Below, in pieces: positions 1 to 64,000 of a stretch of 64,000 nt of DNA. The notes beneath the pieces are model-generated. The model searched no databases. It worked only from the letters and a program-made list of their open reading frames with translations, and had not been told where the DNA came from. How positions within the stretch are numbered: position 1 is the first letter of the stretch; every line of letters begins with the position of its first letter. The position numbers and the translations under genes are program-made. Origin of the DNA: Prostheceraeus crozeri (taxonomy: Eukaryota > Platyhelminthes > Polycladida > Euryleptidae); assembly GCA_907163375.1 (NCBI GenBank), contig CAJQUW010005783.1, positions 119,114 through 183,113 on the forward strand. Reading direction: 5' to 3'.

Positions 1-1
1 A

Positions 2-420
2 CGTCAAACTATGAACAGGCCGACAAATTCAACGTTTTTTCAGCAACCGTTCTATCGGTCACAAGCGGGTTTAATTAATGCGCCATCGAACGTTCAGCCC
101 GCAGTTCCGCAAGTAAGACCAATTTTGGGTCCTGATACAACGGTATCTCGGTCAACACTCCCAAGGGAATCGAGGTTGCCTGTTGTCGAGCAACCCACCA
201 GTTATGAAAACACGGCTCAAAAATTGACTGGATTTCCGGGACAAAATACTACGTATACTGGGTTGCCGATGCATTGGCATCGAGCTGTCAGCCATAGCAA
301 AATAGGCCCACTGATGCTTTGCAGCCTACTTTAACTGCTCGGCAGGGTCCATGTTATAATTGTGGACAGTATGGACACTTAGCTCGTAATTGTCCTCAGG
401 GAAACGAGCAGCGGCGATAG
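2..420 (+). pseudogene. gag: gag C-terminus with one CCHC zinc knuckle, frameshifted
   Basis: The upstream part is a proline-, glutamine- and serine-rich linker read in frame 2. The downstream part is read in frame 1 and ends at a TAG at 418. It contains one retroviral-type zinc knuckle, CX2CX4HX4C, beginning CYNC and ending in the cysteine at 391-393, which in this family binds packaged RNA. The two frames meet near 290-320, so one indel has probably broken gag. The start of gag is outside the window. The protease ORF begins before the gag stop and overlaps it in the -1 frame, as expected for gag-pro frameshifting, but I see no convincing slippery heptamer. Confidence 0.8.
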
Positions 421-1088
421 ATACGTCCCGGCCTCTCGCCGGCTCTCGTTTGAAACGGGACTCAGCAAATATAGCAGAAATTCTTGTTGGTGACCAGATA
501 GTTAAAGCTCTGGTTGATACCGGGGCAGATGTGTCGGTATGTAATAGTATATTAGTGCATGATCAGCATATTATCCCGATTCCTAATGTGTCCTGTATTC
601 AAACTGCAAATGGCGAAAAACTTCATATTTTGGGAACTACTGTCATTTATTTTCAGATAGGAATTTGCACAGTATATCACACTTTTTTTGTTTCTGCCAA
701 TCTATCCACTAACATGGTTTTAGGAATGGATTTCCTAGGTGATTATGACGGTGACGTGGACGTGAGCACTAAAACCTTGCATTTACCTCGACTGGGTGTT
801 CAAGTACCTCTTCGCGAACGTCGTACTACGAACACTGTGCTTTTTAAAATCGCTATCAATAATACAGTTGTTCTTCAGCCGCACTCAGAACAGCTGCTTT
901 CAGCAAGAATTTTGATGAAAGGAAAGTGTCCAGAACCGTTAACGGGTATGGTCATGCCCAGTTCAGAGACGGACGATCTTGGCGTGTTTGTTCTGCCGAC
1001 AATTTCGACCGTTAAGAAAAAGGAAGTCACCATATCTGTTTGCAACAACTCTTTGCAACATGTTACTCTAAAGAAAATACAGCAGTAG
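390..1088 (+). CDS. pro: retropepsin-type aspartic protease of the TatD-bearing Ty3 element
   Basis: The 232-residue frame contains the active-site motif LVDTGAD followed by a hydrophobic run, and a later G-M-D-F-L motif in the position of the retropepsin flap/C-terminal hydrophobic segment. The enzyme would dimerise and cut the gag-pol polyprotein. The ATG used here is arbitrary; synthesis most likely depends on frameshifting from gag, whose frame overlaps by about 30 bases. The ORF stops just after the RT frame opens, with a 49-base overlap in the -1 direction. It is unclear whether that junction is a programmed shift or a lost base. The residues after the protease core are the usual linker to RT. 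Confidence 0.85.
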   Translation: MSSGKRAAAIDTSRPLAGSRLKRDSANIAEILVGDQIVKALVDTGADVSVCNSILVHDQHIIPIPNVSCIQTANGEKLHILGTTVIYFQIGICTVYHTFFVSANLSTNMVLGMDFLGDYDGDVDVSTKTLHLPRLGVQVPLRERRTTNTVLFKIAINNTVVLQPHSEQLLSARILMKGKCPEPLTGMVMPSSETDDLGVFVLPTISTVKKKEVTISVCNNSLQHVTLKKIQQ

Positions 1089-3397
1089 CCAATTTCGAAT
1101 TGATTTCCGCAATGTATGATAGCGTAAATTATATTCAAGACGTTTTTCCAAGTGATGTTGCAGCTCAAGTAAATCATGTGACTCTTGAGTCGCAATCAGA
1201 GGAGCAGTCTTCCGAATTAACTGCTCAAGAACGTCAAGAATTGGATAGCATACTTAAATCGTATGCTGACGTGTTTATGGCAGAAGGAAAGCCATTAGGT
1301 AGGGCAGTGAACGCTCAGCATTTTATAAATACTGGGGATCACCCTCCTATTCGTCAACCTTGTCGACGGGTTCCACCCTCTCAGAAGTTAGAAGTTAGCC
1401 GCCAAATACAGGAAATGTTGGATCAAGGCGTTGTTTCACATAGTAGTAGTCCCTGGGCTAGTCCCATCGTTCTTGTCCAGAAGAAAGACGGGACTTTGAG
1501 ATTTTGTGTTGATTTTCGAAAATTGAATCAATGTTGCCGATACGATAGCTATCCCTTGCCCAGGGTCGATGATGCTTTGGATTCTATGGGAGGGGCTCAA
1601 TACTTTTCGGTACTTGATTTGAAGTCTGGTTATTGGCAGATTCCCTTGGCGGAGGAGGATAAAGCAAAGTCTGCATTTGTTTGTCCACAGGGTCTTTATG
1701 AGTTCAATGTTCTTCCATTCGGTCTGGCGTCAGCTCCTCCCACTTTTCAGCGCATGATGGACGAGAAGTTGAGAGGGTTAATTGGAGAAATTTGTTTAGT
1801 CTACCTTGACGATATTATTATTTTTAGTCGTAGTTGGCAAGATCATTTGTGTGATATTCAATTGGTATTAGACAGACTGCGACTTGCTAATCTGCAACTC
1901 AATACTAAAAAGTGCCAATGGGGACTTAGCTCTGTCAAGTATCTTGGTCACATCGTGACGTCTCAAGGTATTAAGACTGATCCTGAAAAGACAAACAGAG
2001 TTAAAGAATGGCCGACGCCAGCAACTGCTAAGCAAGTACGAGAATTTTTAGGTTTAGCGTCTTATTATCGCAGATTTGTGCAAGACTTTGCGAGATTAGC
2101 TAAACCGTTGCACGAATTAACTAACAAAGACAATACTTTTGTGTGGACTGATCGTTGTCAGGAAGCGTTTGACTCTCTTAAACGCTGTTTAACATCCACT
2201 CCGATTTTAACCATGCCAGATTTCACTGAGGCTGGTGGTGCTTTCATTCTTGATACTGATGCCTCTGGCTACGCCATAGGTGCTGTCCTCTCACAAGTAC
2301 AGCATGATGGAAAGGAAAGGGTTATTGCGTATGCAAGCAAAACTTTGAATCGAGCTCAAACTTCCTACGCCCCTACGAAAAGGGAGATGCTTGCCCTAGT
2401 AACATTCATCGACCACTTTCACGTATACTTGACGGGTAAAAAGTTTTTAGCACGAACAGATCACAAAGCACTTGAATGGTTGAAATGCTTCAAAGAGCCT
2501 AGAGGGATGCTTGCGCGCTGGTTGCAAATTTTGGAAGAATTTGATTTCGATTGCTTATACCGCGCCGGAACCTCGCACAAAAACGCAGATGCTCTCTCTC
2601 GCTTGACTAATGCGCCAGACGAAGGGACGTCAGACCCTCCGAATCGCATGGATGGTGATGATGTTGTTATTTTTAGTCTATGGTCCCCAGGGGCTGGGGT
2701 AGATGAAATGAAACGCAAGACTTCGGCTGATCAAGACTTGGCGCAAATTCTGTTCTGGAAAACTCGTTTATCATCTTCCGACAAGCCATCTCCTAGACAA
2801 CTGGAAACATGCTCACAGGAAATAAAGAACATTGTTCGATTTTGGGAATTTCTTGTTGTGGAAGATGGTCTCTTATATCGGTTAGATGGCGATAAGAAAA
2901 AAATAATTCCACCAAAAGACGAGCGAATGGCTATTATCAACCAATGTCACTCAGGGATGGGCAATTCTCATTTGGGCCGTGATAAAACTTACCACAAACT
3001 GCGAGCAAGGTTCTGGTGGCCAGACATGAGACATGATACCACGACGTGTTTGAACAGATGTGAGGTATGCGTTACCTTTAAGGGGCCTATTCCAAAACTG
3101 CGACATCCCATGATGCCAATCGTAGTCGGAAGACCAATGGAATGTGTTGAAGTTGATCTCATAGGTCCACTGCGTAAGACTAAGAGAGGCAATCGTTACG
3201 TCTTGACTATGGTTGACTTATTTTCAAAATGGGCTGAGGCAATTCCCCTTCCTAACAAGGAAACGTCTACGGTAGCTGGGGCATTCCTTAGAGAATGGGT
3301 TTGCCGTCATGGAGTCCCTGATAGAATTCATTCTGATAAGGGACAGAATTTGAATCAAAAATTTTTCGAGAATTGTGTAATCTTTTGGGTTCCATAA
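1040..3397 (+). CDS. pol: RT, RNase H and N-terminal half of integrase
   Basis: Reverse transcriptase occupies roughly residues 110-330: it has the conserved D in the VLDLKSGYWQ block and the catalytic YLDD at about 255-258. RNase H follows, with TDAS near residue 405, a conserved E in KREML and a TDHKAL motif. The integrase HHCC zinc domain lies at about 634-678. The first two catalytic aspartates of the DDE triad are seen in VDLIGP and in HSDKG. The frame is then lost: downstream conserved integrase sequence continues in the next frame, consistent with a one-base deletion near 3372. All motifs upstream of the break look intact. The product would copy element RNA into DNA and insert it. Confidence 0.92.
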   Translation: MQQLFATCYSKENTAVANFELISAMYDSVNYIQDVFPSDVAAQVNHVTLESQSEEQSSELTAQERQELDSILKSYADVFMAEGKPLGRAVNAQHFINTGDHPPIRQPCRRVPPSQKLEVSRQIQEMLDQGVVSHSSSPWASPIVLVQKKDGTLRFCVDFRKLNQCCRYDSYPLPRVDDALDSMGGAQYFSVLDLKSGYWQIPLAEEDKAKSAFVCPQGLYEFNVLPFGLASAPPTFQRMMDEKLRGLIGEICLVYLDDIIIFSRSWQDHLCDIQLVLDRLRLANLQLNTKKCQWGLSSVKYLGHIVTSQGIKTDPEKTNRVKEWPTPATAKQVREFLGLASYYRRFVQDFARLAKPLHELTNKDNTFVWTDRCQEAFDSLKRCLTSTPILTMPDFTEAGGAFILDTDASGYAIGAVLSQVQHDGKERVIAYASKTLNRAQTSYAPTKREMLALVTFIDHFHVYLTGKKFLARTDHKALEWLKCFKEPRGMLARWLQILEEFDFDCLYRAGTSHKNADALSRLTNAPDEGTSDPPNRMDGDDVVIFSLWSPGAGVDEMKRKTSADQDLAQILFWKTRLSSSDKPSPRQLETCSQEIKNIVRFWEFLVVEDGLLYRLDGDKKKIIPPKDERMAIINQCHSGMGNSHLGRDKTYHKLRARFWWPDMRHDTTTCLNRCEVCVTFKGPIPKLRHPMMPIVVGRPMECVEVDLIGPLRKTKRGNRYVLTMVDLFSKWAEAIPLPNKETSTVAGAFLREWVCRHGVPDRIHSDKGQNLNQKFFENCVIFWVP

Positions 3398-5781
3398 AGT
3401 CACGTACCACTGCATATCATCCTCAAGGGAACGGAGGGGTTGAGCGTTTCAATCGAACGTTGAAGCAATTAATGTTGTCCCATGCGGATGTAGAGAGAGA
3501 GGAATGGGATCTGACACTGTCCTACTGCCTTTGGGCTTATAGGTCCAGTACACACATCACAACAGGGTTCTCTCCTGCGGCCGTCACTTATGGGCGAGAA
3601 ATGAGAATGCCCGTCGATTTCGAACTGGATCTAGACACTGTTGTCGAACGAGAAACCTCCGACTATATCTATGAACTGCAAGAGCAGCTTGTGCAGACGT
3701 GGGAGACGGTGAAAAAATGTGCGGTAGTCGAGCAGGAACGCCAAAAGGAAAGCTATGACAGAAAGACTACAAGTACTTGCAAATACCAGATGGGTGACTT
3801 GGTAATGTATTTCAAAACTGCTGTCCCAAGGGACAAACAAAAGAAATTTTTCAGACCTTGGGTAGGTCCCTGGATCGTGGAAAGACGATTCTCAGATAGT
3901 ACCTACCAGATCAGAGATATTGGCGGCAGGAAAACTTTAGTTACTCATGTTGATAGGTTAAAGAAATTCCCATGTTCACCTCCTATCTCCCAGCAACGGG
4001 TTGGGGAGGTGGAAAGAGGAGAATTACCTACACGATTGTCTGCAGATATCGAAGTAGAAAGTAATGCGACAGATGAGACGGCACAGATGATTTGCGATTC
4101 GGACTTGGATGGGGACATAGAAAGTAATGTAACAGAAGACACAGTAGAAATGATACAAGACTCTGATCCTGATGCGGGAATTAACAGCACCAGTAGTGAC
4201 ACTGTCGAAATGATGGACGATGACATGTGTGAAATCGAGATCAATCATATTTCTTTACAGATGGCAACTGCTGCTGTACCAGAAGATGGTAAGACTACCA
4301 GAGACCAAGTAATAACATTTTTGTTAGCAGGACGGGCTTTGCCCGAATGTCCTGCCGGCTGGAACCGTAAAATGAAAGACAGATGTCTTTCCCGAGCAGT
4401 CGTCCAGGCGGCTCTCATAGCGCCGACTGAACAGCAGTCAGCCCTGCAGGACAGGGTGCGCGAAATATGCTCCAGCTGGTCAGTTCCTCATCACCAGTTT
4501 ATGAAGTGCGCCATGCGTATGGGGGATTTGCCGGAGGATACCGGTGATCTCCATCCCAATCGACGGCGGCATGTCCGCAAATTAAAAGGGCAGCAAAAGG
4601 CCCTGCGCTCGGGGAGGGATTCTGACTCTCAGGTGGGGCAGCTGGACGACGCCGTCCTGGTCGTCAGCGCAGAGGAGTCGCGTGGGGTTATCGACCCGTT
4701 GGCTCGGGAGGACCTCCCAGTAGTGATAGGGAATCCAATTCCCACAGTCGCTAGGGGGGTTCGACTAGGTCCGGTTGGTGCTCCGCGTGATGACGACGTG
4801 CGACTGCCAATCATCATAGAGGATCCTCCTCAGCTGGTTGGGCAGGCTGAACCCCTCGGGGCCGGTCTACCTATAGACGCTGAAGAGGATCGTCCTGATA
4901 TGATGGCTCGAGGCGATCCGGGGGGCGAAGTTGAGCGCCCAGCTCCTGAGGGTTTGGAAATGCCCGAACTACTGTTACCATCAGGCCCAACCGTTTGGCG
5001 AGGTGACTCCCATATTCATTTGTTCGACAGCTGTCGCGCTGCTGGCCTTGCGGGGCATTTGGATGACATGGTGGACGCCATCAACGCCATGTCATGTATA
5101 GTAGATATACGGGACAAAGTTTCTGTCTGGGACGAGTCGGACTTCCAGGATGATTTCCCTAATGTCCGCATCGTCATGGCTTTTGGGTTGCACCCACGTC
5201 ATGCTGGAGATTGGTCTCCATCTCTGGAGGCAAGGCTCCGTAGACGTGTGAACTCCAGCCTAAACGTCAGGGCGATCGGAGAGACGGGAATTGATCTCAA
5301 GTGGAACGTCCCAATGGAGGCCCAACGTCGGTGTCTGGCTGACCAGGCACAGCTCGCTTACGAGCTTTCACTTCCTCTCATCCTTCACTGCAGGGAGAGG
5401 GAGTGGGGGGAAGTAGCTGCCCACAACATCTTGGCAGAGGAGCTGCTGCGGAATGTCAGCGCCGCTCAGATCATCGTCCTCCACTGCACGTATGTTGACC
5501 GCCAAATAGTGCGCTCACTGGCGGATCTCTTTCGTAATCTCTATTTCAGTATTGCTCCGATTCTCGTAAACGGAATGGGTCACCGAGACTGTGCCAAGAG
5601 TCAAACCGTTCGGGCCATTCCGCTGGAAAGGATGCTGGTGGAGACCGATGCCCCACATCTGGCAAGAGTTCCTACGGCCACCGATCGAGTTATAACTAAA
5701 ATCGCCATGCGTAGAGACATCAACGAAGAGCATCTCCGCAACATTTTAGAAGCCAATTTCAATCGAGCATTCCGACCGTAG
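3373..5781 (+). CDS. integrase C-terminal half fused to acidic repeats and a TatD-type nuclease
   Basis: The 802-residue frame begins within integrase. It carries the third catalytic acid in NGGVERFNRT, the rest of the core, and a GPY/F module (FRPWVGPW) near residues 155-165. An acidic segment (about 220-290) holds three degenerate copies of a block ending in a D-T-V-E-M-like motif. Residues about 300-415 form a basic, Trp/Cys-containing segment I do not recognise, followed by a Pro/Asp-rich linker. From about 540 to the end is a complete TatD family TIM-barrel hydrolase: HIH in DSHIHL, E in IGETGID, H in LILHCRE, H in VLHCTY and D in VETDAPHL are all present. TatD proteins are metal-dependent DNases/3'-5' exonucleases of about 260 residues, matching this length. 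There is no stop between integrase and TatD, so they form one reading frame, though the frame is cut from RT by the upstream frameshift. Confidence 0.93.
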   Translation: MCNLLGSIKSRTTAYHPQGNGGVERFNRTLKQLMLSHADVEREEWDLTLSYCLWAYRSSTHITTGFSPAAVTYGREMRMPVDFELDLDTVVERETSDYIYELQEQLVQTWETVKKCAVVEQERQKESYDRKTTSTCKYQMGDLVMYFKTAVPRDKQKKFFRPWVGPWIVERRFSDSTYQIRDIGGRKTLVTHVDRLKKFPCSPPISQQRVGEVERGELPTRLSADIEVESNATDETAQMICDSDLDGDIESNVTEDTVEMIQDSDPDAGINSTSSDTVEMMDDDMCEIEINHISLQMATAAVPEDGKTTRDQVITFLLAGRALPECPAGWNRKMKDRCLSRAVVQAALIAPTEQQSALQDRVREICSSWSVPHHQFMKCAMRMGDLPEDTGDLHPNRRRHVRKLKGQQKALRSGRDSDSQVGQLDDAVLVVSAEESRGVIDPLAREDLPVVIGNPIPTVARGVRLGPVGAPRDDDVRLPIIIEDPPQLVGQAEPLGAGLPIDAEEDRPDMMARGDPGGEVERPAPEGLEMPELLLPSGPTVWRGDSHIHLFDSCRAAGLAGHLDDMVDAINAMSCIVDIRDKVSVWDESDFQDDFPNVRIVMAFGLHPRHAGDWSPSLEARLRRRVNSSLNVRAIGETGIDLKWNVPMEAQRRCLADQAQLAYELSLPLILHCREREWGEVAAHNILAEELLRNVSAAQIIVLHCTYVDRQIVRSLADLFRNLYFSIAPILVNGMGHRDCAKSQTVRAIPLERMLVETDAPHLARVPTATDRVITKIAMRRDINEEHLRNILEANFNRAFRP

Positions 5782-5803
5782 AATCGAGGACGATTCTATT
5801 TGT

Positions 5804-5814
5804 AAGGGGGGGAG
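5804..5814 (+). promoter_or_regulatory. polypurine tract before the 3' LTR
   Basis: An uninterrupted purine run with seven consecutive G lies after the stop codon of the TatD-bearing ORF and 3 bases before the TG of the LTR. This is where plus-strand DNA synthesis is primed in LTR elements. Confidence 0.75.
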
Positions 5815-5817
5815 TAA

Positions 5818-6973
5818 TGTAACAGGGTTGCTTATTTGTTTATATGTAGTAAAATTATAACTAGTACTTAACGTAAATATTTTAATTATAGGTGTTGGTA
5901 TTTTCACTATTGATGTGAAGAACTAAATTGTATATAGGTATTGCTCACAAATCTGGGAGCATTGGCGCAATTTTCTGGTGAAGGGTTGTAAAGTTATATC
6001 ACATTCAAGTGATAATTGAGGATTTCACGGAAATGTATATATTGTATATAATTGTAAGGTGTTGGTGGCTTCCGATTTATGGGGTTTTGGGTGGTTTCTG
6101 GGTAAAAGTATAGGCAAACATAAGATAAACATGAATTAAGTATTCCTGGTGTTAGAATGTACCATTTTATTATAAATGCAATGAGTAAAGCCCACGGCGG
6201 CTAGCGTGCGCGGTCAACCAAAAACGTTGCTCTCTTAAAATTATACGGCTGATGGTAAGTCACTGCTCTCAACTGAACTAAGAAGTTTTAGGCAAGTGGC
6301 GTAGGTTTATGACATAGGTTTATGATATTTCCTTTGCGGCTAATTAATTAATCGTAAGCAGCATTATAACTTTGCCGTCGCATCTGCGGGTTACGATATA
6401 TGTAAGAAGTTAGCAAGACTTAATTTCAGCTGAATTAGGAGGTTGGGGTTTTATGATACTTCTATTTCAGCTTATTAACTGCTACCCACAACCGTTATAA
6501 CGTACCTGGGTAATACCCACAGATTCATTCGAGTTAGGGTATTACCTATAATACCTAGTAACTGGTAGGGCAGGGTTAATAACTAACCAGGCGCATCTTC
6601 GAGTGACGTTCGCGTGGCTGCTCCGGTGCTCGTCCACATCATAAAGGATTCGACGTGGTTAACTTGGAATAACCGGATCGTGATACGGAGACTGGTAGGT
6701 TTCTTACTGTAGTAATCAATTGGATTAAGGGTCTCTCATAGCTCGGTCTGTTACATATGGCTACTGGATAGGTTAAGTCGGCAAATAGTTGGTCGCATCT
6801 ATTACACCGGCTATCTGGTGCAACAATCTTACATTTTTGTTGTCGTGTGTAGCTGCTGAGAAATTTCTGACTCCAAATCCCTCAATAAAATAAATGTTTG
6901 TCTTGATTTGTTTATTTGTCTTGCTTCACCTTTCTTGGTCCTGCTTTGCATCCTACAGGCACGCGTGTGAACA
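5818..6973 (+). repeat. 3' LTR of the TatD-bearing Ty3 element (bounds inferred)
   Basis: The inferred LTR starts TGTAACAG directly after the polypurine tract and ends in ...GAACA, giving TG...CA termini and about 1156 bp. An AATAAA signal at 6884 followed by T-rich sequence suits the R/U5 end. The 5' LTR is outside the window, so the right boundary rests on termini and polyadenylation signals only. Confidence 0.6.
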
Positions 6974-8139
6974 GGGGACTAGGAAGGCTCAGCCCGCCTA
7001 ATCTTCAGCCAGACACATTGATCTCGGACTTCTGATTGCACATGAATGATATAGAACTACATATAGATGAGTTGGCAGTGGATGCCAGTGCAACTATCGC
7101 TTACACTTATCTAAGTCATGAATACCTTTAGAATGTTCAAGTTGTCATGATCCCATCATATTTTAGGAAATCCAATACACATGTCAGACTCTTTTTGCAT
7201 GCATAAGATACTGTGATCGATTTCTACCACCATGACAACTAGATCATTACATTCTAAGAACATCTCCACGACAACTTCGCAAGCCGGGTCGAACAGAGAA
7301 ATTCGATTTGTGCCTCGAAACAACCCTCAGATACATGTCTACTAAGACAGAGATTCGAACAATCAGGCATGATGATTGCAGCAATCCTCGAAGCCTAGTT
7401 CGTCAATACAAGAGGCTTCGGTTTTCTTTTGAAATAATATCTCCGTGGATGAATTTCAGCGATGGAGCTGCGATTATATTTAACACTTCTGAAATCATTC
7501 TTTACATTTGGATAGACATTCCAAATGTAATTGGGAAATCGGTGACAAAGTAAAAAGTTATAGCATGATGGGGTGTATATCAGTGATGAAACTGGTTCAA
7601 AGGCACCATTCAGTGACCCACTCAATGACTCGGGTTCTTTTTGGGTTCTTATGCTTTTGTGGTCATACAGCAAGGTTGTAGCTCAATTGTGGTCGAAGTG
7701 AATAATCCGTTAACCTATACTAAGTCTATTACTGGGCGACTGGAAATGCAATTAGTCATTGTTCAATGGCGAAAGACAAGTAAGGATTCAGTGCAAGTCG
7801 CTTGTTGCTGTCGCTTGGATTATCACTAGCCGACACAGCTCTGAAAGAGGCGCCATGAGGCTATGATGTAAATTCACTGATAATTTTTCAGGAAATAAGT
7901 AACTATTAATGGAATGATTCTCCAATATTTAGTATAGTTTAAAATTGAAATATTACAGATGAAGCTCTTATTTGCTGTATCACAGGAATTCTATGCGCAT
8001 GTGATCGAGTTTGATGATTCGTGCTATCAGTATTTAAAATTTTTTCGCGGTTGCGCGGTACGGTAGTGGCGAAAAATGAAAGTGAGGAACAATTCGAAAG
8101 CACTTCCGCAAATTTTGGAAAGTTGAATTTTATGTGCAA
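6974..8139. other. intergenic stretch, nothing recognised
   Basis: Only short, overlapping frames on both strands without recognisable motifs. No terminal repeats or RNA genes seen. Confidence 0.6.
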
Positions 8140-8144
8140 CTTAT

Positions 8145-8350
8145 TGTTCTATTGTAGATTTGTATATAGCCAACTCGTAAGACAGAACAACCACTTGTGA
8201 GCGCAGTCAGGCGCAGTGTGTTTTTTATTTAAACTCACACCGTATATATTGCATGAATAGAGAGATACATTCCTATTCTCAATCATGACATTTTATAGCT
8301 ACTTATTATGTATTGAGTAGCTGCTTACTATAGAATCTTACTATATAGCA
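8145..8350 (-). repeat. 3' LTR of element 2
   Basis: In the element sense it starts TGCTATATAG and ends AATAGAACA. It pairs with the repeat at 12495-12700 with about four substitutions. The upstream flank pentamer is CTTAT. Confidence 0.93.
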
Positions 8351-8352
8351 CA

Positions 8353-8378
8353 GCAATATACATCATCTCCCTTTCTCA
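8353..8378 (-). promoter_or_regulatory. polypurine tract of element 2
   Basis: Read on the minus strand, a purine-rich run GAGAAAGGGAGATGATG lies a short distance before the 3' LTR and just after the pol stop. It is somewhat further from the LTR than usual. Confidence 0.5.
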
Positions 8379-11300
8379 CGATTGTTCATGAATGAATCGT
8401 CTGGGGATCTGCACATTTCGTCTCAGCTTCGATCTGTAGTTTTCCGATGTCTGGGCTGCTGCTGCGGGCTGATGATGGTGAGCACTTGGATTAGAGGGTG
8501 AATGTGCATGTCTACTATGGTCCAAGTTCACGTTTGCAAATCGGCGAAGGTACCGGCGGTTTCTTCTTAGTACTCTTCCACTTTTCATTTTGATAAGGTA
8601 ATCGCGATGTCTCATCCTCTCCACGATGATTCCTTCTCTGTCCCATTTTTTTGAGAGCGAATCTTGGATGACTACTGACTCACCAAATTGAAGGTTAGAC
8701 AATGAATAGGCCGATTTGTTATAGGCATTTTCTATTTTCTTGTGAACCGAGTTTGCATTTTTTTCCATTTCTTCCGTTGTCTTCTGCCATCCCGGTGCGA
8801 AATTCCTTCTATGGGCCGGTAACGTATCACGCACTGGATGTCCATACACCATAATCGATGGGACACGGTTATCGTAAAGAGGCGTATTCTTGTACAATAG
8901 GATTGCCTCAGCTAACCTGTCCATATCCACTCCTCCTTCAGAACGAGTAGCTCCTCGAAGCATCTTCTTCACGGTCTTGACCGCTGCTTCGGCTCTTCCA
9001 TTACTCTGTGGATATGCCGGTGATGACGTCTTGTGCGTTACACCCCATCGCTGAAGAAAGTTTGAGAAGGAGGATGCCGCGAATTGTGGACCACCATCTG
9101 ACCAGAAGACTTGAGGAACTGCTGTTTGGCTCCGCAATTCGTTGATGAGCTTGCTGGTAGGGGCGTGGCTACCAATTCTACAGACTGTGGGCCATCCCGA
9201 ATAATTGTCTACCACGACCAACCACTTTTCACCACCATATTCAGCGAAATCGGCACTGATTTCCTCGAAGGCTCTGCTTGGCAATGGTCGCGTATGCAGA
9301 GGTTCCTTAGGCAAACTTGCTAAATACTCCTGGCACGGTCTACAGGATTTAGAGGCATTTTCAATGTCCTTGTCTATACCCGGCCACCATATGACCATCC
9401 TGGCTCTTTCTTTAAGCTTTGTCGTACCCATGTGTCCGTTTATCAAGCGATTAAGCATTTCTCGTCGCATTGACTTTGGTATCACGGTCCTTCGTCCGCA
9501 TACAATGAAGTCATCATCGATCGCCAAAGTTTCTTTCATGCACCAATACGGTCGCAGTTCGATAGGAACGTGTGATTTGACGCTTGGAAATCCTTTGAGT
9601 ATCAGGGCTTTCAAATCGCTATACTCTGAGTCGTTTTCTGCAGCCCTTTTCACCTCCAGCATCCTAGCGTCGAGTGTTGAGGCTTCAATCGCTTGAAGAG
9701 ATGCAGCTTTGTGCGCGTCCTCAATGCCCTCATCGGCGCTGGTTTCTTGGGTATGTGAGAGAGGTGCACGGGAGAGTGCATCAGCGTCGGTATTTTGCTT
9801 ACCGCTGATCCAAATGGCAGTGAAGTTGTACCTGTTGAGCTTGCTTTTCATTCTTTGAAGTCGCGGGTTCTCTACCTGGTCCAACGTGTAGGTGTTGAGT
9901 ATGGGAATCAGAGGCTTATGATCAGTGACAACATCGACGTGATTGAGGCCCTCCAAGAATGCACGGCATTTGTGGAATCCCCAACAGATAGCAAGCATCT
10001 CTAATTCGATCATTGCGTACCTTGTTTCAGTATCAGTAAGCGTACGTGATCCCGCTTGAACGATTCTCCACGACTCATCATCTTGACGTTGTCGGAGGAT
10101 GAATCCCAGACCATTCAGTCGAGATGCATCTGTGTGGAGACGAGTCTGCTTCTTAGGGTCAAAATAACTCACGATGGATGGCTCTCTCACCAGGGTTTCA
10201 CACACTTGGCGGAACGCTTCTTGGTGAACCGAGTCCCATGAAAACACTGTATTCTTCTTTAACAGCGGTTGGAGCGGAGTGCAAAGCTGAGTCACCTTGT
10301 CTGTGAAGTTGCTCACTTGGTTTACCAATCCGAAAAAGGATCGAATGTCGGTTTGATTTGTTGGAGTAGGGAAGTGTCTGATTGCTTGTAGTAGCGAGGG
10401 ATCAATAGAGTATCCATTTTGGCTGATGCGGAGACCTGCAAATGTCACTTCATTGGCAGCAAAAACGAACTTGTCAGGATTCAACGCAATTTGACGCTCG
10501 TCACAGCGTTGCAGAAATGCTCTGATATCATTGACATGCTGATCGTACGTTTCGCTAGCAATCAAACAATCATCGACGATATGGTAAGTTCGAGGTAGAT
10601 CTGCTAGTACTTCATCCATGCGTCGATTAAAATGTTCGGATATGGACGATATTCCGAAAGGCGCAGACTTATAGCAGTAGCGACCAAACGGAGTAATGAA
10701 TGTTGTCAGACGCTGACTCTCGCGGTCCATAGGAATTTGATGGTATCCTTTCAAGGCATCAACCACTGTGAAGTACCTGCACTTTGACAAATCAAGACTT
10801 GAAATGAGTTCGTATGCAGTTGGACTGACGTAGCGTTCACGAACAACATGTTTATTCAAGGCGCGGAAGTCAATGCACATTCTGATCTTCTCTCGGTCTT
10901 TCTTGAGCATCACCACAATAGGAGCACACCAACAAGTTGGTTCTGTCACTCTTTCAATAACACCAAGCTGTTCCAGCTCGTCCAATTCATCTTTCAGGAG
11001 AGGCTGTAATGGTAGCGATATTCGACGCGGCGCCGTGACACTGAACGGCTGAGCATCTGGTCTGAGATGAATGTTAAACACTTCACCCGTCATCTTACGA
11101 ATTGTCTTGTCAAACACACGTGGGTAACAGCTGATGAGATCCGACTTACTAGCTGGCACGTGATTGGTTGCCGGTGGAGAAGCTGTTACTGGCTCTGGAC
11201 GACTCGCTGAGGCGTGTGTCATCTGCGTGTAACCTTCACGAGCGCACTGAGTGCGACGCACACAACTTACGATGGCGGCGTCCTGCTGCGCACACACATG

Positions 11301-11732
11301 GAATGCTGGAAAGTCACGTGGGATAATGCCAAGTGCTTTGCATGTAGACCATTTCAAAATTAATGGCTCCCCTTTCAGTTCCCGAAACACATGAATTGTG
11401 GTGTTGACCGTAGTCTGTTGAAGAGAGATGTTGGCTGTGAAATTACCGATGCTGTCTGAGAAAGTTGTACGATTCGCTGCGGAGGTTTGAGTTAACGATT
11501 GCTTGTTGAGATCGCACACACGTAGTCCCAATTTCTGGAGAATATCCGGTCCGGCAGCGTCGATATTGGCTCCGGTATCGGGCATTGCACGAAGAGACAA
11601 GTCATTAACTTTTACTCTGATGAGCGGAGGTCTGTCGTCGACCGAAGGAGTTCGTATGACACTGATGATTGAAGCTACAACAGGCTTCTGCTGCTTTGAT
11701 GAAAACTGCTGTTTGGGGCGGGAGCGGCTCAT
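8376..11732 (-). CDS. pol: pol polyprotein (protease, RT, RNase H, integrase) of element 2
   Basis: The 1118-residue ORF is in the same frame as the gag segment upstream but separated from it by a TGA. Protease: MPDTGAN near residue 52. RT: the VVDALKGYHQ block, then a catalytic box reading IVDDCL near residue 386, where most relatives have YxDD. RNase H about 540-650 with HTDAS, ELEML and TDHKPL. Integrase: HHCC zinc domain near 755-795, then the DDE acids in ISADFAEY, SDGGPQ and NGRAEA. A basic tail with His/Pro-rich end follows. The length is typical for a Ty3 pol. The first in-frame Met here lies in the end of the zinc-knuckle region, so this start is probably not used; expression would need readthrough or a gag-pol fusion. 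Confidence 0.93.
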   Translation of the reverse strand: MSRSRPKQQFSSKQQKPVVASIISVIRTPSVDDRPPLIRVKVNDLSLRAMPDTGANIDAAGPDILQKLGLRVCDLNKQSLTQTSAANRTTFSDSIGNFTANISLQQTTVNTTIHVFRELKGEPLILKWSTCKALGIIPRDFPAFHVCAQQDAAIVSCVRRTQCAREGYTQMTHASASRPEPVTASPPATNHVPASKSDLISCYPRVFDKTIRKMTGEVFNIHLRPDAQPFSVTAPRRISLPLQPLLKDELDELEQLGVIERVTEPTCWCAPIVVMLKKDREKIRMCIDFRALNKHVVRERYVSPTAYELISSLDLSKCRYFTVVDALKGYHQIPMDRESQRLTTFITPFGRYCYKSAPFGISSISEHFNRRMDEVLADLPRTYHIVDDCLIASETYDQHVNDIRAFLQRCDERQIALNPDKFVFAANEVTFAGLRISQNGYSIDPSLLQAIRHFPTPTNQTDIRSFFGLVNQVSNFTDKVTQLCTPLQPLLKKNTVFSWDSVHQEAFRQVCETLVREPSIVSYFDPKKQTRLHTDASRLNGLGFILRQRQDDESWRIVQAGSRTLTDTETRYAMIELEMLAICWGFHKCRAFLEGLNHVDVVTDHKPLIPILNTYTLDQVENPRLQRMKSKLNRYNFTAIWISGKQNTDADALSRAPLSHTQETSADEGIEDAHKAASLQAIEASTLDARMLEVKRAAENDSEYSDLKALILKGFPSVKSHVPIELRPYWCMKETLAIDDDFIVCGRRTVIPKSMRREMLNRLINGHMGTTKLKERARMVIWWPGIDKDIENASKSCRPCQEYLASLPKEPLHTRPLPSRAFEEISADFAEYGGEKWLVVVDNYSGWPTVCRIGSHAPTSKLINELRSQTAVPQVFWSDGGPQFAASSFSNFLQRWGVTHKTSSPAYPQSNGRAEAAVKTVKKMLRGATRSEGGVDMDRLAEAILLYKNTPLYDNRVPSIMVYGHPVRDTLPAHRRNFAPGWQKTTEEMEKNANSVHKKIENAYNKSAYSLSNLQFGESVVIQDSLSKKWDREGIIVERMRHRDYLIKMKSGRVLRRNRRYLRRFANVNLDHSRHAHSPSNPSAHHHQPAAAAQTSENYRSKLRRNVQIPRRFIHEQS

Positions 11733-12495
11733 CTTCGAGAAATGTCCGATCTTAGAGCATGATCGACATTTCTTCTCCTTAGCAGGGCACTTATCACGAT
11801 CGCGAGCGTGAATCAGGCCACATCAATTGCAATGCTGACCTTCGATTGGTTTGGGTTGTCGCATTTGTTTGGCTCGTCTGTGAGCAGAGGTTGCGGTCGC
11901 TAGGTTGACCGTGGAAGGCTGGTCTAGAGCCCGCTTGTCACGTTTAGCGGCTTCTTCAGCTTCGCCAATATCTCTAGCCTGGGACAATGTAAGCGATGAC
12001 CCAGCTAAGATAAGTTTCTGCACGACATCAGGATCAGCTGCACCAAGAACAATTTGATTTCGTAATTGTATGTCCTCGCACTTCGGACAGCATTTAGGGA
12101 AGTTGCAACGTCTGGCTAGATCTTGTAACTCGACCAACCAGTCGTTAAATGGTTCACTGTCACGTTGAGTACGGCGAAAAAAATGTCTAATCCACACGAT
12201 CTCATTGATATTGCCTTTGATGTAACGTTCAAGAGCACGGATAATTTCGTCGACATTTCTGATGAGCCGCAGGAAGAGAAAGGTTTCTGATGACTCGAAG
12301 TGTAGCGTAGGAAAGGCTTTTGTGTAGAGCGTCAAGTCGCATTGCTGCTCGTTCCGTGGCATCCGTGATGCTTGAAATACCGGACAAACGTTCGAATGCA
12401 CTCCATTTTAGACACCAGTCGTCAAACAGGTCGCGATCAGTCTCAATGTCAAATTTTGGTCCGTCCTTACGCAGTTGGAAGGAATGCGACGCCAT
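11733..12495 (-). pseudogene. gag: gag of element 2, one frameshift and one in-frame TGA
   Basis: The N-terminal 88 codons start at an ATG whose A is the last base of the 5' LTR. The rest is in another frame and runs to a TGA at 11823-11825; the two meet at about 12255-12290, consistent with one indel. The body has the RNA-packaging gag pattern (FNDWLVELQDLARRC, then a helical segment around LILAGSSLT). After the TGA the same frame continues with cysteine/histidine pairs (one CX2C interrupted by the TGA itself, then CRSCSKIGH) before reaching protease. The TGA therefore sits inside the first of two zinc knuckles. It could be a CpG-decayed arginine codon or a readthrough site. Confidence 0.82.
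12477..12494 (-). promoter_or_regulatory. primer-binding site of element 2
   Basis: Directly after the 5' LTR (minus strand) the sequence reads TGGCGTCGCATTCC, with the TGG expected to pair with a tRNA CCA end. There is no spacer. I cannot assign the tRNA. The site doubles as the first codons of gag. Confidence 0.6.
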
Positions 12496-12700
12496 GTTCT
12501 ATTGTAGATTTGTATATGGCCAACTCGTAAGACAAAACAACCACTTGTGAGCGCAGTCAGGCGCAGTGTGTTTTTTATTTAAACTCACACCGTATATATT
12601 GCATGAATAGAGAGATACATTCCTATTCTCAATTATGACATTTTATATCTACTTATTATGTATTGAGTAGCTGCTTACTATAGAATCTTACTATATAGCA
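12495..12700 (-). repeat. 5' LTR of element 2
   Basis: Direct repeat of 8145-8350. It is followed on the plus strand by CTTAG, the right half of the probable target duplication. Confidence 0.93.
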
Positions 12701-12705
12701 CTTAG

Positions 12706-13559
12706 AGTTTAATTACTTCAGTACCAGTAGAGCAATCTGATTTCATTCAGATGCTATACATATAAAAATCTGACTGAGTCTTATTAATATGTTTGCATGT
12801 TTTTCAGGAAACTTTTTTTAAAAGGATGATGCTACAGGCCAACTTCGACACAAAGTCACATCATTGGTCGTCTAACCTGCTAGCAATTCACGACAATCAT
12901 TTGAAAAAAATCCTCTCGCAAAAGTATGGGAATTTTGATATCAAAAGACTGACTACAGGCATGTTCAAAATTGTAATTCTTTTGTATGTTATGGTCCATT
13001 TTTCGCTTATATAATTTAAATGTATGTAGTCCCATTTTATCGATGGGTCACTGTCAGAGGATTTTGGCTCGATGTGGCCTGATCTGTAATATAGTTTGTG
13101 CGGGACATGTTCAAATTAATTTCACTTCCCCTGAACGAACTGCGTCGCTCGTGATAGGCATTGCAAATTGTTACAGCCACAAAAATGATGAATGACAGCA
13201 TCAGTAGCTAAGTAGTTAATTGTAAAACGCCTTCAATTTCAGGCAAATGACATGATATACAATGATAATGACCTTAATACTTATATATTACAAAATAAAT
13301 TCCAGAGAAGCATGGCATAATTCATGTAAGTGCAGATGCTTTATACCATCAATTGTGATCGTTGCTATAAACTTACATGCGCAATTAAAGATTGGACATA
13401 AGTGAGCATGTTTGATATCCATATGTCATATTTGAGTGCTTGATGCATAGGCCCTATGTCAATTTGACGTTCTTTGCATCAATTATCTTCAACTTCATCA
13501 ATAATAATTTTAGTGCAGTTCATCGGTCTCATTTGATGGTGATATTTTATCTCTTTACA
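12706..13559. other. intergenic stretch, nothing recognised
   Basis: AT-rich, with short frames only and no motif I can support. Confidence 0.55.
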
Positions 13560-13840
13560 TTTTTATAGAGAGCTTTAGTTACCTCACACTTGCTTTGCTG
13601 CCATTGCTTGAAGCGCAACTTCTTTTCTTTGTCAGCGCTTTCCACTTCCGAATTCCACCATCAGGTCTCTCTTATGCCTGCCCAGCCTTTGCTGCGACCA
13701 CACTCTTTTTCAGCACAGTGTATCCAAGCTGTCTTCATCCTGCTCCACTCCACGTCAAATGTATTTTGGTCTGTAATATGTCCTTCATGGTTCATAACCT
13801 CCTTGTTAAAGTGCATGGTTAAAGTGCAACTCCACAATGA
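13560..13840 (-). pseudogene. RTE-like non-LTR retrotransposon remnant (endonuclease-RT linker)
   Basis: Read on the minus strand this encodes a stretch with CGRSKGW, then an in-frame TGA, then WWNSEVE and KEKKLRFKQWQ. This order (a Cys-Gly-Arg-Thr/Ser-Lys motif, a Trp-Trp-Asn motif, then a Lys-rich helix) is typical of the linker between endonuclease and RT in RTE/BovB-like elements. Neither flanking domain is preserved, and the TGA stands where a tryptophan is usual. It is a small, old fragment. Confidence 0.55.
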
Positions 13841-14249
13841 ACTCAGAATGCTAACGCATGTACAATGTGCCATATACATATTTACATCGTGCTGAAAACG
13901 AAAGATAAAACGTCTAGAACACTGTAAACTATTGACTGACAATTGACAGACATTTATCCTACAAAATCTATTTTGTCGGTTTTTGTTAGTTCTTGTAGGA
14001 TGATTGTCACTGAACACCTACAATATCTGACAAAAAGCGACAAAATGAATAGCAATGAATTATAGCTTAAATTTAATAAAAAAATGTGGGTATTTAATTA
14101 TATTATGTCAAATTAAATCATGGTTTTTCCGCACAGCAATACAGGTTGCCCAAGAGTCAAGCAATCACTAATCGAAAAAATCAATCAATATTCAGCAGTT
14201 TTTGTTTAATTAATATGCGTACAAAACAACTGTTTCGATTATGTAATAG
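13841..14249. other. intergenic stretch, nothing recognised
   Basis: AT-rich sequence without motifs. It contains only the frame upstream of the candidate zinc-finger exon. Confidence 0.5.
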
Positions 14250-14354
14250 AAAAATGTCGACCTGGGAATTACGATGCAAAGATTGTGGAAATGTATATCG
14301 ACGGAAATACAACTTTTATTTACATTGTCATGAACATATTGCAGAGAAAGGGAG
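14250..14354 (+). CDS. candidate exon encoding one C2H2 zinc finger
   Basis: An open stretch beginning with an ATG at 14254 encodes LRCKDCGNVYRRKYNFYLHC followed by HEH, fitting a single C2H2 finger (C-x2-C-x12-H-x3-H) with the aromatic and leucine in the right places. The block is bounded by an AG (14248-14249) and by a good donor, AG|GTAAGA, at 14355. Single-finger exons of this kind occur in alternatively spliced BTB/zinc-finger transcription factors of invertebrates. No partner exon is identifiable here, the acceptor has a poor pyrimidine tract, and it could be an orphan or a chance match. Confidence 0.38.
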
Positions 14355-14360
14355 GTAAGA

Positions 14361-15175
14361 GAATTCAGATATTCGTGGAAAAATAAATAACTTGGTTTGA
14401 TATGAGGAATGGAGACACTAAATTACAAATAGCACCAATATTTTCTTATTTCAGTTAGATGTTATGATCTCTGCTCGTAAAGAATTAATGACTATGTTTT
14501 GAATATTTACTACATCATTCAAGAAAAGGGCTATGACTTCTTAGTAGTTCTCCGATAATTGTACTTCGCTAATCAAACAGCTTTTATATGGATACCGTGT
14601 CTGACATGAAAACTTTTGTCAACATTGGATTAATTTATCAGTTTAATTCTCAGTTATCTGTAAATCAATATATAGGTCTCCTTTCATTGAAAATCAACCT
14701 TAAATGTTGGATCTTTTTATGCATGAGCATTAAAATTAAATTAACGTGTCATAAAATATTTGATTTCGAAAGACAGCTGATAGTCGTCCTCAGATGATCA
14801 TTGACAAGATAATTCATTGAGAGGCACATTGCGGCTCTGATTATTGAAGTTCTATTTATAGATTAGCGCTCCCATAAGTAGATCTTGAAACACATCAAAT
14901 GAGGTCATTAAATAAGCAATTTAACCTGCTACGGATTTACTGCTACAGCATGTTTTCCTTTGCTTCTGTGATTACTTTATCTACACGGTTGGCCATTTGT
15001 TTGACTCAGTGTTCTGACAAGTAAGTCATGATTCATGGACGGTTCATGAAACAAGGTGACAGAGCTAACACTGAGAAGCATGGATGGATTTGTCTTTGAA
15101 ATGATATTGAAATTTCCTCTGTTGTCATACAAGCATAGACGTCGCTATGTTATTGTATTGTTACTTCAGGTCGTG
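14361..15175. other. intergenic stretch, nothing recognised
   Basis: Short frames only. It ends at the ACACG target site of the next element. Confidence 0.55.
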
Positions 15176-15180
15176 ACACG

Positions 15181-15395
15181 TGTGCCGGTCTTACCACCGG
15201 TAATAACTAACAAGTATGATACATGCGTTTAATGGAGAATACGCTTTTTTAGCATTGCGAAAACATAGTTGATTTTATTTCAGGAAATTCACAAGCTCAA
15301 ACAAATATGGAAGAGTACAAGTAAATAGACACACTCAAACACATGAGACATAGTTATGTAATTAAATCAGAATGGCTTTAATAGCCATCGGCACA
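15181..15395 (-). repeat. 3' LTR of element 3
   Basis: Nearly identical to 19560-19774 and preceded by ACACG. Its U3 end in the element sense contains a short inverted repeat, GGCTATTAAAGCC. Confidence 0.96.
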
Positions 15396-15408
15396 CTCCC
15401 CCCTTTGT
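15396..15408 (-). promoter_or_regulatory. polypurine tract of element 3
   Basis: Read on the minus strand, AAAGGGGGGAG abuts the TG of the 3' LTR. Confidence 0.8.
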
Positions 15409-15530
15409 TTGGGAAAATAAATGTTCAAGCGAGGGGATGGCCAAAAGTTCGATAATCTTATCTCCAGATAGGTTCGAGAGGTGAACCAGAATCATGGAGA
15501 GCAAAAATGCCTTACCCAAACGAATCACCA

Positions 15531-18500
15531 TTATGGAGTACACTCAGTCTCGTAATCGTTCAGATACCGCGGTCGGTTCCGCGTTCTCCTCGGCCGTTCT
15601 CCTTGGTTTTCTCCTCGATTGTTCGTGGGCATCGGATGGAGCACACTTCGTTCGCGTACTGTACCTCCACTTCTCCAGGGAGTAGTAGTAACAGGTAGCG
15701 ACGAACTACCAACGCCGATCGCACTGTTAGATGAACCGTCAGGCGAGAAACTCGGCTCAACCGCCTCGTATGCCGTTTCAAGATATCGATCTTCGGTATC
15801 TCGGCATTCCTTGTATCTCGGCTTCATATTCGATTGTTTAAGAACGGAAGTACGCCCTCCGGGATACTGGACACGATAAGAGGTGTCTCCTACAGTCTCT
15901 GTGACTTCACCAGGGTGCTCGTAATCTTCCCCGCTACCTCTTCGAGTGTAAACCTTCTGTCCTATATCGTAGTTTCTAGTGATGCCTTTCCTCCCCGCAT
16001 AACGCTTGGAAAGACTCCGCGCCTTCACCTCTATCACTTCACCTCGGGTGGACAAGTACGATATCATCTCTCTTCCTAGCAATCGGCTAGCTGGTGTCTT
16101 CCCGGTAGACTCATTGAATGTGCTGCGGATATCGTACAAAGCTTTCTGTAGCCTACGCTCAAACGAAACCTGTGGACAAGACAACTTCATCTTAGCCAGT
16201 CTAGACTTCAAGGTTCGATGCATCCTTTCAACAGTGCCATTGGCCTGAGGATAATAAACCGACGAGAAGTGGTGAGAAACTCCGCAAGTTCTCAAAAATC
16301 CTTCGAATTCCGTGCTCCTAAAAGTTGCCCCGTTATCAGAGATAACTCTCTCGGGCATTCCGAACAACGCAAAGATCCTTCTCAGCTCCATAACAACCTG
16401 GCGGGAGCTACCATTTGGTATCTGGACCGCAAAAGGATATCTCGAAAACAAATCAATAACTGTCAGAAGCACATTCCCTTCGGTGGACTCACTAGGGCCA
16501 GTCAGATCAATAGCAACGGCCTTCCACGACTCCTCCTCCTTGTCAGCTACAGGGACCGGTCGAGACTTATCGGGAAACCCATTTCGTGAACAAGCATCCC
16601 ATCGATCACAATACTCCTTGATGTCGTGAGCTAGCCCAGGCCAGTATACAATGGATCTAAGGGCGGCTTTCATTTTACTGATGCCAATGTGGCCCTGATG
16701 ATACTCAACAAGCAGCTTATGACGAAGACTACTAGGCACGACCAAAGTATCTCCTTTGAAGATAAGAAATCTATCACCTATCCATTTGACAGACAGGCTG
16801 TCACGAAGTGCTGAAAAGTTTCCGAGTTCTTTCAAGTCGATCCCTCTCCACTGTTTGGAGATAGCCTTAGCTACCCGACATAACTCCGGATCCATCACTG
16901 ACTTCTCAGCGACCTCTGAAAATTGTATCGGGATGACATCACTGAGAAAACAGAGCGTTACTTCTTCTCTCTCGCCTTCCGTTGCCTCTGTGGAACTAAC
17001 TGGATTTCGAGACAAAGCGTCGGCCAGCACGTTATCCTTTCCTTTAATGTGCTCGAAGGAAAACACATATGATTGCATGTTTATGATCCATCTCCTTAAC
17101 CGCATAGACAGAGAGTCGACAGGTTTCTCGAAAAGACTCAATAGTGGCAAGTGGTCGGTTTGAACCTTGAAAGTACGTCCAATGAGAAAATTCCTAAACC
17201 TGTTAAGCGCAAACAAGACCCCAAGGCATTCCTTTTCGACTTGCGAATATCTCTTTTCTGTGTCTGTAAGGCTACGCGAGGCAAACATGACTGTCTTCCC
17301 TTTCTGCAACAAGACTCCTCCCAAACCATGTCCGGATGCGTCACTTTGTACAATAACCTCCTCATCAGGTCGAAAAAATCTACGTACATGTATATCCTTC
17401 ACCGCTGCCTTTAATCTACCGAAAGCTATTTCATCCGTTTCCCGCCAGCTCCATGTTTCCTGAGACAAAGATTGCCATAACGGCTGTAGTAGAGTACTAC
17501 AATGTGGAACGTTTGAGTGACATACGTAGGCTGCTAGGCCTAGAAAGGAACGCAACGAAGCGGCACTCTCAGGGGCAGGCGTGCCCAGCAGATCATCAAT
17601 TAGCTTCCTCGAAACCATAACCCCCGACTGAGACCATGAATATCCGATAAATTCAACTGAAGATTGGTGGAAAGAACACTTAGCCTGATTTAGTTTGACG
17701 CCCATATCATCGATCCTAGTGAGAACTTTGTCGAGCATAGCTTCAGATTCATGCTTCGATTCGGCGAAAATAAGTACATCATCCAGATAACACACTGCAT
17801 TCGGTATGTCTGACAAAACGTCCGACATGAACCTCTGGAAGATTTCGGGTGATGACGAGAGACCAAACGGCAGTTTGTTAAAACGAAAACGACCAAACGG
17901 AGTAGAGAATGTGAGAACCTCACGACTGTTCTTGGCGACCGGTATTTGCCAAAATCCGTTCCGACAATCAAGTTTAGAGAAAAAGGAAGCCTTCTGAACA
18001 CGACTCATCAGCTCTTCAACCGTAGGCATCTGCAGCTCAGGCCTTTTCACATGTTTGTTGACGTACCTGAAATCGACACAAAGTCTCACGTCACCTGACT
18101 TCTTGTAGCCTACTACAATAGGTGAACACCAGTCGCTTGGTTCCTCAACCTCCTCAATGACACCTTCCCGCACCATCTTCTGCAATTCAGCCTGCACGGG
18201 CTCGCGTAGAGCAATAGGAAGTCTACGAGCAGGAAAAGATCGTGGCACAGCGTCATCTTTCAGAACGACCTGGCAAGCTCTAGACATAGGAACACAACTT
18301 GGACCCTCGAAAACGGAAGATACCACCATGACCTCGTTTTCAGTACGGATAATACCCAGACCCTGGCATAAAGCGAAACTCAGCAATGCTGGACCGTCCT
18401 CTTCACAAACATAAAACTCAGATGAAATGCTCTTAGTCTTGTAGGTGACCTTCAAATGAACGGTACCTAAGCAATTCAACTGCTTTTTGCCGTAAGCCTT

Positions 18501-19076
18501 CAAGCTTTTGGAAACCGGGGTAAGAGTATAACCACGTGAGAGATCCTTCGAACTAATAACGTTAACGAAAGCACCTGTGTCTACCAACGCCTGAATTGGA
18601 GTCCCATCAATTGCAACTTCGCGAACCATATCGTAACCGCTGTTGGATACATGGAAAATATCGACCTCCTCGGCATAACTTTCAACATGAGAAACCGAAC
18701 GTTCGGTACAACATTTGGCATAGTGGCCTTTCCGATTACATTTTGAACACATTCTGCTTCGGGCAGCACAGTTGGGACTGTTGGCTAAATGCTCTGATGA
18801 ACCACAACGGTAACAGGCCCGATTGGCACCTGACTGGTCCTTAACTTTTTCCTTATTTGCCTTAGTCTCCTTCGATTTACCGTGACTTTTGGACGCGTTA
18901 TGTTTTGGGTTTCTATTGGACTCAACGGCATGAACATCAGCCTTAACAGGAAAATCAACCTTTGTCCGATCAGCGCGAGCAGTTTCCCAGGCTTCCGCCT
19001 TACGTAAGGCTAACTCAAAATCCAAAGTACTAGGATCCTCTGCCAAAAGCCTTTCTCCTAACCTGGAGTCCCGCAC
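15531..19076 (-). CDS. pol: gag C-terminus plus pol polyprotein of element 3
   Basis: The 1181-residue ORF begins inside gag. Two zinc knuckles (CYRCGSSEHL... near 88 and CSKCNRKGHYAKC near 109) bind RNA. Protease: LVDTGAF near 166. RT: CRNGFWQIP block and YLDD near 430, with the LPFGLSSSP motif between. RNase H about 580-690: QSDASGHG, EKECLG, QTDHLPL. Integrase: HHCC domain from about 790 (HQGHIG to the Cys pair, the latter reading C-D-R-W-D-A-C) and DDE acids in AIDLTGP, SDNGAT and NGTVERMH. A basic C-terminus follows. Gag, protease and pol share one frame, so no frameshift signal is needed for pol. The upstream gag frame overlaps by 19 bases, and the shift between them looks like a one-base gain in a G run. 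All catalytic residues appear present. Confidence 0.95.
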   Translation of the reverse strand: MRDSRLGERLLAEDPSTLDFELALRKAEAWETARADRTKVDFPVKADVHAVESNRNPKHNASKSHGKSKETKANKEKVKDQSGANRACYRCGSSEHLANSPNCAARSRMCSKCNRKGHYAKCCTERSVSHVESYAEEVDIFHVSNSGYDMVREVAIDGTPIQALVDTGAFVNVISSKDLSRGYTLTPVSKSLKAYGKKQLNCLGTVHLKVTYKTKSISSEFYVCEEDGPALLSFALCQGLGIIRTENEVMVVSSVFEGPSCVPMSRACQVVLKDDAVPRSFPARRLPIALREPVQAELQKMVREGVIEEVEEPSDWCSPIVVGYKKSGDVRLCVDFRYVNKHVKRPELQMPTVEELMSRVQKASFFSKLDCRNGFWQIPVAKNSREVLTFSTPFGRFRFNKLPFGLSSSPEIFQRFMSDVLSDIPNAVCYLDDVLIFAESKHESEAMLDKVLTRIDDMGVKLNQAKCSFHQSSVEFIGYSWSQSGVMVSRKLIDDLLGTPAPESAASLRSFLGLAAYVCHSNVPHCSTLLQPLWQSLSQETWSWRETDEIAFGRLKAAVKDIHVRRFFRPDEEVIVQSDASGHGLGGVLLQKGKTVMFASRSLTDTEKRYSQVEKECLGVLFALNRFRNFLIGRTFKVQTDHLPLLSLFEKPVDSLSMRLRRWIINMQSYVFSFEHIKGKDNVLADALSRNPVSSTEATEGEREEVTLCFLSDVIPIQFSEVAEKSVMDPELCRVAKAISKQWRGIDLKELGNFSALRDSLSVKWIGDRFLIFKGDTLVVPSSLRHKLLVEYHQGHIGISKMKAALRSIVYWPGLAHDIKEYCDRWDACSRNGFPDKSRPVPVADKEEESWKAVAIDLTGPSESTEGNVLLTVIDLFSRYPFAVQIPNGSSRQVVMELRRIFALFGMPERVISDNGATFRSTEFEGFLRTCGVSHHFSSVYYPQANGTVERMHRTLKSRLAKMKLSCPQVSFERRLQKALYDIRSTFNESTGKTPASRLLGREMISYLSTRGEVIEVKARSLSKRYAGRKGITRNYDIGQKVYTRRGSGEDYEHPGEVTETVGDTSYRVQYPGGRTSVLKQSNMKPRYKECRDTEDRYLETAYEAVEPSFSPDGSSNSAIGVGSSSLPVTTTPWRSGGTVRERSVLHPMPTNNRGENQGERPRRTRNRPRYLNDYETECTP

Positions 19077-19477
19077 CCCAATAACAAAACATCCCTGAGC
19101 AAACTAGCTTTATCACTAGTATATTCACAGTCCTGTACCATTCTCCGGAGTCTACACGCAAACTGTCCGGCGCTCTCACCTTCGCTCTGCGAGGCATGGA
19201 TAAATTCTCTTCTACGGATGAGCAACGAGGAGCTAATTTTAAAATAGCTATCCATACGATCAACAATTTCAGTATAAGTATTCTTGGGTTCCGGTAACCC
19301 ATCTAAGATGCTAAGTCCGTCTCTCCCCACACACATTTCAAGCAACGCCGGCTTGTCCTTATCGTCTACAGAATTGATAGAACAGAAATTACCAAATAAC
19401 CTTTTGAAGAAACGCCAGTCCTCCGCGCTGGGATTAGCAGGCAAATCCGGCTGTCTAACAACTTTAGCCATTTTCAC
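19058..19477 (-). CDS. gag: gag N-terminal part of element 3, ends early by a +1-base shift
   Basis: This 139-residue frame starts 82 bases after the 5' LTR. It has a gag-like helical core with a W-R-F-F-K-R-L-F motif and a segment around QFACRLRRMVQDC that resembles Ty3 gag capsid sequence. It stops just after GCGTPG because of a one-base difference in a GGGG run near 19060-19075. The next frame continues directly with the remaining gag and both zinc knuckles. A sequencing or assembly error at the homopolymer is as likely as a real mutation, since everything downstream is intact. Confidence 0.9.
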   Translation of the reverse strand: MKMAKVVRQPDLPANPSAEDWRFFKRLFGNFCSINSVDDKDKPALLEMCVGRDGLSILDGLPEPKNTYTEIVDRMDSYFKISSSLLIRRREFIHASQSEGESAGQFACRLRRMVQDCEYTSDKASLLRDVLLLGCGTPG

Positions 19478-19541
19478 TAAGAGTATAAAGAGTCACTGAT
19501 AAATATCTTCAAGACAATAAGGTTAATATATTCTGGGTATT

Positions 19542-19555
19542 TTATTCTGACACCA
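19542..19555 (-). promoter_or_regulatory. primer-binding site of element 3 (tRNA-Leu type)
   Basis: Four bases after the 5' LTR the minus strand reads TGGTGTCAGAA, the usual complement of a leucine tRNA 3' end. Confidence 0.8.
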
Positions 19556-19559
19556 TAAA

Positions 19560-19774
19560 TGTGCCGGTCTTACCACCGGTAATAACTAACAAGTATGATA
19601 CATGCGTTTAATGGAGAATACGCTTTTTTAGCATTGCGAAAACATAGTTGATTTTATTTCAGGAAATTCAAAAGCTCAAACAAACATGGAAGAGTACAAG
19701 TAAATAGACACACTCAAACACATGAGACATAGTTATGTAATTAAATCAGAATGGCTTTAATAGCCATCGGCACA
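19560..19774 (-). repeat. 5' LTR of element 3
   Basis: Direct repeat of 15181-15395 with two substitutions. It is followed by the target duplication ACACG. Confidence 0.96.
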
Positions 19775-19958
19775 ACACGCACGCGCGACATCCTCTCCAG
19801 CATGAAAACTGGGCCAGTACATTGACGGAGGAATGAGTCAGACCATTTCTCATGAATGAGGGACAGGTTGATAGTAAAACCGAACCACGCCGAACTCATA
19901 CTTCGTGTCCAACTGTGCATGTAGTTTGATGTCGTCCTTATTCCCCTTTAATCGTTGC

Positions 19959-20451
19959 ATGGCCAACAAGTGTTGCAATCCTCTTTATCTGTTGAGAAGA
20001 AGGGCCAGGTGCTAACCTTCGCAAATTTCCAAGGTCGCCGACAGTAGCTGAAGCATGGATGAGGAGGATTTCGCAGAATGAGTTTATTCCAACATCATCT
20101 AGTCGTTTGTGCTATTTGTATTTTTGTGATCAGAACTTCATCGAAGAAAGCGCTTACATAAATAGGTACTGACAAAGAAAGATGCTGCTAAAACGTCGAC
20201 TAAAGGAAGACACAGTGCATCGAGATTTCCTAACTTACCGACGTAAGTTAACGTGGCTTACAAAACACGACGCATCTGAAAGATCAACGAATGCTGCCAC
20301 ATTGCAATCGAGGCTTAATATAGAGAATACTGTGACATCAGAATTGAACGATAGCATATATACAGAGGTAAGTGCTAAGATGCTAACTAATCAAGAAGGG
20401 AAAACACCATCTAATCTTGGAAGGGTCAAGATTAACTCGAATTTCTCCTAG
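19959..20451 (+). pseudogene. THAP-domain gene remnant
   Basis: The plus strand encodes NLRKFPRSP, AWMRRISQNEF, IPTSSSRLC and a following Phe/Glu-rich stretch. This matches the order of a THAP zinc-finger domain: F-P box, conserved Trp, conserved Pro, then C-x2-H-F. Here the last zinc ligand is altered, C-Y-L-Y-F instead of C-x2-H-F. The initial Cys pair appears in another frame (MANKCC at 19959), suggesting a frameshift. One in-frame TGA stands at 20170, after which 89 open codons continue with a basic RRLKEDTVHRD segment resembling the region after THAP domains. It could be a decayed THAP gene or a P-element-type transposase N-terminus; it is not functional as it stands. Confidence 0.5.
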
Positions 20452-22139
20452 CTAAATTACCACGCATTACTACACCGCTGAACTATTATACTCATACGAA
20501 GTTTCCAGGGCCGCATTAGGGGGAGGCTGAGTGGGCATATGCCAAGGGCCCCGCTCAGATGAAATATAGTTCAAAAAGTAATAGGTTTGAGATTATTATA
20601 ATTCTTAAGTTGGAACTTAAAACAGTATGATATCCAGCTATAATAAGAACTGTTCATATTCTCGGAAAAGTACAGATTGTCCCATACTTTTCATAATGTC
20701 GAAATCATGCGTATATGATTGTATGATGGTCAACAACTGTACTAGAGAAAGATCGTTTTCAAGACTCCGAATATGCTCAGCCTTTTGAGTATTGAAAACT
20801 ATTGTTGCGACGTATTGATTTCTCGGATATTATTGAAGATTTTGCACGCCAAAATGCGCGCAAACATGCATTGTAGACATAAGGCATGTGTAGCCTACTT
20901 TTTTCAGGTTGTCATTTTTATTAACATTTAAGACATTGTAGCAGAAGTATATCGGTCTTGGTAGTGTAACTATACGACAGTAAGCATGCATGTACAGTTG
21001 TACACGTATTGTATACATAGATAATCTGAATAGCAGAATTCGTCGCTATGTTGACGAAGGGGCGTATGACAAAAGAGATGTTTTTGAGATAATCGGTTTT
21101 AAAGTTTTGGGTAATTTCGTTGTACAATATCTCAACCATTATTCATCCTTTTGTCTTGATTTTTTAATGTAAGTAATTTCGGGAATTTGAAATCGATTGA
21201 TCTACTTTATTTTTGCATATGAAATCATTAATTACACGTAATACCGATTTTAAAACTAGAATATTGTATACGCCTTTTTGCAAGCATGAAATTTGAGCGA
21301 AATAGTAGATCATACGCATCTTTGTAAAATATTGTTTGGTGAATTTATGCTTTTTATGGGTCGTATATCGAAGTTTTTCATGACAATTCTTATACATCAG
21401 AATAAGTCAGCACATGGGAATCAGTGAAAAGACGATAATTGTGGACGTTAATACATGTACATGTACATCCATTACAAATTTCACTGATTGTCACGTACAC
21501 ATACGTGTGCAAAACACCAAGTGTAAGTTGGAAAATTGGTTGGATATCACCTGACAAGTCAAATATGGACCAAACATCTTGCGTCATTAATGTGGTGTTG
21601 GCTTACATAGACCTCTTATGATCTTAATTCCTAATTAGAAGTCACCGAATCTGAAACTTACGGTCGTCATATTTTGATTTTTGATGATGATGTTCTTAGC
21701 ATGGATTGGTAAACACAAGCAGTTTGACAACTATTAATTTTTGACCTTGATTGTCAAATTGCAGAACTGAATACACTGCATCGCTTCGCGACATTTTGAA
21801 ACCAGCTGCTGATTCACTCCAACTCCAGGATTTTCACGTTTTTCCAATTGATAATTTGTATATCATGATCACTCATTATATTTTCGACATACCGAGATTT
21901 CCCAGTTACAAGCATTAATGCACATACTGTACATATTGCCAATATTTATTGATTATCAAACTTGAGGACAGTCCGAAAACGAGAGACTCGATAGATATTT
22001 TGCCTGAAGATAGCCTCCTGTATATGAAGGACTATGACATAAATATCATTTAATTTCACTTGCACCTTCAATATAGTATTCAATAAATGCTTCACATTCA
22101 TGAAAATATAGTCAATTTCACTCAATGGCATTTTCGAAA
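20452..22139. other. intergenic stretch with a single hAT-like terminus and short microsatellite
   Basis: No gene motif seen. Near 20508 a CAGGGCCGCATTAGGGGG word resembles a hAT end, but no partner was found. A short TACATG repeat lies near 21452. Confidence 0.4.
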
Positions 22140-22325
22140 CGATAAAATCATTAAAGAAATATCATTACTATGCTCATGATATTTGTAGCAGCAGAAATAT
22201 CATTAGAAATATCATGAACAATATCATTAAAATATCATTAACTTTCACCAAATGATATTTGTATCATTAATAATATCATTAACCCATATTTATGTCATGG
22301 CATCATGATATTTTTGATGATACAT
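22140..22325. repeat. cluster of ATATCATT words
   Basis: About ten near-identical AATATCATTA words in both orientations in under 200 bp, forming a degenerate minisatellite with self-complementary potential. It lies directly left of the duplicated segment. Confidence 0.7.
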
Positions 22326-23903
22326 TTCCGTAAGGGGTAAGTTGATGTTAATGATAGTTAATTGAATCAACTCAAAGTTTTGCAACACGAGTATAGTCAC
22401 TACATCTGATGCATTTGATATCACCATCCACGGTTATACATTTCATTTAGTAAAAGTAAATATAATTTTTAAGTGGCAACTCAGTGATGGTTAACTACAT
22501 AGTCCACACAACCTCGTTCATGATGATGTTCAAGGTTGACAAACACTCTGTCTAATGGTAGATCTTGTAAAAAAAGTTTGACACAATCAACTGGATCAGT
22601 AAGTCAGTCAAAATTTTGGCATCCAATGAAACTATGTGTAAAGACGATAAGTGTATAAGGTGCAATAATTTCCTCCATGCCCATTATGATTGGGAAACAA
22701 AATCAATTTCGCAAAACTGATCCGATTCAACCCAGTTTACCGCATCATGAATGTTATACGAAAAGGTTCTTCCAAGTTACTATGTTTGATAACGAATACC
22801 GTTAAATAACAATTTTAGTAGGCCTATTAGAGAAAAAGTAGTGGCAGCTGACAAGAGTCTTTTTGTGAGAGTCCTTTCAAAAACAGAAAATCAGCAGTTC
22901 TTTAATTCAATTACCAAAAATGAAATTAATTTTTAGTTGTTTATCTTGATTTGATCCGATATCAAAAGACGTGAGGTTATTAGCACGCAATGTTGCGTGT
23001 AAATAACCAGATAACTGAGGCCAAGTTATTCCCACGTAAAAGTGGGTGCCAGCAGCCATAACTATACAGTGAGGTTTTCAGACGCAACAATTCGTCGAAA
23101 TGGTAACTGTCTTTGCTGAACGGTTACATTCTTGCATGATCACTTCAAATATTCCGCATAATTTATTTAGGCATTAATCGTTAGAATTAAGCAATTGCTT
23201 CTTAGAAGTGGTTATCTATTGAACACGTTACCAAAGTTTCATAGTATCAAATTTATTGGAAATTTTGCAGATTTTTAGCATATATATGTAATGATATACT
23301 GAATCTGTCTTCTTGGCAATTCGTAGTCGCTGCTCGTCCGCGATTTCCACATGATCCTCATTATTCTTCAATAATTGTACAGTTTTCAATTTGATGTGAT
23401 ATCAACATGTTTGAGAACAGTGGTAGGTATATCAGAAGGTACAAATTGATGTACTTGTTTAATCTCTAGGAGTAGGCATATTCAAAATGTTAAAGCGGGC
23501 ATTGATTCCTTTGCTTAGTTATTCGGATGAAGCTTTTTTGACATACGGTAAACCAGGGCGAATCAGACATTGTTGGTAAGAAATCTGTTTATTTGCTCAA
23601 TGATAGCCACTATGACATGATGACTTATGTCAGCGGTAGGCAACCAATTTGTGGTAGTGATGACTTACAGATCTAGTTGATTACATCACAATTGTTTGCA
23701 CTGTATCGGCCGTTAGATGAATCGAATACCTATTATGATGAGTTTGACACCTTTGTTGCAATATTTTTTATTTAAGCCTATAACAGAAGCTTAATAATCA
23801 AACTTTGATCAGTTTAGAAAAGCTGTTTCTTCAACCGAAATTTATATTTATCATGAATTGAAAATGTCCAAAATAACTACGCTACGTTTATGTTATGATA
23901 TTA

Positions 23904-24468
23904 CAGTGGAAGATGGTTAATCGACAAGGTTCGGGATCAGTTAAACCTTGTCGATTATAGAAACTATTCTCTATTTCATACACTTCGAACCTTACAGCAT
24001 GTTTGATCCGTAGTTATCACCCCGCCTACAAAAATATCAAACATCTGATCAAAAAACAAAGAAATTTAAAACCAAACCTTTACTAAAACATGCACATGTA
24101 AATTGAACACATAGCCTACATACGAGTACAACTTCTAGGTTCTGTAAAATTGTCAAAACAAAAATGTCTCACTTTCGGTAAAAGTCCGTAATTTTTGCTT
24201 GCTTGTGAAATGCGGCAGCGAACACTAAATTTTGCTGTTCATTGAGAGTCACTGTGCTCAACCCGTGCTCTTCAAAAAATATTTTCAGATCTTCGATGTG
24301 TCGCAGGGCTTGAATACAGGAGATCACAATTCTTGAAACTTCATCTTCCTCCTCATTATCTTAGCCATTCTAGGAGCCACTAGAATGAGAGTATAGCTGA
24401 CAGGTCACTTGATTGCCGATAAAAGAGACTTGATGTTTATCGGGTTATCGATTAACCATCTTCCACTG
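23904..24468. mobile_element. Tc1/mariner-like MITE, TA-flanked
   Basis: Perfect 21-bp terminal inverted repeats, CAGTGGAAGATGGTTAATCG(A) and its complement, lie 565 bp apart, each flanked by TA. There is no transposase frame inside. TA duplication argues for Tc1/mariner mobilisation. The CAGTGG start is also seen in hAT elements, but no 8-bp duplication is visible. Confidence 0.75.
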
Positions 24469-25204
24469 TATCTACTACATAAAAACAATAATTTTTTATG
24501 GGTGTGCGCTGAACTCCTGCTCGCACCGAACATTTTCGAAATCATGCTGAAGGAATTATTAGTAGGCCTATAGGTGAAATATAATTTGTTAAAATAAAGA
24601 TAGCCTACATATTCGCAAGAGGAGCAACAGCGAGGTATTCACAGCGAAATAAAATAATTCTGAGAGATATTGCGGCCAAAAAATAATTTGTCATGAACTT
24701 GAATGCCCAGTAAATTTCCGTCATGAAGAAATGCTATTCATGTCTATTACTTTCTTGGAGTAGGAATAATGAAAATATTGCATTAGGAAGTTACTTTTGA
24801 TCAGCCCTATACATGTGCATTCTTATCAACATCGTGAAGTAGTATGAGGCAATCAGTATTCAGTAGTCTATACTGCACTTTGAAATGCTTAATACCGGTG
24901 TCAGATGAACATGTACGGTGGAATTAATTGATAATTATTCGCAACGTCTAGACAAAAACTTGAATGAACAGCACTCGAAATTTAATTGGCACAAGTGATC
25001 AAACCAAAAGTGAAACATTTTGTGGTTTATTCATATAGCTTTATAATGCAAATTTCGGTTGAAGGCCTTTTGTGAATTGATGCAGCCTACAGTATGATGT
25101 TCCAACCGATGAAATCAAAGCTGTGTCCCAAATGCTTTCATCTGCATCTGAATGTTTCGTGTTGCTTTCCTTTTTTCTGTTGTGAATATAATTTTACTTT
25201 TCAG

Positions 25205-25317
25205 TGATTTGCCGAAAGCCGAGGAACTATTGCATTAATTGCTCAATATACTCGAATGCAATTAATACAAAGTATCTGCAGCTTAAGGCTGGAGCGTCAT
25301 TCATCATTTTTCATTAT
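25205..25317 (+). CDS. exon-like conserved block, copy A
   Basis: It follows a good acceptor (polypyrimidine stretch then TTTTCAG). Read in the phase that would join a preceding G, the block is open for over 30 codons (VICRKPRNYCINCS... to a TAA). Against the first copy B block there are 10 differences in about 105 bases: seven at third codon positions, three at first and none at second. That is the pattern of selection on a protein. No known family is recognised. No convincing donor follows, so it would be a terminal exon. Confidence 0.45.
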
Positions 25318-26095
25318 TTTCATCACTAACAAAAACAGTCATTTGCGTGATACATCAATAATTTAGTGACAACATTTCAGAATTTGACTATTTCTTCATA
25401 AATTGTTATCTGAACACTGATCATCAAATACTGCTATTGATCATGGAAGGAAATACAAGGGAATACTCTGATGTAAGAAGAAAATGAGATGTTAGGATGT
25501 CAATAAAGTTTCACATTGGATGCTTTCATAATCAGATGAAAAAATTAGGACTAAAATAGTTTATAATGTAGGTAAAGTTCATCATGTTTCCAGCATACAT
25601 TCATGAATGGAAATCTAAAACTGATCGTATGTAAAGCTGGTTATCAATAAGAAAATGATTTTTTTCTAGATTCGATACAAAGATTCTCAGATGTTCAGTG
25701 GGCAAAAGTTTGTAAACACGTTCATACACAGTACATGAATGTAATCATAAGTCCCCCTTAAATCGAATAGACTGGTTTGTAGTTGTCTATTAAGTATCTT
25801 ATTAATCAATTAATTTCTATGTCAAATCAAATCTAGCATTTTAACCATAGAAATGGATCTTCATCTCATGTTTTTCTCTGCTAGATGTCTACGGATAACT
25901 ATGTAATTTTTCACTACTTCATAGTTTTGACATAGCTATTCAGTCCCTTCCATTCAATATTTCAATACTATTCTGTTGTCAAATGCGATATCAAATATAA
26001 CTGCTTATAAGAGCTGGCAAAAAAGTAATGTCATAGCTGTCGCCAGAAATCAACCATTGATTCCATACTTCCCTTATATACTTACTTTGGGTGCA

Positions 26096-26864
26096 CTTCA
26101 GCCATCTGTCACAAAAACTTTTCATCATTGCAATTATTTGATACAATTTTGCAAATAATTTAATATGCCTCCTATACTCTTGCTATCTGTTCTCTGTCAT
26201 GATCTGAATGACCATTCTTTACTTTACTGTCATCGGATGCTTAATTTCTATGGTTCACAGAATTGTATTTGCATGCAGAAGTGAACTATAAATGATTTCG
26301 CTGCTATTGGCCTTAAATTTTCTTTTCAACTTAACTCCAAAATGTTTCTCGTATGATTTCCATGTGATGTATTGCCACCGAAGAGGTACACAGCCAAAAA
26401 GCAGACAAGAAATCAACCATTTTCATCTGAAATTTGCCGCAGGACAATATCTGACAATACAGCGAAAAGTTGTTGATCAGATCAGACAGTAACAGTCAAA
26501 CTGTCTACTTTCCTACCTTTGTTTTGCAAGAACAGACACTAAACAGTCAAGCTGTCTGCTGTTCGATTATTTTTGCAAGAAATGGTGCTTTCCATATACT
26601 ATTGACTCAACATTACTAGTAGAAAATTAAAAGCAATATTTATATAAAGTAGAAAATATTGTTTCTGATTCGCTTCGACACCAGTATGTTTCATTTAAAC
26701 ACCCCAAACCACATCCACTGTCTCACTCTCTCACGCTTCAGCACTGTTCCATGTAGGCTACTGCATCAATTGATATAAAGTTGAAAATTATAAAGAATAC
26801 CATCCAATTTCTATAATTTTTCACTATACCAATCCATATATTGTGAGCATCTTCTGATTTAAAA
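26096..26864. other. intergenic stretch, nothing recognised
   Basis: AT-rich. A direct repeat of about 20 bp built on ACAGTCAAACTGTCT/ACAGTCAAGCTGTCT occurs near 26490 and 26545. No gene motif seen. Confidence 0.5.
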
Positions 26865-27363
26865 ATGGTGGCAATCTGTCTACTGAAGACAGATAAATGC
26901 AAACGCAATTCCTTTCTAAAATCGCTGTGTAATCATCTTCTAGCGTATACTGAAGACAGATTATTTTTGGATTATCCAGCTACTCGATATCACCAGGTAG
27001 CTGATACTATTATGAGGGTTGCGCCTTATCTGAAAGGTCATGATGGGACATGACATTATTGGCGATGTCGTTTGATAAAGTGCCTCAAGAACTACCGACA
27101 AATATCTCGTTGTGATCATAAATAAGCTGAAGTCACTGAGAAGGTGCTGTTTTTTAACCAACAAATACAGAAATAATAGCCGAAAAAGGACTGCCTTAGA
27201 TGATTTAACTGATGATCAAGTTCTCCGCAAGACCGGGATCGATACAGAAGAAAGCGGTGATACTAGCGATATTTCCAGTGACGACACAGCTATTCTTGAA
27301 AGCTGTTCAACCACAATTATTAGACGGTCCAAAATTCAATATTCAAGTTCTAGACTTCTCTAA
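26865..27363 (+). pseudogene. remnant of a TE-derived protein with a YP...W...LKN-type domain
   Basis: The frame encodes VADTIMRVAPYLKG, an in-frame TGA at 27051, then HYWRCRLIKCLKNYRQ. This resembles a short domain (Tyr/Ala-Pro, Trp, Leu-Lys-Asn-x-Arg) found in many uncharacterised invertebrate proteins related to SAMD3-like and transposon-derived genes. A further frame to 27363 is acidic and serine-rich (DDLTDDQVL, SGDTSDISSDD), like an interdomain linker. The stops and frame changes argue for a decayed gene. It may belong with the Crypton-like block 1 kb downstream; the assignment is tentative. Confidence 0.35.
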
Positions 27364-27804
27364 ATTTGGCATTAGAAAAGAACAAAGTTGGAATCAATCA
27401 CTATATCTTTAAAATGAGATTCACCTTTACCCAGCATGCAGAGAACCGCCTCTGCGTTATCGAAATATCTAACAGTCTAATTTTCTAACACACATAAAAT
27501 CTACACTGTAAATCGCTTGCTACCAATCACATACGAAGGATGCATACCAAAATGCTTTTTGGTATTTGTGAGCTTTTGGCATGTTATTTCAACTGTGGTA
27601 TGATTGCCATACTAAAGCCATACCAGAACAATGTTAATGGAAAACATCAATGATGTACATGTATGTATTTATTTGTCTCCGGAGCATAATGTAGATATCC
27701 TGACAATTTATTTTACCCAAAAAGAAGATTATTGTCCTCGCGGGAATTAATATTTACTCCAATGCACGAGAAGGAGCATAATCTATGAACATTATGGACA
27801 AGTT

Positions 27805-27990
27805 TTAACCAATAGTTAATACATGACTTACTGTGCATTCACGATGGATAATTGCACGAGAAAAAGAGATATCTGTTGAAAACTCGAGCAGAAGGAGAGA
27901 GTTTTTGAGACAGATATCTCTATTATGAGTGCAATTACCAGAGAGTGGATGCATTAGTAAGCCGTGTATTAACTTTGTTAAATACTTTCT
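27805..27990. repeat. long imperfect hairpin (fold-back)
   Basis: The two arms are reverse complements over most of their length: GTTAATACATGACTTACT pairs with the complement of AGTAAGCCGTGTATTAAC, TAATTGCA with TGCAATTA, and AGAGATATCTGT with ACAGATATCTCT. The loop lies near 27893. It could be a fold-back element or a structured RNA; no coding content. Confidence 0.75.
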
Positions 27991-28319
27991 AGAAATCTAT
28001 GTAGAATTTGTGAAAATGCTGTTCTATGCATAATTGTGCATAGACTTCTAAATGTCTGTGAATTGTGGATATTGAAGAAAACATTGCAAGAAATCTATGA
28101 AGGCTATAGACCTGAGACACACATGGATATCCACATGTAAAGCGATCTACAGTAGTTCATTTTTGTCCATGGACTTCTAGATATATTGGAATTCCATGGT
28201 TTTATCTTTGCAGCCCAGCAAGTTTTACATTTTGCAGCTTGCTATGCTACTATCTGTACTTTGCAGTGTTTGGATTTCAAATTTTAAGCCACGATACGTG
28301 GACAGTATCAGTAATCATA

Positions 28320-29595
28320 ACAATCTCGTTCAAGATCTGATTCAGCACCACTTCAACAGTTTTCTACACCAGAAGATATAGATAGAAAAATAAAGGAAGT
28401 GATGCCTCATGCAACTGTTTATAAAGAAAATTGGGCTTACAAATAGTTTAGAGAATACAACGATGCTAGAAATCAGCATATTTTACAAATTAATTCAACA
28501 GAACTTATGGCATTGAACTCCATTGAAAAGATGTCAAAAGGCAATGTCGCTTTTCTGCTGCCCCTTTTCATTAATGACATTAGGAAAAAGGACGGCTCAA
28601 AGTTTCCCGGAGAGAGTCTAAGACAATTGATTTCTTCTTTATTCCACTATTTTCACTATGAGCTTAAACGTGAATGGAACTTTTTCAAAGACGCTGAGTT
28701 CACTGAGGGAGTTCAAGCTCTAGATGCCTGCATGAAGAGTGCAACAAGGGAAGGAATCGGCCTATATAAGAAAAAAGCAAGCTGCATTTCTAAGGATACT
28801 GAAGAGAGGCTTTGGACAGACAATCACTTGGGAACAGAATCTCCTCGAAAGCGGCTAAGGACATTGATTTATTTAATTGACTTATATTTCGGACTCAGAG
28901 CCAGAAAGGAACATCGTCAATTGCGGTTTGGAAAGAATTCTCAAATCCAGCTCCTCAGTGACCCGGATTCCAGTAAAATGTTTTTACGATATACTGAAGA
29001 CTGCACCAAAACTAGAAGTGGCGGTTTACGAGACGGTGTCATCGAGGCCAAATGTGTTGACCGATTTGAAAGTGACAGTCCAAGAAACATCGTAAAAATT
29101 TACAACTTGTACATTAGTCATCGACCAAAAACAGGAAGCAATGTTCATCACTTTTATCTTCAGCCGTTAGAAAATCCCACATCAGAAAAATGGTTCAAAG
29201 ATCAAGTCGTAGGAGAAAACAAGTTGGGAGAGTATATAAAAAGTTTGTTTGCTGATGCCAATATTGAAGGTTTTTATACCAATCATTCGTTGAGGCGAAC
29301 GAAGATCTCCCGGCTATTCCAAGGAGGGGCAAAGGAGGACATCAAGAAGGAAACTGGACACAGCAGTGATTCAGGTCTTTTGGCGTAACGAGAGCTCTCT
29401 GTGACTGAAAAAAGAAGATTTCAACAACTGTGCCAAGAGGAAAGCTGTGGTGCGACTTCTTCTGTCGAGATTACCGAGGGGAAAAAGGTAGTTATAAAGA
29501 GGACCACTGAATTGTCTGATGAGGAGGAGGATGACAAATACAAGAAGAAGATATGCCTGACCACGTCTTGGGGAACAACTAAAATCGATCCATAA
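28320..29595 (+). pseudogene. Crypton/KIAA1958-like tyrosine recombinase with a stop at the catalytic Tyr codon
   Basis: One frame runs through the block, interrupted by TAG at 28444 and TAA at 29386. The middle 293 codons have the DUF3504-type core: an N-terminal helical region (FINDIRKKDGSKFPGESL), the first arginine in YFGLRARKEHRQL, then HSLRR and GHSS near the end. This matches R...HxxR...H of tyrosine recombinases. The motif GLLA is followed immediately by the TAA, where family members have the nucleophilic tyrosine; the frame then continues with a charged tail rich in Glu and Lys. The enzyme would cut and rejoin DNA in Cryptons, or bind DNA in domesticated ZMYM/KIAA1958 proteins. As it stands it is inactive or truncated. 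Confidence 0.75.
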
Positions 29596-30519
29596 CTGTT
29601 TTTGCGAGTAAATTGTTGTTATTCAAATAAGTATCAGGTCTTCGTATCATTGTTGTTTTTTTAATTTTCGAACCAACCAGAACCAACCCATGATTCAACT
29701 TTTAATCGATTAACTTACGTAAATATTTTAGGCGCATAGCGGGTATTATATTTCAAAGCACACGTGCAATTTTGGTAAAGATTTCAAAGTCTTAGAAATC
29801 GGAATTATCAGCATAATTGAATCAATAGATCATGTTGAACAATTTTCATATCTATTGTGTAACTTTACCGAGAAATAAAGATGTTTTACCTGACATGCAC
29901 TGCTAAAAAGTATTTAACAGACATAGTATGTATTAGATCTGAGAATAGATATTTACAATATTGGTCAGGCTAAATTTCTATTCAAATATTCTTGATGATC
30001 ATAGACATGTCAATCACAATCTGCCCTTGATCATCATAGCATGTCGCCAAATAAAGTTCTCTACCCAACCGTGTATGAGATTGCTTTATCATGGCATTAT
30101 AACTCGTTAGATTTATATAGTGTGCTTTGTCGAGAGCAAACACATTCTCGTATTAGCAGACGAGCTTTTCTTCAACAATTGTGAAAGGAGCTCAGAAAAG
30201 ATACCGATGAAATCGCGATGATACCATCAGATCCTGGAGTACCTCTCAACAAGAGAGTGACGACCTGTCAAGTCCATGCACTTGTACTGTCAAAAGAATC
30301 GAACAGTTAACATATGTAGACGTTGTCATCGTCCAGTCGGTGGCAAATGCCAGGCTATCGTTTCAAGTCAATGTTTTGATGAATAACTCATGACTGTAAA
30401 TACAGCTTGCTTATTAGTGAGACTTATGATGAAGTTTTGAATATTTGATTTCCATTTTTCTGGTAATACGCTTTATTCTAATACAACTTATTATTTTCTG
30501 CAATGATAAAAAAGTGAAC
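29596..30519. other. intergenic stretch with a possible short Cys-rich remnant
   Basis: Near 30255-30380 one frame reads VNICRRCHRPVGGKC and ends in a stop. It resembles a zinc-binding tail of some transposon-derived proteins, but it is too short to call. Otherwise nothing seen. Confidence 0.4.
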
Positions 30520-31495
30520 AATGCGTAATTTAAGGAATTTCAGAATCCATTATCATCACCACAGAAGCAATATCATATGAGATGATCACAGATCTCATTA
30601 TTTGAGGACTAACAAGCATCAAATCATTTTTTTTGATCAATATCATTTGATATCGTAATAGTTGACGATATTGGCGCTTGAGGGTATAAAGACCTGTATT
30701 TCATATATCTGTGCAATTTTTCAATAGCCACAAGTTTTTTCTTCAATGACTCTGTGAACAAAGAGATGTCATGAAAGGAAAATGGAAACCAACACCTTCA
30801 TCAAAACTTAGGAACATTTTATTCCTAAAATCGTCAATTGACGGGTTCAGCGTTTCTAAGTTCTAATGTTAAGATTGCTGTATTGACTCTTCACATGTCA
30901 GGGAAAGGCCATTTCTTACAAAATCATCTGTAAGTGTTGTAATTGATTTTGAAAGTCACATGTTAGGGCGAGATAGTAAACAGTTCGTTCAAACATCTGT
31001 GAACAAAGCAGAATTATTGACCTTATAGAATATCATCAATATTCAAAGCGAAATTAAGCAGAAACTTCACTTCCCACACATTGTTGATTTAAGGGATTAC
31101 ATTCACTCATTCTATTGAAATGTGACTTGCTTCGATACAACTTGCTTTAATGGGAAAGTGAAAATCTGTTGACATAAACACAGTAACTCGTCATAGAGAA
31201 AGGACCTATATTCGATGCTAGAAGACGCAGACATTTGATATGAGTTGACCTATGCCTTATAGATAGATGCACTTAATCCGTCATCAGTGTCCATATCTGC
31301 ATAAAACATGGCCGTTTACGGGCAAAAATTAACATAAAATGGCATTGTACTACTTTTGAACAAGAAAACCATTTCATTCATGAATTAAATCTCGACTACA
31401 CAATTTCAATATCCCCTTTTAATTTGTTTGAATTGCATTCATAGGAGAAACATTATTTAAGTGTCCAGATTGTCTAAGATTATATTCACGTTTCA
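30520..31495 (+). repeat. dispersed repeat A, uninterrupted copy
   Basis: About 975 bp that recur in inverse orientation at 45105-48062 (split by an insertion) and in part at 59755-59935. Shared phrases include the region around ACATGTTAGGGCGAGATAGT and the block around GCAAAAATTAACATAAAATG. No coding capacity and no clear terminal repeats. Probably a non-autonomous transposable element. Confidence 0.85.
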
Positions 31496-31527
31496 TAATA
31501 ATACCATGCAGTCAAAAACATCATGAC

Positions 31528-31860
31528 TCAAAGGACTTGCTCTGTACTCACCATGCAATGTTTGTGATGAAAGTGATACGTTTGCTGTGGTCTTGAATTG
31601 GGATCTCTAAATGCAGTAGGCAAGCAGACTGTTTTTGCGTAACCTCCATCTCCGAGTAACATTCTATCAATACGTCTGTACGCAAAACCCTGTCCAATTT
31701 TACTTTCTGTAAAGATTCGAGAGTCATGTGCAGGAACTGGCCATTTGATAGCAATGTTTGTGAACTTTCTGTCTGTAGTGCATATAGCCTGAATATTTAT
31801 GGAGTTCTCATTCTTGCGATTCACATCGGCAAATTCATAGACAGCACAGTGTTAAAGGAA
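31528..31860 (-). pseudogene. PIF/Harbinger transposase fragment
   Basis: Read on the minus strand: VNRKNENSINIQAI, then KFTNIAIKWPVPAHDSRIF, then LLGDGGYAKTVC, then a His-containing stretch before STEQ. This matches the DDE_Tnp_4 core of HARBI1-like transposases, with the first D in HDSRIF, the second in GDGGY and a candidate third acid in STEQ. The protein is cut at both ends: a stop lies about 15 codons upstream of VNRKN, and another follows the third acid. The fragment lacks the DNA-binding partner and ends of an autonomous element. Confidence 0.75.
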
Positions 31861-33180
31861 GGCATCAATAATATTTGTATTTCTGTAATAGGTAGATTGG
31901 ATTTCTCTTCATAAACCAACGACATCTCATATCACGTTCAATCTGAAATGCAAACATCGATCTTTGCATCTATCTAAAGAGATATCTTTGCATCTATGAA
32001 TCAAATATGTGATGCTATCGACACCTGTTCATCCGATTGTCATCTGAATTCTCCATGATCAATTTCAATTTACTCTCATTTCAAGTTTAGCTTTGTTGAT
32101 GCCATGTGGTGGATAACTGCGATTGTGTTCAGACTGTGGTGGATTCCTTTCTGTCCGAGGAAAAATATGAATGTTTACTTTTAAAATGTTCACAAAATAC
32201 AATATTTACATTGACTTTGGCAATTTTCAATGCTTTATCGGGATTTACATGGTAATTTGGAAGGTTTGCATTGGACTGATTCGTGCTGCATTTCAAATTT
32301 AGACTTTGCTTTCTAGTAATTTTCGTTATTCATTTTCATGACGATTCAACGGCCTTACATCCAATGACCTTAAAAGTTTAAAGTTTTTCATGTGATAAAT
32401 TCGTGCAGATTTTTGAAGCACCTTTCCCTGTTACTTCTTAAATCTAGTTGTGTTTTGTCATCATAGACATGACAGTTTACGAAGCACACATTTTGAATTA
32501 TATGAGGTCCTTTTTGCAGGTTATAGACCTACTTGCGTCATAAATGTGACAGTTCCAATAAACGCACGCATGCATAATAGGCAAATACGCATTCCAAAAT
32601 GAAAGGTTACAACCAAAGTGTTTAAATATGTTAAGTGTGCAATCAACTCATTTCTCTAATGTATTTTTTTGGCGACATGTCCGCCATCTTTTTTCGCCAA
32701 GATGATTTTCAGAAATTCACATTTACCAATTTCAAAAAGTTGCTGTGGCTAAAATTGATGGCAACAACTCAATTTTCCAATTGATTCCTACCCAAAATTC
32801 ATTAGGCTTCTCATATTTCATGCCAATTTTGCTGATGGACGTGTCATTTCTGAATGGTATGGTTTTACAGATGAAACAGTGGAGAAATTGCTTCATTTTG
32901 CGCTTAGATATTGTTTATCTACATATTTAAGATTGCATCTAATACAAATATTTCCTGGAAAGAGAAGAAAGGAATCCTTGCTTGCTTTTTTAGTAACATT
33001 TTTTGCCTATGATGGATGTGCTACGTTTCACATCACAGTGAAGGTCAACTCTGCGTGGTTGAAGCACGTTACCCTTGTGTGAGTCCTAAAACATCACAGC
33101 ATGCCCTTATTTTAGCGATGTCTTAAGTCACTGTGCCCAGAGTAACCAGAGTAACCAGCTGTTGGAAATTCCACCGTCAT
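31861..33180. other. intergenic stretch, nothing recognised
   Basis: AT-rich. Frames near 32745-33082 carry no motif. A short direct repeat GAGTAACCAGAGTAACCAG occurs near 33141. Confidence 0.5.
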
Positions 33181-33232
33181 CATGAGAATTGAACGAGATG
33201 CTCCCACACAAATAACTCGACGTTTACACTTG

Positions 33233-33350
33233 TGACGTCATACTGAATCGTTGTCTGACTGTTGTTATTAAAGAGTATAGCAGACAGCGACAGACAATGA
33301 CTCAGTGAGACTGTGAGAACGACAGGCTGAATGGCGCATGGTGTTATAAA
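33233..33350 (+). promoter_or_regulatory. candidate promoter: CRE and TATA box
   Basis: A perfect CRE, TGACGTCA, lies at 33233-33240 and a TATAAA at 33345-33350. They precede a short exon-like block with a start codon. The TATA is only 35 bases from the ATG, leaving a very short leader, so this is provisional. Confidence 0.4.
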
Positions 33351-33384
33351 TTTTGCTGTGGAAGAATCATTCTGACCGCGTAAA

Positions 33385-33394
33385 ATGGCGTCTG
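33385..33394 (+). CDS. candidate first coding exon (ATG GCG TCT G)
   Basis: An ATG in good context (AAAATGGCG) is followed after 10 bases by a consensus donor, GTAAGT. The similarity to copy A starts at this donor. Joining it in phase 1 to the exon-like blocks near 36462 gives an open frame beginning M-A-S-V-I-C. This is inference from splice signals and phase only; no transcript evidence is available. Confidence 0.35.
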
Positions 33395-35297
33395 GTAAGT
33401 TGTTGTTAATGATAGTAGGTTCATCCAACTTAAATCGTCAAATTTGCGCAACACCTAGTGAAAGGTCACTGCATATAATATAGTTGATATCTCATGAATA
33501 CGGTTCTACATTTCAGTTAGCAAGAGTATAACTTTTTAATGCCAATTCATTTATGTTCAACTGCATAGTCCACTAAAACTCATTTATGACAAGGTTCGTT
33601 GCTGACGTACATCCCATTCATCTAGTGGTTGATCTAGTATAAAAAATTATGACACATTCAACTGGATCAGTAAGTCGGTCAAATTTTTGGCATATAATGA
33701 AACTAAAAGCAATCACCATAAATGCAGACATTGCGTTAATTTTCACCACGTGAACTATACATGAGCAACTAAATAAATTTCGCAAAAATGATCCGGTTCA
33801 ACCCAGTTTACCACATGAATGTCATAAGAATAGCTTCTTCAAAGTTGCGACGTTGAATAGTGACCGTTCTTTAAGAACAGTTTCAGTAGGCCTATTTAAG
33901 AAAAAGGAATGGCAGCTGACGAAAGGTGGTGCATTATGGGAGTTAGTACTTTCATTTTAAGAAAATAAGCGGTTCTGCAGCCCAATTCAATCAGCTAATA
34001 TAAAGTTGAATTTGTATTACAAATTCATGACCTGATTTGATGATGATTGATCAGACATTAAATGACGTATTATTCGCACGCAATGTTGCGTGTAAATAAC
34101 CGAATAACTGAGGCCCAGTTATTCCCCCGTGAAAGTGTGTACCAACAGCCGAAACTATGCATGGAGGTTATTTAGACGAGACAATTCGTCGAAATACGAA
34201 TTATTTTGAATGGTTAAATTTTTGTATGACATCATGATTACTGCCAAATATTCTGCAAAATATTTTTTAGCAATGATCGCTAGAAGCACCTACTTCTTAG
34301 AAGTGGATATCTGTTGAACAAGTTACCCATGATTCATTCACAGTAGGGCTATCTTATTCATATAGTACAGCTTGCCCTAATCGAATTCACCGGAAATTTC
34401 AGAGTTATGTATTTTGCACATCATTATCTGCTGAATCTGTCTCTTTAGCAATTATACAGCCTTCAATTTTAAATAAAATCGGTATGTTTGAGAACATTTT
34501 TTTGGCATATCAGAAGATACAAATTGATGACCTTATATAATCTCTGTGAGTAGTCATATTCAAAAATTTCAAGCGGGCATTGATTACCTTGCTTCGTAGT
34601 TCGGGTGATGCTTTTTGACATCAGGTAAAATAGAACGAATCAGACACTGATGGTGCGAAATCTATTTATCTGCTCAATGATGGACACTACAACATGATGA
34701 TTTATGTCAGTGATTATTAATGTAGGTCTATACATACGTATATGCACTTGTATCATAGGTTAGTGGGTATTAATGTAGGCCTACAGATAGACAACGTTAA
34801 GTTCCACAACACACCAAAAAAATTACAGACGTGCATATCTAGTTGACTTCATCATAATTTATTGTACTATATCGATCGTCAAGTTAATCGTCCACCTATC
34901 ATAGCGAATCTAACATATACTTGTAATGACGTTGTTCGCTATTGCTTGTTATTTTATTTTTTATCTAAACTTATGGCCGAAGCTTAATAATCAACTTATT
35001 ATTAATTTAGAAAAGGTCTTCCTTCAACCAAAAAATATACTATATGAACTGCAAGTTTACAAAATAACCACCATACATCTTATTTTGTGTACAGTATACA
35101 TTCATAAAATAAAGCATGCGTGTGTGCTAGGATGAAACAAAGATTTCTCATAAAGCAGAAAAATAGCAAGTGAAAAATATGAAGCCTTAAAATACTATTT
35201 TAAATTCTTCATTATGAGTGCCTACAAATCATCAAAATGTAAAGTTAACGCACTAATCTAAATGGATCGTTTCCTACAATCTGATGCAATACATAAG

Positions 35298-35860
35298 TTT
35301 TTTTGGTACTTATGGGTTATCTCTCCCAAATTTATTTATAATCTGCAAGAATCGTCACCAAACTTCGAATACACGTACTTAAACATATTTTCTACCCACA
35401 TGCAAAATTCTATGCAGATCGGCATGTACTTCTTGCATTAGAGACGATAACGTAAAGTGTAGCGATGTCAACAGCTTGATCTAACTTCGTCTGTTCGACG
35501 CATCATTGCTACTCGTGTATGCATTGTTCTCTCTATTTCTTCGTCTCATTCACTGCCATTTGAGGGATGTGGCGCGGTCATCATCGCTTCACGAGTTGTA
35601 GAGAAATGACTTTGTTGACCTCAAGAGCCTTCTGCTCAGACGTTGAGGTCACTGACAACTCAGATGAAGCTGCCGGCATCGCTGCACTTCAAGTTATCGC
35701 TTCTAATTCAAAAAGAACATATCCGATTTGCCAAAATTTGGTATGTGGCTAGAGATATCCTCACCTACGTGTGTTTAAAGTTTTGTGACGATTGATTCAT
35801 TTCTATGACTTTTGGACAAATTTGAAAACGTTGGGGATAACCCATAAGTACCGTTTTTTA
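35298..35860. mobile_element. MITE-like inverted-repeat element in copy B
   Basis: The arms share a perfect 17-bp GGTACTTATGGGTTATC and its complement, with looser matching outward to T-rich ends and inward to an AAATTT. The arms are about 485 bp apart. A 61-codon frame inside has no recognisable motif. The target duplication is not clear. Confidence 0.6.
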
Positions 35861-36403
35861 TTTGTGTTCTGCATTTGTGACATGAGTCTCATTCGCCTGA
35901 CGATGACAGTCTGTGCCGTTCGAAAGGTATCGCCTAAATAGACATTTTTACCGAAATATCACGGTTTTCTTCCGTCAAATAGAAAATAATCAATCAAGTC
36001 GATTATTTGGCGAAAAAATGGAAGTATTTATTTCTAGTCCTGGCACTCGTTGAATGAAGAATGTAAGTGTTAATTTCAGGTTAGATGGGAGTGAGACCGC
36101 AACTAGTCAACCAACTGAAGTAAAGTGATTGTATATGTAGTTAGCACCAGTTAGCAACAACAATATGTTTAGGATAAAATTATACACTGTTGAATGTAGG
36201 ATTGGAAACTTATTACGCCGCCGCACTAGTTAAGTGTTTATTAACAAAGGAGAAACGTTGGTTTCTCGTATATAACTTTATAATATAAATTTCGTTGGAA
36301 GACCTTTTGTGAACTGATACAGCCTATAATATTCTAACCGATAAAATCAAATCTACGTTTGCCTAATTCAAGTGTCCGATGTCCCAAATGCTTTAACTTG
36401 CTT

Positions 36404-37048
36404 CTGAATGTTTCGTGTTGATTTCCTTTTTTTCTGTTGTGAATATAGTTTTATTTTTCAGTGATTTGCTGGAAGCCGAGGAACTATTGTGTTAATTGCT
36501 CAATAAATTCAAATGCAATTAATACAAAGTATCTGCAGCTTAAGGCAGGAGCATCATTCATCATCTGAATGTTTCTTGTTGCTTTCCATTTTTCTGTTGT
36601 GAATATAGTTTTATTTTTCAGCGATTTGCCGCAAGCCGAGGAACTATTGTGTTAATTGTTCAATAAATTCAAATGCAATTAATACAAAGTATCTGCAGCT
36701 TAAGGCAGGAGCATCATTCATCATCTGAATGTTTCTTGTTGCTTTCCATTTTTCTGTTGTGAATATAGTTTTATTTTTCAGTGATTTGCTGGAAGCCGAG
36801 GAACTATTGTGTTAATTGTTCAATAAATTCAAATGCAATTAATACAAAGTATCTGCAGCTTAAGGCAGGAGCATCATTCATCATCTGAATGTTTCTTGTT
36901 GCTTTCCATTTTTCTGTTGTGAATATAGTTTTATTTTTCAGTGATTTGCCGGAAGCCGAGGAACTATTGTGTTAATTGCTTAATAAATTCAAATGCAATT
37001 AATACAAAGTATCTGCCTGCAGCTTAAGGCAGGAGCATCATTCATCAT
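36404..37048 (+). repeat. four tandem copies of a 160-bp unit containing acceptor plus exon-like block
   Basis: Unit starts fall at about 36404, 36565, 36725 and 36885, with period 160-161; the last is slightly longer because of a CTGC insertion. Each unit has a pyrimidine tract, TTTTTCAG acceptor (exon starts at 36462, 36622, 36782 and 36942), an open block in the same phase, and AATAAA inside it. The copies differ mainly in one codon (TGG, CGC, TGG or CGG). Copy A has the block only once, so the expansion is specific to copy B. Confidence 0.9.
36462..36567 (+). CDS. exon-like block, first of four in copy B
   Basis: In the phase set by a preceding G it reads VICWKPRNYCVNCS and stays open to a TGA. 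Cysteines and the KPRNYC core are shared with copy A. The other three blocks start at 36622, 36782 and 36942. The family is unknown and the length too short to infer function. The AATAAA within it could also serve as a polyadenylation signal, so an untranslated terminal exon is an alternative. Confidence 0.42.
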
Positions 37049-37640
37049 CTGAATTTTTTCTTATTTGCATCAGACCGATCACTAACTAACTATCAATCAT
37101 TTAAGTGATATATCGATGCTTTAGTGATCATTTTAGTGAATCGAAATCTAAAACTGATCAATGAATGTATGCACAACTGGTTCTCAACAAGAAGATGAAG
37201 TATTTGTAGATTCGGGATAAAGATTACAATATGTTCAGTGGGCAAAAGTTGGCAAATGCATCAATATAGGAAAACAATCATATGGCGCCCACATCAATGC
37301 GTAGATAAATGAGTGGTTTACAGTCGTCTATTAAATACCTTGACAATCGATTAATTTCTATGCCAAATCAACGCTGACTTTCTAACCATAGAAATGGTTC
37401 TTCATCTATATTTTTGTCTTCCAAACATCTACGGATAACTATGTAATTTTTCGCTGATTCATAGTTTTGACATAGCTATTCTGTCCCTTGCATTTAATAT
37501 TTCAATACTCTTCTGTTATCGATTGAGATATCATATAAAACTGCTTATAAGAGCTGGCGAAAAAGTAATATCATAGATGTCCCCACAAATCATGCTTTGA
37601 TTGCATACTTCTATTATATACTTACTTTGGTTACAACGGG

Positions 37641-38689
37641 AATATTGCGTAATAACTTGATAAGTGGTTACTCAACAACAGCCTAGTGACCTGTGCCGTA
37701 ACGCTCTGATATCTTGATTGTTCTAAAATATCATCCAAATAAAGGATATTAAAATTTTGATAAAAACTTAATTTTCAGAGGTGCTAGCAATAATGGGAAA
37801 TAGACTTTATATTTTTGACCATCCAAGAAAATCCGAAAATCTTTACACAATGAAAGAGATATCGGGGAAGTTCACTCTGTCAGCCAATTTTCATTAAAAA
37901 ATACTGTCGTCTCTATGTTGAGACTCTGCATCACATTCAATTGTGTTTTGGGAGGACTACTAGTCAAAACTATCCACTTAAGAAAATGGCATACATATCA
38001 AAATAACTTATGAAACATCAGGATTCTCTTTGTATAATGTTTATGAAAATTGAATTACAACTTCCGAATTTTGCAATCTAAAATAATATGTTGATTTAAG
38101 GCCTTTTGTCAACAAAGATCGCTCTTGTGTTGCTTGATCCTTATGACAAGTGCAACCCTCTTGAATTGAGAATGACCGTGAAATGCTTTATCTGCAACAT
38201 TGATGCCTTCGTTTTGTCATAGTAGGCATATTCTGCTGTAAATTCATGAAAGTATTTTTCGAGGGATATGGTTGTCATTTGATGCACATGCGGTCGTCAC
38301 TTCGAGATCGATGTGGAATGTAATAAATTTAGAAATATCATCCATGTATGACTATCGTTAACTTTCCCCTCATATTCAATCTCTGCAAACGATTATGAAA
38401 TAGTGAAATCGTGATGTGATGAAAGGCATCTTTTGGATAAATGACAATTTCGCAATTCACATGATTAACAATTGTGTGCATGGTGGATAACAGTTCTTAC
38501 ATTTTGAAATTTCCAGTTTTAATTAAGTTAAACTTTGAAACTTCACATTTTTATGACCTTACTGTATTTATCAGCCGGTTTGAAATAGCAAATAATTCAT
38601 CATATTTTTTAACTGTTATAATGTTAATGGAAAATAAATTTGGAGATATCAGACTTTTCAGCCGAGATCGAAGCTTTGAATAAGATCTC
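37641..38689. other. intergenic stretch, nothing recognised
   Basis: AT-rich; no repeats or coding motifs seen. Confidence 0.5.
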
Positions 38690-39010
38690 AACTTTTCGTT
38701 GAAGACTTCCAGGAACTTGCATTATATTGCAGCTCATGAACTTCCCTAGATCATCAACTTCATTTCCGCTTAATTATGATGATTGCTAGCAAATATTCAT
38801 TCCTTTGATACCAAATTTGTTTCACACTACTTATAAAGGGGACGTCATTTCAGTAGTATATAAATACAGCAATAATTTGAAAAATTTTAGCTTTTTAAAA
38901 ACTGCTCAAATAATTTTTTGGACAACAGGAACGCAATCTTCGCAAAAAACTGAATCTTTTGTTATGAAATTTTCACTGCATACAGATACTTGATTGAAGC
39001 GACACTCTGC
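38690..39010 (+). repeat. dispersed repeat C, copy 1
   Basis: Matches 52985-53305 in the same orientation, including the phrase around TAGCTTTTTAAAA and ATAATTTTTTGGAC. Non-coding; element type unknown. Confidence 0.8.
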
Positions 39011-39872
39011 CTATATATACTTACTCTATGAGTTATTGTTTTTGAATCCTTTCAAAACGTTGATTATGAACAAACTCAGAAGTTATTGCTTTCATTACCA
39101 TTAATATTTTCGTATTCAAAACTACTGAATATGATGAATAGTTTCTTGCTGCTCGATAAATGAATGATCTTTTTGTAGATTATTGATATTATGCTTAAGA
39201 CGGTGCACATACATGTACATAAATGAAAGTCAAAACAAATGTAAAATAATAGGTCTACATATGACAAAACGTGATTGAAAAACAAAATTTGAATTATGTG
39301 ACAGAATAAATTATTTGATGGTTCAATGTTTAATAGTACACAGAAGATATAGGCCCACCCATTTGCTAATTCTTGCTCTGATGTCTGTATAAAGTGCTGG
39401 ATTATATATTCTACTAGGAAATATTGGGTAGTAATTTCAACTGGCTGAAGTTAGAGTACCTATTTCCATTTACCTCGCCGACATTGTTTTTCCTTATATT
39501 CTTGATTTACCCTAACATTTATCAAGCACGCATTATAAAAAGCATATAGAATCAAAATAGAATAGTAGAAGAAATGTCATTTACAGGACTGTCCCGATTA
39601 TTCGCCAAAAGATAGCCTGTACCGATGTTGTCCCGCTGTTTTGCCCTCGAAATTTTTGAAATGTAGTTGTCCCAAATCTTTGCATTTTGAAATTTGGATA
39701 CTGTCTTTGTAGCCGAAGTTAGGTGCAGCGGTCAGAATCCCTTATATACACTGTAGTCACGTACATAGGCCTCATGTCTTCTTTTGAAATACTGTTTGCA
39801 GTGATGTAAAATATATATTCGATTTCTTTCTTGGGAAAAATGAATGCAACAACATCAAGAAACGCTCTATTT
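39011..39872. other. intergenic stretch, nothing recognised
   Basis: No motif seen. It ends at the GTACAAAC target site of the next element. Confidence 0.5.
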
Positions 39873-39925
39873 GTACAAACCAGGGATGTGGAGTCCTATC
39901 ATTTTGATAGGACTCCGACTCCGGG

Positions 39926-41034
39926 GGTTTTGATTGGATTCCAACATCGTCTGGATCGTAAGCCTGGAGCAGTCCGGGTAGTTGCGGTGGATTATTCTAA
40001 AGCTTTTGATCGCCTAACATTTCAATCAATTTTGTCATCTCTCGTCAGTTTAAATATTCCGCGCCAGGCTCTAGCATTTGTAAAATACTTTCTCTGTGGG
40101 CACAAACAACGTGTTCGAGTTAATGATGCGTTGTCAGATTGGTGTGATATATCTAGTGGAGTGCCCCAAGGTAGCTGTCTCGGGCCTATTTTATTTTCTG
40201 TTGTCATCGACGCCCTCCAGCCAATTTGTGAGAATTCAAAAATGGTAAAATATGCTGATGACGTAACATTACTGCATTCTGTGCGTTATGATAGTGAAGA
40301 TCGTCTGCAGTTGGAATGGACTAATGTAGAGAGGTGGTCTCAATCTGTCGGTCTTAACATAAACGTTTCGAAAAGTTGCATTATGAATTATTGTACCAAT
40401 AAGAATTTGAGTTTAACTGACATTGTCTCTGAAAGTGGTGTTACTATTCTAACAATGCAATCAGTAAAATTGCTCGGTGTTACATTCTCGTGTGATTTTT
40501 CATGGAATGAACATGTTAGACTTACCACTGCTAAATGTTATCGTAAAAATTTTCATTTTGCGCAATCTGAAGAGAGCAAATTGTTCCGAAGAACTAATTT
40601 TTAAATGTTACGTTTGTTTTATTCGTTCTTTATTAACTTTTTCTTTTCCTTGTTTCTGTAATCTGCCAAAATATTTGTTTCGTAAATTGTTGAGAGTTGA
40701 GAGTCGTGCTGCACGGTTTTTCCCAATTGTGAATATTCTGACTTATCTAATGCTGTTGATAGTCTCTGTAATCGTTTGTTCAGGTAGATTGAAGTCAATA
40801 CCGATCATCCTTTGCGTGTTTTATTCAAAGAGAGATGTACAAGTCGTAGAAATACATATAGTATTACCGCACCCTATGCTTCAACTCGTCGTTACAGCAA
40901 ATCTTTTATTAAGTACGGTCGCTAATATTTCATGCTTTTTTGTGCAGTGCATAATTTTTAATTTTTGCTTGTACTTTTTATCTTTATCTTATGATGGATT
41001 TGTAAACTTTCACCGCCTTTGTGAATTTCAATAA
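39926..41034 (+). pseudogene. reverse transcriptase fragment of the nested non-LTR element
   Basis: RT motifs are in order: AVDYSKAFDR (catalytic D), SSGVPQGSCLGP, KYADDVTLLH (YADD box), NVSKSCIM and a KLLGVTF motif. The endonuclease and the RT fingers are missing by truncation. At about 40545 the frame shifts; the following 150 codons continue with the thumb/C-terminal helical region (LRNLKRANCSEEL, ESRAARFF) and then decay. The clade is CR1/L2/Rex1-like by motif style; I cannot narrow it. The frame upstream of 39926 belongs to the hAT element. Confidence 0.85.
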
Positions 41035-41048
41035 ACGTGATTTGATTT
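39926..41048 (+). mobile_element. 5'-truncated non-LTR retrotransposon inside the hAT element
   Basis: Flanked by a 9-bp duplication GACTCCGGG (39917-39925 and 41049-41057). It begins inside RT, and its 3' end has AATAAA followed by two GATTT units, as in CR1/L2-like elements that end in short tandem repeats. Truncation at the 5' end is the usual result of target-primed reverse transcription. Confidence 0.85.
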
Positions 41049-41764
41049 GACTCCGGGTGGCAAGTACATAATAGCCTAGTTTTTTGAAAAATTGGTAACC
41101 TACATGATATATCACAAGGCTTACCTGAACCTATCTTTGGTGATCATTGCTGTATGAATTATCAATCATTTTCGATGAAAGTTGGTCAAATGTCGCTTTA
41201 AGTTGGATGCATGCGACTCGGTCCTCCCATCATGTTGATGTGTGCTTCACACGGTTTTTCTCCAGTCTCTACCAGTCCATCCTTCTTCAAAAAATATGAA
41301 CACACTTTCGATTTTAATATGCGCTTTAGAGGAGACATCACACACGATTAACGTGAGGATAAGAAGCTATGTTCTCAAACAAACTAGTATTTTACTTTTG
41401 TCTCTGATGTGACTTTTGGTGCGCATGTGTGATCGGGGCTAGGAAGGCTTGTCTTCTCAGATACTAAATCATCGAGTGAAAAGACAATCCTTTTTCCACT
41501 ATCACGGTTCATTCCCTCAACTATTACAAGCTTTGCATACAGCAGTGTGTCTGTACTTTTGTTGGACAGAGAAAGTTGACATCAAGACAGTGACAGCTGT
41601 GCGCGAGGATAAATAATTTGCTTGTATTATACTTCGGGTCTAGTTCTAAGCCAGAGTTTAATAAAAATTAACCAGAGTTAAACCATCATTTAATAGGACT
41701 CCGACTCCAGTAAAATGATAGAATTCCGGGACTCCGACTCCGACTCCGCATCCCTGGTACAAAC

Positions 41765-44700
41765 TCAAGAAATCGTCCAACTCGACACCACAAGACTAAA
41801 CTTGCAATTGACTAACTTACGAAGACTAAACTTACAGCCATTTTTATCTTTGTATGAGAGCGTAATTTTCTATTAAATCGATTGGGTGGAAGTTGATGAA
41901 ACGGAAATAGTCGTTAATAAGATGTAGATACTTTTCTCCTGTCATAGAATATCGGTAGATCAAAACTGATGCACGTTTAAGTCTACGAAATATAAGAAAT
42001 ATCGCCAGCTTAGCTCCAACAAAACAGATGAAAAACAAAATACACATCAAAATGCTCAGGTTACGTAAAATTAAAATAAAAGGTATAATTTTTGTGTCCC
42101 GATTTTCTGTATGGGCGTCCCAATTGTTAGTCGACAGGGGTTGGCAGCCCTTCTTTTATCGGAATATTCCCGAGCATATCGATTGTCGAGGTAATAACTA
42201 TATGAAGAGCAATTAGTAGGCTAATAGCCCACCAATTTATCATACATTGTCAAAAAGCGAAGTTAAACAATATAGCTCTTACAATTTTAAAAATTTCATC
42301 TCAGTTGCTTTACGTTATTCCACCACCCAAAATCACTCGGTTTTTACTTCACTTGACGGGGTGACTTTGCCCAGTACATTTACATACACATGTGAACGAT
42401 TTTTCAGATATTTTCTACAGACATAGATTAATTCATTATGTTTCTTATGACAAAGAGTTCATCAACTACCAGGACGGTAGAGTCAAAGTTAAAACAACAA
42501 CAAACATGACATAAAAACCTAGTTCTTAGAAACTGATGAAAAATGTATTTCAAACTACGAGACAATAAAATTTCATGTGCTCATTGAATTTAGAGTGATC
42601 GAAATATATATTTGGACGACTTGATTCATTGCAAATTTTTTCAGTTGTAAATCATCTTTTCTCATTTTCATGATAATGGCCAAAGTCACCTCGCCGGCCA
42701 AAGTTACCCCTTTTTCCGGTAATGATTACAGGTATATTATATTTATCGCGACACTCAAAATGCCTTTCAGGGATGCACGTGCACCGGATGTTAAATTTCG
42801 GAGCTGGTCTTAAAGAAACAAAACTTGTCCAAACTAAATCGTAGGATCCACACTGCTTGGATGTACTAAATACATGTTATCAAACCTGAAGAGATGCTCA
42901 TTTAATGTATATGAAAATGTTTTAAATGCTCAGTCCTTATACCAAATGCTGTTGCCAAATTAAATCAAATGTTTAAGGATTATATCTCACCACATATAAG
43001 CCAATGTGTGAATTGGTTAACATAAAAATACATTACTATTCAATTTCTAGTTTAATTACTAGATTCGCTTCATCGCTTATTGTAGTCTATTCCTCCATTG
43101 CACTTCCTAATTTTCTTGTTGAGAAAGAAGAAGACAAGATCATTAAAAATATGCATTGGAAAGCTTTCGACACAAAATAATCTTCAATTCAAATATAACA
43201 ACAATCTTAAACCAAGCAGAAAGGAAAGAAGGAATCTGATGTAAGTCATCCTATCTAAAATTCAAGCGCCAATACAAAAATCAGATACTATGTAGACGTG
43301 ACAGAATTGGACCTGATATCTACATTTTATTGTAGCTATCAATAGTACATCACATTGTGTATCTGTTCTTTTATATGTCTATGCTAAATCTGTTCGTATA
43401 ATAGTCTGTCCGCTTCTGAGATGATTATTTCCGATGTTTTCAGATAAAAAGTCGCTCATAACGAAATGTGCATACACTCGATTGCAATCATTCATATACC
43501 ACACAAGAGTAGGCCTAATGAGAATTCGTTGTTGATGTACTAGACAGCTGCCGGGTACTTCCATGAATATGCAGCATTCAACTAGGCCTAAGCAATGATA
43601 AACATCTACATTCATGAGCAATGGCGAATGTTATGAAGTACATGAATGGCCAAATACAAAAGTGAAATGTTCAATTGTTGAAAGGGCCACTCAAGTAAAC
43701 ATGTTTTTTATTTTTTTGATCGAAAACATTTTGCGGGTCATCTTTGCTTCACTGTTTGTCGTACTGGGTCTTTGAGCTTTGATGAAATTTCTCTTGTGGA
43801 CTTCCAATAATTTAATTAATAACATCCTACTTAAATGATTGTACATACAACATTTCGATGTAAAACATGGTCAATTCTAGTAGCAGATCAAAAAATACGA
43901 ATGTATTCGTAACTTTTGGTTATCTCATATTTCATGATGATCTAGGATAGGTATATCGCTTCAATTGTTGGGTTGAGATATTTTTTGGCAGATATATAAT
44001 AATAATACATACGAGTATCATACAAAATTAAGTCCTCTATCATAAGGTTCATTGTTTTAAAAAATGTTTGAAGATTGTTCAATATATTGGACATCATTAA
44101 AAAAAAGGGTTAAGAATTGTCGCTTTACTGATCTTGGGTGACAATCTACAAATTAAAAATAATGCGAAGTTCGTGCACGAATTTAGAAAGAAAACTTCAG
44201 CAGCTCTCGAACTACGGTAAATACCACTATTTCGTCTTCCCTATATGGTGCGTTATGCTGGCCATAATGATAAACGTGTGAGTCATACTTTCACTAGTTT
44301 CTGAAAGAAAATGAAGAGAATCATTGCTCTCAACCGAGTACCAGCTGTCTTTTTCCACTTCAATGATTCCTTACAAGCTATGACCACTACTATTTGAATT
44401 CAAGCTATTACGTACAGAATGTCACTCCAAGATTTATGCGTTCTTACAAAATGAATGCTTGAAATATTCTGGAAATGAGTGAAGCCATGATTTATGAGCT
44501 TGTTGTGCAAATACAACATGCCTGGAGAAAGCAGAATTGATTCTACAGTGACAGAAAGTGAAATGCAGATGTAACTTTCTTACGAATGTTAAACTTGCCA
44601 TTATTTGAGTAAACTTTAAAGATTTAGGGCAAGTATTGATCCTTCATTGTCAATATGTAGAATCGACTCGTTCAAGAAATAATGGAAGCGAGTTTCATGA

Positions 44701-45104
44701 AAACTCGTACAGCGAGTAAGGAAATGTAATTGCGTCAAACCGCGTGAGGCGAACCATTTATGATAATGAAAACAAGAGAATTTTAATGAAAATAATATTC
44801 TTCATAAACTCACATCTCAAGAATCATTGAACGATTACTTTCCAAGAAAAATCGCATGGAAAGGCATGGAGTGAAAGTGAAAAGAAAAGTCATCGGCAAA
44901 ATCCGCGCTTTGAAGGAGTTCTTCAATAGTTTTGTTCGTGGGAGGGTTTGAATCTCTAAAGTGTAATTATGTTTGATTGATGTCTCTCAATAAACGTCTG
45001 TGATGAGAGGTTTGTCTAACCGGTATGAAAAATAACGTACCGGCCCAGTGCCGTCATGAGGGTCAAAGAACATTGCTAGATTAGAACATTGATTATATTT
45101 TGAT
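41765..45104. other. 3.3-kb intergenic stretch, nothing recognised
   Basis: AT-rich, with short frames only. I found no terminal repeats, RNA genes or protein motifs I can support. Confidence 0.5.
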
Positions 45105-45386
45105 AAGTGAATATAATCTTAGACAATCTGAATACTCAGATAATGTTTCTCATCTGAATGAAATTCAAGGAAATTATACGGGATATTGAAATTGTGCAGT
45201 CGAGATTTAATTCATGAATGAAATGGTTTTCTTGTTCAAAAGTGGTACAATGCCATTTTATGTTAATTTTTGCCCGTAAACGCGCATGTTTTATGCAGAT
45301 ATGGACACTAATGACGGATTAAGTGAATCCATAAGGCATAGGTCAACTCATATCAAATGTCTGCGTCTTCTAGCATCGAATATAGG

Positions 45387-47367
45387 CAGGGCCCGCGGAA
45401 CAATTTTTTACGAGGGGGGGGGGCATAAATTTTGTATAATGCTTTATCACAATAAAATATGCTGTTTATAAACATTTTTCGCAATCGCAATGTAAGCATC
45501 ATTGATCTACACCAGTATCTTTATTTATTTTCTCTGATTTATGGTCATTGTGCAAAGTATAATCATGAAAACTTCTTATAAATCACAGACATAGATAGAA
45601 TTTTCAGATGTATGTAATTCGACGAATTGATAGACAAAATCTGTTGATCAAAGTGAACATCTTTCATGTGAAATATAAGTGGCACCAATGCTCTGTTAGA
45701 AGTAACATAGTTGTATCATATGTCTGATTGAAATTGCTGCAGTTCATCGATCATCTTAAGAAATCAATTAATTGTATAAATTTTAGAGATATCTCACTTC
45801 TGTACTACATCATTCTACTTTATTTCCATGTTAAATGAAATGAAAGAAAAAGCAAACAGCCTACTCAAAATTTCAATAATAAGTGCTAGTGTAATAGTGT
45901 AGTAGTAATATAATCTCATACTGATTGTGATTATTATAAACAAGTGTTTGTTTGCGTATAACTTTATATTTCGCACGAAAAAAGATCACACGCACTTGGA
46001 AGAGAACACTTGTCGTCGTTCATCTGTCTTGGAGGTTTAGTCGTAACTATTTCCAGGAACCACACAGCGACTGGGGTTCTGGAACCGCTGATGAGGCTAC
46101 TCTATACCGCATTGTACCACTTTATTGTACCACCGACCTTGAGTGTGAAAACACTAATTTCATCATTTCATAATGAATTTTACTTACCGTGAATTCAAGT
46201 CAAAGTGCAGAAAATCCGCTGAGCGTTTTACAAAATCTGTTATATGTGCACGACAACTATCGTCTATCCCAGTGGTTCTCAACCGGGGGTCCATGGCCCA
46301 CTTAGTGAGGCACGAGACCATTGGTTGGGGCCACAAGAAGAGCACATACAGTTGTTGTGTCTGTCAGCATGATAATTCCCAGGTTAGGCTACTTCCCGTC
46401 AGAGAATCTCATGGGACACTAATATAAATAAAATAAGGATGTTGCTTGAGCATCATTGGGCAAAAAAACAATTAGAAACTTTTGCTTCACAACGTATTTT
46501 TCTGCTTCGAGCACATAACCGAGCATCAAAAATTCTTACTAATAAGGCAAGAAAAGATGTCTCACTGAATCTCTGATCGATGTTTTTTACTGTGTATTTG
46601 ATTTATTATGCTTAATTCACCATATTGTTGGTTATTTTTGATTGAGCACAACTATTGTACATTTTACTATTTATCTGCTACAAATCAATTGCTGTAATCA
46701 ATAATAAAACCAGAAACAAATGAAACTCGTACTTGATTATTTGCTTCAACTCCAGTTTGTTCAGAATATCGGTACTCTGTGCTTAATTTATAACGGCACA
46801 ATTTAAGTAAATTAATGTAATCGTAAAGGTTGAAGAAACTTGGAGAAAGTAGTGACAAAGAAGTTGAATGAGAAACGAATTGCTATCAGATATTAAGCGG
46901 AGGGCCACGGAAAGTCAAATGGCTGGGAAGGGGGGCACAGACCATGCAATGTTGAGAACCACTTGTCTATGCTTTGATGCACAAGTTATCCACCGACATA
47001 TGAGATACCTTCTAGAGCGAATCGAATAGCTAGCACATGTTGTAAGCATTCCAATTAGCAAACAACTACACATGTGGGTAGACGGTCCATGGGTCGCACG
47101 GATTTGAAAGCACTTTGTCGACTTCTTTTGCGTCAGAACTCGCTGAGTTGATGAGGAGAAAATCTGTTAATTCAAGTGGGACTCGTTTCATCTCCCGACT
47201 TTGTACTTATTGAATAGATAACAAAGAATTAGATTGCAAATTATCATTAAGATGAATATTTTAACAGCTCAAATTTGAGGGGGGCCAAATACACATGCGG
47301 CCCCGGCAAATTTTTCTATGGGTGGCCTGGCCTCCCCTGCCCCCCCCCCCCACTTCGGCGGTCCATG
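45387..47367. mobile_element. hAT-like element inserted in repeat A
   Basis: It is bounded by the 8-bp duplication AATATAGG (45379-45386 and 47368-47375), present once in the uninterrupted repeat. Termini CAGGGCCCGCGGAA and, as complement, CATGGACCGCCGAA match at 11 of 14. G-rich runs lie just inside each end. No transposase is recognisable; a second hAT element is nested within. Confidence 0.85.
46270..46964. mobile_element. nested hAT MITE with CAGTGGTTCTCAAC termini
   Basis: The left end CAGTGGTTCTCAAC and right end GTTGAGAACCACTT are the well-known termini of hAT elements widespread in animals. Flanks GTCTATCC and GTCTATGC form a 7/8 target duplication. 695 bp, non-coding. Confidence 0.87.
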
Positions 47368-48062
47368 AATATAGGTCATTTTCTCTAAAAGCAGTTACTG
47401 TGTTTATGTCAACAGATCTCCACGTTCCCATTAAAGCAAGTTGTATCGAAGCAAGTTACATTTCAATAGAACGAGTGAATGTAATCCCTTAAATCAACAA
47501 TGTGTGGGAAGTGAAGTTTCTGCTTAATGTTCCTTTGAATATTGATGATATTCAATAATTCTACTTTGTTCACAGATGTTTGAACGAACTGTTTACTATC
47601 TCGCCCTAACATGTGACTTTCAAAATCAATTACAACACTTACAGATGATTTTGTAAGAAATGGCTTTTCCCTGACATGTGAAGAGTCAATAAAGCAATCT
47701 TAACACTAGAAGGTAGAAACGCTGAACCCGTCAGTTGATGATTTTAAGAATAAAATGTTCCTAAGTTTTGATGAATGTGTTGGTTTCCATTTTCCTTTCA
47801 TGACATCTCTTTGTTCACAGTCATTCAAGAAAAAACTTGTGGCTATTGAATAATTGCACAGATATATGAAATACAGGTCTATATACCCTCAAGCGGCGAT
47901 ACCGTCAACTATTACGATATCAAATGTTGTTGATCAAAAAAAATGATTTGATGCTTGTTACATGTATTCCTCACATAATGAGATCTGTGATCAACTCATA
48001 TGATATTCTTGTATTGTTTTTGTGGTTATGATAATGAATTCTGAAATACCTCTAATTACGCA

Positions 48063-49124
48063 TTGCTGCCTTCGTTGAGAACTGCCGCACATTTGGTCAA
48101 GCATGTCTGCTCTATACTTCTTGTTGTTATACTCGTAGTAAAGAACTGTTTCTGACTTTTTCTTGCGACTTTCTTCACAAACAGTTCCGCGGTGTTCAGT
48201 TGACAGATGATGCTATGTATGATCGGTATGAAGTCTTGATATATGAAGTCTTCATACCTAAGGATGTTCCCTGATGAATTCGATGTTGTCATGATTGGAC
48301 GTTGTCCTTCACATAGACCGTAGCTCACCTAGTTAAGTTTTTTGCGGTCTGCTGTAGCGAGTTAGCCGAAATCCACTTCTCTGCACTGCACCCCGCACTA
48401 TACATGGTGCCCACCAGATGACTTTGGTGGATTTCTTCTAATCGCAGAAGTATCTGAAGAGAGCATACTTAACTGTAAATGAAATAGTTTTGATGATATT
48501 AGACTAGGGAAATTTTCAAAAAATCGAAACCCTTAAGGCATTTTCTGTCAATTTTTGGCATACAGTGGATTTGGGAGTAATCGAGTATGCTGATTCCAAA
48601 TTTGCTGTATGTCTGGCGTGAAAGTGGCTCCCTATACCCGACAATTTGAAATTCAAAATACCTCCAGAAATATTTGTAGGAACTATTTTAAAGAGGATAT
48701 ATTCATCTGTTAGACATTTGTTTAGCATTGCGGTGAGTTTTTTCAGCCAAACGAAGCACAAGTTCATTATTGATCAGGAACACAGTTTTACTTTACTGCA
48801 ATTTAAATTCATGACGTAAGTAGTATCATATGTTAAAAGAAGAATTTTGCAATTTGTTTTTTGAATGATCATCATATCAAACATTTACAAGGATATCAAA
48901 ACATCAGATAACATGTGAATAGAATTTCTATTTACAATCGGATGTAAACAAAAATATGTTTCAGCTTATTCGTGGTATTTTGAAAAATGATTGGAAAACA
49001 CGATTATAATTGATGTTATATTCATCTCCAAGAAATTGGACATCCTCTTGCTACGTCAAACTGTGATGCTCGAATGCAGTGCGGCACCAAAGCGAACAGC
49101 ACCAAAGTGGACATTTACTTTGAA
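48063..49124. other. intergenic stretch, nothing recognised
   Basis: Short frames only; no motif seen. Confidence 0.5.
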
Positions 49125-49375
49125 GTGATATCCGTGACACAGTGTTTTGGTGCTTGACCTAGAGACCTTTTGGTCAAGAGTTCGAGCCCCGAAAGTACCA
49201 TTGGAAGTGGTCAGGAGGGGCATCCGGACAAAAAGTTACCACAACGCTCCAAAGAAGTCTCACTATGACAGCACCGTCGAAGCCTCCAGTATGGGGCAGT
49301 AGTGACGTTGAAGTTTCATTTGTCTGACCCCGTTCAACATCTATGGACGAAAACCGGTGAAGCAAGTAAGTTAAA
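49125..49375 (+). repeat. tRNA-derived SINE
   Basis: The head resembles a tRNA: GTGACACAGTGTTTTGGTGC (A-box region), then GAGACCTTTTGGTC, then GAGTTCGAGCCCC (B box). The body contains GGTCAGGAGGGGCATCCGGAC, a phrase seen in many SINEs with RTE-like tails, and the end contains GACCCCGTTCAACATC. The A box deviates from consensus, so it is probably inactive. Confidence 0.65.
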
Positions 49376-49559
49376 GAAATATCAACCTAAGACAAGGCTC
49401 GGTGTTGTTGAAACATATTCTGAACAGGAAGGAGGGGAGAATTGACGAAAATAAATTTCCAGATTTCGTACTTATTGATTAGTGATTTCCTTAGTCATCG
49501 TTCGCAAGTCGTTTGCTTTTTTGAGAAGCTTCGCGATGGATTTTACCAGTATTGGAGTT

Positions 49560-52260
49560 AAAATATTCATCAATTTATTGAATTCTGTTGTATTGCTACA
49601 GTTGCATAACAAAGGCGCTGTTTCTTGTCATAAATTTTGATGTAGTGAGCATTCCATCATGAAATGATACAGAGTAGTCTCCACTTTCGAATTGTCACAT
49701 AGATCACATAAACGCTCTTCATATTGCAATCGATTTCCGTAACTGGCAGTTACGAAATCTTATTTGAGATTTTTTGTTCGAAATTTTAATAATATATTGA
49801 TGTTATTGTAATCAATATCAAAATTCAGATATGATTTCATAGTATTCTGAAAACCACATAATTCTAAATCATTCAGGCCATGACTATCTTTTGCTGTAGA
49901 TATCCATTTTTCTCTAACGTAATGGGTCACTCAATTTTTTGCAATTCTCAAATATTTTCCTTTTTCTGCCATTAACTGTTCGTCCCATAGGTTTGCCAGG
50001 CTGAGTCTTGTAATTAACTGCCTTATTCGCCAGCACTATGTATATCTACTATCATGAGCATCTGAAGTCATATTGAGATATATTTTTATCCAATAATATA
50101 TAGCTGCCTTCGAGAAATGAGCATCCATGGGACATATTCCAAATGCACCAATGAGACAATAATTAGGTGTAGTCTGCTTTAAATGTTTTTTAATACTTAT
50201 ATTTGTCAACTACTTCTATGGATGTCAATTTTTCATCAAGAACGATGTCAATTCTGTCTATTTTAGTAGCAATATTGTGAGTCATGATTTTAGTCTTATC
50301 ATAGTTAATGCTTATCATAATTAATGCTCTGTACAATATTTGTAAAGAAATTTAAATTGACTTTTCAAGCCATGCCTGCTTTCGCTCATGAGCAATATAT
50401 GTCATCCGCATACATGACAGATGACATTTCTAAATCAAGTAGTCCGCTTTTACTTTTTTTATTTAAGATTATTTTACTTTCCATTAGTCTACATAAATAT
50501 TCAGCTTTTGGGAATTCTTTCCATTGAAAACATTCTTTCTACTGTATAACATTTTCTAAATTTTCGTGTTTCACTTGAAAGAACAACTTTTCAAATTGGC
50601 CTTTTTAATATTCTTTATGCAAATCGAATTAATTTTGCTTGGTTCATTATAGACATTTTCAACCGACAGATCATTTTTCAAAATTTGTTTGTTTAGACCT
50701 TTACATCTTTCAATAAACTTTTTATGATTAAGTTATTTTTCATATCGTTTTTTCATTTATGAGGTTTGATTGCTTTGGTATGATGGCAATCATGATTAGG
50801 TGGATGATTTTGTTCCTTAAATTCTGATGTCAATTTTATTTTTTATTCTATCAGCATTGGAGAGTGATCCATATTGGAAATTTATATCCAATATTTATAA
50901 ATCCATATTGGAGGAATCCATATTGGCCATTATTGGAAAGGAATTAAGACTGCTTACAATTGATTCCGATATAAGAAGGAAGTCAATTACTGATTTACGT
51001 ATCTCGTCATTTTGAGTTCTATAATAAATGCATCTACCTTCAGAACTATTTTCTAACCTACCATTTGCAATTATCAAAGAAGTGTACAACTGATATAGTT
51101 TGTTTCATTGCCAATTTAACCTTTGAAATCCCCGATCAATATTATGTTTTCCATTTTAAATTGGACAATTTTCTGCTTAATATTTTCATATATTTCTCTG
51201 TCTTTGTATTTTGAATCTCGGTTATCTACATAACAAGCAATCAGGAATATATCTTCTAAATTTTGCCAATGAGTACTTTTTATTTTGAGTATTTGGAGAT
51301 TTCCTTTTTCTTTAATCAAACTTTCAATATCTAGTATTTAAATATCATCAGTTTCTTTTATATATATCGAGACACCTTTTATATTTCTCCCGCGATTGAT
51401 GTTTCTATTGGGTATTGTATGAAGACCGTAGCAATATGCAAGCACCGGTTGAGCTTGGGTACGACTCAAATGTGTTTCTGTTAGACATATGATATTAGCT
51501 TCCTGAATATCATGTAAAAAATCCTCATTTAGTCCATTATTATTGACATAGAATAATTCTGTATCAGCATGCTTTGTCTGTTTCTTTTCAGCAGCAGTTT
51601 TTTCCTCCTCTCCTTCCTTCACTTCATCAAAAATAACGGTTATCATTATAATTAGAACGTGTTGAATGATTTTTGTGTAGCTGTTATCGTTTGCTCTATA
51701 ATGAGTGTTTTGTTGTTGGTGTTTGTTTGGTGACAATGATGTTATTTCTTCTTCACGAAATTGATCATTTTCTCTTCGATGATTTCTGCTCACATAAAAT
51801 TGATGTTGTCGTCTTCTGTGTGGCCTTTAATCATGATATGGATTTCTTGGGTATCTTCTTTCGTTAGCCTACTTATAATTTCCATTGTGTCTGAAATTTC
51901 TCATTGTTCTTCTATGAGTATACTGTCCAGGATACCTTCTTGCTTGTGTTCTCATGTTCCAGTTGTTGTTAAACCAGCAATTCCGCGAGAGCTGCCCAGG
52001 TCTACCGCAAGTGTAACATGACTTGAATCTCAAAGAACCTTGATGTTGACGAGGCCTTTGATGAGATGACCGTTGATGCAAACGTTGAACTTCCTGCTGG
52101 TGAACTCGATCTGCTTCAAATCGGACGTTGTTCTGCTTCAGGAGATTTGCTTGATGTTGCATTTATTGGTATAAATTCAGGCAAACTGGACTGTGGTGGG
52201 CTTACTCATACCATTCTGAAGCGTCGCGTATTGCGTGAACCGTTGAATGAATTTCATTGA
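49560..52260 (-). pseudogene. old non-LTR retrotransposon with zinc-knuckle ORF1 and endonuclease/RT ORF2
   Basis: Read on the minus strand from 52162: a 97-codon ORF1 end with CYTCGRPGQLSRNC (CCHC-like, but Gln in place of His); then an endonuclease start near 51570 with IICLTETHL, a later segment IILIGDFKG near 51125, and the endonuclease end with SVIDFLL near 50990. RT survives as SSVMYADDIYC near 50410, followed by NYDKTKIM. Near 49700 a C-terminal motif CDLCDNSKVET...YHFMMEC matches the Cys-rich tail of ORF2 proteins. Many stops and frameshifts separate these pieces, so the copy is long dead. Order and motifs are clear although no single frame is long. Confidence 0.72.
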
Positions 52261-52270
52261 TGTTGTCGCT

Positions 52271-52984
52271 CATTTTTCTTATTTTCATATTGATTTGCTT
52301 CAAGTAGCATATGACTATGAATAATATTGAATAAAGTAATAATGAGATTATATAATGAATAAATATGGACAATTTTTCTACATGACGGGGTTTTCAAGAA
52401 GACTGTAAAGGTTTCCTGTGTTACTCCGGTAAGATAATATTACCTCGGGGTATTTCCCACAAATGTAATGATCACAGAGTAAGTATATTAGGTAGAGTGG
52501 TAACTTCGCATTTATTAAATCTCCATTGTGCATGCACTTTCGATATTATTAAATGAACTCGATGTGGATACAGTTTGGTATTGCTACCAAATGTGAGATA
52601 AGCAAATTTTTGAAGTTTTGAAGAAATTACCACGGCATTGACCTATCATGATAGTATTGCAAGAGGAATGATTGTATTTTACAGATTCTGCATGTCATGT
52701 AAACCTGTATGGAGTGGTAATATAGTTTGTTAAATGAGCAATCCGATGGATTACTATCACTTGAATACATATCCTTATCAATAAGAGCACTTTCTTGAAC
52801 GTGATCCTATCAGAGGTGCCACTGGTAGAGCAAAATAAAACAACCACTGACAATGATCACAATAAAGTTACATGTAAAAGATGCAAATGGGTCCGCATCA
52901 CTATATTCAGATTTGAATGAATCATAAAGTAATTATACCGATGAAAATGGAATTAAAAACTTGAAATTTCAGTCAAGAAAGCAC
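52271..52984. other. intergenic stretch, nothing recognised
   Basis: AT-rich with no motif. Confidence 0.5.
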
Positions 52985-53305
52985 AATAAGATGACGTTTT
53001 CATGAAGACTTGCATATAATACAGCTTATGAATTTCCTTTGATAATGAGCTTGATTTCCGCTCAATCAAGATGCTTGTTAGTAAATACTCATTCATTTTG
53101 ATATCCAAATTGTTTCATACTACTTATAAGGGGTGTCATCTCAGTACTATATAGACACAATAATAATTTTTGTAAAATTAGCTTTTTAAAAGCTGCTCGA
53201 ATAATTTTTTGGACCACAGAACCGCAATCTCCGCAAAAAAACTAAATCTTTTCATATAAAAGTTTTCACTCTATACAGATACTTTTTGAGTCGACACTCT
53301 ACCTA
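52985..53305 (+). repeat. dispersed repeat C, copy 2
   Basis: Same-orientation match to 38690-39010, diverged by scattered substitutions and small indels. It is followed by a CTAT microsatellite (CTACCTATCTATCTATGG). Confidence 0.8.
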
Positions 53306-53819
53306 TCTATCTATGGTGATAATGCAAATCTTTGAAAGGATAAGCTGACATTTGTGATTCTGTTGATTATTAAGCAATGGAGATAGTGGCAAGTAAAGTT
53401 CTTTGAGATAAATCAATTGCTGATAATGCGGGCGCAATTCCTGACGTAGTCTGAGGTCAAATAAAGATTCTATCTCTCTGTTCAATCGAAAACTAGAGGA
53501 CCAATCCTTTGAAGATTGCTGTGAATCCAACCAAGAAGGATACTCCACTGTCTTCTTCGGTTTAGGCTATCTGCAGCTATGTTGGGCTAGAATTTAATCC
53601 CGGTACCGTTTCGGAGCCGGTCGTGCTAGAACTGTGGGAGTTGTGGGAGCATGGGTATCGGTTCGGTATTGGGAGTCCGGAGAATCAGTGCCGGTCTTGG
53701 TACTGGATCGTTTTGCATCAAAGTTGCTCTTCACAGCCACATTTATGACTTTAGAAGGAATACAGCGTTCCTTTTATGAGCTATTACTCTGACGATGCCA
53801 ACTTCAACCCCGGCCATCA
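53306..53819. other. intergenic stretch with GGTACCG-rich words
   Basis: Around 53600-53710 there are several CGGTACCG/GGTATCGG/CGGTCTTGGTACTGG words of unknown origin. No gene seen. Confidence 0.45.
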
Positions 53820-53979
53820 TAGGTAGTAGTAGTAGTAAGATGTCTATATTTGAACTGGAAAGCATCACATTACAAAATAAGCACGCTACAAAAAGGAGTT
53901 ATAACTGTTACAAAATCAATGCAAACTAGAATAACAAACACTCAAAGTAAATTCAAATCATAGCATGTATCAAGAATTC

Positions 53980-55383
53980 TTAATGCTTGCACAAATTATT
54001 ACAAATCGTCACACAGGTAGGCAGGAAGGAAGACTGACGGGAAACAGTTCGAGAAAGCGGAACTCTCAACTTTCGGGAGCGGACCAGCATATCTGGGAGG
54101 AGTGAATGTAGAGGATTTTTTGTATAGGCGATGCCATGGAACAGCTTCATTGCAGCATTTTGTCTCCTGATGTGAAGGGGAGTGAATTTTCCACACTGGC
54201 AATCGGGTCCACATATGATCCGATGAGATCTCTTCCGGACACTCTCAAGGTTTTGCGAATTTTTCTGATTTATGCCTATAAGGAGCGGTCCATTATATTC
54301 AAGCGCTGCCAGAACAGTTGCGTTGTAGAGTCGAATGAGGTCAGAAACCTGCAAAAACTTCTTTAACCGTTTAATTACATATAGTCGCTGACATGCGAGT
54401 TTGCAGATGTTCTTCACCTGAGAGTCCCAAGAGAAAGTTTCATTGAATATCACGCCAAGAATACGAAGCTCACTTGTAAATTCAATATTCGAAGGCACGT
54501 GGACAGACAAATTAGGCTTCTTGACATTCATGATTTTCGTTTTCTTGCAGTTGAGTTCCAGTCCGTGAGTCTGACACCAATTATCTGCGTGTAGGATTTC
54601 ATCTCTTACGGAGACATCAATGTCTGTATTTTCTTGAATGGGTATACAAATTACGACGTCATCAGCGTATTTGGATATAAAGTTACTGTTGCTCTTAGGT
54701 TGTAAGGTTCGCATATGTATGCAGAATAAGAATGGGGAAAGTTCCCCCCCTTGCGGGACTCCTGAGGTAACGTGAACTATTGAGCTCACACAGTCCTTTC
54801 GTAACTTTACTCTTTGATGACGATTTTGCAAGTAGTCACTGCACCATAGTAGGAAATCTCTTGGCAAACTTGTGCTGATCAGTGTCTTGAACAAACTTCC
54901 ATGCTCCAAGCTGTCGAATGCCTTCTTTAAATCGAGAGCTATGAGCAGAACACCAGTTGATGAGCAGTCATCTAATATCGAAGAAACAAAGTTATGAACA
55001 CTTATGTTGGCATGGGTTGTGGATGATTGTGGTCGAAAGCCAAACTGTTGAGAGTCATAATTATTGATAAGTTTGTCTCTAAGATTGTTCAGAACATAAG
55101 CCTCCAGGATTTTTGAAAACACGGGAAGCACTGAGATAGGTCGAAAATCATCAAGTGTCGGATTTCGACACTTTTGAACAGGAGTCACATTCGCTAACTT
55201 CCACGAGAATGGGACTGATTTTGAATTGATCGATAGAGCAATCAAATGACTGAGGGGGGCAGCAAGTTCAGAGCAAGCTACTTTGATCAGGAAAGGGGCA
55301 ATATCGTCACTTCCAGCGGACTTGTTTCCTTTGAGATCAGCTAAAAGTTTCAAGACTTCATCTACCTCAACAGAAATTCCCAC
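53980..55383 (-). CDS. reverse transcriptase half of ORF2
   Basis: The 467-residue frame holds all RT blocks: SAGSDDIAPF, the FRPISVLPVFSKILE block, FGFRPQSST, ALDLKKAFDS (catalytic D), TSGVPQGGELSP, KYADDVVIC (YADD) and LRILGVIF. It ends with the helical thumb and C-terminal region. It would synthesise cDNA by target-primed reverse transcription. The upstream endonuclease frame overlaps by about 20 bases and shifts by one base near 55375, where a GGTGGG run suggests an indel. The Met here is the first in frame, not a real start. Confidence 0.93.
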   Translation of the reverse strand: MGISVEVDEVLKLLADLKGNKSAGSDDIAPFLIKVACSELAAPLSHLIALSINSKSVPFSWKLANVTPVQKCRNPTLDDFRPISVLPVFSKILEAYVLNNLRDKLINNYDSQQFGFRPQSSTTHANISVHNFVSSILDDCSSTGVLLIALDLKKAFDSLEHGSLFKTLISTSLPRDFLLWCSDYLQNRHQRVKLRKDCVSSIVHVTSGVPQGGELSPFLFCIHMRTLQPKSNSNFISKYADDVVICIPIQENTDIDVSVRDEILHADNWCQTHGLELNCKKTKIMNVKKPNLSVHVPSNIEFTSELRILGVIFNETFSWDSQVKNICKLACQRLYVIKRLKKFLQVSDLIRLYNATVLAALEYNGPLLIGINQKNSQNLESVRKRSHRIICGPDCQCGKFTPLHIRRQNAAMKLFHGIAYTKNPLHSLLPDMLVRSRKLRVPLSRTVSRQSSFLPTCVTICNNLCKH

Positions 55384-56561
55384 CTTTCTCCGATATCAGC
55401 AGTAGGCCTACACAATTCGGTCAGCATATCCCAATCCGGAGGTTTGCTGAACACAGATGCAAATTTTTGGTTTAGAAGTTCAGCTGAATCCGTAGTTGCT
55501 GGTAGATCAGATCTTTGGTCTTTGTTGTTCATCACACTCCAAATTTTCCATAAACCGTTTGACTTAGCTTGAGTATTACCAATCCAGTATTTCTTTGCTT
55601 TTTCGATTTCTAGCTTAACTTTTTGGCGGTAATACCCGTATAAATTGAAATTCCTTGCACGATAAGCGGCGAAACGAAGATTTATCAAATGCTTCAATTT
55701 GGGAGTGAACCATGGCTTCTCATTTCCTTTCATAATGACTGTATGTCTTGGGATTACTTTCATTGCATCATGAATAACCTGGGTAAACCATTGACACTTG
55801 TTGTCCAGTGAATCTTGTGATCTATACAGCTGATGCCAAGGATATGCTCTAAGATAGGCCTTAAACGCAGATAGATTGCTTTCTCGATAGTCATACACAT
55901 GAACCGTATACGATTTGTCTTTTTCTGGTGTTGGGTCACATATCGTCGGTTCCAAAAAGATAACATTGTGATCTGCATTTCCAATAGGCGCTTTGATGCT
56001 CACTGGACTCTTGTTAGGATCACCAAAATACAGAGGATATAGGCTTCGACTTACTAGAATTTTGTCTAATATAGTATCTTTCCGCGTTGGTGACTGTACA
56101 ATTTGGATGAGGTCTAACAGGCTGTCAAGCTCCTCAGTTCGCAACCTGTTCATGTCTCCAACAATCATGATTTTAGAGAAGGATAAGGAATCACAGAAGT
56201 TAACTAAAAAGGAGGTTACATCTTGAAGCTGCGATACATTCAAATCAGGAGGAACGTAAATTACAAAGAATATGATATCATTTGAAAGATGCAGAGTCAA
56301 ACATTCAAAACAGTCCGGCATGGCAAATGTATCAAGTACTGTAACACGAAGATCTTTATGCACATACGCGCAAACTCCGCCACCGCGCCTGCCATCCCTA
56401 CGATCCAGCCGAAACAATCTATAGTTTTGTATGCATATCTCATCATCAGACATATTCTCAGTTAGCCACGTCTCACATAATGCAACAATCTTTGGCTTTA
56501 GAAGGTCAGTTACTAGTAAAAGATCATCCAGCTTTGGGCGCAAGGATCGAACATTTGCCAA
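55362..56561 (-). CDS. AP-type endonuclease half of ORF2
   Basis: The 399-residue frame begins MANVRSLRPKLDDL and has the exonuclease-endonuclease-phosphatase motifs: ALCETWLTE (metal-binding E), RRGGGVCAYV, MIVGDMN (usually GDFN) and NADHNVIF (catalytic DH, usually SDH). It nicks target DNA to prime reverse transcription. A linker rich in Lys, Trp and Tyr follows, and the frame ends where RT begins in the next frame. The start suits the N-terminus of CR1/L2-like ORF2, although several upstream codons are also open. Confidence 0.92.
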   Translation of the reverse strand: MANVRSLRPKLDDLLLVTDLLKPKIVALCETWLTENMSDDEICIQNYRLFRLDRRDGRRGGGVCAYVHKDLRVTVLDTFAMPDCFECLTLHLSNDIIFFVIYVPPDLNVSQLQDVTSFLVNFCDSLSFSKIMIVGDMNRLRTEELDSLLDLIQIVQSPTRKDTILDKILVSRSLYPLYFGDPNKSPVSIKAPIGNADHNVIFLEPTICDPTPEKDKSYTVHVYDYRESNLSAFKAYLRAYPWHQLYRSQDSLDNKCQWFTQVIHDAMKVIPRHTVIMKGNEKPWFTPKLKHLINLRFAAYRARNFNLYGYYRQKVKLEIEKAKKYWIGNTQAKSNGLWKIWSVMNNKDQRSDLPATTDSAELLNQKFASVFSKPPDWDMLTELCRPTADIGERWEFLLR

Positions 56562-56605
56562 AAGTACTTTTGGAGCTGCTCGTGGGTTAAAAACGCTTAC
56601 TAAAA

Positions 56606-57250
56606 ATGCTGTAGTTCTTTGCGCTCAATAATTTTATTCCGGTAGATTACCACGTCTTGCCCTGACTCCATCCTCGATCTCAATTCATCTCGTAGAGCCT
56701 TCATTTCCTCTCTTTGGTTTTTCGTCAAATCATTATTCAGGTATACGCCCTTGAATGTATTCGACTGCCGCAAATTATTGGCATGTTTGAGAGCATTCAG
56801 TTTCGTCCCATAATTGTCGAATTGAAGCCGGATTAATCTTGGTCATGAGGCATTCAATCTACCAATCCGCCGGAATGTAAAGGAAGTTTCCTCAGAGACG
56901 TTCACCTCGTTCAATAGAGAAATGATTCTGTCCTCATCATTCCCCCTCCTGGTTTCCAAGTCCCCACTGCCATCCTCCCTCAATCCAACAATGATCAGAT
57001 TGTTTCTTCTACTCATGATTTGCTCCATTTCCTCCCTCATGTCTTTGACAATGGCCGAGTTCTTGTACTTCATAATTTCGATTTCATTCTTAAGGAAGCT
57101 GCATTCTGCCTGAAGTCGTTTCTGGCTGTCAACCAGAGAAGACATGGTCATCTCTTTAGACTCCAAAAAGGCCTGAGCCTCTACTACGATGTAGGTAAAG
57201 TGTGTGAACCCGCTCGACTTCAGTATATCTCCATTCAGATCATGGGCTGT
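56606..57250 (-). pseudogene. ORF1 protein with coiled coil and RRM-like domain, one in-frame TGA
   Basis: Residues around LVDSQKRLQAECSFLKNEIE are heptad-rich, predicting a coiled coil. Then RRNNLIIVGLRED starts an RRM-like fold ending near FRRIGRL. A TGA at 56843-56845 interrupts, and the same frame continues with PRLIRLQFDN, ALKHANNLRQ and a C-terminal domain of the L1 ORF1p type to a TAG at about 56604. Such proteins trimerise and bind the element RNA. The TGA sits after a TCA codon where CGA is plausible, so CpG decay explains it. The 5' start is not defined. Confidence 0.8.
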
Positions 57251-58173
57251 TGTGATGAGGAAAAAGAGTCGCGTTTTTATGTTTTTAAATTAAATTATAA
57301 AATTTTAGTATAATTGTGAATCTATAATTGATAAAGCAGATAGCATGACAGTGTATATGCATTTACTTACTATAATGTGCATTTGATGCTTCGGCTCAGT
57401 ATTATTTGAAAACTTTGTGAAGAGACCACTGAATCTGTGCACCCTGAATTGAAGTCTAATTTCGGGAGCAATCTACTCGCAGCAACATCAGTTAATTCGA
57501 AACTATACATGTATAGATTTGATAACATGATATGAAAATGAGATAAGCATGTTTACTGACTGCTTAAGTACAAGATCAGTATTCTTTGAACACTCAATTT
57601 TATTTTCAATTGCTCATAATTTATTAATAAGTAGTATGCATGATATGAATATTAGCTTCTTAAAGTATGCACTATTTACTAAAATTGATCTTTATGACAT
57701 AGACATCACGAATCAAACAATAAAGCTGAAAAGTGAATCCAAAAAGGATGGGAAGTTATTATTGATCAATAAAGTTTCACTTACCGTAATTATCCTTCTC
57801 AAATATTGACATAAATATTGATTTTCTCACCAAAATTTCTTCTGTCTTCAACAAAATTCCGCCGAAGCGTGGGTAGCAGTCATATTTCTACTTGCAAAAG
57901 GTTAATACCAGCTTGTAATTTCAAAACATCCGTAGCCGAATAAATATCGGAATGAAACATTGTCTTTATATTTTCAGATGCCTTGCTCTTTGTTTCCCCT
58001 GTCTATATTATCTCCACAAAGAATACCTCATGAAAAAGAAAAACTGAAGCGCATTCTTGAAAACAACCCAATTTTTCTATAATTTTGTGACGGAGAGTAA
58101 TAATTTGTCCCCTACTGCAACATAGTTCATTTCCCTATAAGGAGTTACTGTTAAATCAAATGATCTTTATCGT
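57251..58173. other. intergenic stretch, nothing recognised
   Basis: AT-rich, short frames only. Confidence 0.5.
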
Positions 58174-58440
58174 TTACAAAAAGCAGTGGATCACTACAAA
58201 CAAGTCAGAAAAAAGACATAACAAAACTAAATTACCACAAGACACACATCCAATTAATGGCTTTCCAAACCGGACAAATGAATGACAATAACGTTTCTTG
58301 TGAGTTTTAAGAGCTTTGATAGTTCCGCTGTTCCTGCTAGTCGGAATTCTCGGATCAAACATCTGTCTCAAAGTGTGTTTGGGATTGCATTCTATCTTGT
58401 TGAAGAATTTTGCACACAGTCTTTCCGCGAATATCTCCAT
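58174..58440 (-). pseudogene. possible C-terminal tail of a non-LTR ORF2
   Basis: The 88-codon frame reads FNKIECNPKHTLRQMF, then IPTSRNSGTIKAL, then KRYCHSFVRFGKP. The spacing (N-P-x-H-x-L, basic stretch, R-x-x-x-S-F-V) is like the last residues of CR1/L2-like ORF2 proteins. No RT is attached and the ends are undefined. It could also be an unrelated chance frame. Confidence 0.35.
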
Positions 58441-58630
58441 TGTATCAACCTCTACATGCGGAAAGCATCTTACAGTACGACGCTCTACACGAAGAAGTTG
58501 GGAAACAGGTAGGCTACTTAGGCAAGGTACAAAATGCAGGAAAACTGAGCACAGACCTAATTAATGCAGTGTAGCAATGTAAAATTATTTCTTAAGAACA
58601 TTTAATCATTTTCAAGTTACGAAGAACATA

Positions 58631-59570
58631 CAGGGTGTCCATGAAGTTTGTACCTGGTTTTAAATCGCTGTCATTTTAAAACTAAATGTTCAAATTCAAA
58701 CTTTATATATCACATTTAATGATAAAACCCCTAAGTTTTGCTTTGAGCAATATTCAATGTTAAATATCTTTGACCATCTTAGATTATCTCGGAAAACATT
58801 TTGAAGAATACCCGAAGTTAAACGTTTCTTCTATGGACAATTATTTTCAAGAATAAACTAAGCTTTTGTGAAGCCATTTGTTGATGCCAGTTATTTATAT
58901 ATCCAATATATAGAACTGATATAGTTATTACTTATGAAAAAAGTAATACTCAAGACATTACCAACGACTAACAATATTTGTTATCATGACGGCGAAGTTC
59001 AAGGCATATTTGAAAGTTTAGCCATGTGGTTTCAAGAGTGATATAGCCGAAACCCAGTATAGTTGAATGCCATCCCGTTGGGGTGGCGTGGGCTTGAGCT
59101 TCCTTCACCTCTTTAGTTCCAGAATGAAAACAAATTCAGATGTGGCTTTCATACGGCCATCAGTAGCCATGTCAGCAAGTGTTGAATTTATCCTGTTTAT
59201 TTGAATCATCATAAATTCGCACGCGAATAGCTTATTTAAACTTTCTCTCAGATTTTATTCAAAAATTCTAATTTTCTGTGCAATATTTTTACACAAGCAG
59301 GTTCTGTGTAGTGCAAAGCCTAGATTTGCAATCGAGGATATACTTTCTATGAATAAAAAATGATCGTGTGCTGTTTACGAGAAATTTGTATAAGGTATTC
59401 AAATATAATATCTGGCAGTTCGTGTTTGAAATAAAGTGTGACATCAAGCATTGTTGTGAACAAAACTCAAGGGTGTCATCACTAAGTGTGATTAATCAAA
59501 TTTGATTTTGAACATTTTCTATTAAAATGACAGTGAGCTAAAACTAGGCACTAACTTTATGGACACTCTG
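58631..59570. mobile_element. mariner-like inverted-repeat element, TA-flanked
   Basis: Termini CAGGGTGTCCATGAAGTTTG and, as complement, CAGAGTGTCCATAAAGTTAG continue to match over about 48 bp and are each flanked by TA. The CAGGGTGTCC start is common in mariner-type elements. The 940-bp interior has no recognisable transposase. Confidence 0.78.
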
Positions 59571-59754
59571 TACAACATTTTATTACACTTTTCACAATAG
59601 TTGAAACGCGCTCATTCCACGTCACGTTGGAAGAAAACGTGATGCCAAGCAAGCAAACAGATTTTACATTTGGATGTGGTGACTTAACTAAGGAGGAAAC
59701 AGTAACACAAACACATTATTAATCCATATTTCTGTCAACAGAATTTCACTTTGT

Positions 59755-59935
59755 AATCAGAGCTATCGGAGCAAGTTACATTTCAATAGAATGAATGAAT
59801 CTAATCCTTTAGATCAAATAAACCATGTCAGGAAAGTTAAGCTTGTGTTCGATTTTCTTTTGAGAATAAGTGATATTCTAGAAATTCAATTATTCTGTTT
59901 CGTTGAAAGATCTTTGATGAGTTGTTAAGGAGTTG
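59755..59935 (-). repeat. partial, diverged third copy of repeat A
   Basis: Shares GCAAGTTACATTTCAATAGA and the following 150 bp with the 47450-47600 part of the inverted copy. The remainder is not recognisable. Confidence 0.75.
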
Positions 59936-60744
59936 CTCATCATGCTCTGAAATAATGATATGTACTCCTCCGCATCTCCTTATTGAATGATCATATTTGA
60001 ATGCATCACTTTTGGGACTAAAAATCGATCTCTTTTGCCTGGATCACATTACTGTGAGTGAAGAAAAACTGTCAGAGTCCACTGAACAGAAACTCATCTC
60101 TCTAAAACTTCTCTAGCTCTAAACTCTAAACTCTTAACCTCCTGTGGGTGTCTGCAAAATCAGGTCGTTTGTGAAATATTCGCAGATATCGGAAGAACTG
60201 GCCTATTAGAAACTAGGTTTTTACGAAGGGCTCATATGTAAGCTATCATGATGTCGCCAAGGATAGTGTGATAAAATAGTTCATGAATTACAGTCCCTAG
60301 CACAAAACAGAACACATTGAAGTGATATAGCGATCTATATGTGTCATTTAAAACGATAAAAGGTGTTAGTGCTCATGAAAATCCTTCTTCTAATACTTGA
60401 ATTTCAAAATGCGACAAAGTTGAAGGTGTATTTTGTTCTACTAATTTATATCAGCAACGCATTCAATGTTCCAAAAGAAGATCATTGATATCAATGGCCT
60501 TTTGCTTTCTAATCATTCAGACATGACATTCTAATAAATGAAACATAGTAAGTAGGCCTAGTTTTAGATAACTCTGTCAGTAGTAAACCTATGGCAAAAG
60601 GAAGCACAAAATGTGCAACAATGCGTCATCATGTGAAAGGAAGCCCAAAATGTGCAGCGATGTATCATCAGGCTGACTGAAGCGTAAAATGGGCCGCCAA
60701 GGATGTGCTGAGCTGAGGTTTACTCGGACCAAGAGGAGAAAAAG
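59936..60744. other. intergenic stretch, nothing recognised
   Basis: A short GGAAGCACAAAATGTGC/GGAAGCCCAAAATGTGC repeat lies near 60600-60655. No gene seen. Confidence 0.5.
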
Positions 60745-62110
60745 TGCTGACTTCCCCCCCCCCCTCGAGTCAAACACTGTCAAAAGTGATGTTTTGACCA
60801 AAGTTGTTCGAATCATGTGAAACAAACTTCATCCAGGTTTGAGATTGAAATGCGCACAAGACTTTTTTTCGAAAATTTCTTCACACTGGGCCTCGACACT
60901 TAGGATTTTCTGTGAAAAAAATTTTCAAAATGTGAGAATTGAGCTCAGGGGGTCCCATCGTGTTTCTCGTCAATGGTTTGGCCGGTGAAGTCTCGATGAA
61001 AAAACACACCCCCCGAGTCGAACATTGTCAAAAGTGATGTTTTGACCAAAGTTGTTCAGAATCATGTGAAACAAACTTCTGTCAAGGTTTGGCGTTGAAA
61101 TTCGCGCAAAAAGTTTTTCAAAAATTTTCTTCACACTGAGCCTCGACACTTGGGATTTTTTTGTGAAAAAAAAATTGAAAATGTCGGAATTGAGCTGAGA
61201 GACCACTCCCATCGTGTTTCTCGTCAAAAGTTGGGTCGGTGAACTCTCGGGGTTAAAACCGCCTCCCCTCGACTCGAACTTTGTCAAAAGTGATCTTTTG
61301 ACCAAAGTATTCAGAATCATGTGAAACAAACTTCTATCAAGGTTGAAGTTCGCACAAAGAATTTTTTCAAAAAATTTCTCCACACTGAGCCTCTCGACAC
61401 TTACGATTTTTCGTGAAAAAATTTCAGCATTTTCACAAAAGTTGCTCAAAACATGTGAAACAAACTTCCGTCAAGGTTTGGCGTTGAAATTCGCACAAAA
61501 AAGTTTTTCGAAAATTTTCTCACGCAGGGCCTCGACACTTAGGATATTTCGTGAAAAAAATTCAAAATGTCAGAATGGAGCTCCATAGCCACTGCCGTTC
61601 GTGTTTTCTCGTCAAAAGTATGGGTCGGTGAAGTCTCGAATGGATAAAAAAACATACCACACCCCTAGAGTCAAAACTTTGTCAAAAGTGATGTTTTGAC
61701 CAAAGTTGTTCAAATCATGTGAAACAAACTTCTATCAAGGTTTTGCGTTGAAATTTTCGCACTATTTTTTTTAGAAAATTTACTTCACACTGGGCCTCGA
61801 CACTTAGGAATTTTTTTTCTGTGAAAAAAATTTTGAAAATGTCTGAATATGGGCTCAGAGGATTCCCATCGTGTTTTATGATAGATTTCTCGTCAAAAGT
61901 TGGGTCGGGTGAAGTCTCGATGAAACCCCTCCCCCCTCGAAGTCGAACATTGTCAAAAATGATGTTTTTGACCAAAGTTGTTATCCAGAATCAATGTGAA
62001 ACAAACTTCTATCAAGGTTTGGCGTGATAATTCGCACAAAAAAGAATTTTCCAGAAAATGTTTTTTCACCACTGGGCCTCGGACAGGATGTGGTAAGATT
62101 TTTTCGTGAA
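60745..62110. repeat. satellite-like tandem array, about 250-bp unit, 5-6 copies
   Basis: The anchor phrase CAAAAGTGATGTTTTGACCA recurs at about 60780, 61028, 61283, 61683 and 61955. An extra short unit sits near 61437. Each unit also has GTGAAACAAACTTC, then CCTCGACACTTAGGATTTT, then CATCGTGTTTCTCGTCAA and a C-rich run. Unit lengths drift (about 248, 255, 134, 245 and 271). Frames on the minus strand are by-products of the repeat and change from unit to unit. Confidence 0.92.
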
Positions 62111-63400
62111 AAATGTGAGGGGAGAGTGATGTATCTCACGAGCGCGTTTGGCGACGACATTCTCAGGAATGAAAGGGATTTAAGAGGCGGACGCGGGGTT
62201 TTAGAGGAGAGGGGTGAGTGAGGAAGACGCACTTTGTTCTTCTAGGATACTAACATTTTCAAGACATATGGAAGGTTTTGTTTTTAATGAGAATTGTAAT
62301 AAAATCGAATTTTTTTAACATATATTCAGATGTTGGATATTTGAAAAAACGACCGAGTTTTTTTCACCTCCGCTTCTGGTAATCAGATAAAGTGATTGAT
62401 GGCTTAAATACATGTGAGAGGGGGTATGGGTAGGACGTGAGGTGGCGTCGGCGGGGGGGGACGTGACTGCCAAAATTTGGAGAGGGAGGCAATTTGGGGG
62501 GGAGCTCTGGAAGAACCCGGGGAGATTAGAAGCGACGTTTTTTAAATGTTTTGGAGGGATGGAGATTTGCGTCATCAACAGCTGATCGATCCGCAACCTG
62601 GTATAAAGATAGGGAACATCGGGACGAGACATGTCAGCTTATGCGGTCTCGGCCGGCTCTTTCTCTCGACTTTAACTCAAATATAAAGGGAAGACAAAAA
62701 GGCCCAGGTTAGCCAGATCTCCGAACCTAGCTAGCATTGGGGTTTTCCTCTAAAACAATTTCATTGCTGCTATCAGCTAAGGTGTCAGACTTATAGGTTA
62801 AAGAAAGCCAACTATGGCTTGTGATCACTTTGGATCAAGTAGGCCCAATAACTTTAAAAACGGTGTCTCTTCGGTTTCTAGTGCACCGATGTGAGTTGAT
62901 TCAAAAAAAGTTCGATAACTATTGATCAAAACCTATATAATATATACTACCCCTTAATAAAATTTCATAAGTAGTATTAAAATGCTGAAAAATATTCAAA
63001 TTTGCGCTTTTTTTTTTAATGTTTTATAAGGTTTTCAACCAAACAAAAAATCTTCTGATTTCAAATAAAGGGGATCTTTATAAGTTGTTCAAGAGGCCAC
63101 TACCTTTAACCTTCGTGGCTTCGACACTTCTTTCCTGATGTAAATAATTCCACTGGGTTTTATCCATGTCAAAATCGGGGTCCCGAATACCAACTAACAG
63201 TGATATGACGCACGCCCTGACCGTGGAGGTTTGGATTTGAGGGCCGAGACCTTGGAGTTGGGATTATAGATCCCCTCTGAGCTAATAGCCTGTAACGGAT
63301 TCATACAGCTTATAAACTTGTCCTATGCTCACTGAACATATAGATGTATTTATGAAAATGATTGTCCAAGGATGTTTACCGTCCTAAATGGTTGCTATCA
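62111..63400. other. intergenic stretch with G-rich low-complexity sequence
   Basis: G-rich runs around 62450-62510, otherwise no coding or repeat motif seen. Confidence 0.5.
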
Positions 63401-63681
63401 AGTCCACTGTAACATCAGACCTTTGTGACATCTGTCAACCTCAGCAACTCAGGGTTGGCAACGTCTATCGTTTGTCATTGTAACTTGGCAAAAATGAGAG
63501 GGTTACTGCAGGCATTGACGTCAAAACTTTCCGCGTCATAGGGTAACCAGTCTTTGAGCTAGGAGTTGGTTACTGAAAGCATAGTGACTGCCGATACCCA
63601 TATTTGGTAAAACCATTGTTGTCATGTCAAAGCATGACCAAATAAGGAAGGTCTGAATCATGGCTTTGCGCTCACTGGGTA

Positions 63682-63688
63682 TATAAAA
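63682..63688 (+). promoter_or_regulatory. TATA box upstream of a duplicated hairpin leader
   Basis: TATAAAA in GC-rich context, followed by a pyrimidine-rich probable initiator about 25-35 bases on (TAGTCTTCACTCC). It stands upstream of the leader repeats and the ATG at 63947. Confidence 0.55.
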
Positions 63689-63700
63689 CGCGTCTTCTCT

Positions 63701-63858
63701 CTAGTCTTCACTCCTGTTCCAAGTTGTAAGACGAACGGTGAGCGCTCTGACGTTTGCTATCAAACGTTACAAGTTAGGTTTCTTTAGACTTCACTTCTAT
63801 TTCCTAACGAACAGTGAGTGTTCTGACAACGTTTGCTATCAAACGTCGCAAGCTAGGT
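63701..63858 (+). repeat. two tandem leader repeats, each with a perfect hairpin
   Basis: Two copies of about 77 bp share CTTCACT, GAACGGTGAG/GAACAGTGAG, TCTGAC and TAGGT. Each holds ACGTTTGCTATCAAACGT, a 7-bp perfect stem with a CTAT loop (63750-63767 and 63829-63846). The position just downstream of the TATA places them in a leader. Confidence 0.8.
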
Positions 63859-63946
63859 CTCTCATGTAGATGATATTATTCCTATGAGATGACTACTATT
63901 ATCTCAATCTCACAAACTATTCTATCTCCTTTCAGAAATTATCAAA

Positions 63947-64000
63947 ATGACGAAAGACGCGAATAAAAGGCTTCAGTCTGCGAAGTGCGGCTGTGGAAAA
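63947..64000 (+). CDS. start of an unidentified ORF, leaves the window
   Basis: The ATG is in good context (CAAAATGAC) and lies 13 bases after a good acceptor (CTATCTCCTTTCAG), so a leader intron is likely. Eighteen codons are visible: a basic, Lys-rich start then AKCGCGK, which could begin a zinc-binding motif. There is no TGG primer site between the TATA and the ATG, so I see no support for a standard LTR element here, although the TATA-plus-repeat layout would also suit an LTR starting near TGTAACATC at 63402. Confidence 0.45.
   Translation, partial: MTKDANKRLQSAKCGCGK

What the first reader, a model, noticed from the sequence alone, without database searches (positions are those of the whole stretch)
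3373..5781. TatD-type nuclease fused in frame to a Ty3 integrase
The sequence shows one uninterrupted frame from the integrase catalytic E and GPY/F module to a complete TatD domain with all five expected metal-ligand positions (HxH, E, H, H, D). From established knowledge, TatD proteins are metal-dependent DNases/exonucleases acting in DNA repair or degradation, and Ty3 elements normally end after the integrase or a chromodomain. I infer that the element captured a host TATDN-like gene and carries it to the LTR. It could trim cDNA ends, remove integration intermediates or counter host defence. I know of no described element with this layout but could not search.
Basis: partly seen in the sequence, partly recalled or inferred. 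Interest (0 to 1): 0.88.

Follow-up and report, generated by a model that had tools for sequence, protein, structure and literature searches.

The report
Retrotransposon carrying a TatD nuclease domain
A group of virus-like jumping genes in this large genome carries a DNA/RNA-cutting enzyme of the TatD type as the last part of its main protein, and the enzyme has been kept intact by selection, so these elements seem to use a borrowed repair nuclease in their own life cycle.

Summary
In the window, ORF 3340-5781 joins the second half of a Ty3 integrase (GPY/F included) to a TatD domain (Pfam E 2.5e-32) with all six metal ligands, followed by a polypurine tract and a 938-bp LTR. The 5' LTR, outside the window, is 99.7% identical, with a 4-bp target duplication. 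Pol is otherwise broken in this copy, but the 2.05-Gb genome holds at least five families of TatD-bearing Ty3 elements. In 8 of 19 fetched ten-kb TatD stretches RT, RNase H, integrase and TatD form one open frame. TatD is under purifying selection in four families (pN/pS 0.11-0.42 with or without doubtful copies; the fifth is too young). Of 39 integrase rows at 90% identity or more, 37 have TatD downstream. RT, integrase and TatD trees each make the TatD elements one clade, so one old acquisition is likely. Sister elements carry a GDSL-like domain at the same place. Whether the donor was a host TATDN2-like gene is unresolved. Best guess: the nuclease processes or repairs the element's own cDNA or RNA:DNA intermediates. 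My searches of open-licence papers found no TatD retrotransposon. New variant of a known kind.

The parts
390..1088 (+). protease ORF of the element (frame 3), with a dUTPase-like stretch at about 813-1079
   Evidence: PF13975 E 2.3e-8; PF00692 dUTPase E 4.5e-6 at residues 142-230
1016..3397 (+). reverse transcriptase - RNase H - first half of integrase (frame 2)
   Evidence: RVT_1 9.8e-36, RT_RNaseH 1.2e-33, Integrase_H2C2 4e-17, rve 2.5e-11
3340..3969 (+). second half of integrase: catalytic Glu region (placed by eye) and GPY/F-type C-terminal domain, start of the 813-aa frame
   Evidence: PF22938 E 6.4e-10 at residues 176-209; 96-98% identical where full length in other family A copies
3970..4230 (+). 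acidic linker
   Evidence: sequence; low confidence in the model
4231..4608 (+). predicted helical segment before TatD, no known family
   Evidence: helices at tail residues 88-213, block pLDDT 41-69, so a weak prediction; no Pfam or PDB match; no detectable homology of the linker region to that of families D, E or the sister elements
4609..4989 (+). linker without predicted structure, G+C-rich
   Evidence: G+C change point at 4327
4990..5778 (+). TatD nuclease domain; ligand codons start at 5011, 5017, 5281, 5386, 5482, 5647; stop 5779-5781
5804..5814 (+). polypurine tract AAGGGGGGGAG
   Evidence: sequence; a similar tract precedes the 3' LTR of other family A copies
5818..6755 (+). 3' LTR, TGTAACA...TGTTACA, 938 bp; 99.68% identical to the 5' LTR at G000:C4811:117213-118151, outside the window
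   Evidence: L022:4914-5852
6756..6759 (+). 4-bp target site duplication TATG (the same 4 bases precede the 5' LTR)

Best explanation
The feature is the C-terminal enzyme domain of a group of Ty3-type LTR retrotransposons whose pol polyprotein reads protease - RT - RNase H - integrase - linker - TatD. Shown here: the layout, the LTRs and target duplications, at least five families in one genome, ligands kept, purifying selection in four of the five, and RT, integrase and TatD trees that each make the TatD elements one clade. Inferred: one old acquisition followed by vertical inheritance. Inferred mechanism: translated as the end of Pol, the domain is packaged with integrase and RT and, as a class II (HxH) TatD enzyme, works as a metal-dependent 3' exonuclease, AP-endonuclease or hybrid-directed nuclease on the element's own nucleic acids: removing damaged or unpaired 3' ends, RNA remnants or abasic sites from the cDNA before or during integration. 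I give the element reading about 0.95 and own-nucleic-acid processing as the benefit about 0.4; the confidence below is for the whole statement.
For: Domains and ligands; model and fold matches; LTR pairs in 16 of 19 ten-kb TatD stretches and at the window's own element; target duplications in 9 of 10 elements examined; RT-RNase H-IN-TatD in one frame in 8 of 19 ten-kb stretches, and integrase C-half plus TatD in one frame in 18 of 40 loci, window included; selection; TatD downstream of 37 of 39 integrase rows at 90% identity or more and 42 of 48 at 60-89%; RT tree, integrase tree, TatD tree. Biochemistry of relatives: E. [quoted passage not shown] human TATDN1/3 and E. coli TatDs are AP endonucleases, and the HxH histidines mark class II (PMC10085689, passages); TATDN2 acts on RNA in R-loops (PMC12709183, passages).
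Against: No activity was measured. The domain is far from any characterised TatD (25-38% identity to listed database relatives; NCBIfam TIGR00010 score 103.9 against a cut-off of 206). The linker and helical segment are not detectably conserved between families, so how TatD is held or released is unknown. In family E the N-terminal part is weakly matched, and its HxH is read by eye (L026 and L016), the automatic alignment having missed it. Families D and E are on very long TatD branches, so the TatD clade could be drawn together by them. Some copies have lost or lack ligands: L024, L043, L045 by substitution; L038, L039, L040, L046 do not align over HxH. Many copies are broken. Family C does not show selection on TatD either way (0.525, 0.107-2.213).
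Confidence: 0.5

Rival explanations
1. The TatD domain acts against the host: it destroys host nucleic-acid signals, small-RNA or sensor intermediates, or resolves R-loops at transcribed copies, so that the element escapes silencing.
For: TATDN2 resolves R-loops and is germline-expressed in fish (PMC12709183, passages); sister elements carry a GDSL-like domain at the same place, so the C-terminal slot may serve changing host-facing roles.
Against: Nothing in the sequence points to a host target; no sign of positive selection in the pooled pN/pS of any family, though a whole-domain average is a weak test.
Confidence: 0.2
2. The domain serves binding rather than cutting: a nucleic-acid-binding barrel fused to integrase that steers or anchors the integration complex, in place of a chromodomain.
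For: It lies behind the integrase GPY/F domain, where chromoviruses have a chromodomain (established knowledge); a family D and a family E element sit at the same base of two copies of one repeat, a hint of site preference.
Against: All six metal ligands are kept in most copies of families A-D (exceptions L024, L038, L039, L040, L043, L045, L046), which binding alone would not demand; the flanks of the other elements compared show no similarity to each other.
Confidence: 0.15
3. The TatD elements took their nuclease more than once (A-C, D and E from different donors), so there is no single capture.
For: TatD identity between A-C, D and E is only 25-32%, no higher than to bacterial TatDs; linkers are not detectably related.
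Against: The eight element TatDs form one clade with 100/99 support among 38 rows, and the same families are one clade in RT (100/100) and integrase (100/98); profile comparison matches A-C to D at E 2.5e-30, A-C to E at 8e-27 and D to E at 9.5e-12, though any two TatDs may match so.
Confidence: 0.2
4. A passenger: host or bacterial sequence caught by chance, or an assembly join, without function.
For: The G+C content jumps from 0.44 to 0.56 at 4327, as for foreign sequence; gene capture by retroelements does occur.
Against: Many copies on many contigs with LTRs on both sides, purifying selection in four families, five families.
Confidence: 0.02

Closest known systems
Bdelloid rotifer LTR retrotransposons Vesta and Juno with DEDDy-exonuclease or GDSL-esterase ORF3 (PMC5408684; abstract and passages seen)
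   Same: LTR elements of an animal with an extra enzyme after pol, exonuclease or GDSL type, shared between lineages, catalytic residues kept.
   Different: There the enzyme is a separate ORF3, typically expressed from spliced messages, of the DEDDy nuclease type; here it is TatD (metal-dependent TIM barrel) and the end of the pol frame itself.
Orchid Ty3/gypsy elements with an AlkB-type (2-ODD) m6A demethylase (PMC9289625; passages seen)
   Same: Ty3 element with a captured enzyme kept over several rounds of replication, shown active.
   Different: Different enzyme, an additional ORF, reported from Phalaenopsis.
Planarian Burro giant gypsy elements (PMC6431247; passages seen)
   Same: Extra domains joined in frame to a huge polyprotein.
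   Different: Apoptosis and ubiquitin-related domains, env and others; the passages seen name no TatD.
Class II TatD nucleases: TATDN2, TATDN3 and relatives (PMC10085689; passages seen)
   Same: PF01026 fold, HxH-E-H-H-D ligands.
   Different: Cellular enzymes; the element domain is only 25-38% identical to the listed database relatives and rides behind an integrase.
Chromoviruses (Ty3 elements with a chromodomain after integrase; recalled, established knowledge)
   Same: An extra domain behind the GPY/F module of integrase.
   Different: No chromodomain match in the window's ORFs or in five long pol ORFs; an enzyme stands in its place.

Membership tests
Ty3/gypsy LTR retrotransposon | domain order protease - RT - RNase H - integrase | tested here: met
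   (single frame in L009, L011, L012, L023; in L026 the protease was not matched)
Ty3/gypsy LTR retrotransposon | integrase with H2C2 zinc finger, DDE core and GPY/F-type C-terminal domain | tested here: met
   (PF17921, PF00665, PF22938; no PF22938 match at E 0.01 in family D, L012)
Ty3/gypsy LTR retrotransposon | paired LTRs with TG...CA ends, primer site and polypurine tract | tested here: met
   the ends are clear in A, B, D, E; in family C the 5' ends were not settled (repeat bounds begin TATAAC, AGTATA, TGCAGT or at the stretch end). Primer site recognised by position only
Ty3/gypsy LTR retrotransposon | 4-5 bp target site duplication | tested here: met
   9 of the 10 elements that I examined out of 17 with LTR pairs (eight of 4 bp, one of 5 bp; L012 none)
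TatD nuclease (PF01026) | Pfam score over the curated cut-off (27 bits) | tested here: met
   112.7 bits; 88.2-127 bits in one copy of each of five families
TatD nuclease, NCBIfam TIGR00010 subfamily | score over the curated cut-off (206 bits) | tested here: not met
   103.9 bits; two TATDN2-type proteins also miss it (147.6, 173.0)
TatD nuclease | metal ligands HxH, E, H, H, D | tested here: met
   family E HxH by eye
TatD nuclease | TIM-barrel fold | tested here: met
   (predicted model; best match 1j6o, TM-score by target 0.82)
TatD nuclease | metal-dependent nuclease activity | not testable with these tools
   needs a bench assay
Host TATDN2 capture | TatD domain groups with animal TATDN2 | tested here: inconclusive
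   AU p 0.47 and 0.355; only two TATDN2-type rows; no TATDN1 or TATDN3 rows
GDSL/SGNH hydrolase (sister elements) | Pfam PF13472 score over cut-off (32.9) | tested here: not met
   L053 domain 25.3 bits, E 2.5e-5; L049 domain no match. GDSN, GVGVN and (D/N)PH motifs seen (their meaning is recalled)

The most novel reading that the evidence does not exclude
A clade of Ty3 retrotransposons has a C-terminal socket behind integrase in which different enzymes are used: a TatD repair nuclease in one subclade, a GDSL-type hydrolase in its sister, and in one further element neither, as far as the fetched piece shows. The TatD subclade uses its nuclease as a built-in cDNA repair or end-processing enzyme, the first retroelement group with its own TatD repair activity.
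Probability: 0.4. Interest if true: 0.85.

Novelty: new variant of a known kind. Interest (0 to 1): 0.74.

Why it matters
LTR retroelements are generally taken to rely on host enzymes for the last steps of cDNA repair and gap filling (established knowledge). A retroelement lineage that encodes a DNA-repair-type nuclease in its polyprotein, keeps it under selection in several families, and has a sister lineage with another enzyme in the same place makes it testable whether retroelements can internalise such steps. It also offers a natural set of enzyme-integrase fusions, and shows that TatD reading frames can be very numerous in a genome without being host genes; gene catalogues that count TATDN-like loci should check for them.

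Tried and rejected
Looked for the fusion elsewhere. Protein database, (candidates of 447-1422 aa, 6 hits; 1060-3370 aa, 84 hits): no hit with both pol and TatD domains in its precomputed Pfam list; only the 7990 and 7993 candidates sharing most words were scored. (TatD alone): 120 of 4487 hits listed; the 12 listed rows that name an organism all name bacteria. Viral contigs and genome contigs: no confirmed relative. So I have no second host.

Assembly join or one-off: rejected. Chance open frame: rejected. Chromodomain: not found.

Shared linker: from reading the tails I thought that the acidic linker and helical segment were common to all families and to the GDSL elements; profile comparison gave no support (probabilities 3% or less), so I dropped it.

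dN/dS between families: dS saturated in nearly all pairs; only within-family values are used. Family C is too young to say (TatD 0.525, 95% 0.107-2.213). Of the 40 TatD frames extracted, one search used 31. I had left out nine: L043 and L044 (family A, 97 and 95% identical to the window), L038, L045 and L046 (B-like, 76-90% to L009), L039, L040 and L048 (D), L047 (E). With them pN/pS rises to 0.247 (A), 0.424 (B; 0.235 with L045 alone), 0.143 (D) and 0.154 (E), each interval still below 1. Copies whose TatD was not in one open frame are in neither count.

Host TATDN genes: the search with a fish TATDN2 (P0003) was tried 15 times and never answered. TATDN1 and TATDN3 could not be put in the tree.

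Small-RNA targeting of insertion sites: Rfam found nothing at gathering score in L012, L013, L014, L016.

Papers: in the open-licence library. Searches looked for TatD or TATDN2 with retrotransposon or gypsy; of the 14 papers I opened only PMC6962438 (passages) and judged the rest by title and start of abstract.
Full report
What is in the window. ORF 3340-5781 (+) is 813 codons from stop to stop. It starts inside the integrase core, passes the catalytic glutamate region (by eye) and a GPY/F-type C-terminal domain (Integrase_p58_C, residues 176-209, E 6.4e-10) and ends in TatD_DNase (608-812, E 2.5e-32, 112.7 bits against a cut-off of 27). Upstream, in other frames, lie protease (390-1088, with a dUTPase-like match, E 4.5e-6) and RT-RNase H-integrase (1016-3397). 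Downstream come a polypurine tract (5804-5814) and an LTR, 5818-6755, TGTAACA...TGTTACA. The 5' part of the element is outside the window: at G000:C4811:117213-118151 lies the 5' LTR, 99.68% identical to the 3' LTR, with the same four bases TATG outside both LTRs and a primer-site-like TGGTGGCAGCGG after it. So this is one integrated Ty3-type element whose copy here has frame breaks between protease and RT and inside integrase.

Is the TatD real. The tail would hold about 23 stops by chance and was open in none of 5,000 simulations. In an alignment with 51 TatD proteins the element has the consensus residue at 22 of 28 columns that are at least 95% conserved, 17 of 29 at 80-95%, 9 of 45 at 60-80%, 24 of 62 at 40-60% and 23 of 89 below. 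All six ligands H558, H560, E648, H683, H715, D770 are there. AlphaFold, given that alignment, puts 21 of the last 27 ten-residue blocks at pLDDT 80 or more and the other six at 57-75; the part before TatD is poor. Foldseek's top hits are TatD enzymes (1j6o E 9.6e-14, 4p5u, 1xwy). By the HxH motif it is class II (TATDN2/TATDN3 type) in the terms of PMC10085689 (passages). It is divergent: listed database relatives are 25-38% identical, and TIGR00010 scores half its cut-off.

The rest of the genome. The window's assembly (2.05 Gb, 14,165 contigs, unnamed) gave 229 first-look candidates for PF01026; 150 were scored and gave 150 matches, 20 of them in open frames over 1,000 aa. A search with the element's own TatD gave 312 candidates, 145 scored, 153 matches; 24 rows, the window's included, are nearly full length at 90% identity or more. 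I fetched 20 stretches of up to 10 kb (19 TatD stretches and the window's own upstream part) and 20 of 2.5 kb, chosen by me for long frames and for spread of scores, not at random. With the window that makes 40 TatD loci. In 36 of 40 RT or integrase lies upstream on the same strand (L038, L042, L046 and L047 showed none in the part fetched). Families by RT identity to the window: A (96-98% where full length), B (78%), C (80-81%), D (60-61%), E (59%). In 8 of 19 ten-kb stretches RT, RNase H, integrase and TatD share one open frame (L009 1816 aa, L011 and L024 1743, L012 and L014 1780, L016 1453, L023 1797, L026 1622), and in a ninth, L025, only the start of RT is missing; in 18 of 40 loci the integrase C-half and TatD share a frame. 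Direct repeats of 300 bp or more flank RT to TatD in 16 of 19 (none in L020, L026, L028), 91.5-100% identical, 11 of them at 99% or more, so many of these elements moved recently. Target duplications were found at 9 of 10 elements examined.

Does TatD belong to the lineage. Of integrase C-half rows in the genome (146 of 150 rows compared), 37 of 39 at 90% identity or more and 42 of 48 at 60-89% have a TatD hit 0.3-8.5 kb downstream on the same strand; at 47-59% 7 of 15, below 47% 6 of 44. Rows are matches, not copies, and the TatD lists are themselves capped, so some misses may not be real. In an RT-RNase H tree of 75 rows the six TatD-element rows are one clade, 100/100, among 69 others, none of which has TatD in its precomputed Pfam list or, for the window's two other Ty3 elements, by tblastn. 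In the integrase tree the eight TatD rows are again one clade (100/98), next to a group of the three GDSL rows and L054 (joint support 94/95, bootstrap not fully settled). The element TatDs form one clade, 100/99, among 38 TatD rows, but D and E sit on branches of 2.6-2.8 changes per column, so long-branch attraction cannot be shut out.

Selection. Within families pN/pS of TatD is 0.215 (A, 18 copies, 95% 0.127-0.367), 0.283 (B, 3, 0.126-0.626), 0.114 (D, 4, 0.067-0.186), 0.152 (E, one pair, 0.089-0.240); family C is too young to tell (0.525, 0.107-2.213). RT, RNase H and integrase of the same families give 0 to 0.45 in A, B, D and E, and up to 1.17 in C, on fewer copies. With the nine copies first left out the TatD values are 0.247 (A, 20 copies, 0.157-0.384), 0.424 (B, 6, 0.331-0.550), 0.143 (D, 7, 0.093-0.217) and 0.154 (E, 3, 0.097-0.231). 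Ligands stay H-H-E-H-H-D in families A-D except for substitutions in L024, L043 and L045; L038, L039, L040 and L046 do not align over HxH. In family E the automatic alignment missed the HxH, but L026 and L016 read DGHLHL at the right place; L047 was not looked at.

Sister elements. From the 54 integrase rows without a TatD hit I fetched eight, mostly with long frames. Six (L049-L053, L056) carry at the same place a domain with GDSN, GVGVN and (D/N)PH motifs (the motifs were read in L049, L050, L053). Pfam matches one of two tested to Lipase_GDSL_2 below cut-off (L053, E 2.5e-5; L049 none), and the best PDB match of the profile is 4c1b, an 'ORF1-encoded protein' (a retrotransposon esterase, as I recall), not significant (E 0.043). 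I call it GDSL-like. L054 has neither enzyme in the piece fetched, and L055 is a family B copy without TatD in 2.6 kb. The stretches between integrase and enzyme show no detectable homology between families.

How it may work. [quoted passage not shown] A domain made as the end of pol would be expected in the particle together with RT and integrase (established for Ty3 Pol in general; recalled). The simplest use there is to act on the cDNA: trimming 3' ends, removing RNA remnants or nicking abasic sites for repair. The dUTPase-like match beside protease in family A would fit a concern with uracil in cDNA, but it is not seen in the one copy each of the other four families at E 0.01. None of this was tested.

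Known or new. Captured enzymes are known in LTR elements: DEDDy exonuclease and GDSL ORF3s in rotifers (PMC5408684, passages), an AlkB-type demethylase in orchid Ty3 elements (PMC9289625, passages), many domains in planarian Burro (PMC6431247, passages). I found no TatD case in the open-licence library or among scored database proteins. It is a new variant of a known kind, with a new enzyme, an in-frame layout and a sister group with another enzyme.

Origin. The G+C step at 4327 (0.44 to 0.56) suits foreign origin of the tail. The donor is open: with bacterial and two TATDN2-type rows the tree neither joins nor separates element TatD and TATDN2, and host TATDN genes could not be searched.

Noticed in passing
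L049, L050, L051 (C3890, C14069, C13034), L052, L053, L056 (C9249, C481, C8277): Sister Ty3 elements of the same genome end their pol in a GDSL/SGNH-like hydrolase domain where the window's clade has TatD; L054 (C5281) has neither in the stretch fetched.
   Followed up: partly
L001 (G000:C8477:614972-618712): A complete TatD frame in a stretch of 29% G+C on a 906-kb contig; may be a bacterial symbiont or contaminant in the assembly rather than the host.
   Followed up: partly
L013 (C11617) and L016 (C12108): A family D and a family E element sit at the same base (duplication GATA) of two copies of one repeat (flanks 89.5% over 400 bp and 96.5% over 1.1 kb identical), which hints at a site preference or at replacement of one element by another. 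No Rfam match there.
   Followed up: partly
window 813-1079 and L023: dUTPase-like Pfam match between protease and RT in family A (E 4.5e-6 and 6e-5), not in one copy each of families B-E at E 0.01.
   Followed up: partly
L018 (C13633): The direct repeat runs 2,030 bp, past the LTR into the internal part: two elements seem to share an LTR in tandem.
   Followed up: no
window 8376-11822 (-) and 15531-19103 (-): Two further Ty3-like pol frames, distant from the TatD clade (RT tree), without TatD.
   Followed up: partly
window 28447-29388 (+), 39810-40604 (+), 53980-56624 (-): A frame that resembles a tyrosine recombinase by eye, and LINE-type RT and endonuclease frames; not tested.
   Followed up: no
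paper PMC6962438 (giant squid genome; passages): A figure legend lists TATDN2 beside transposon-like genes in the Hox region; such loci might be TatD retroelements. Not tested.
   Followed up: no
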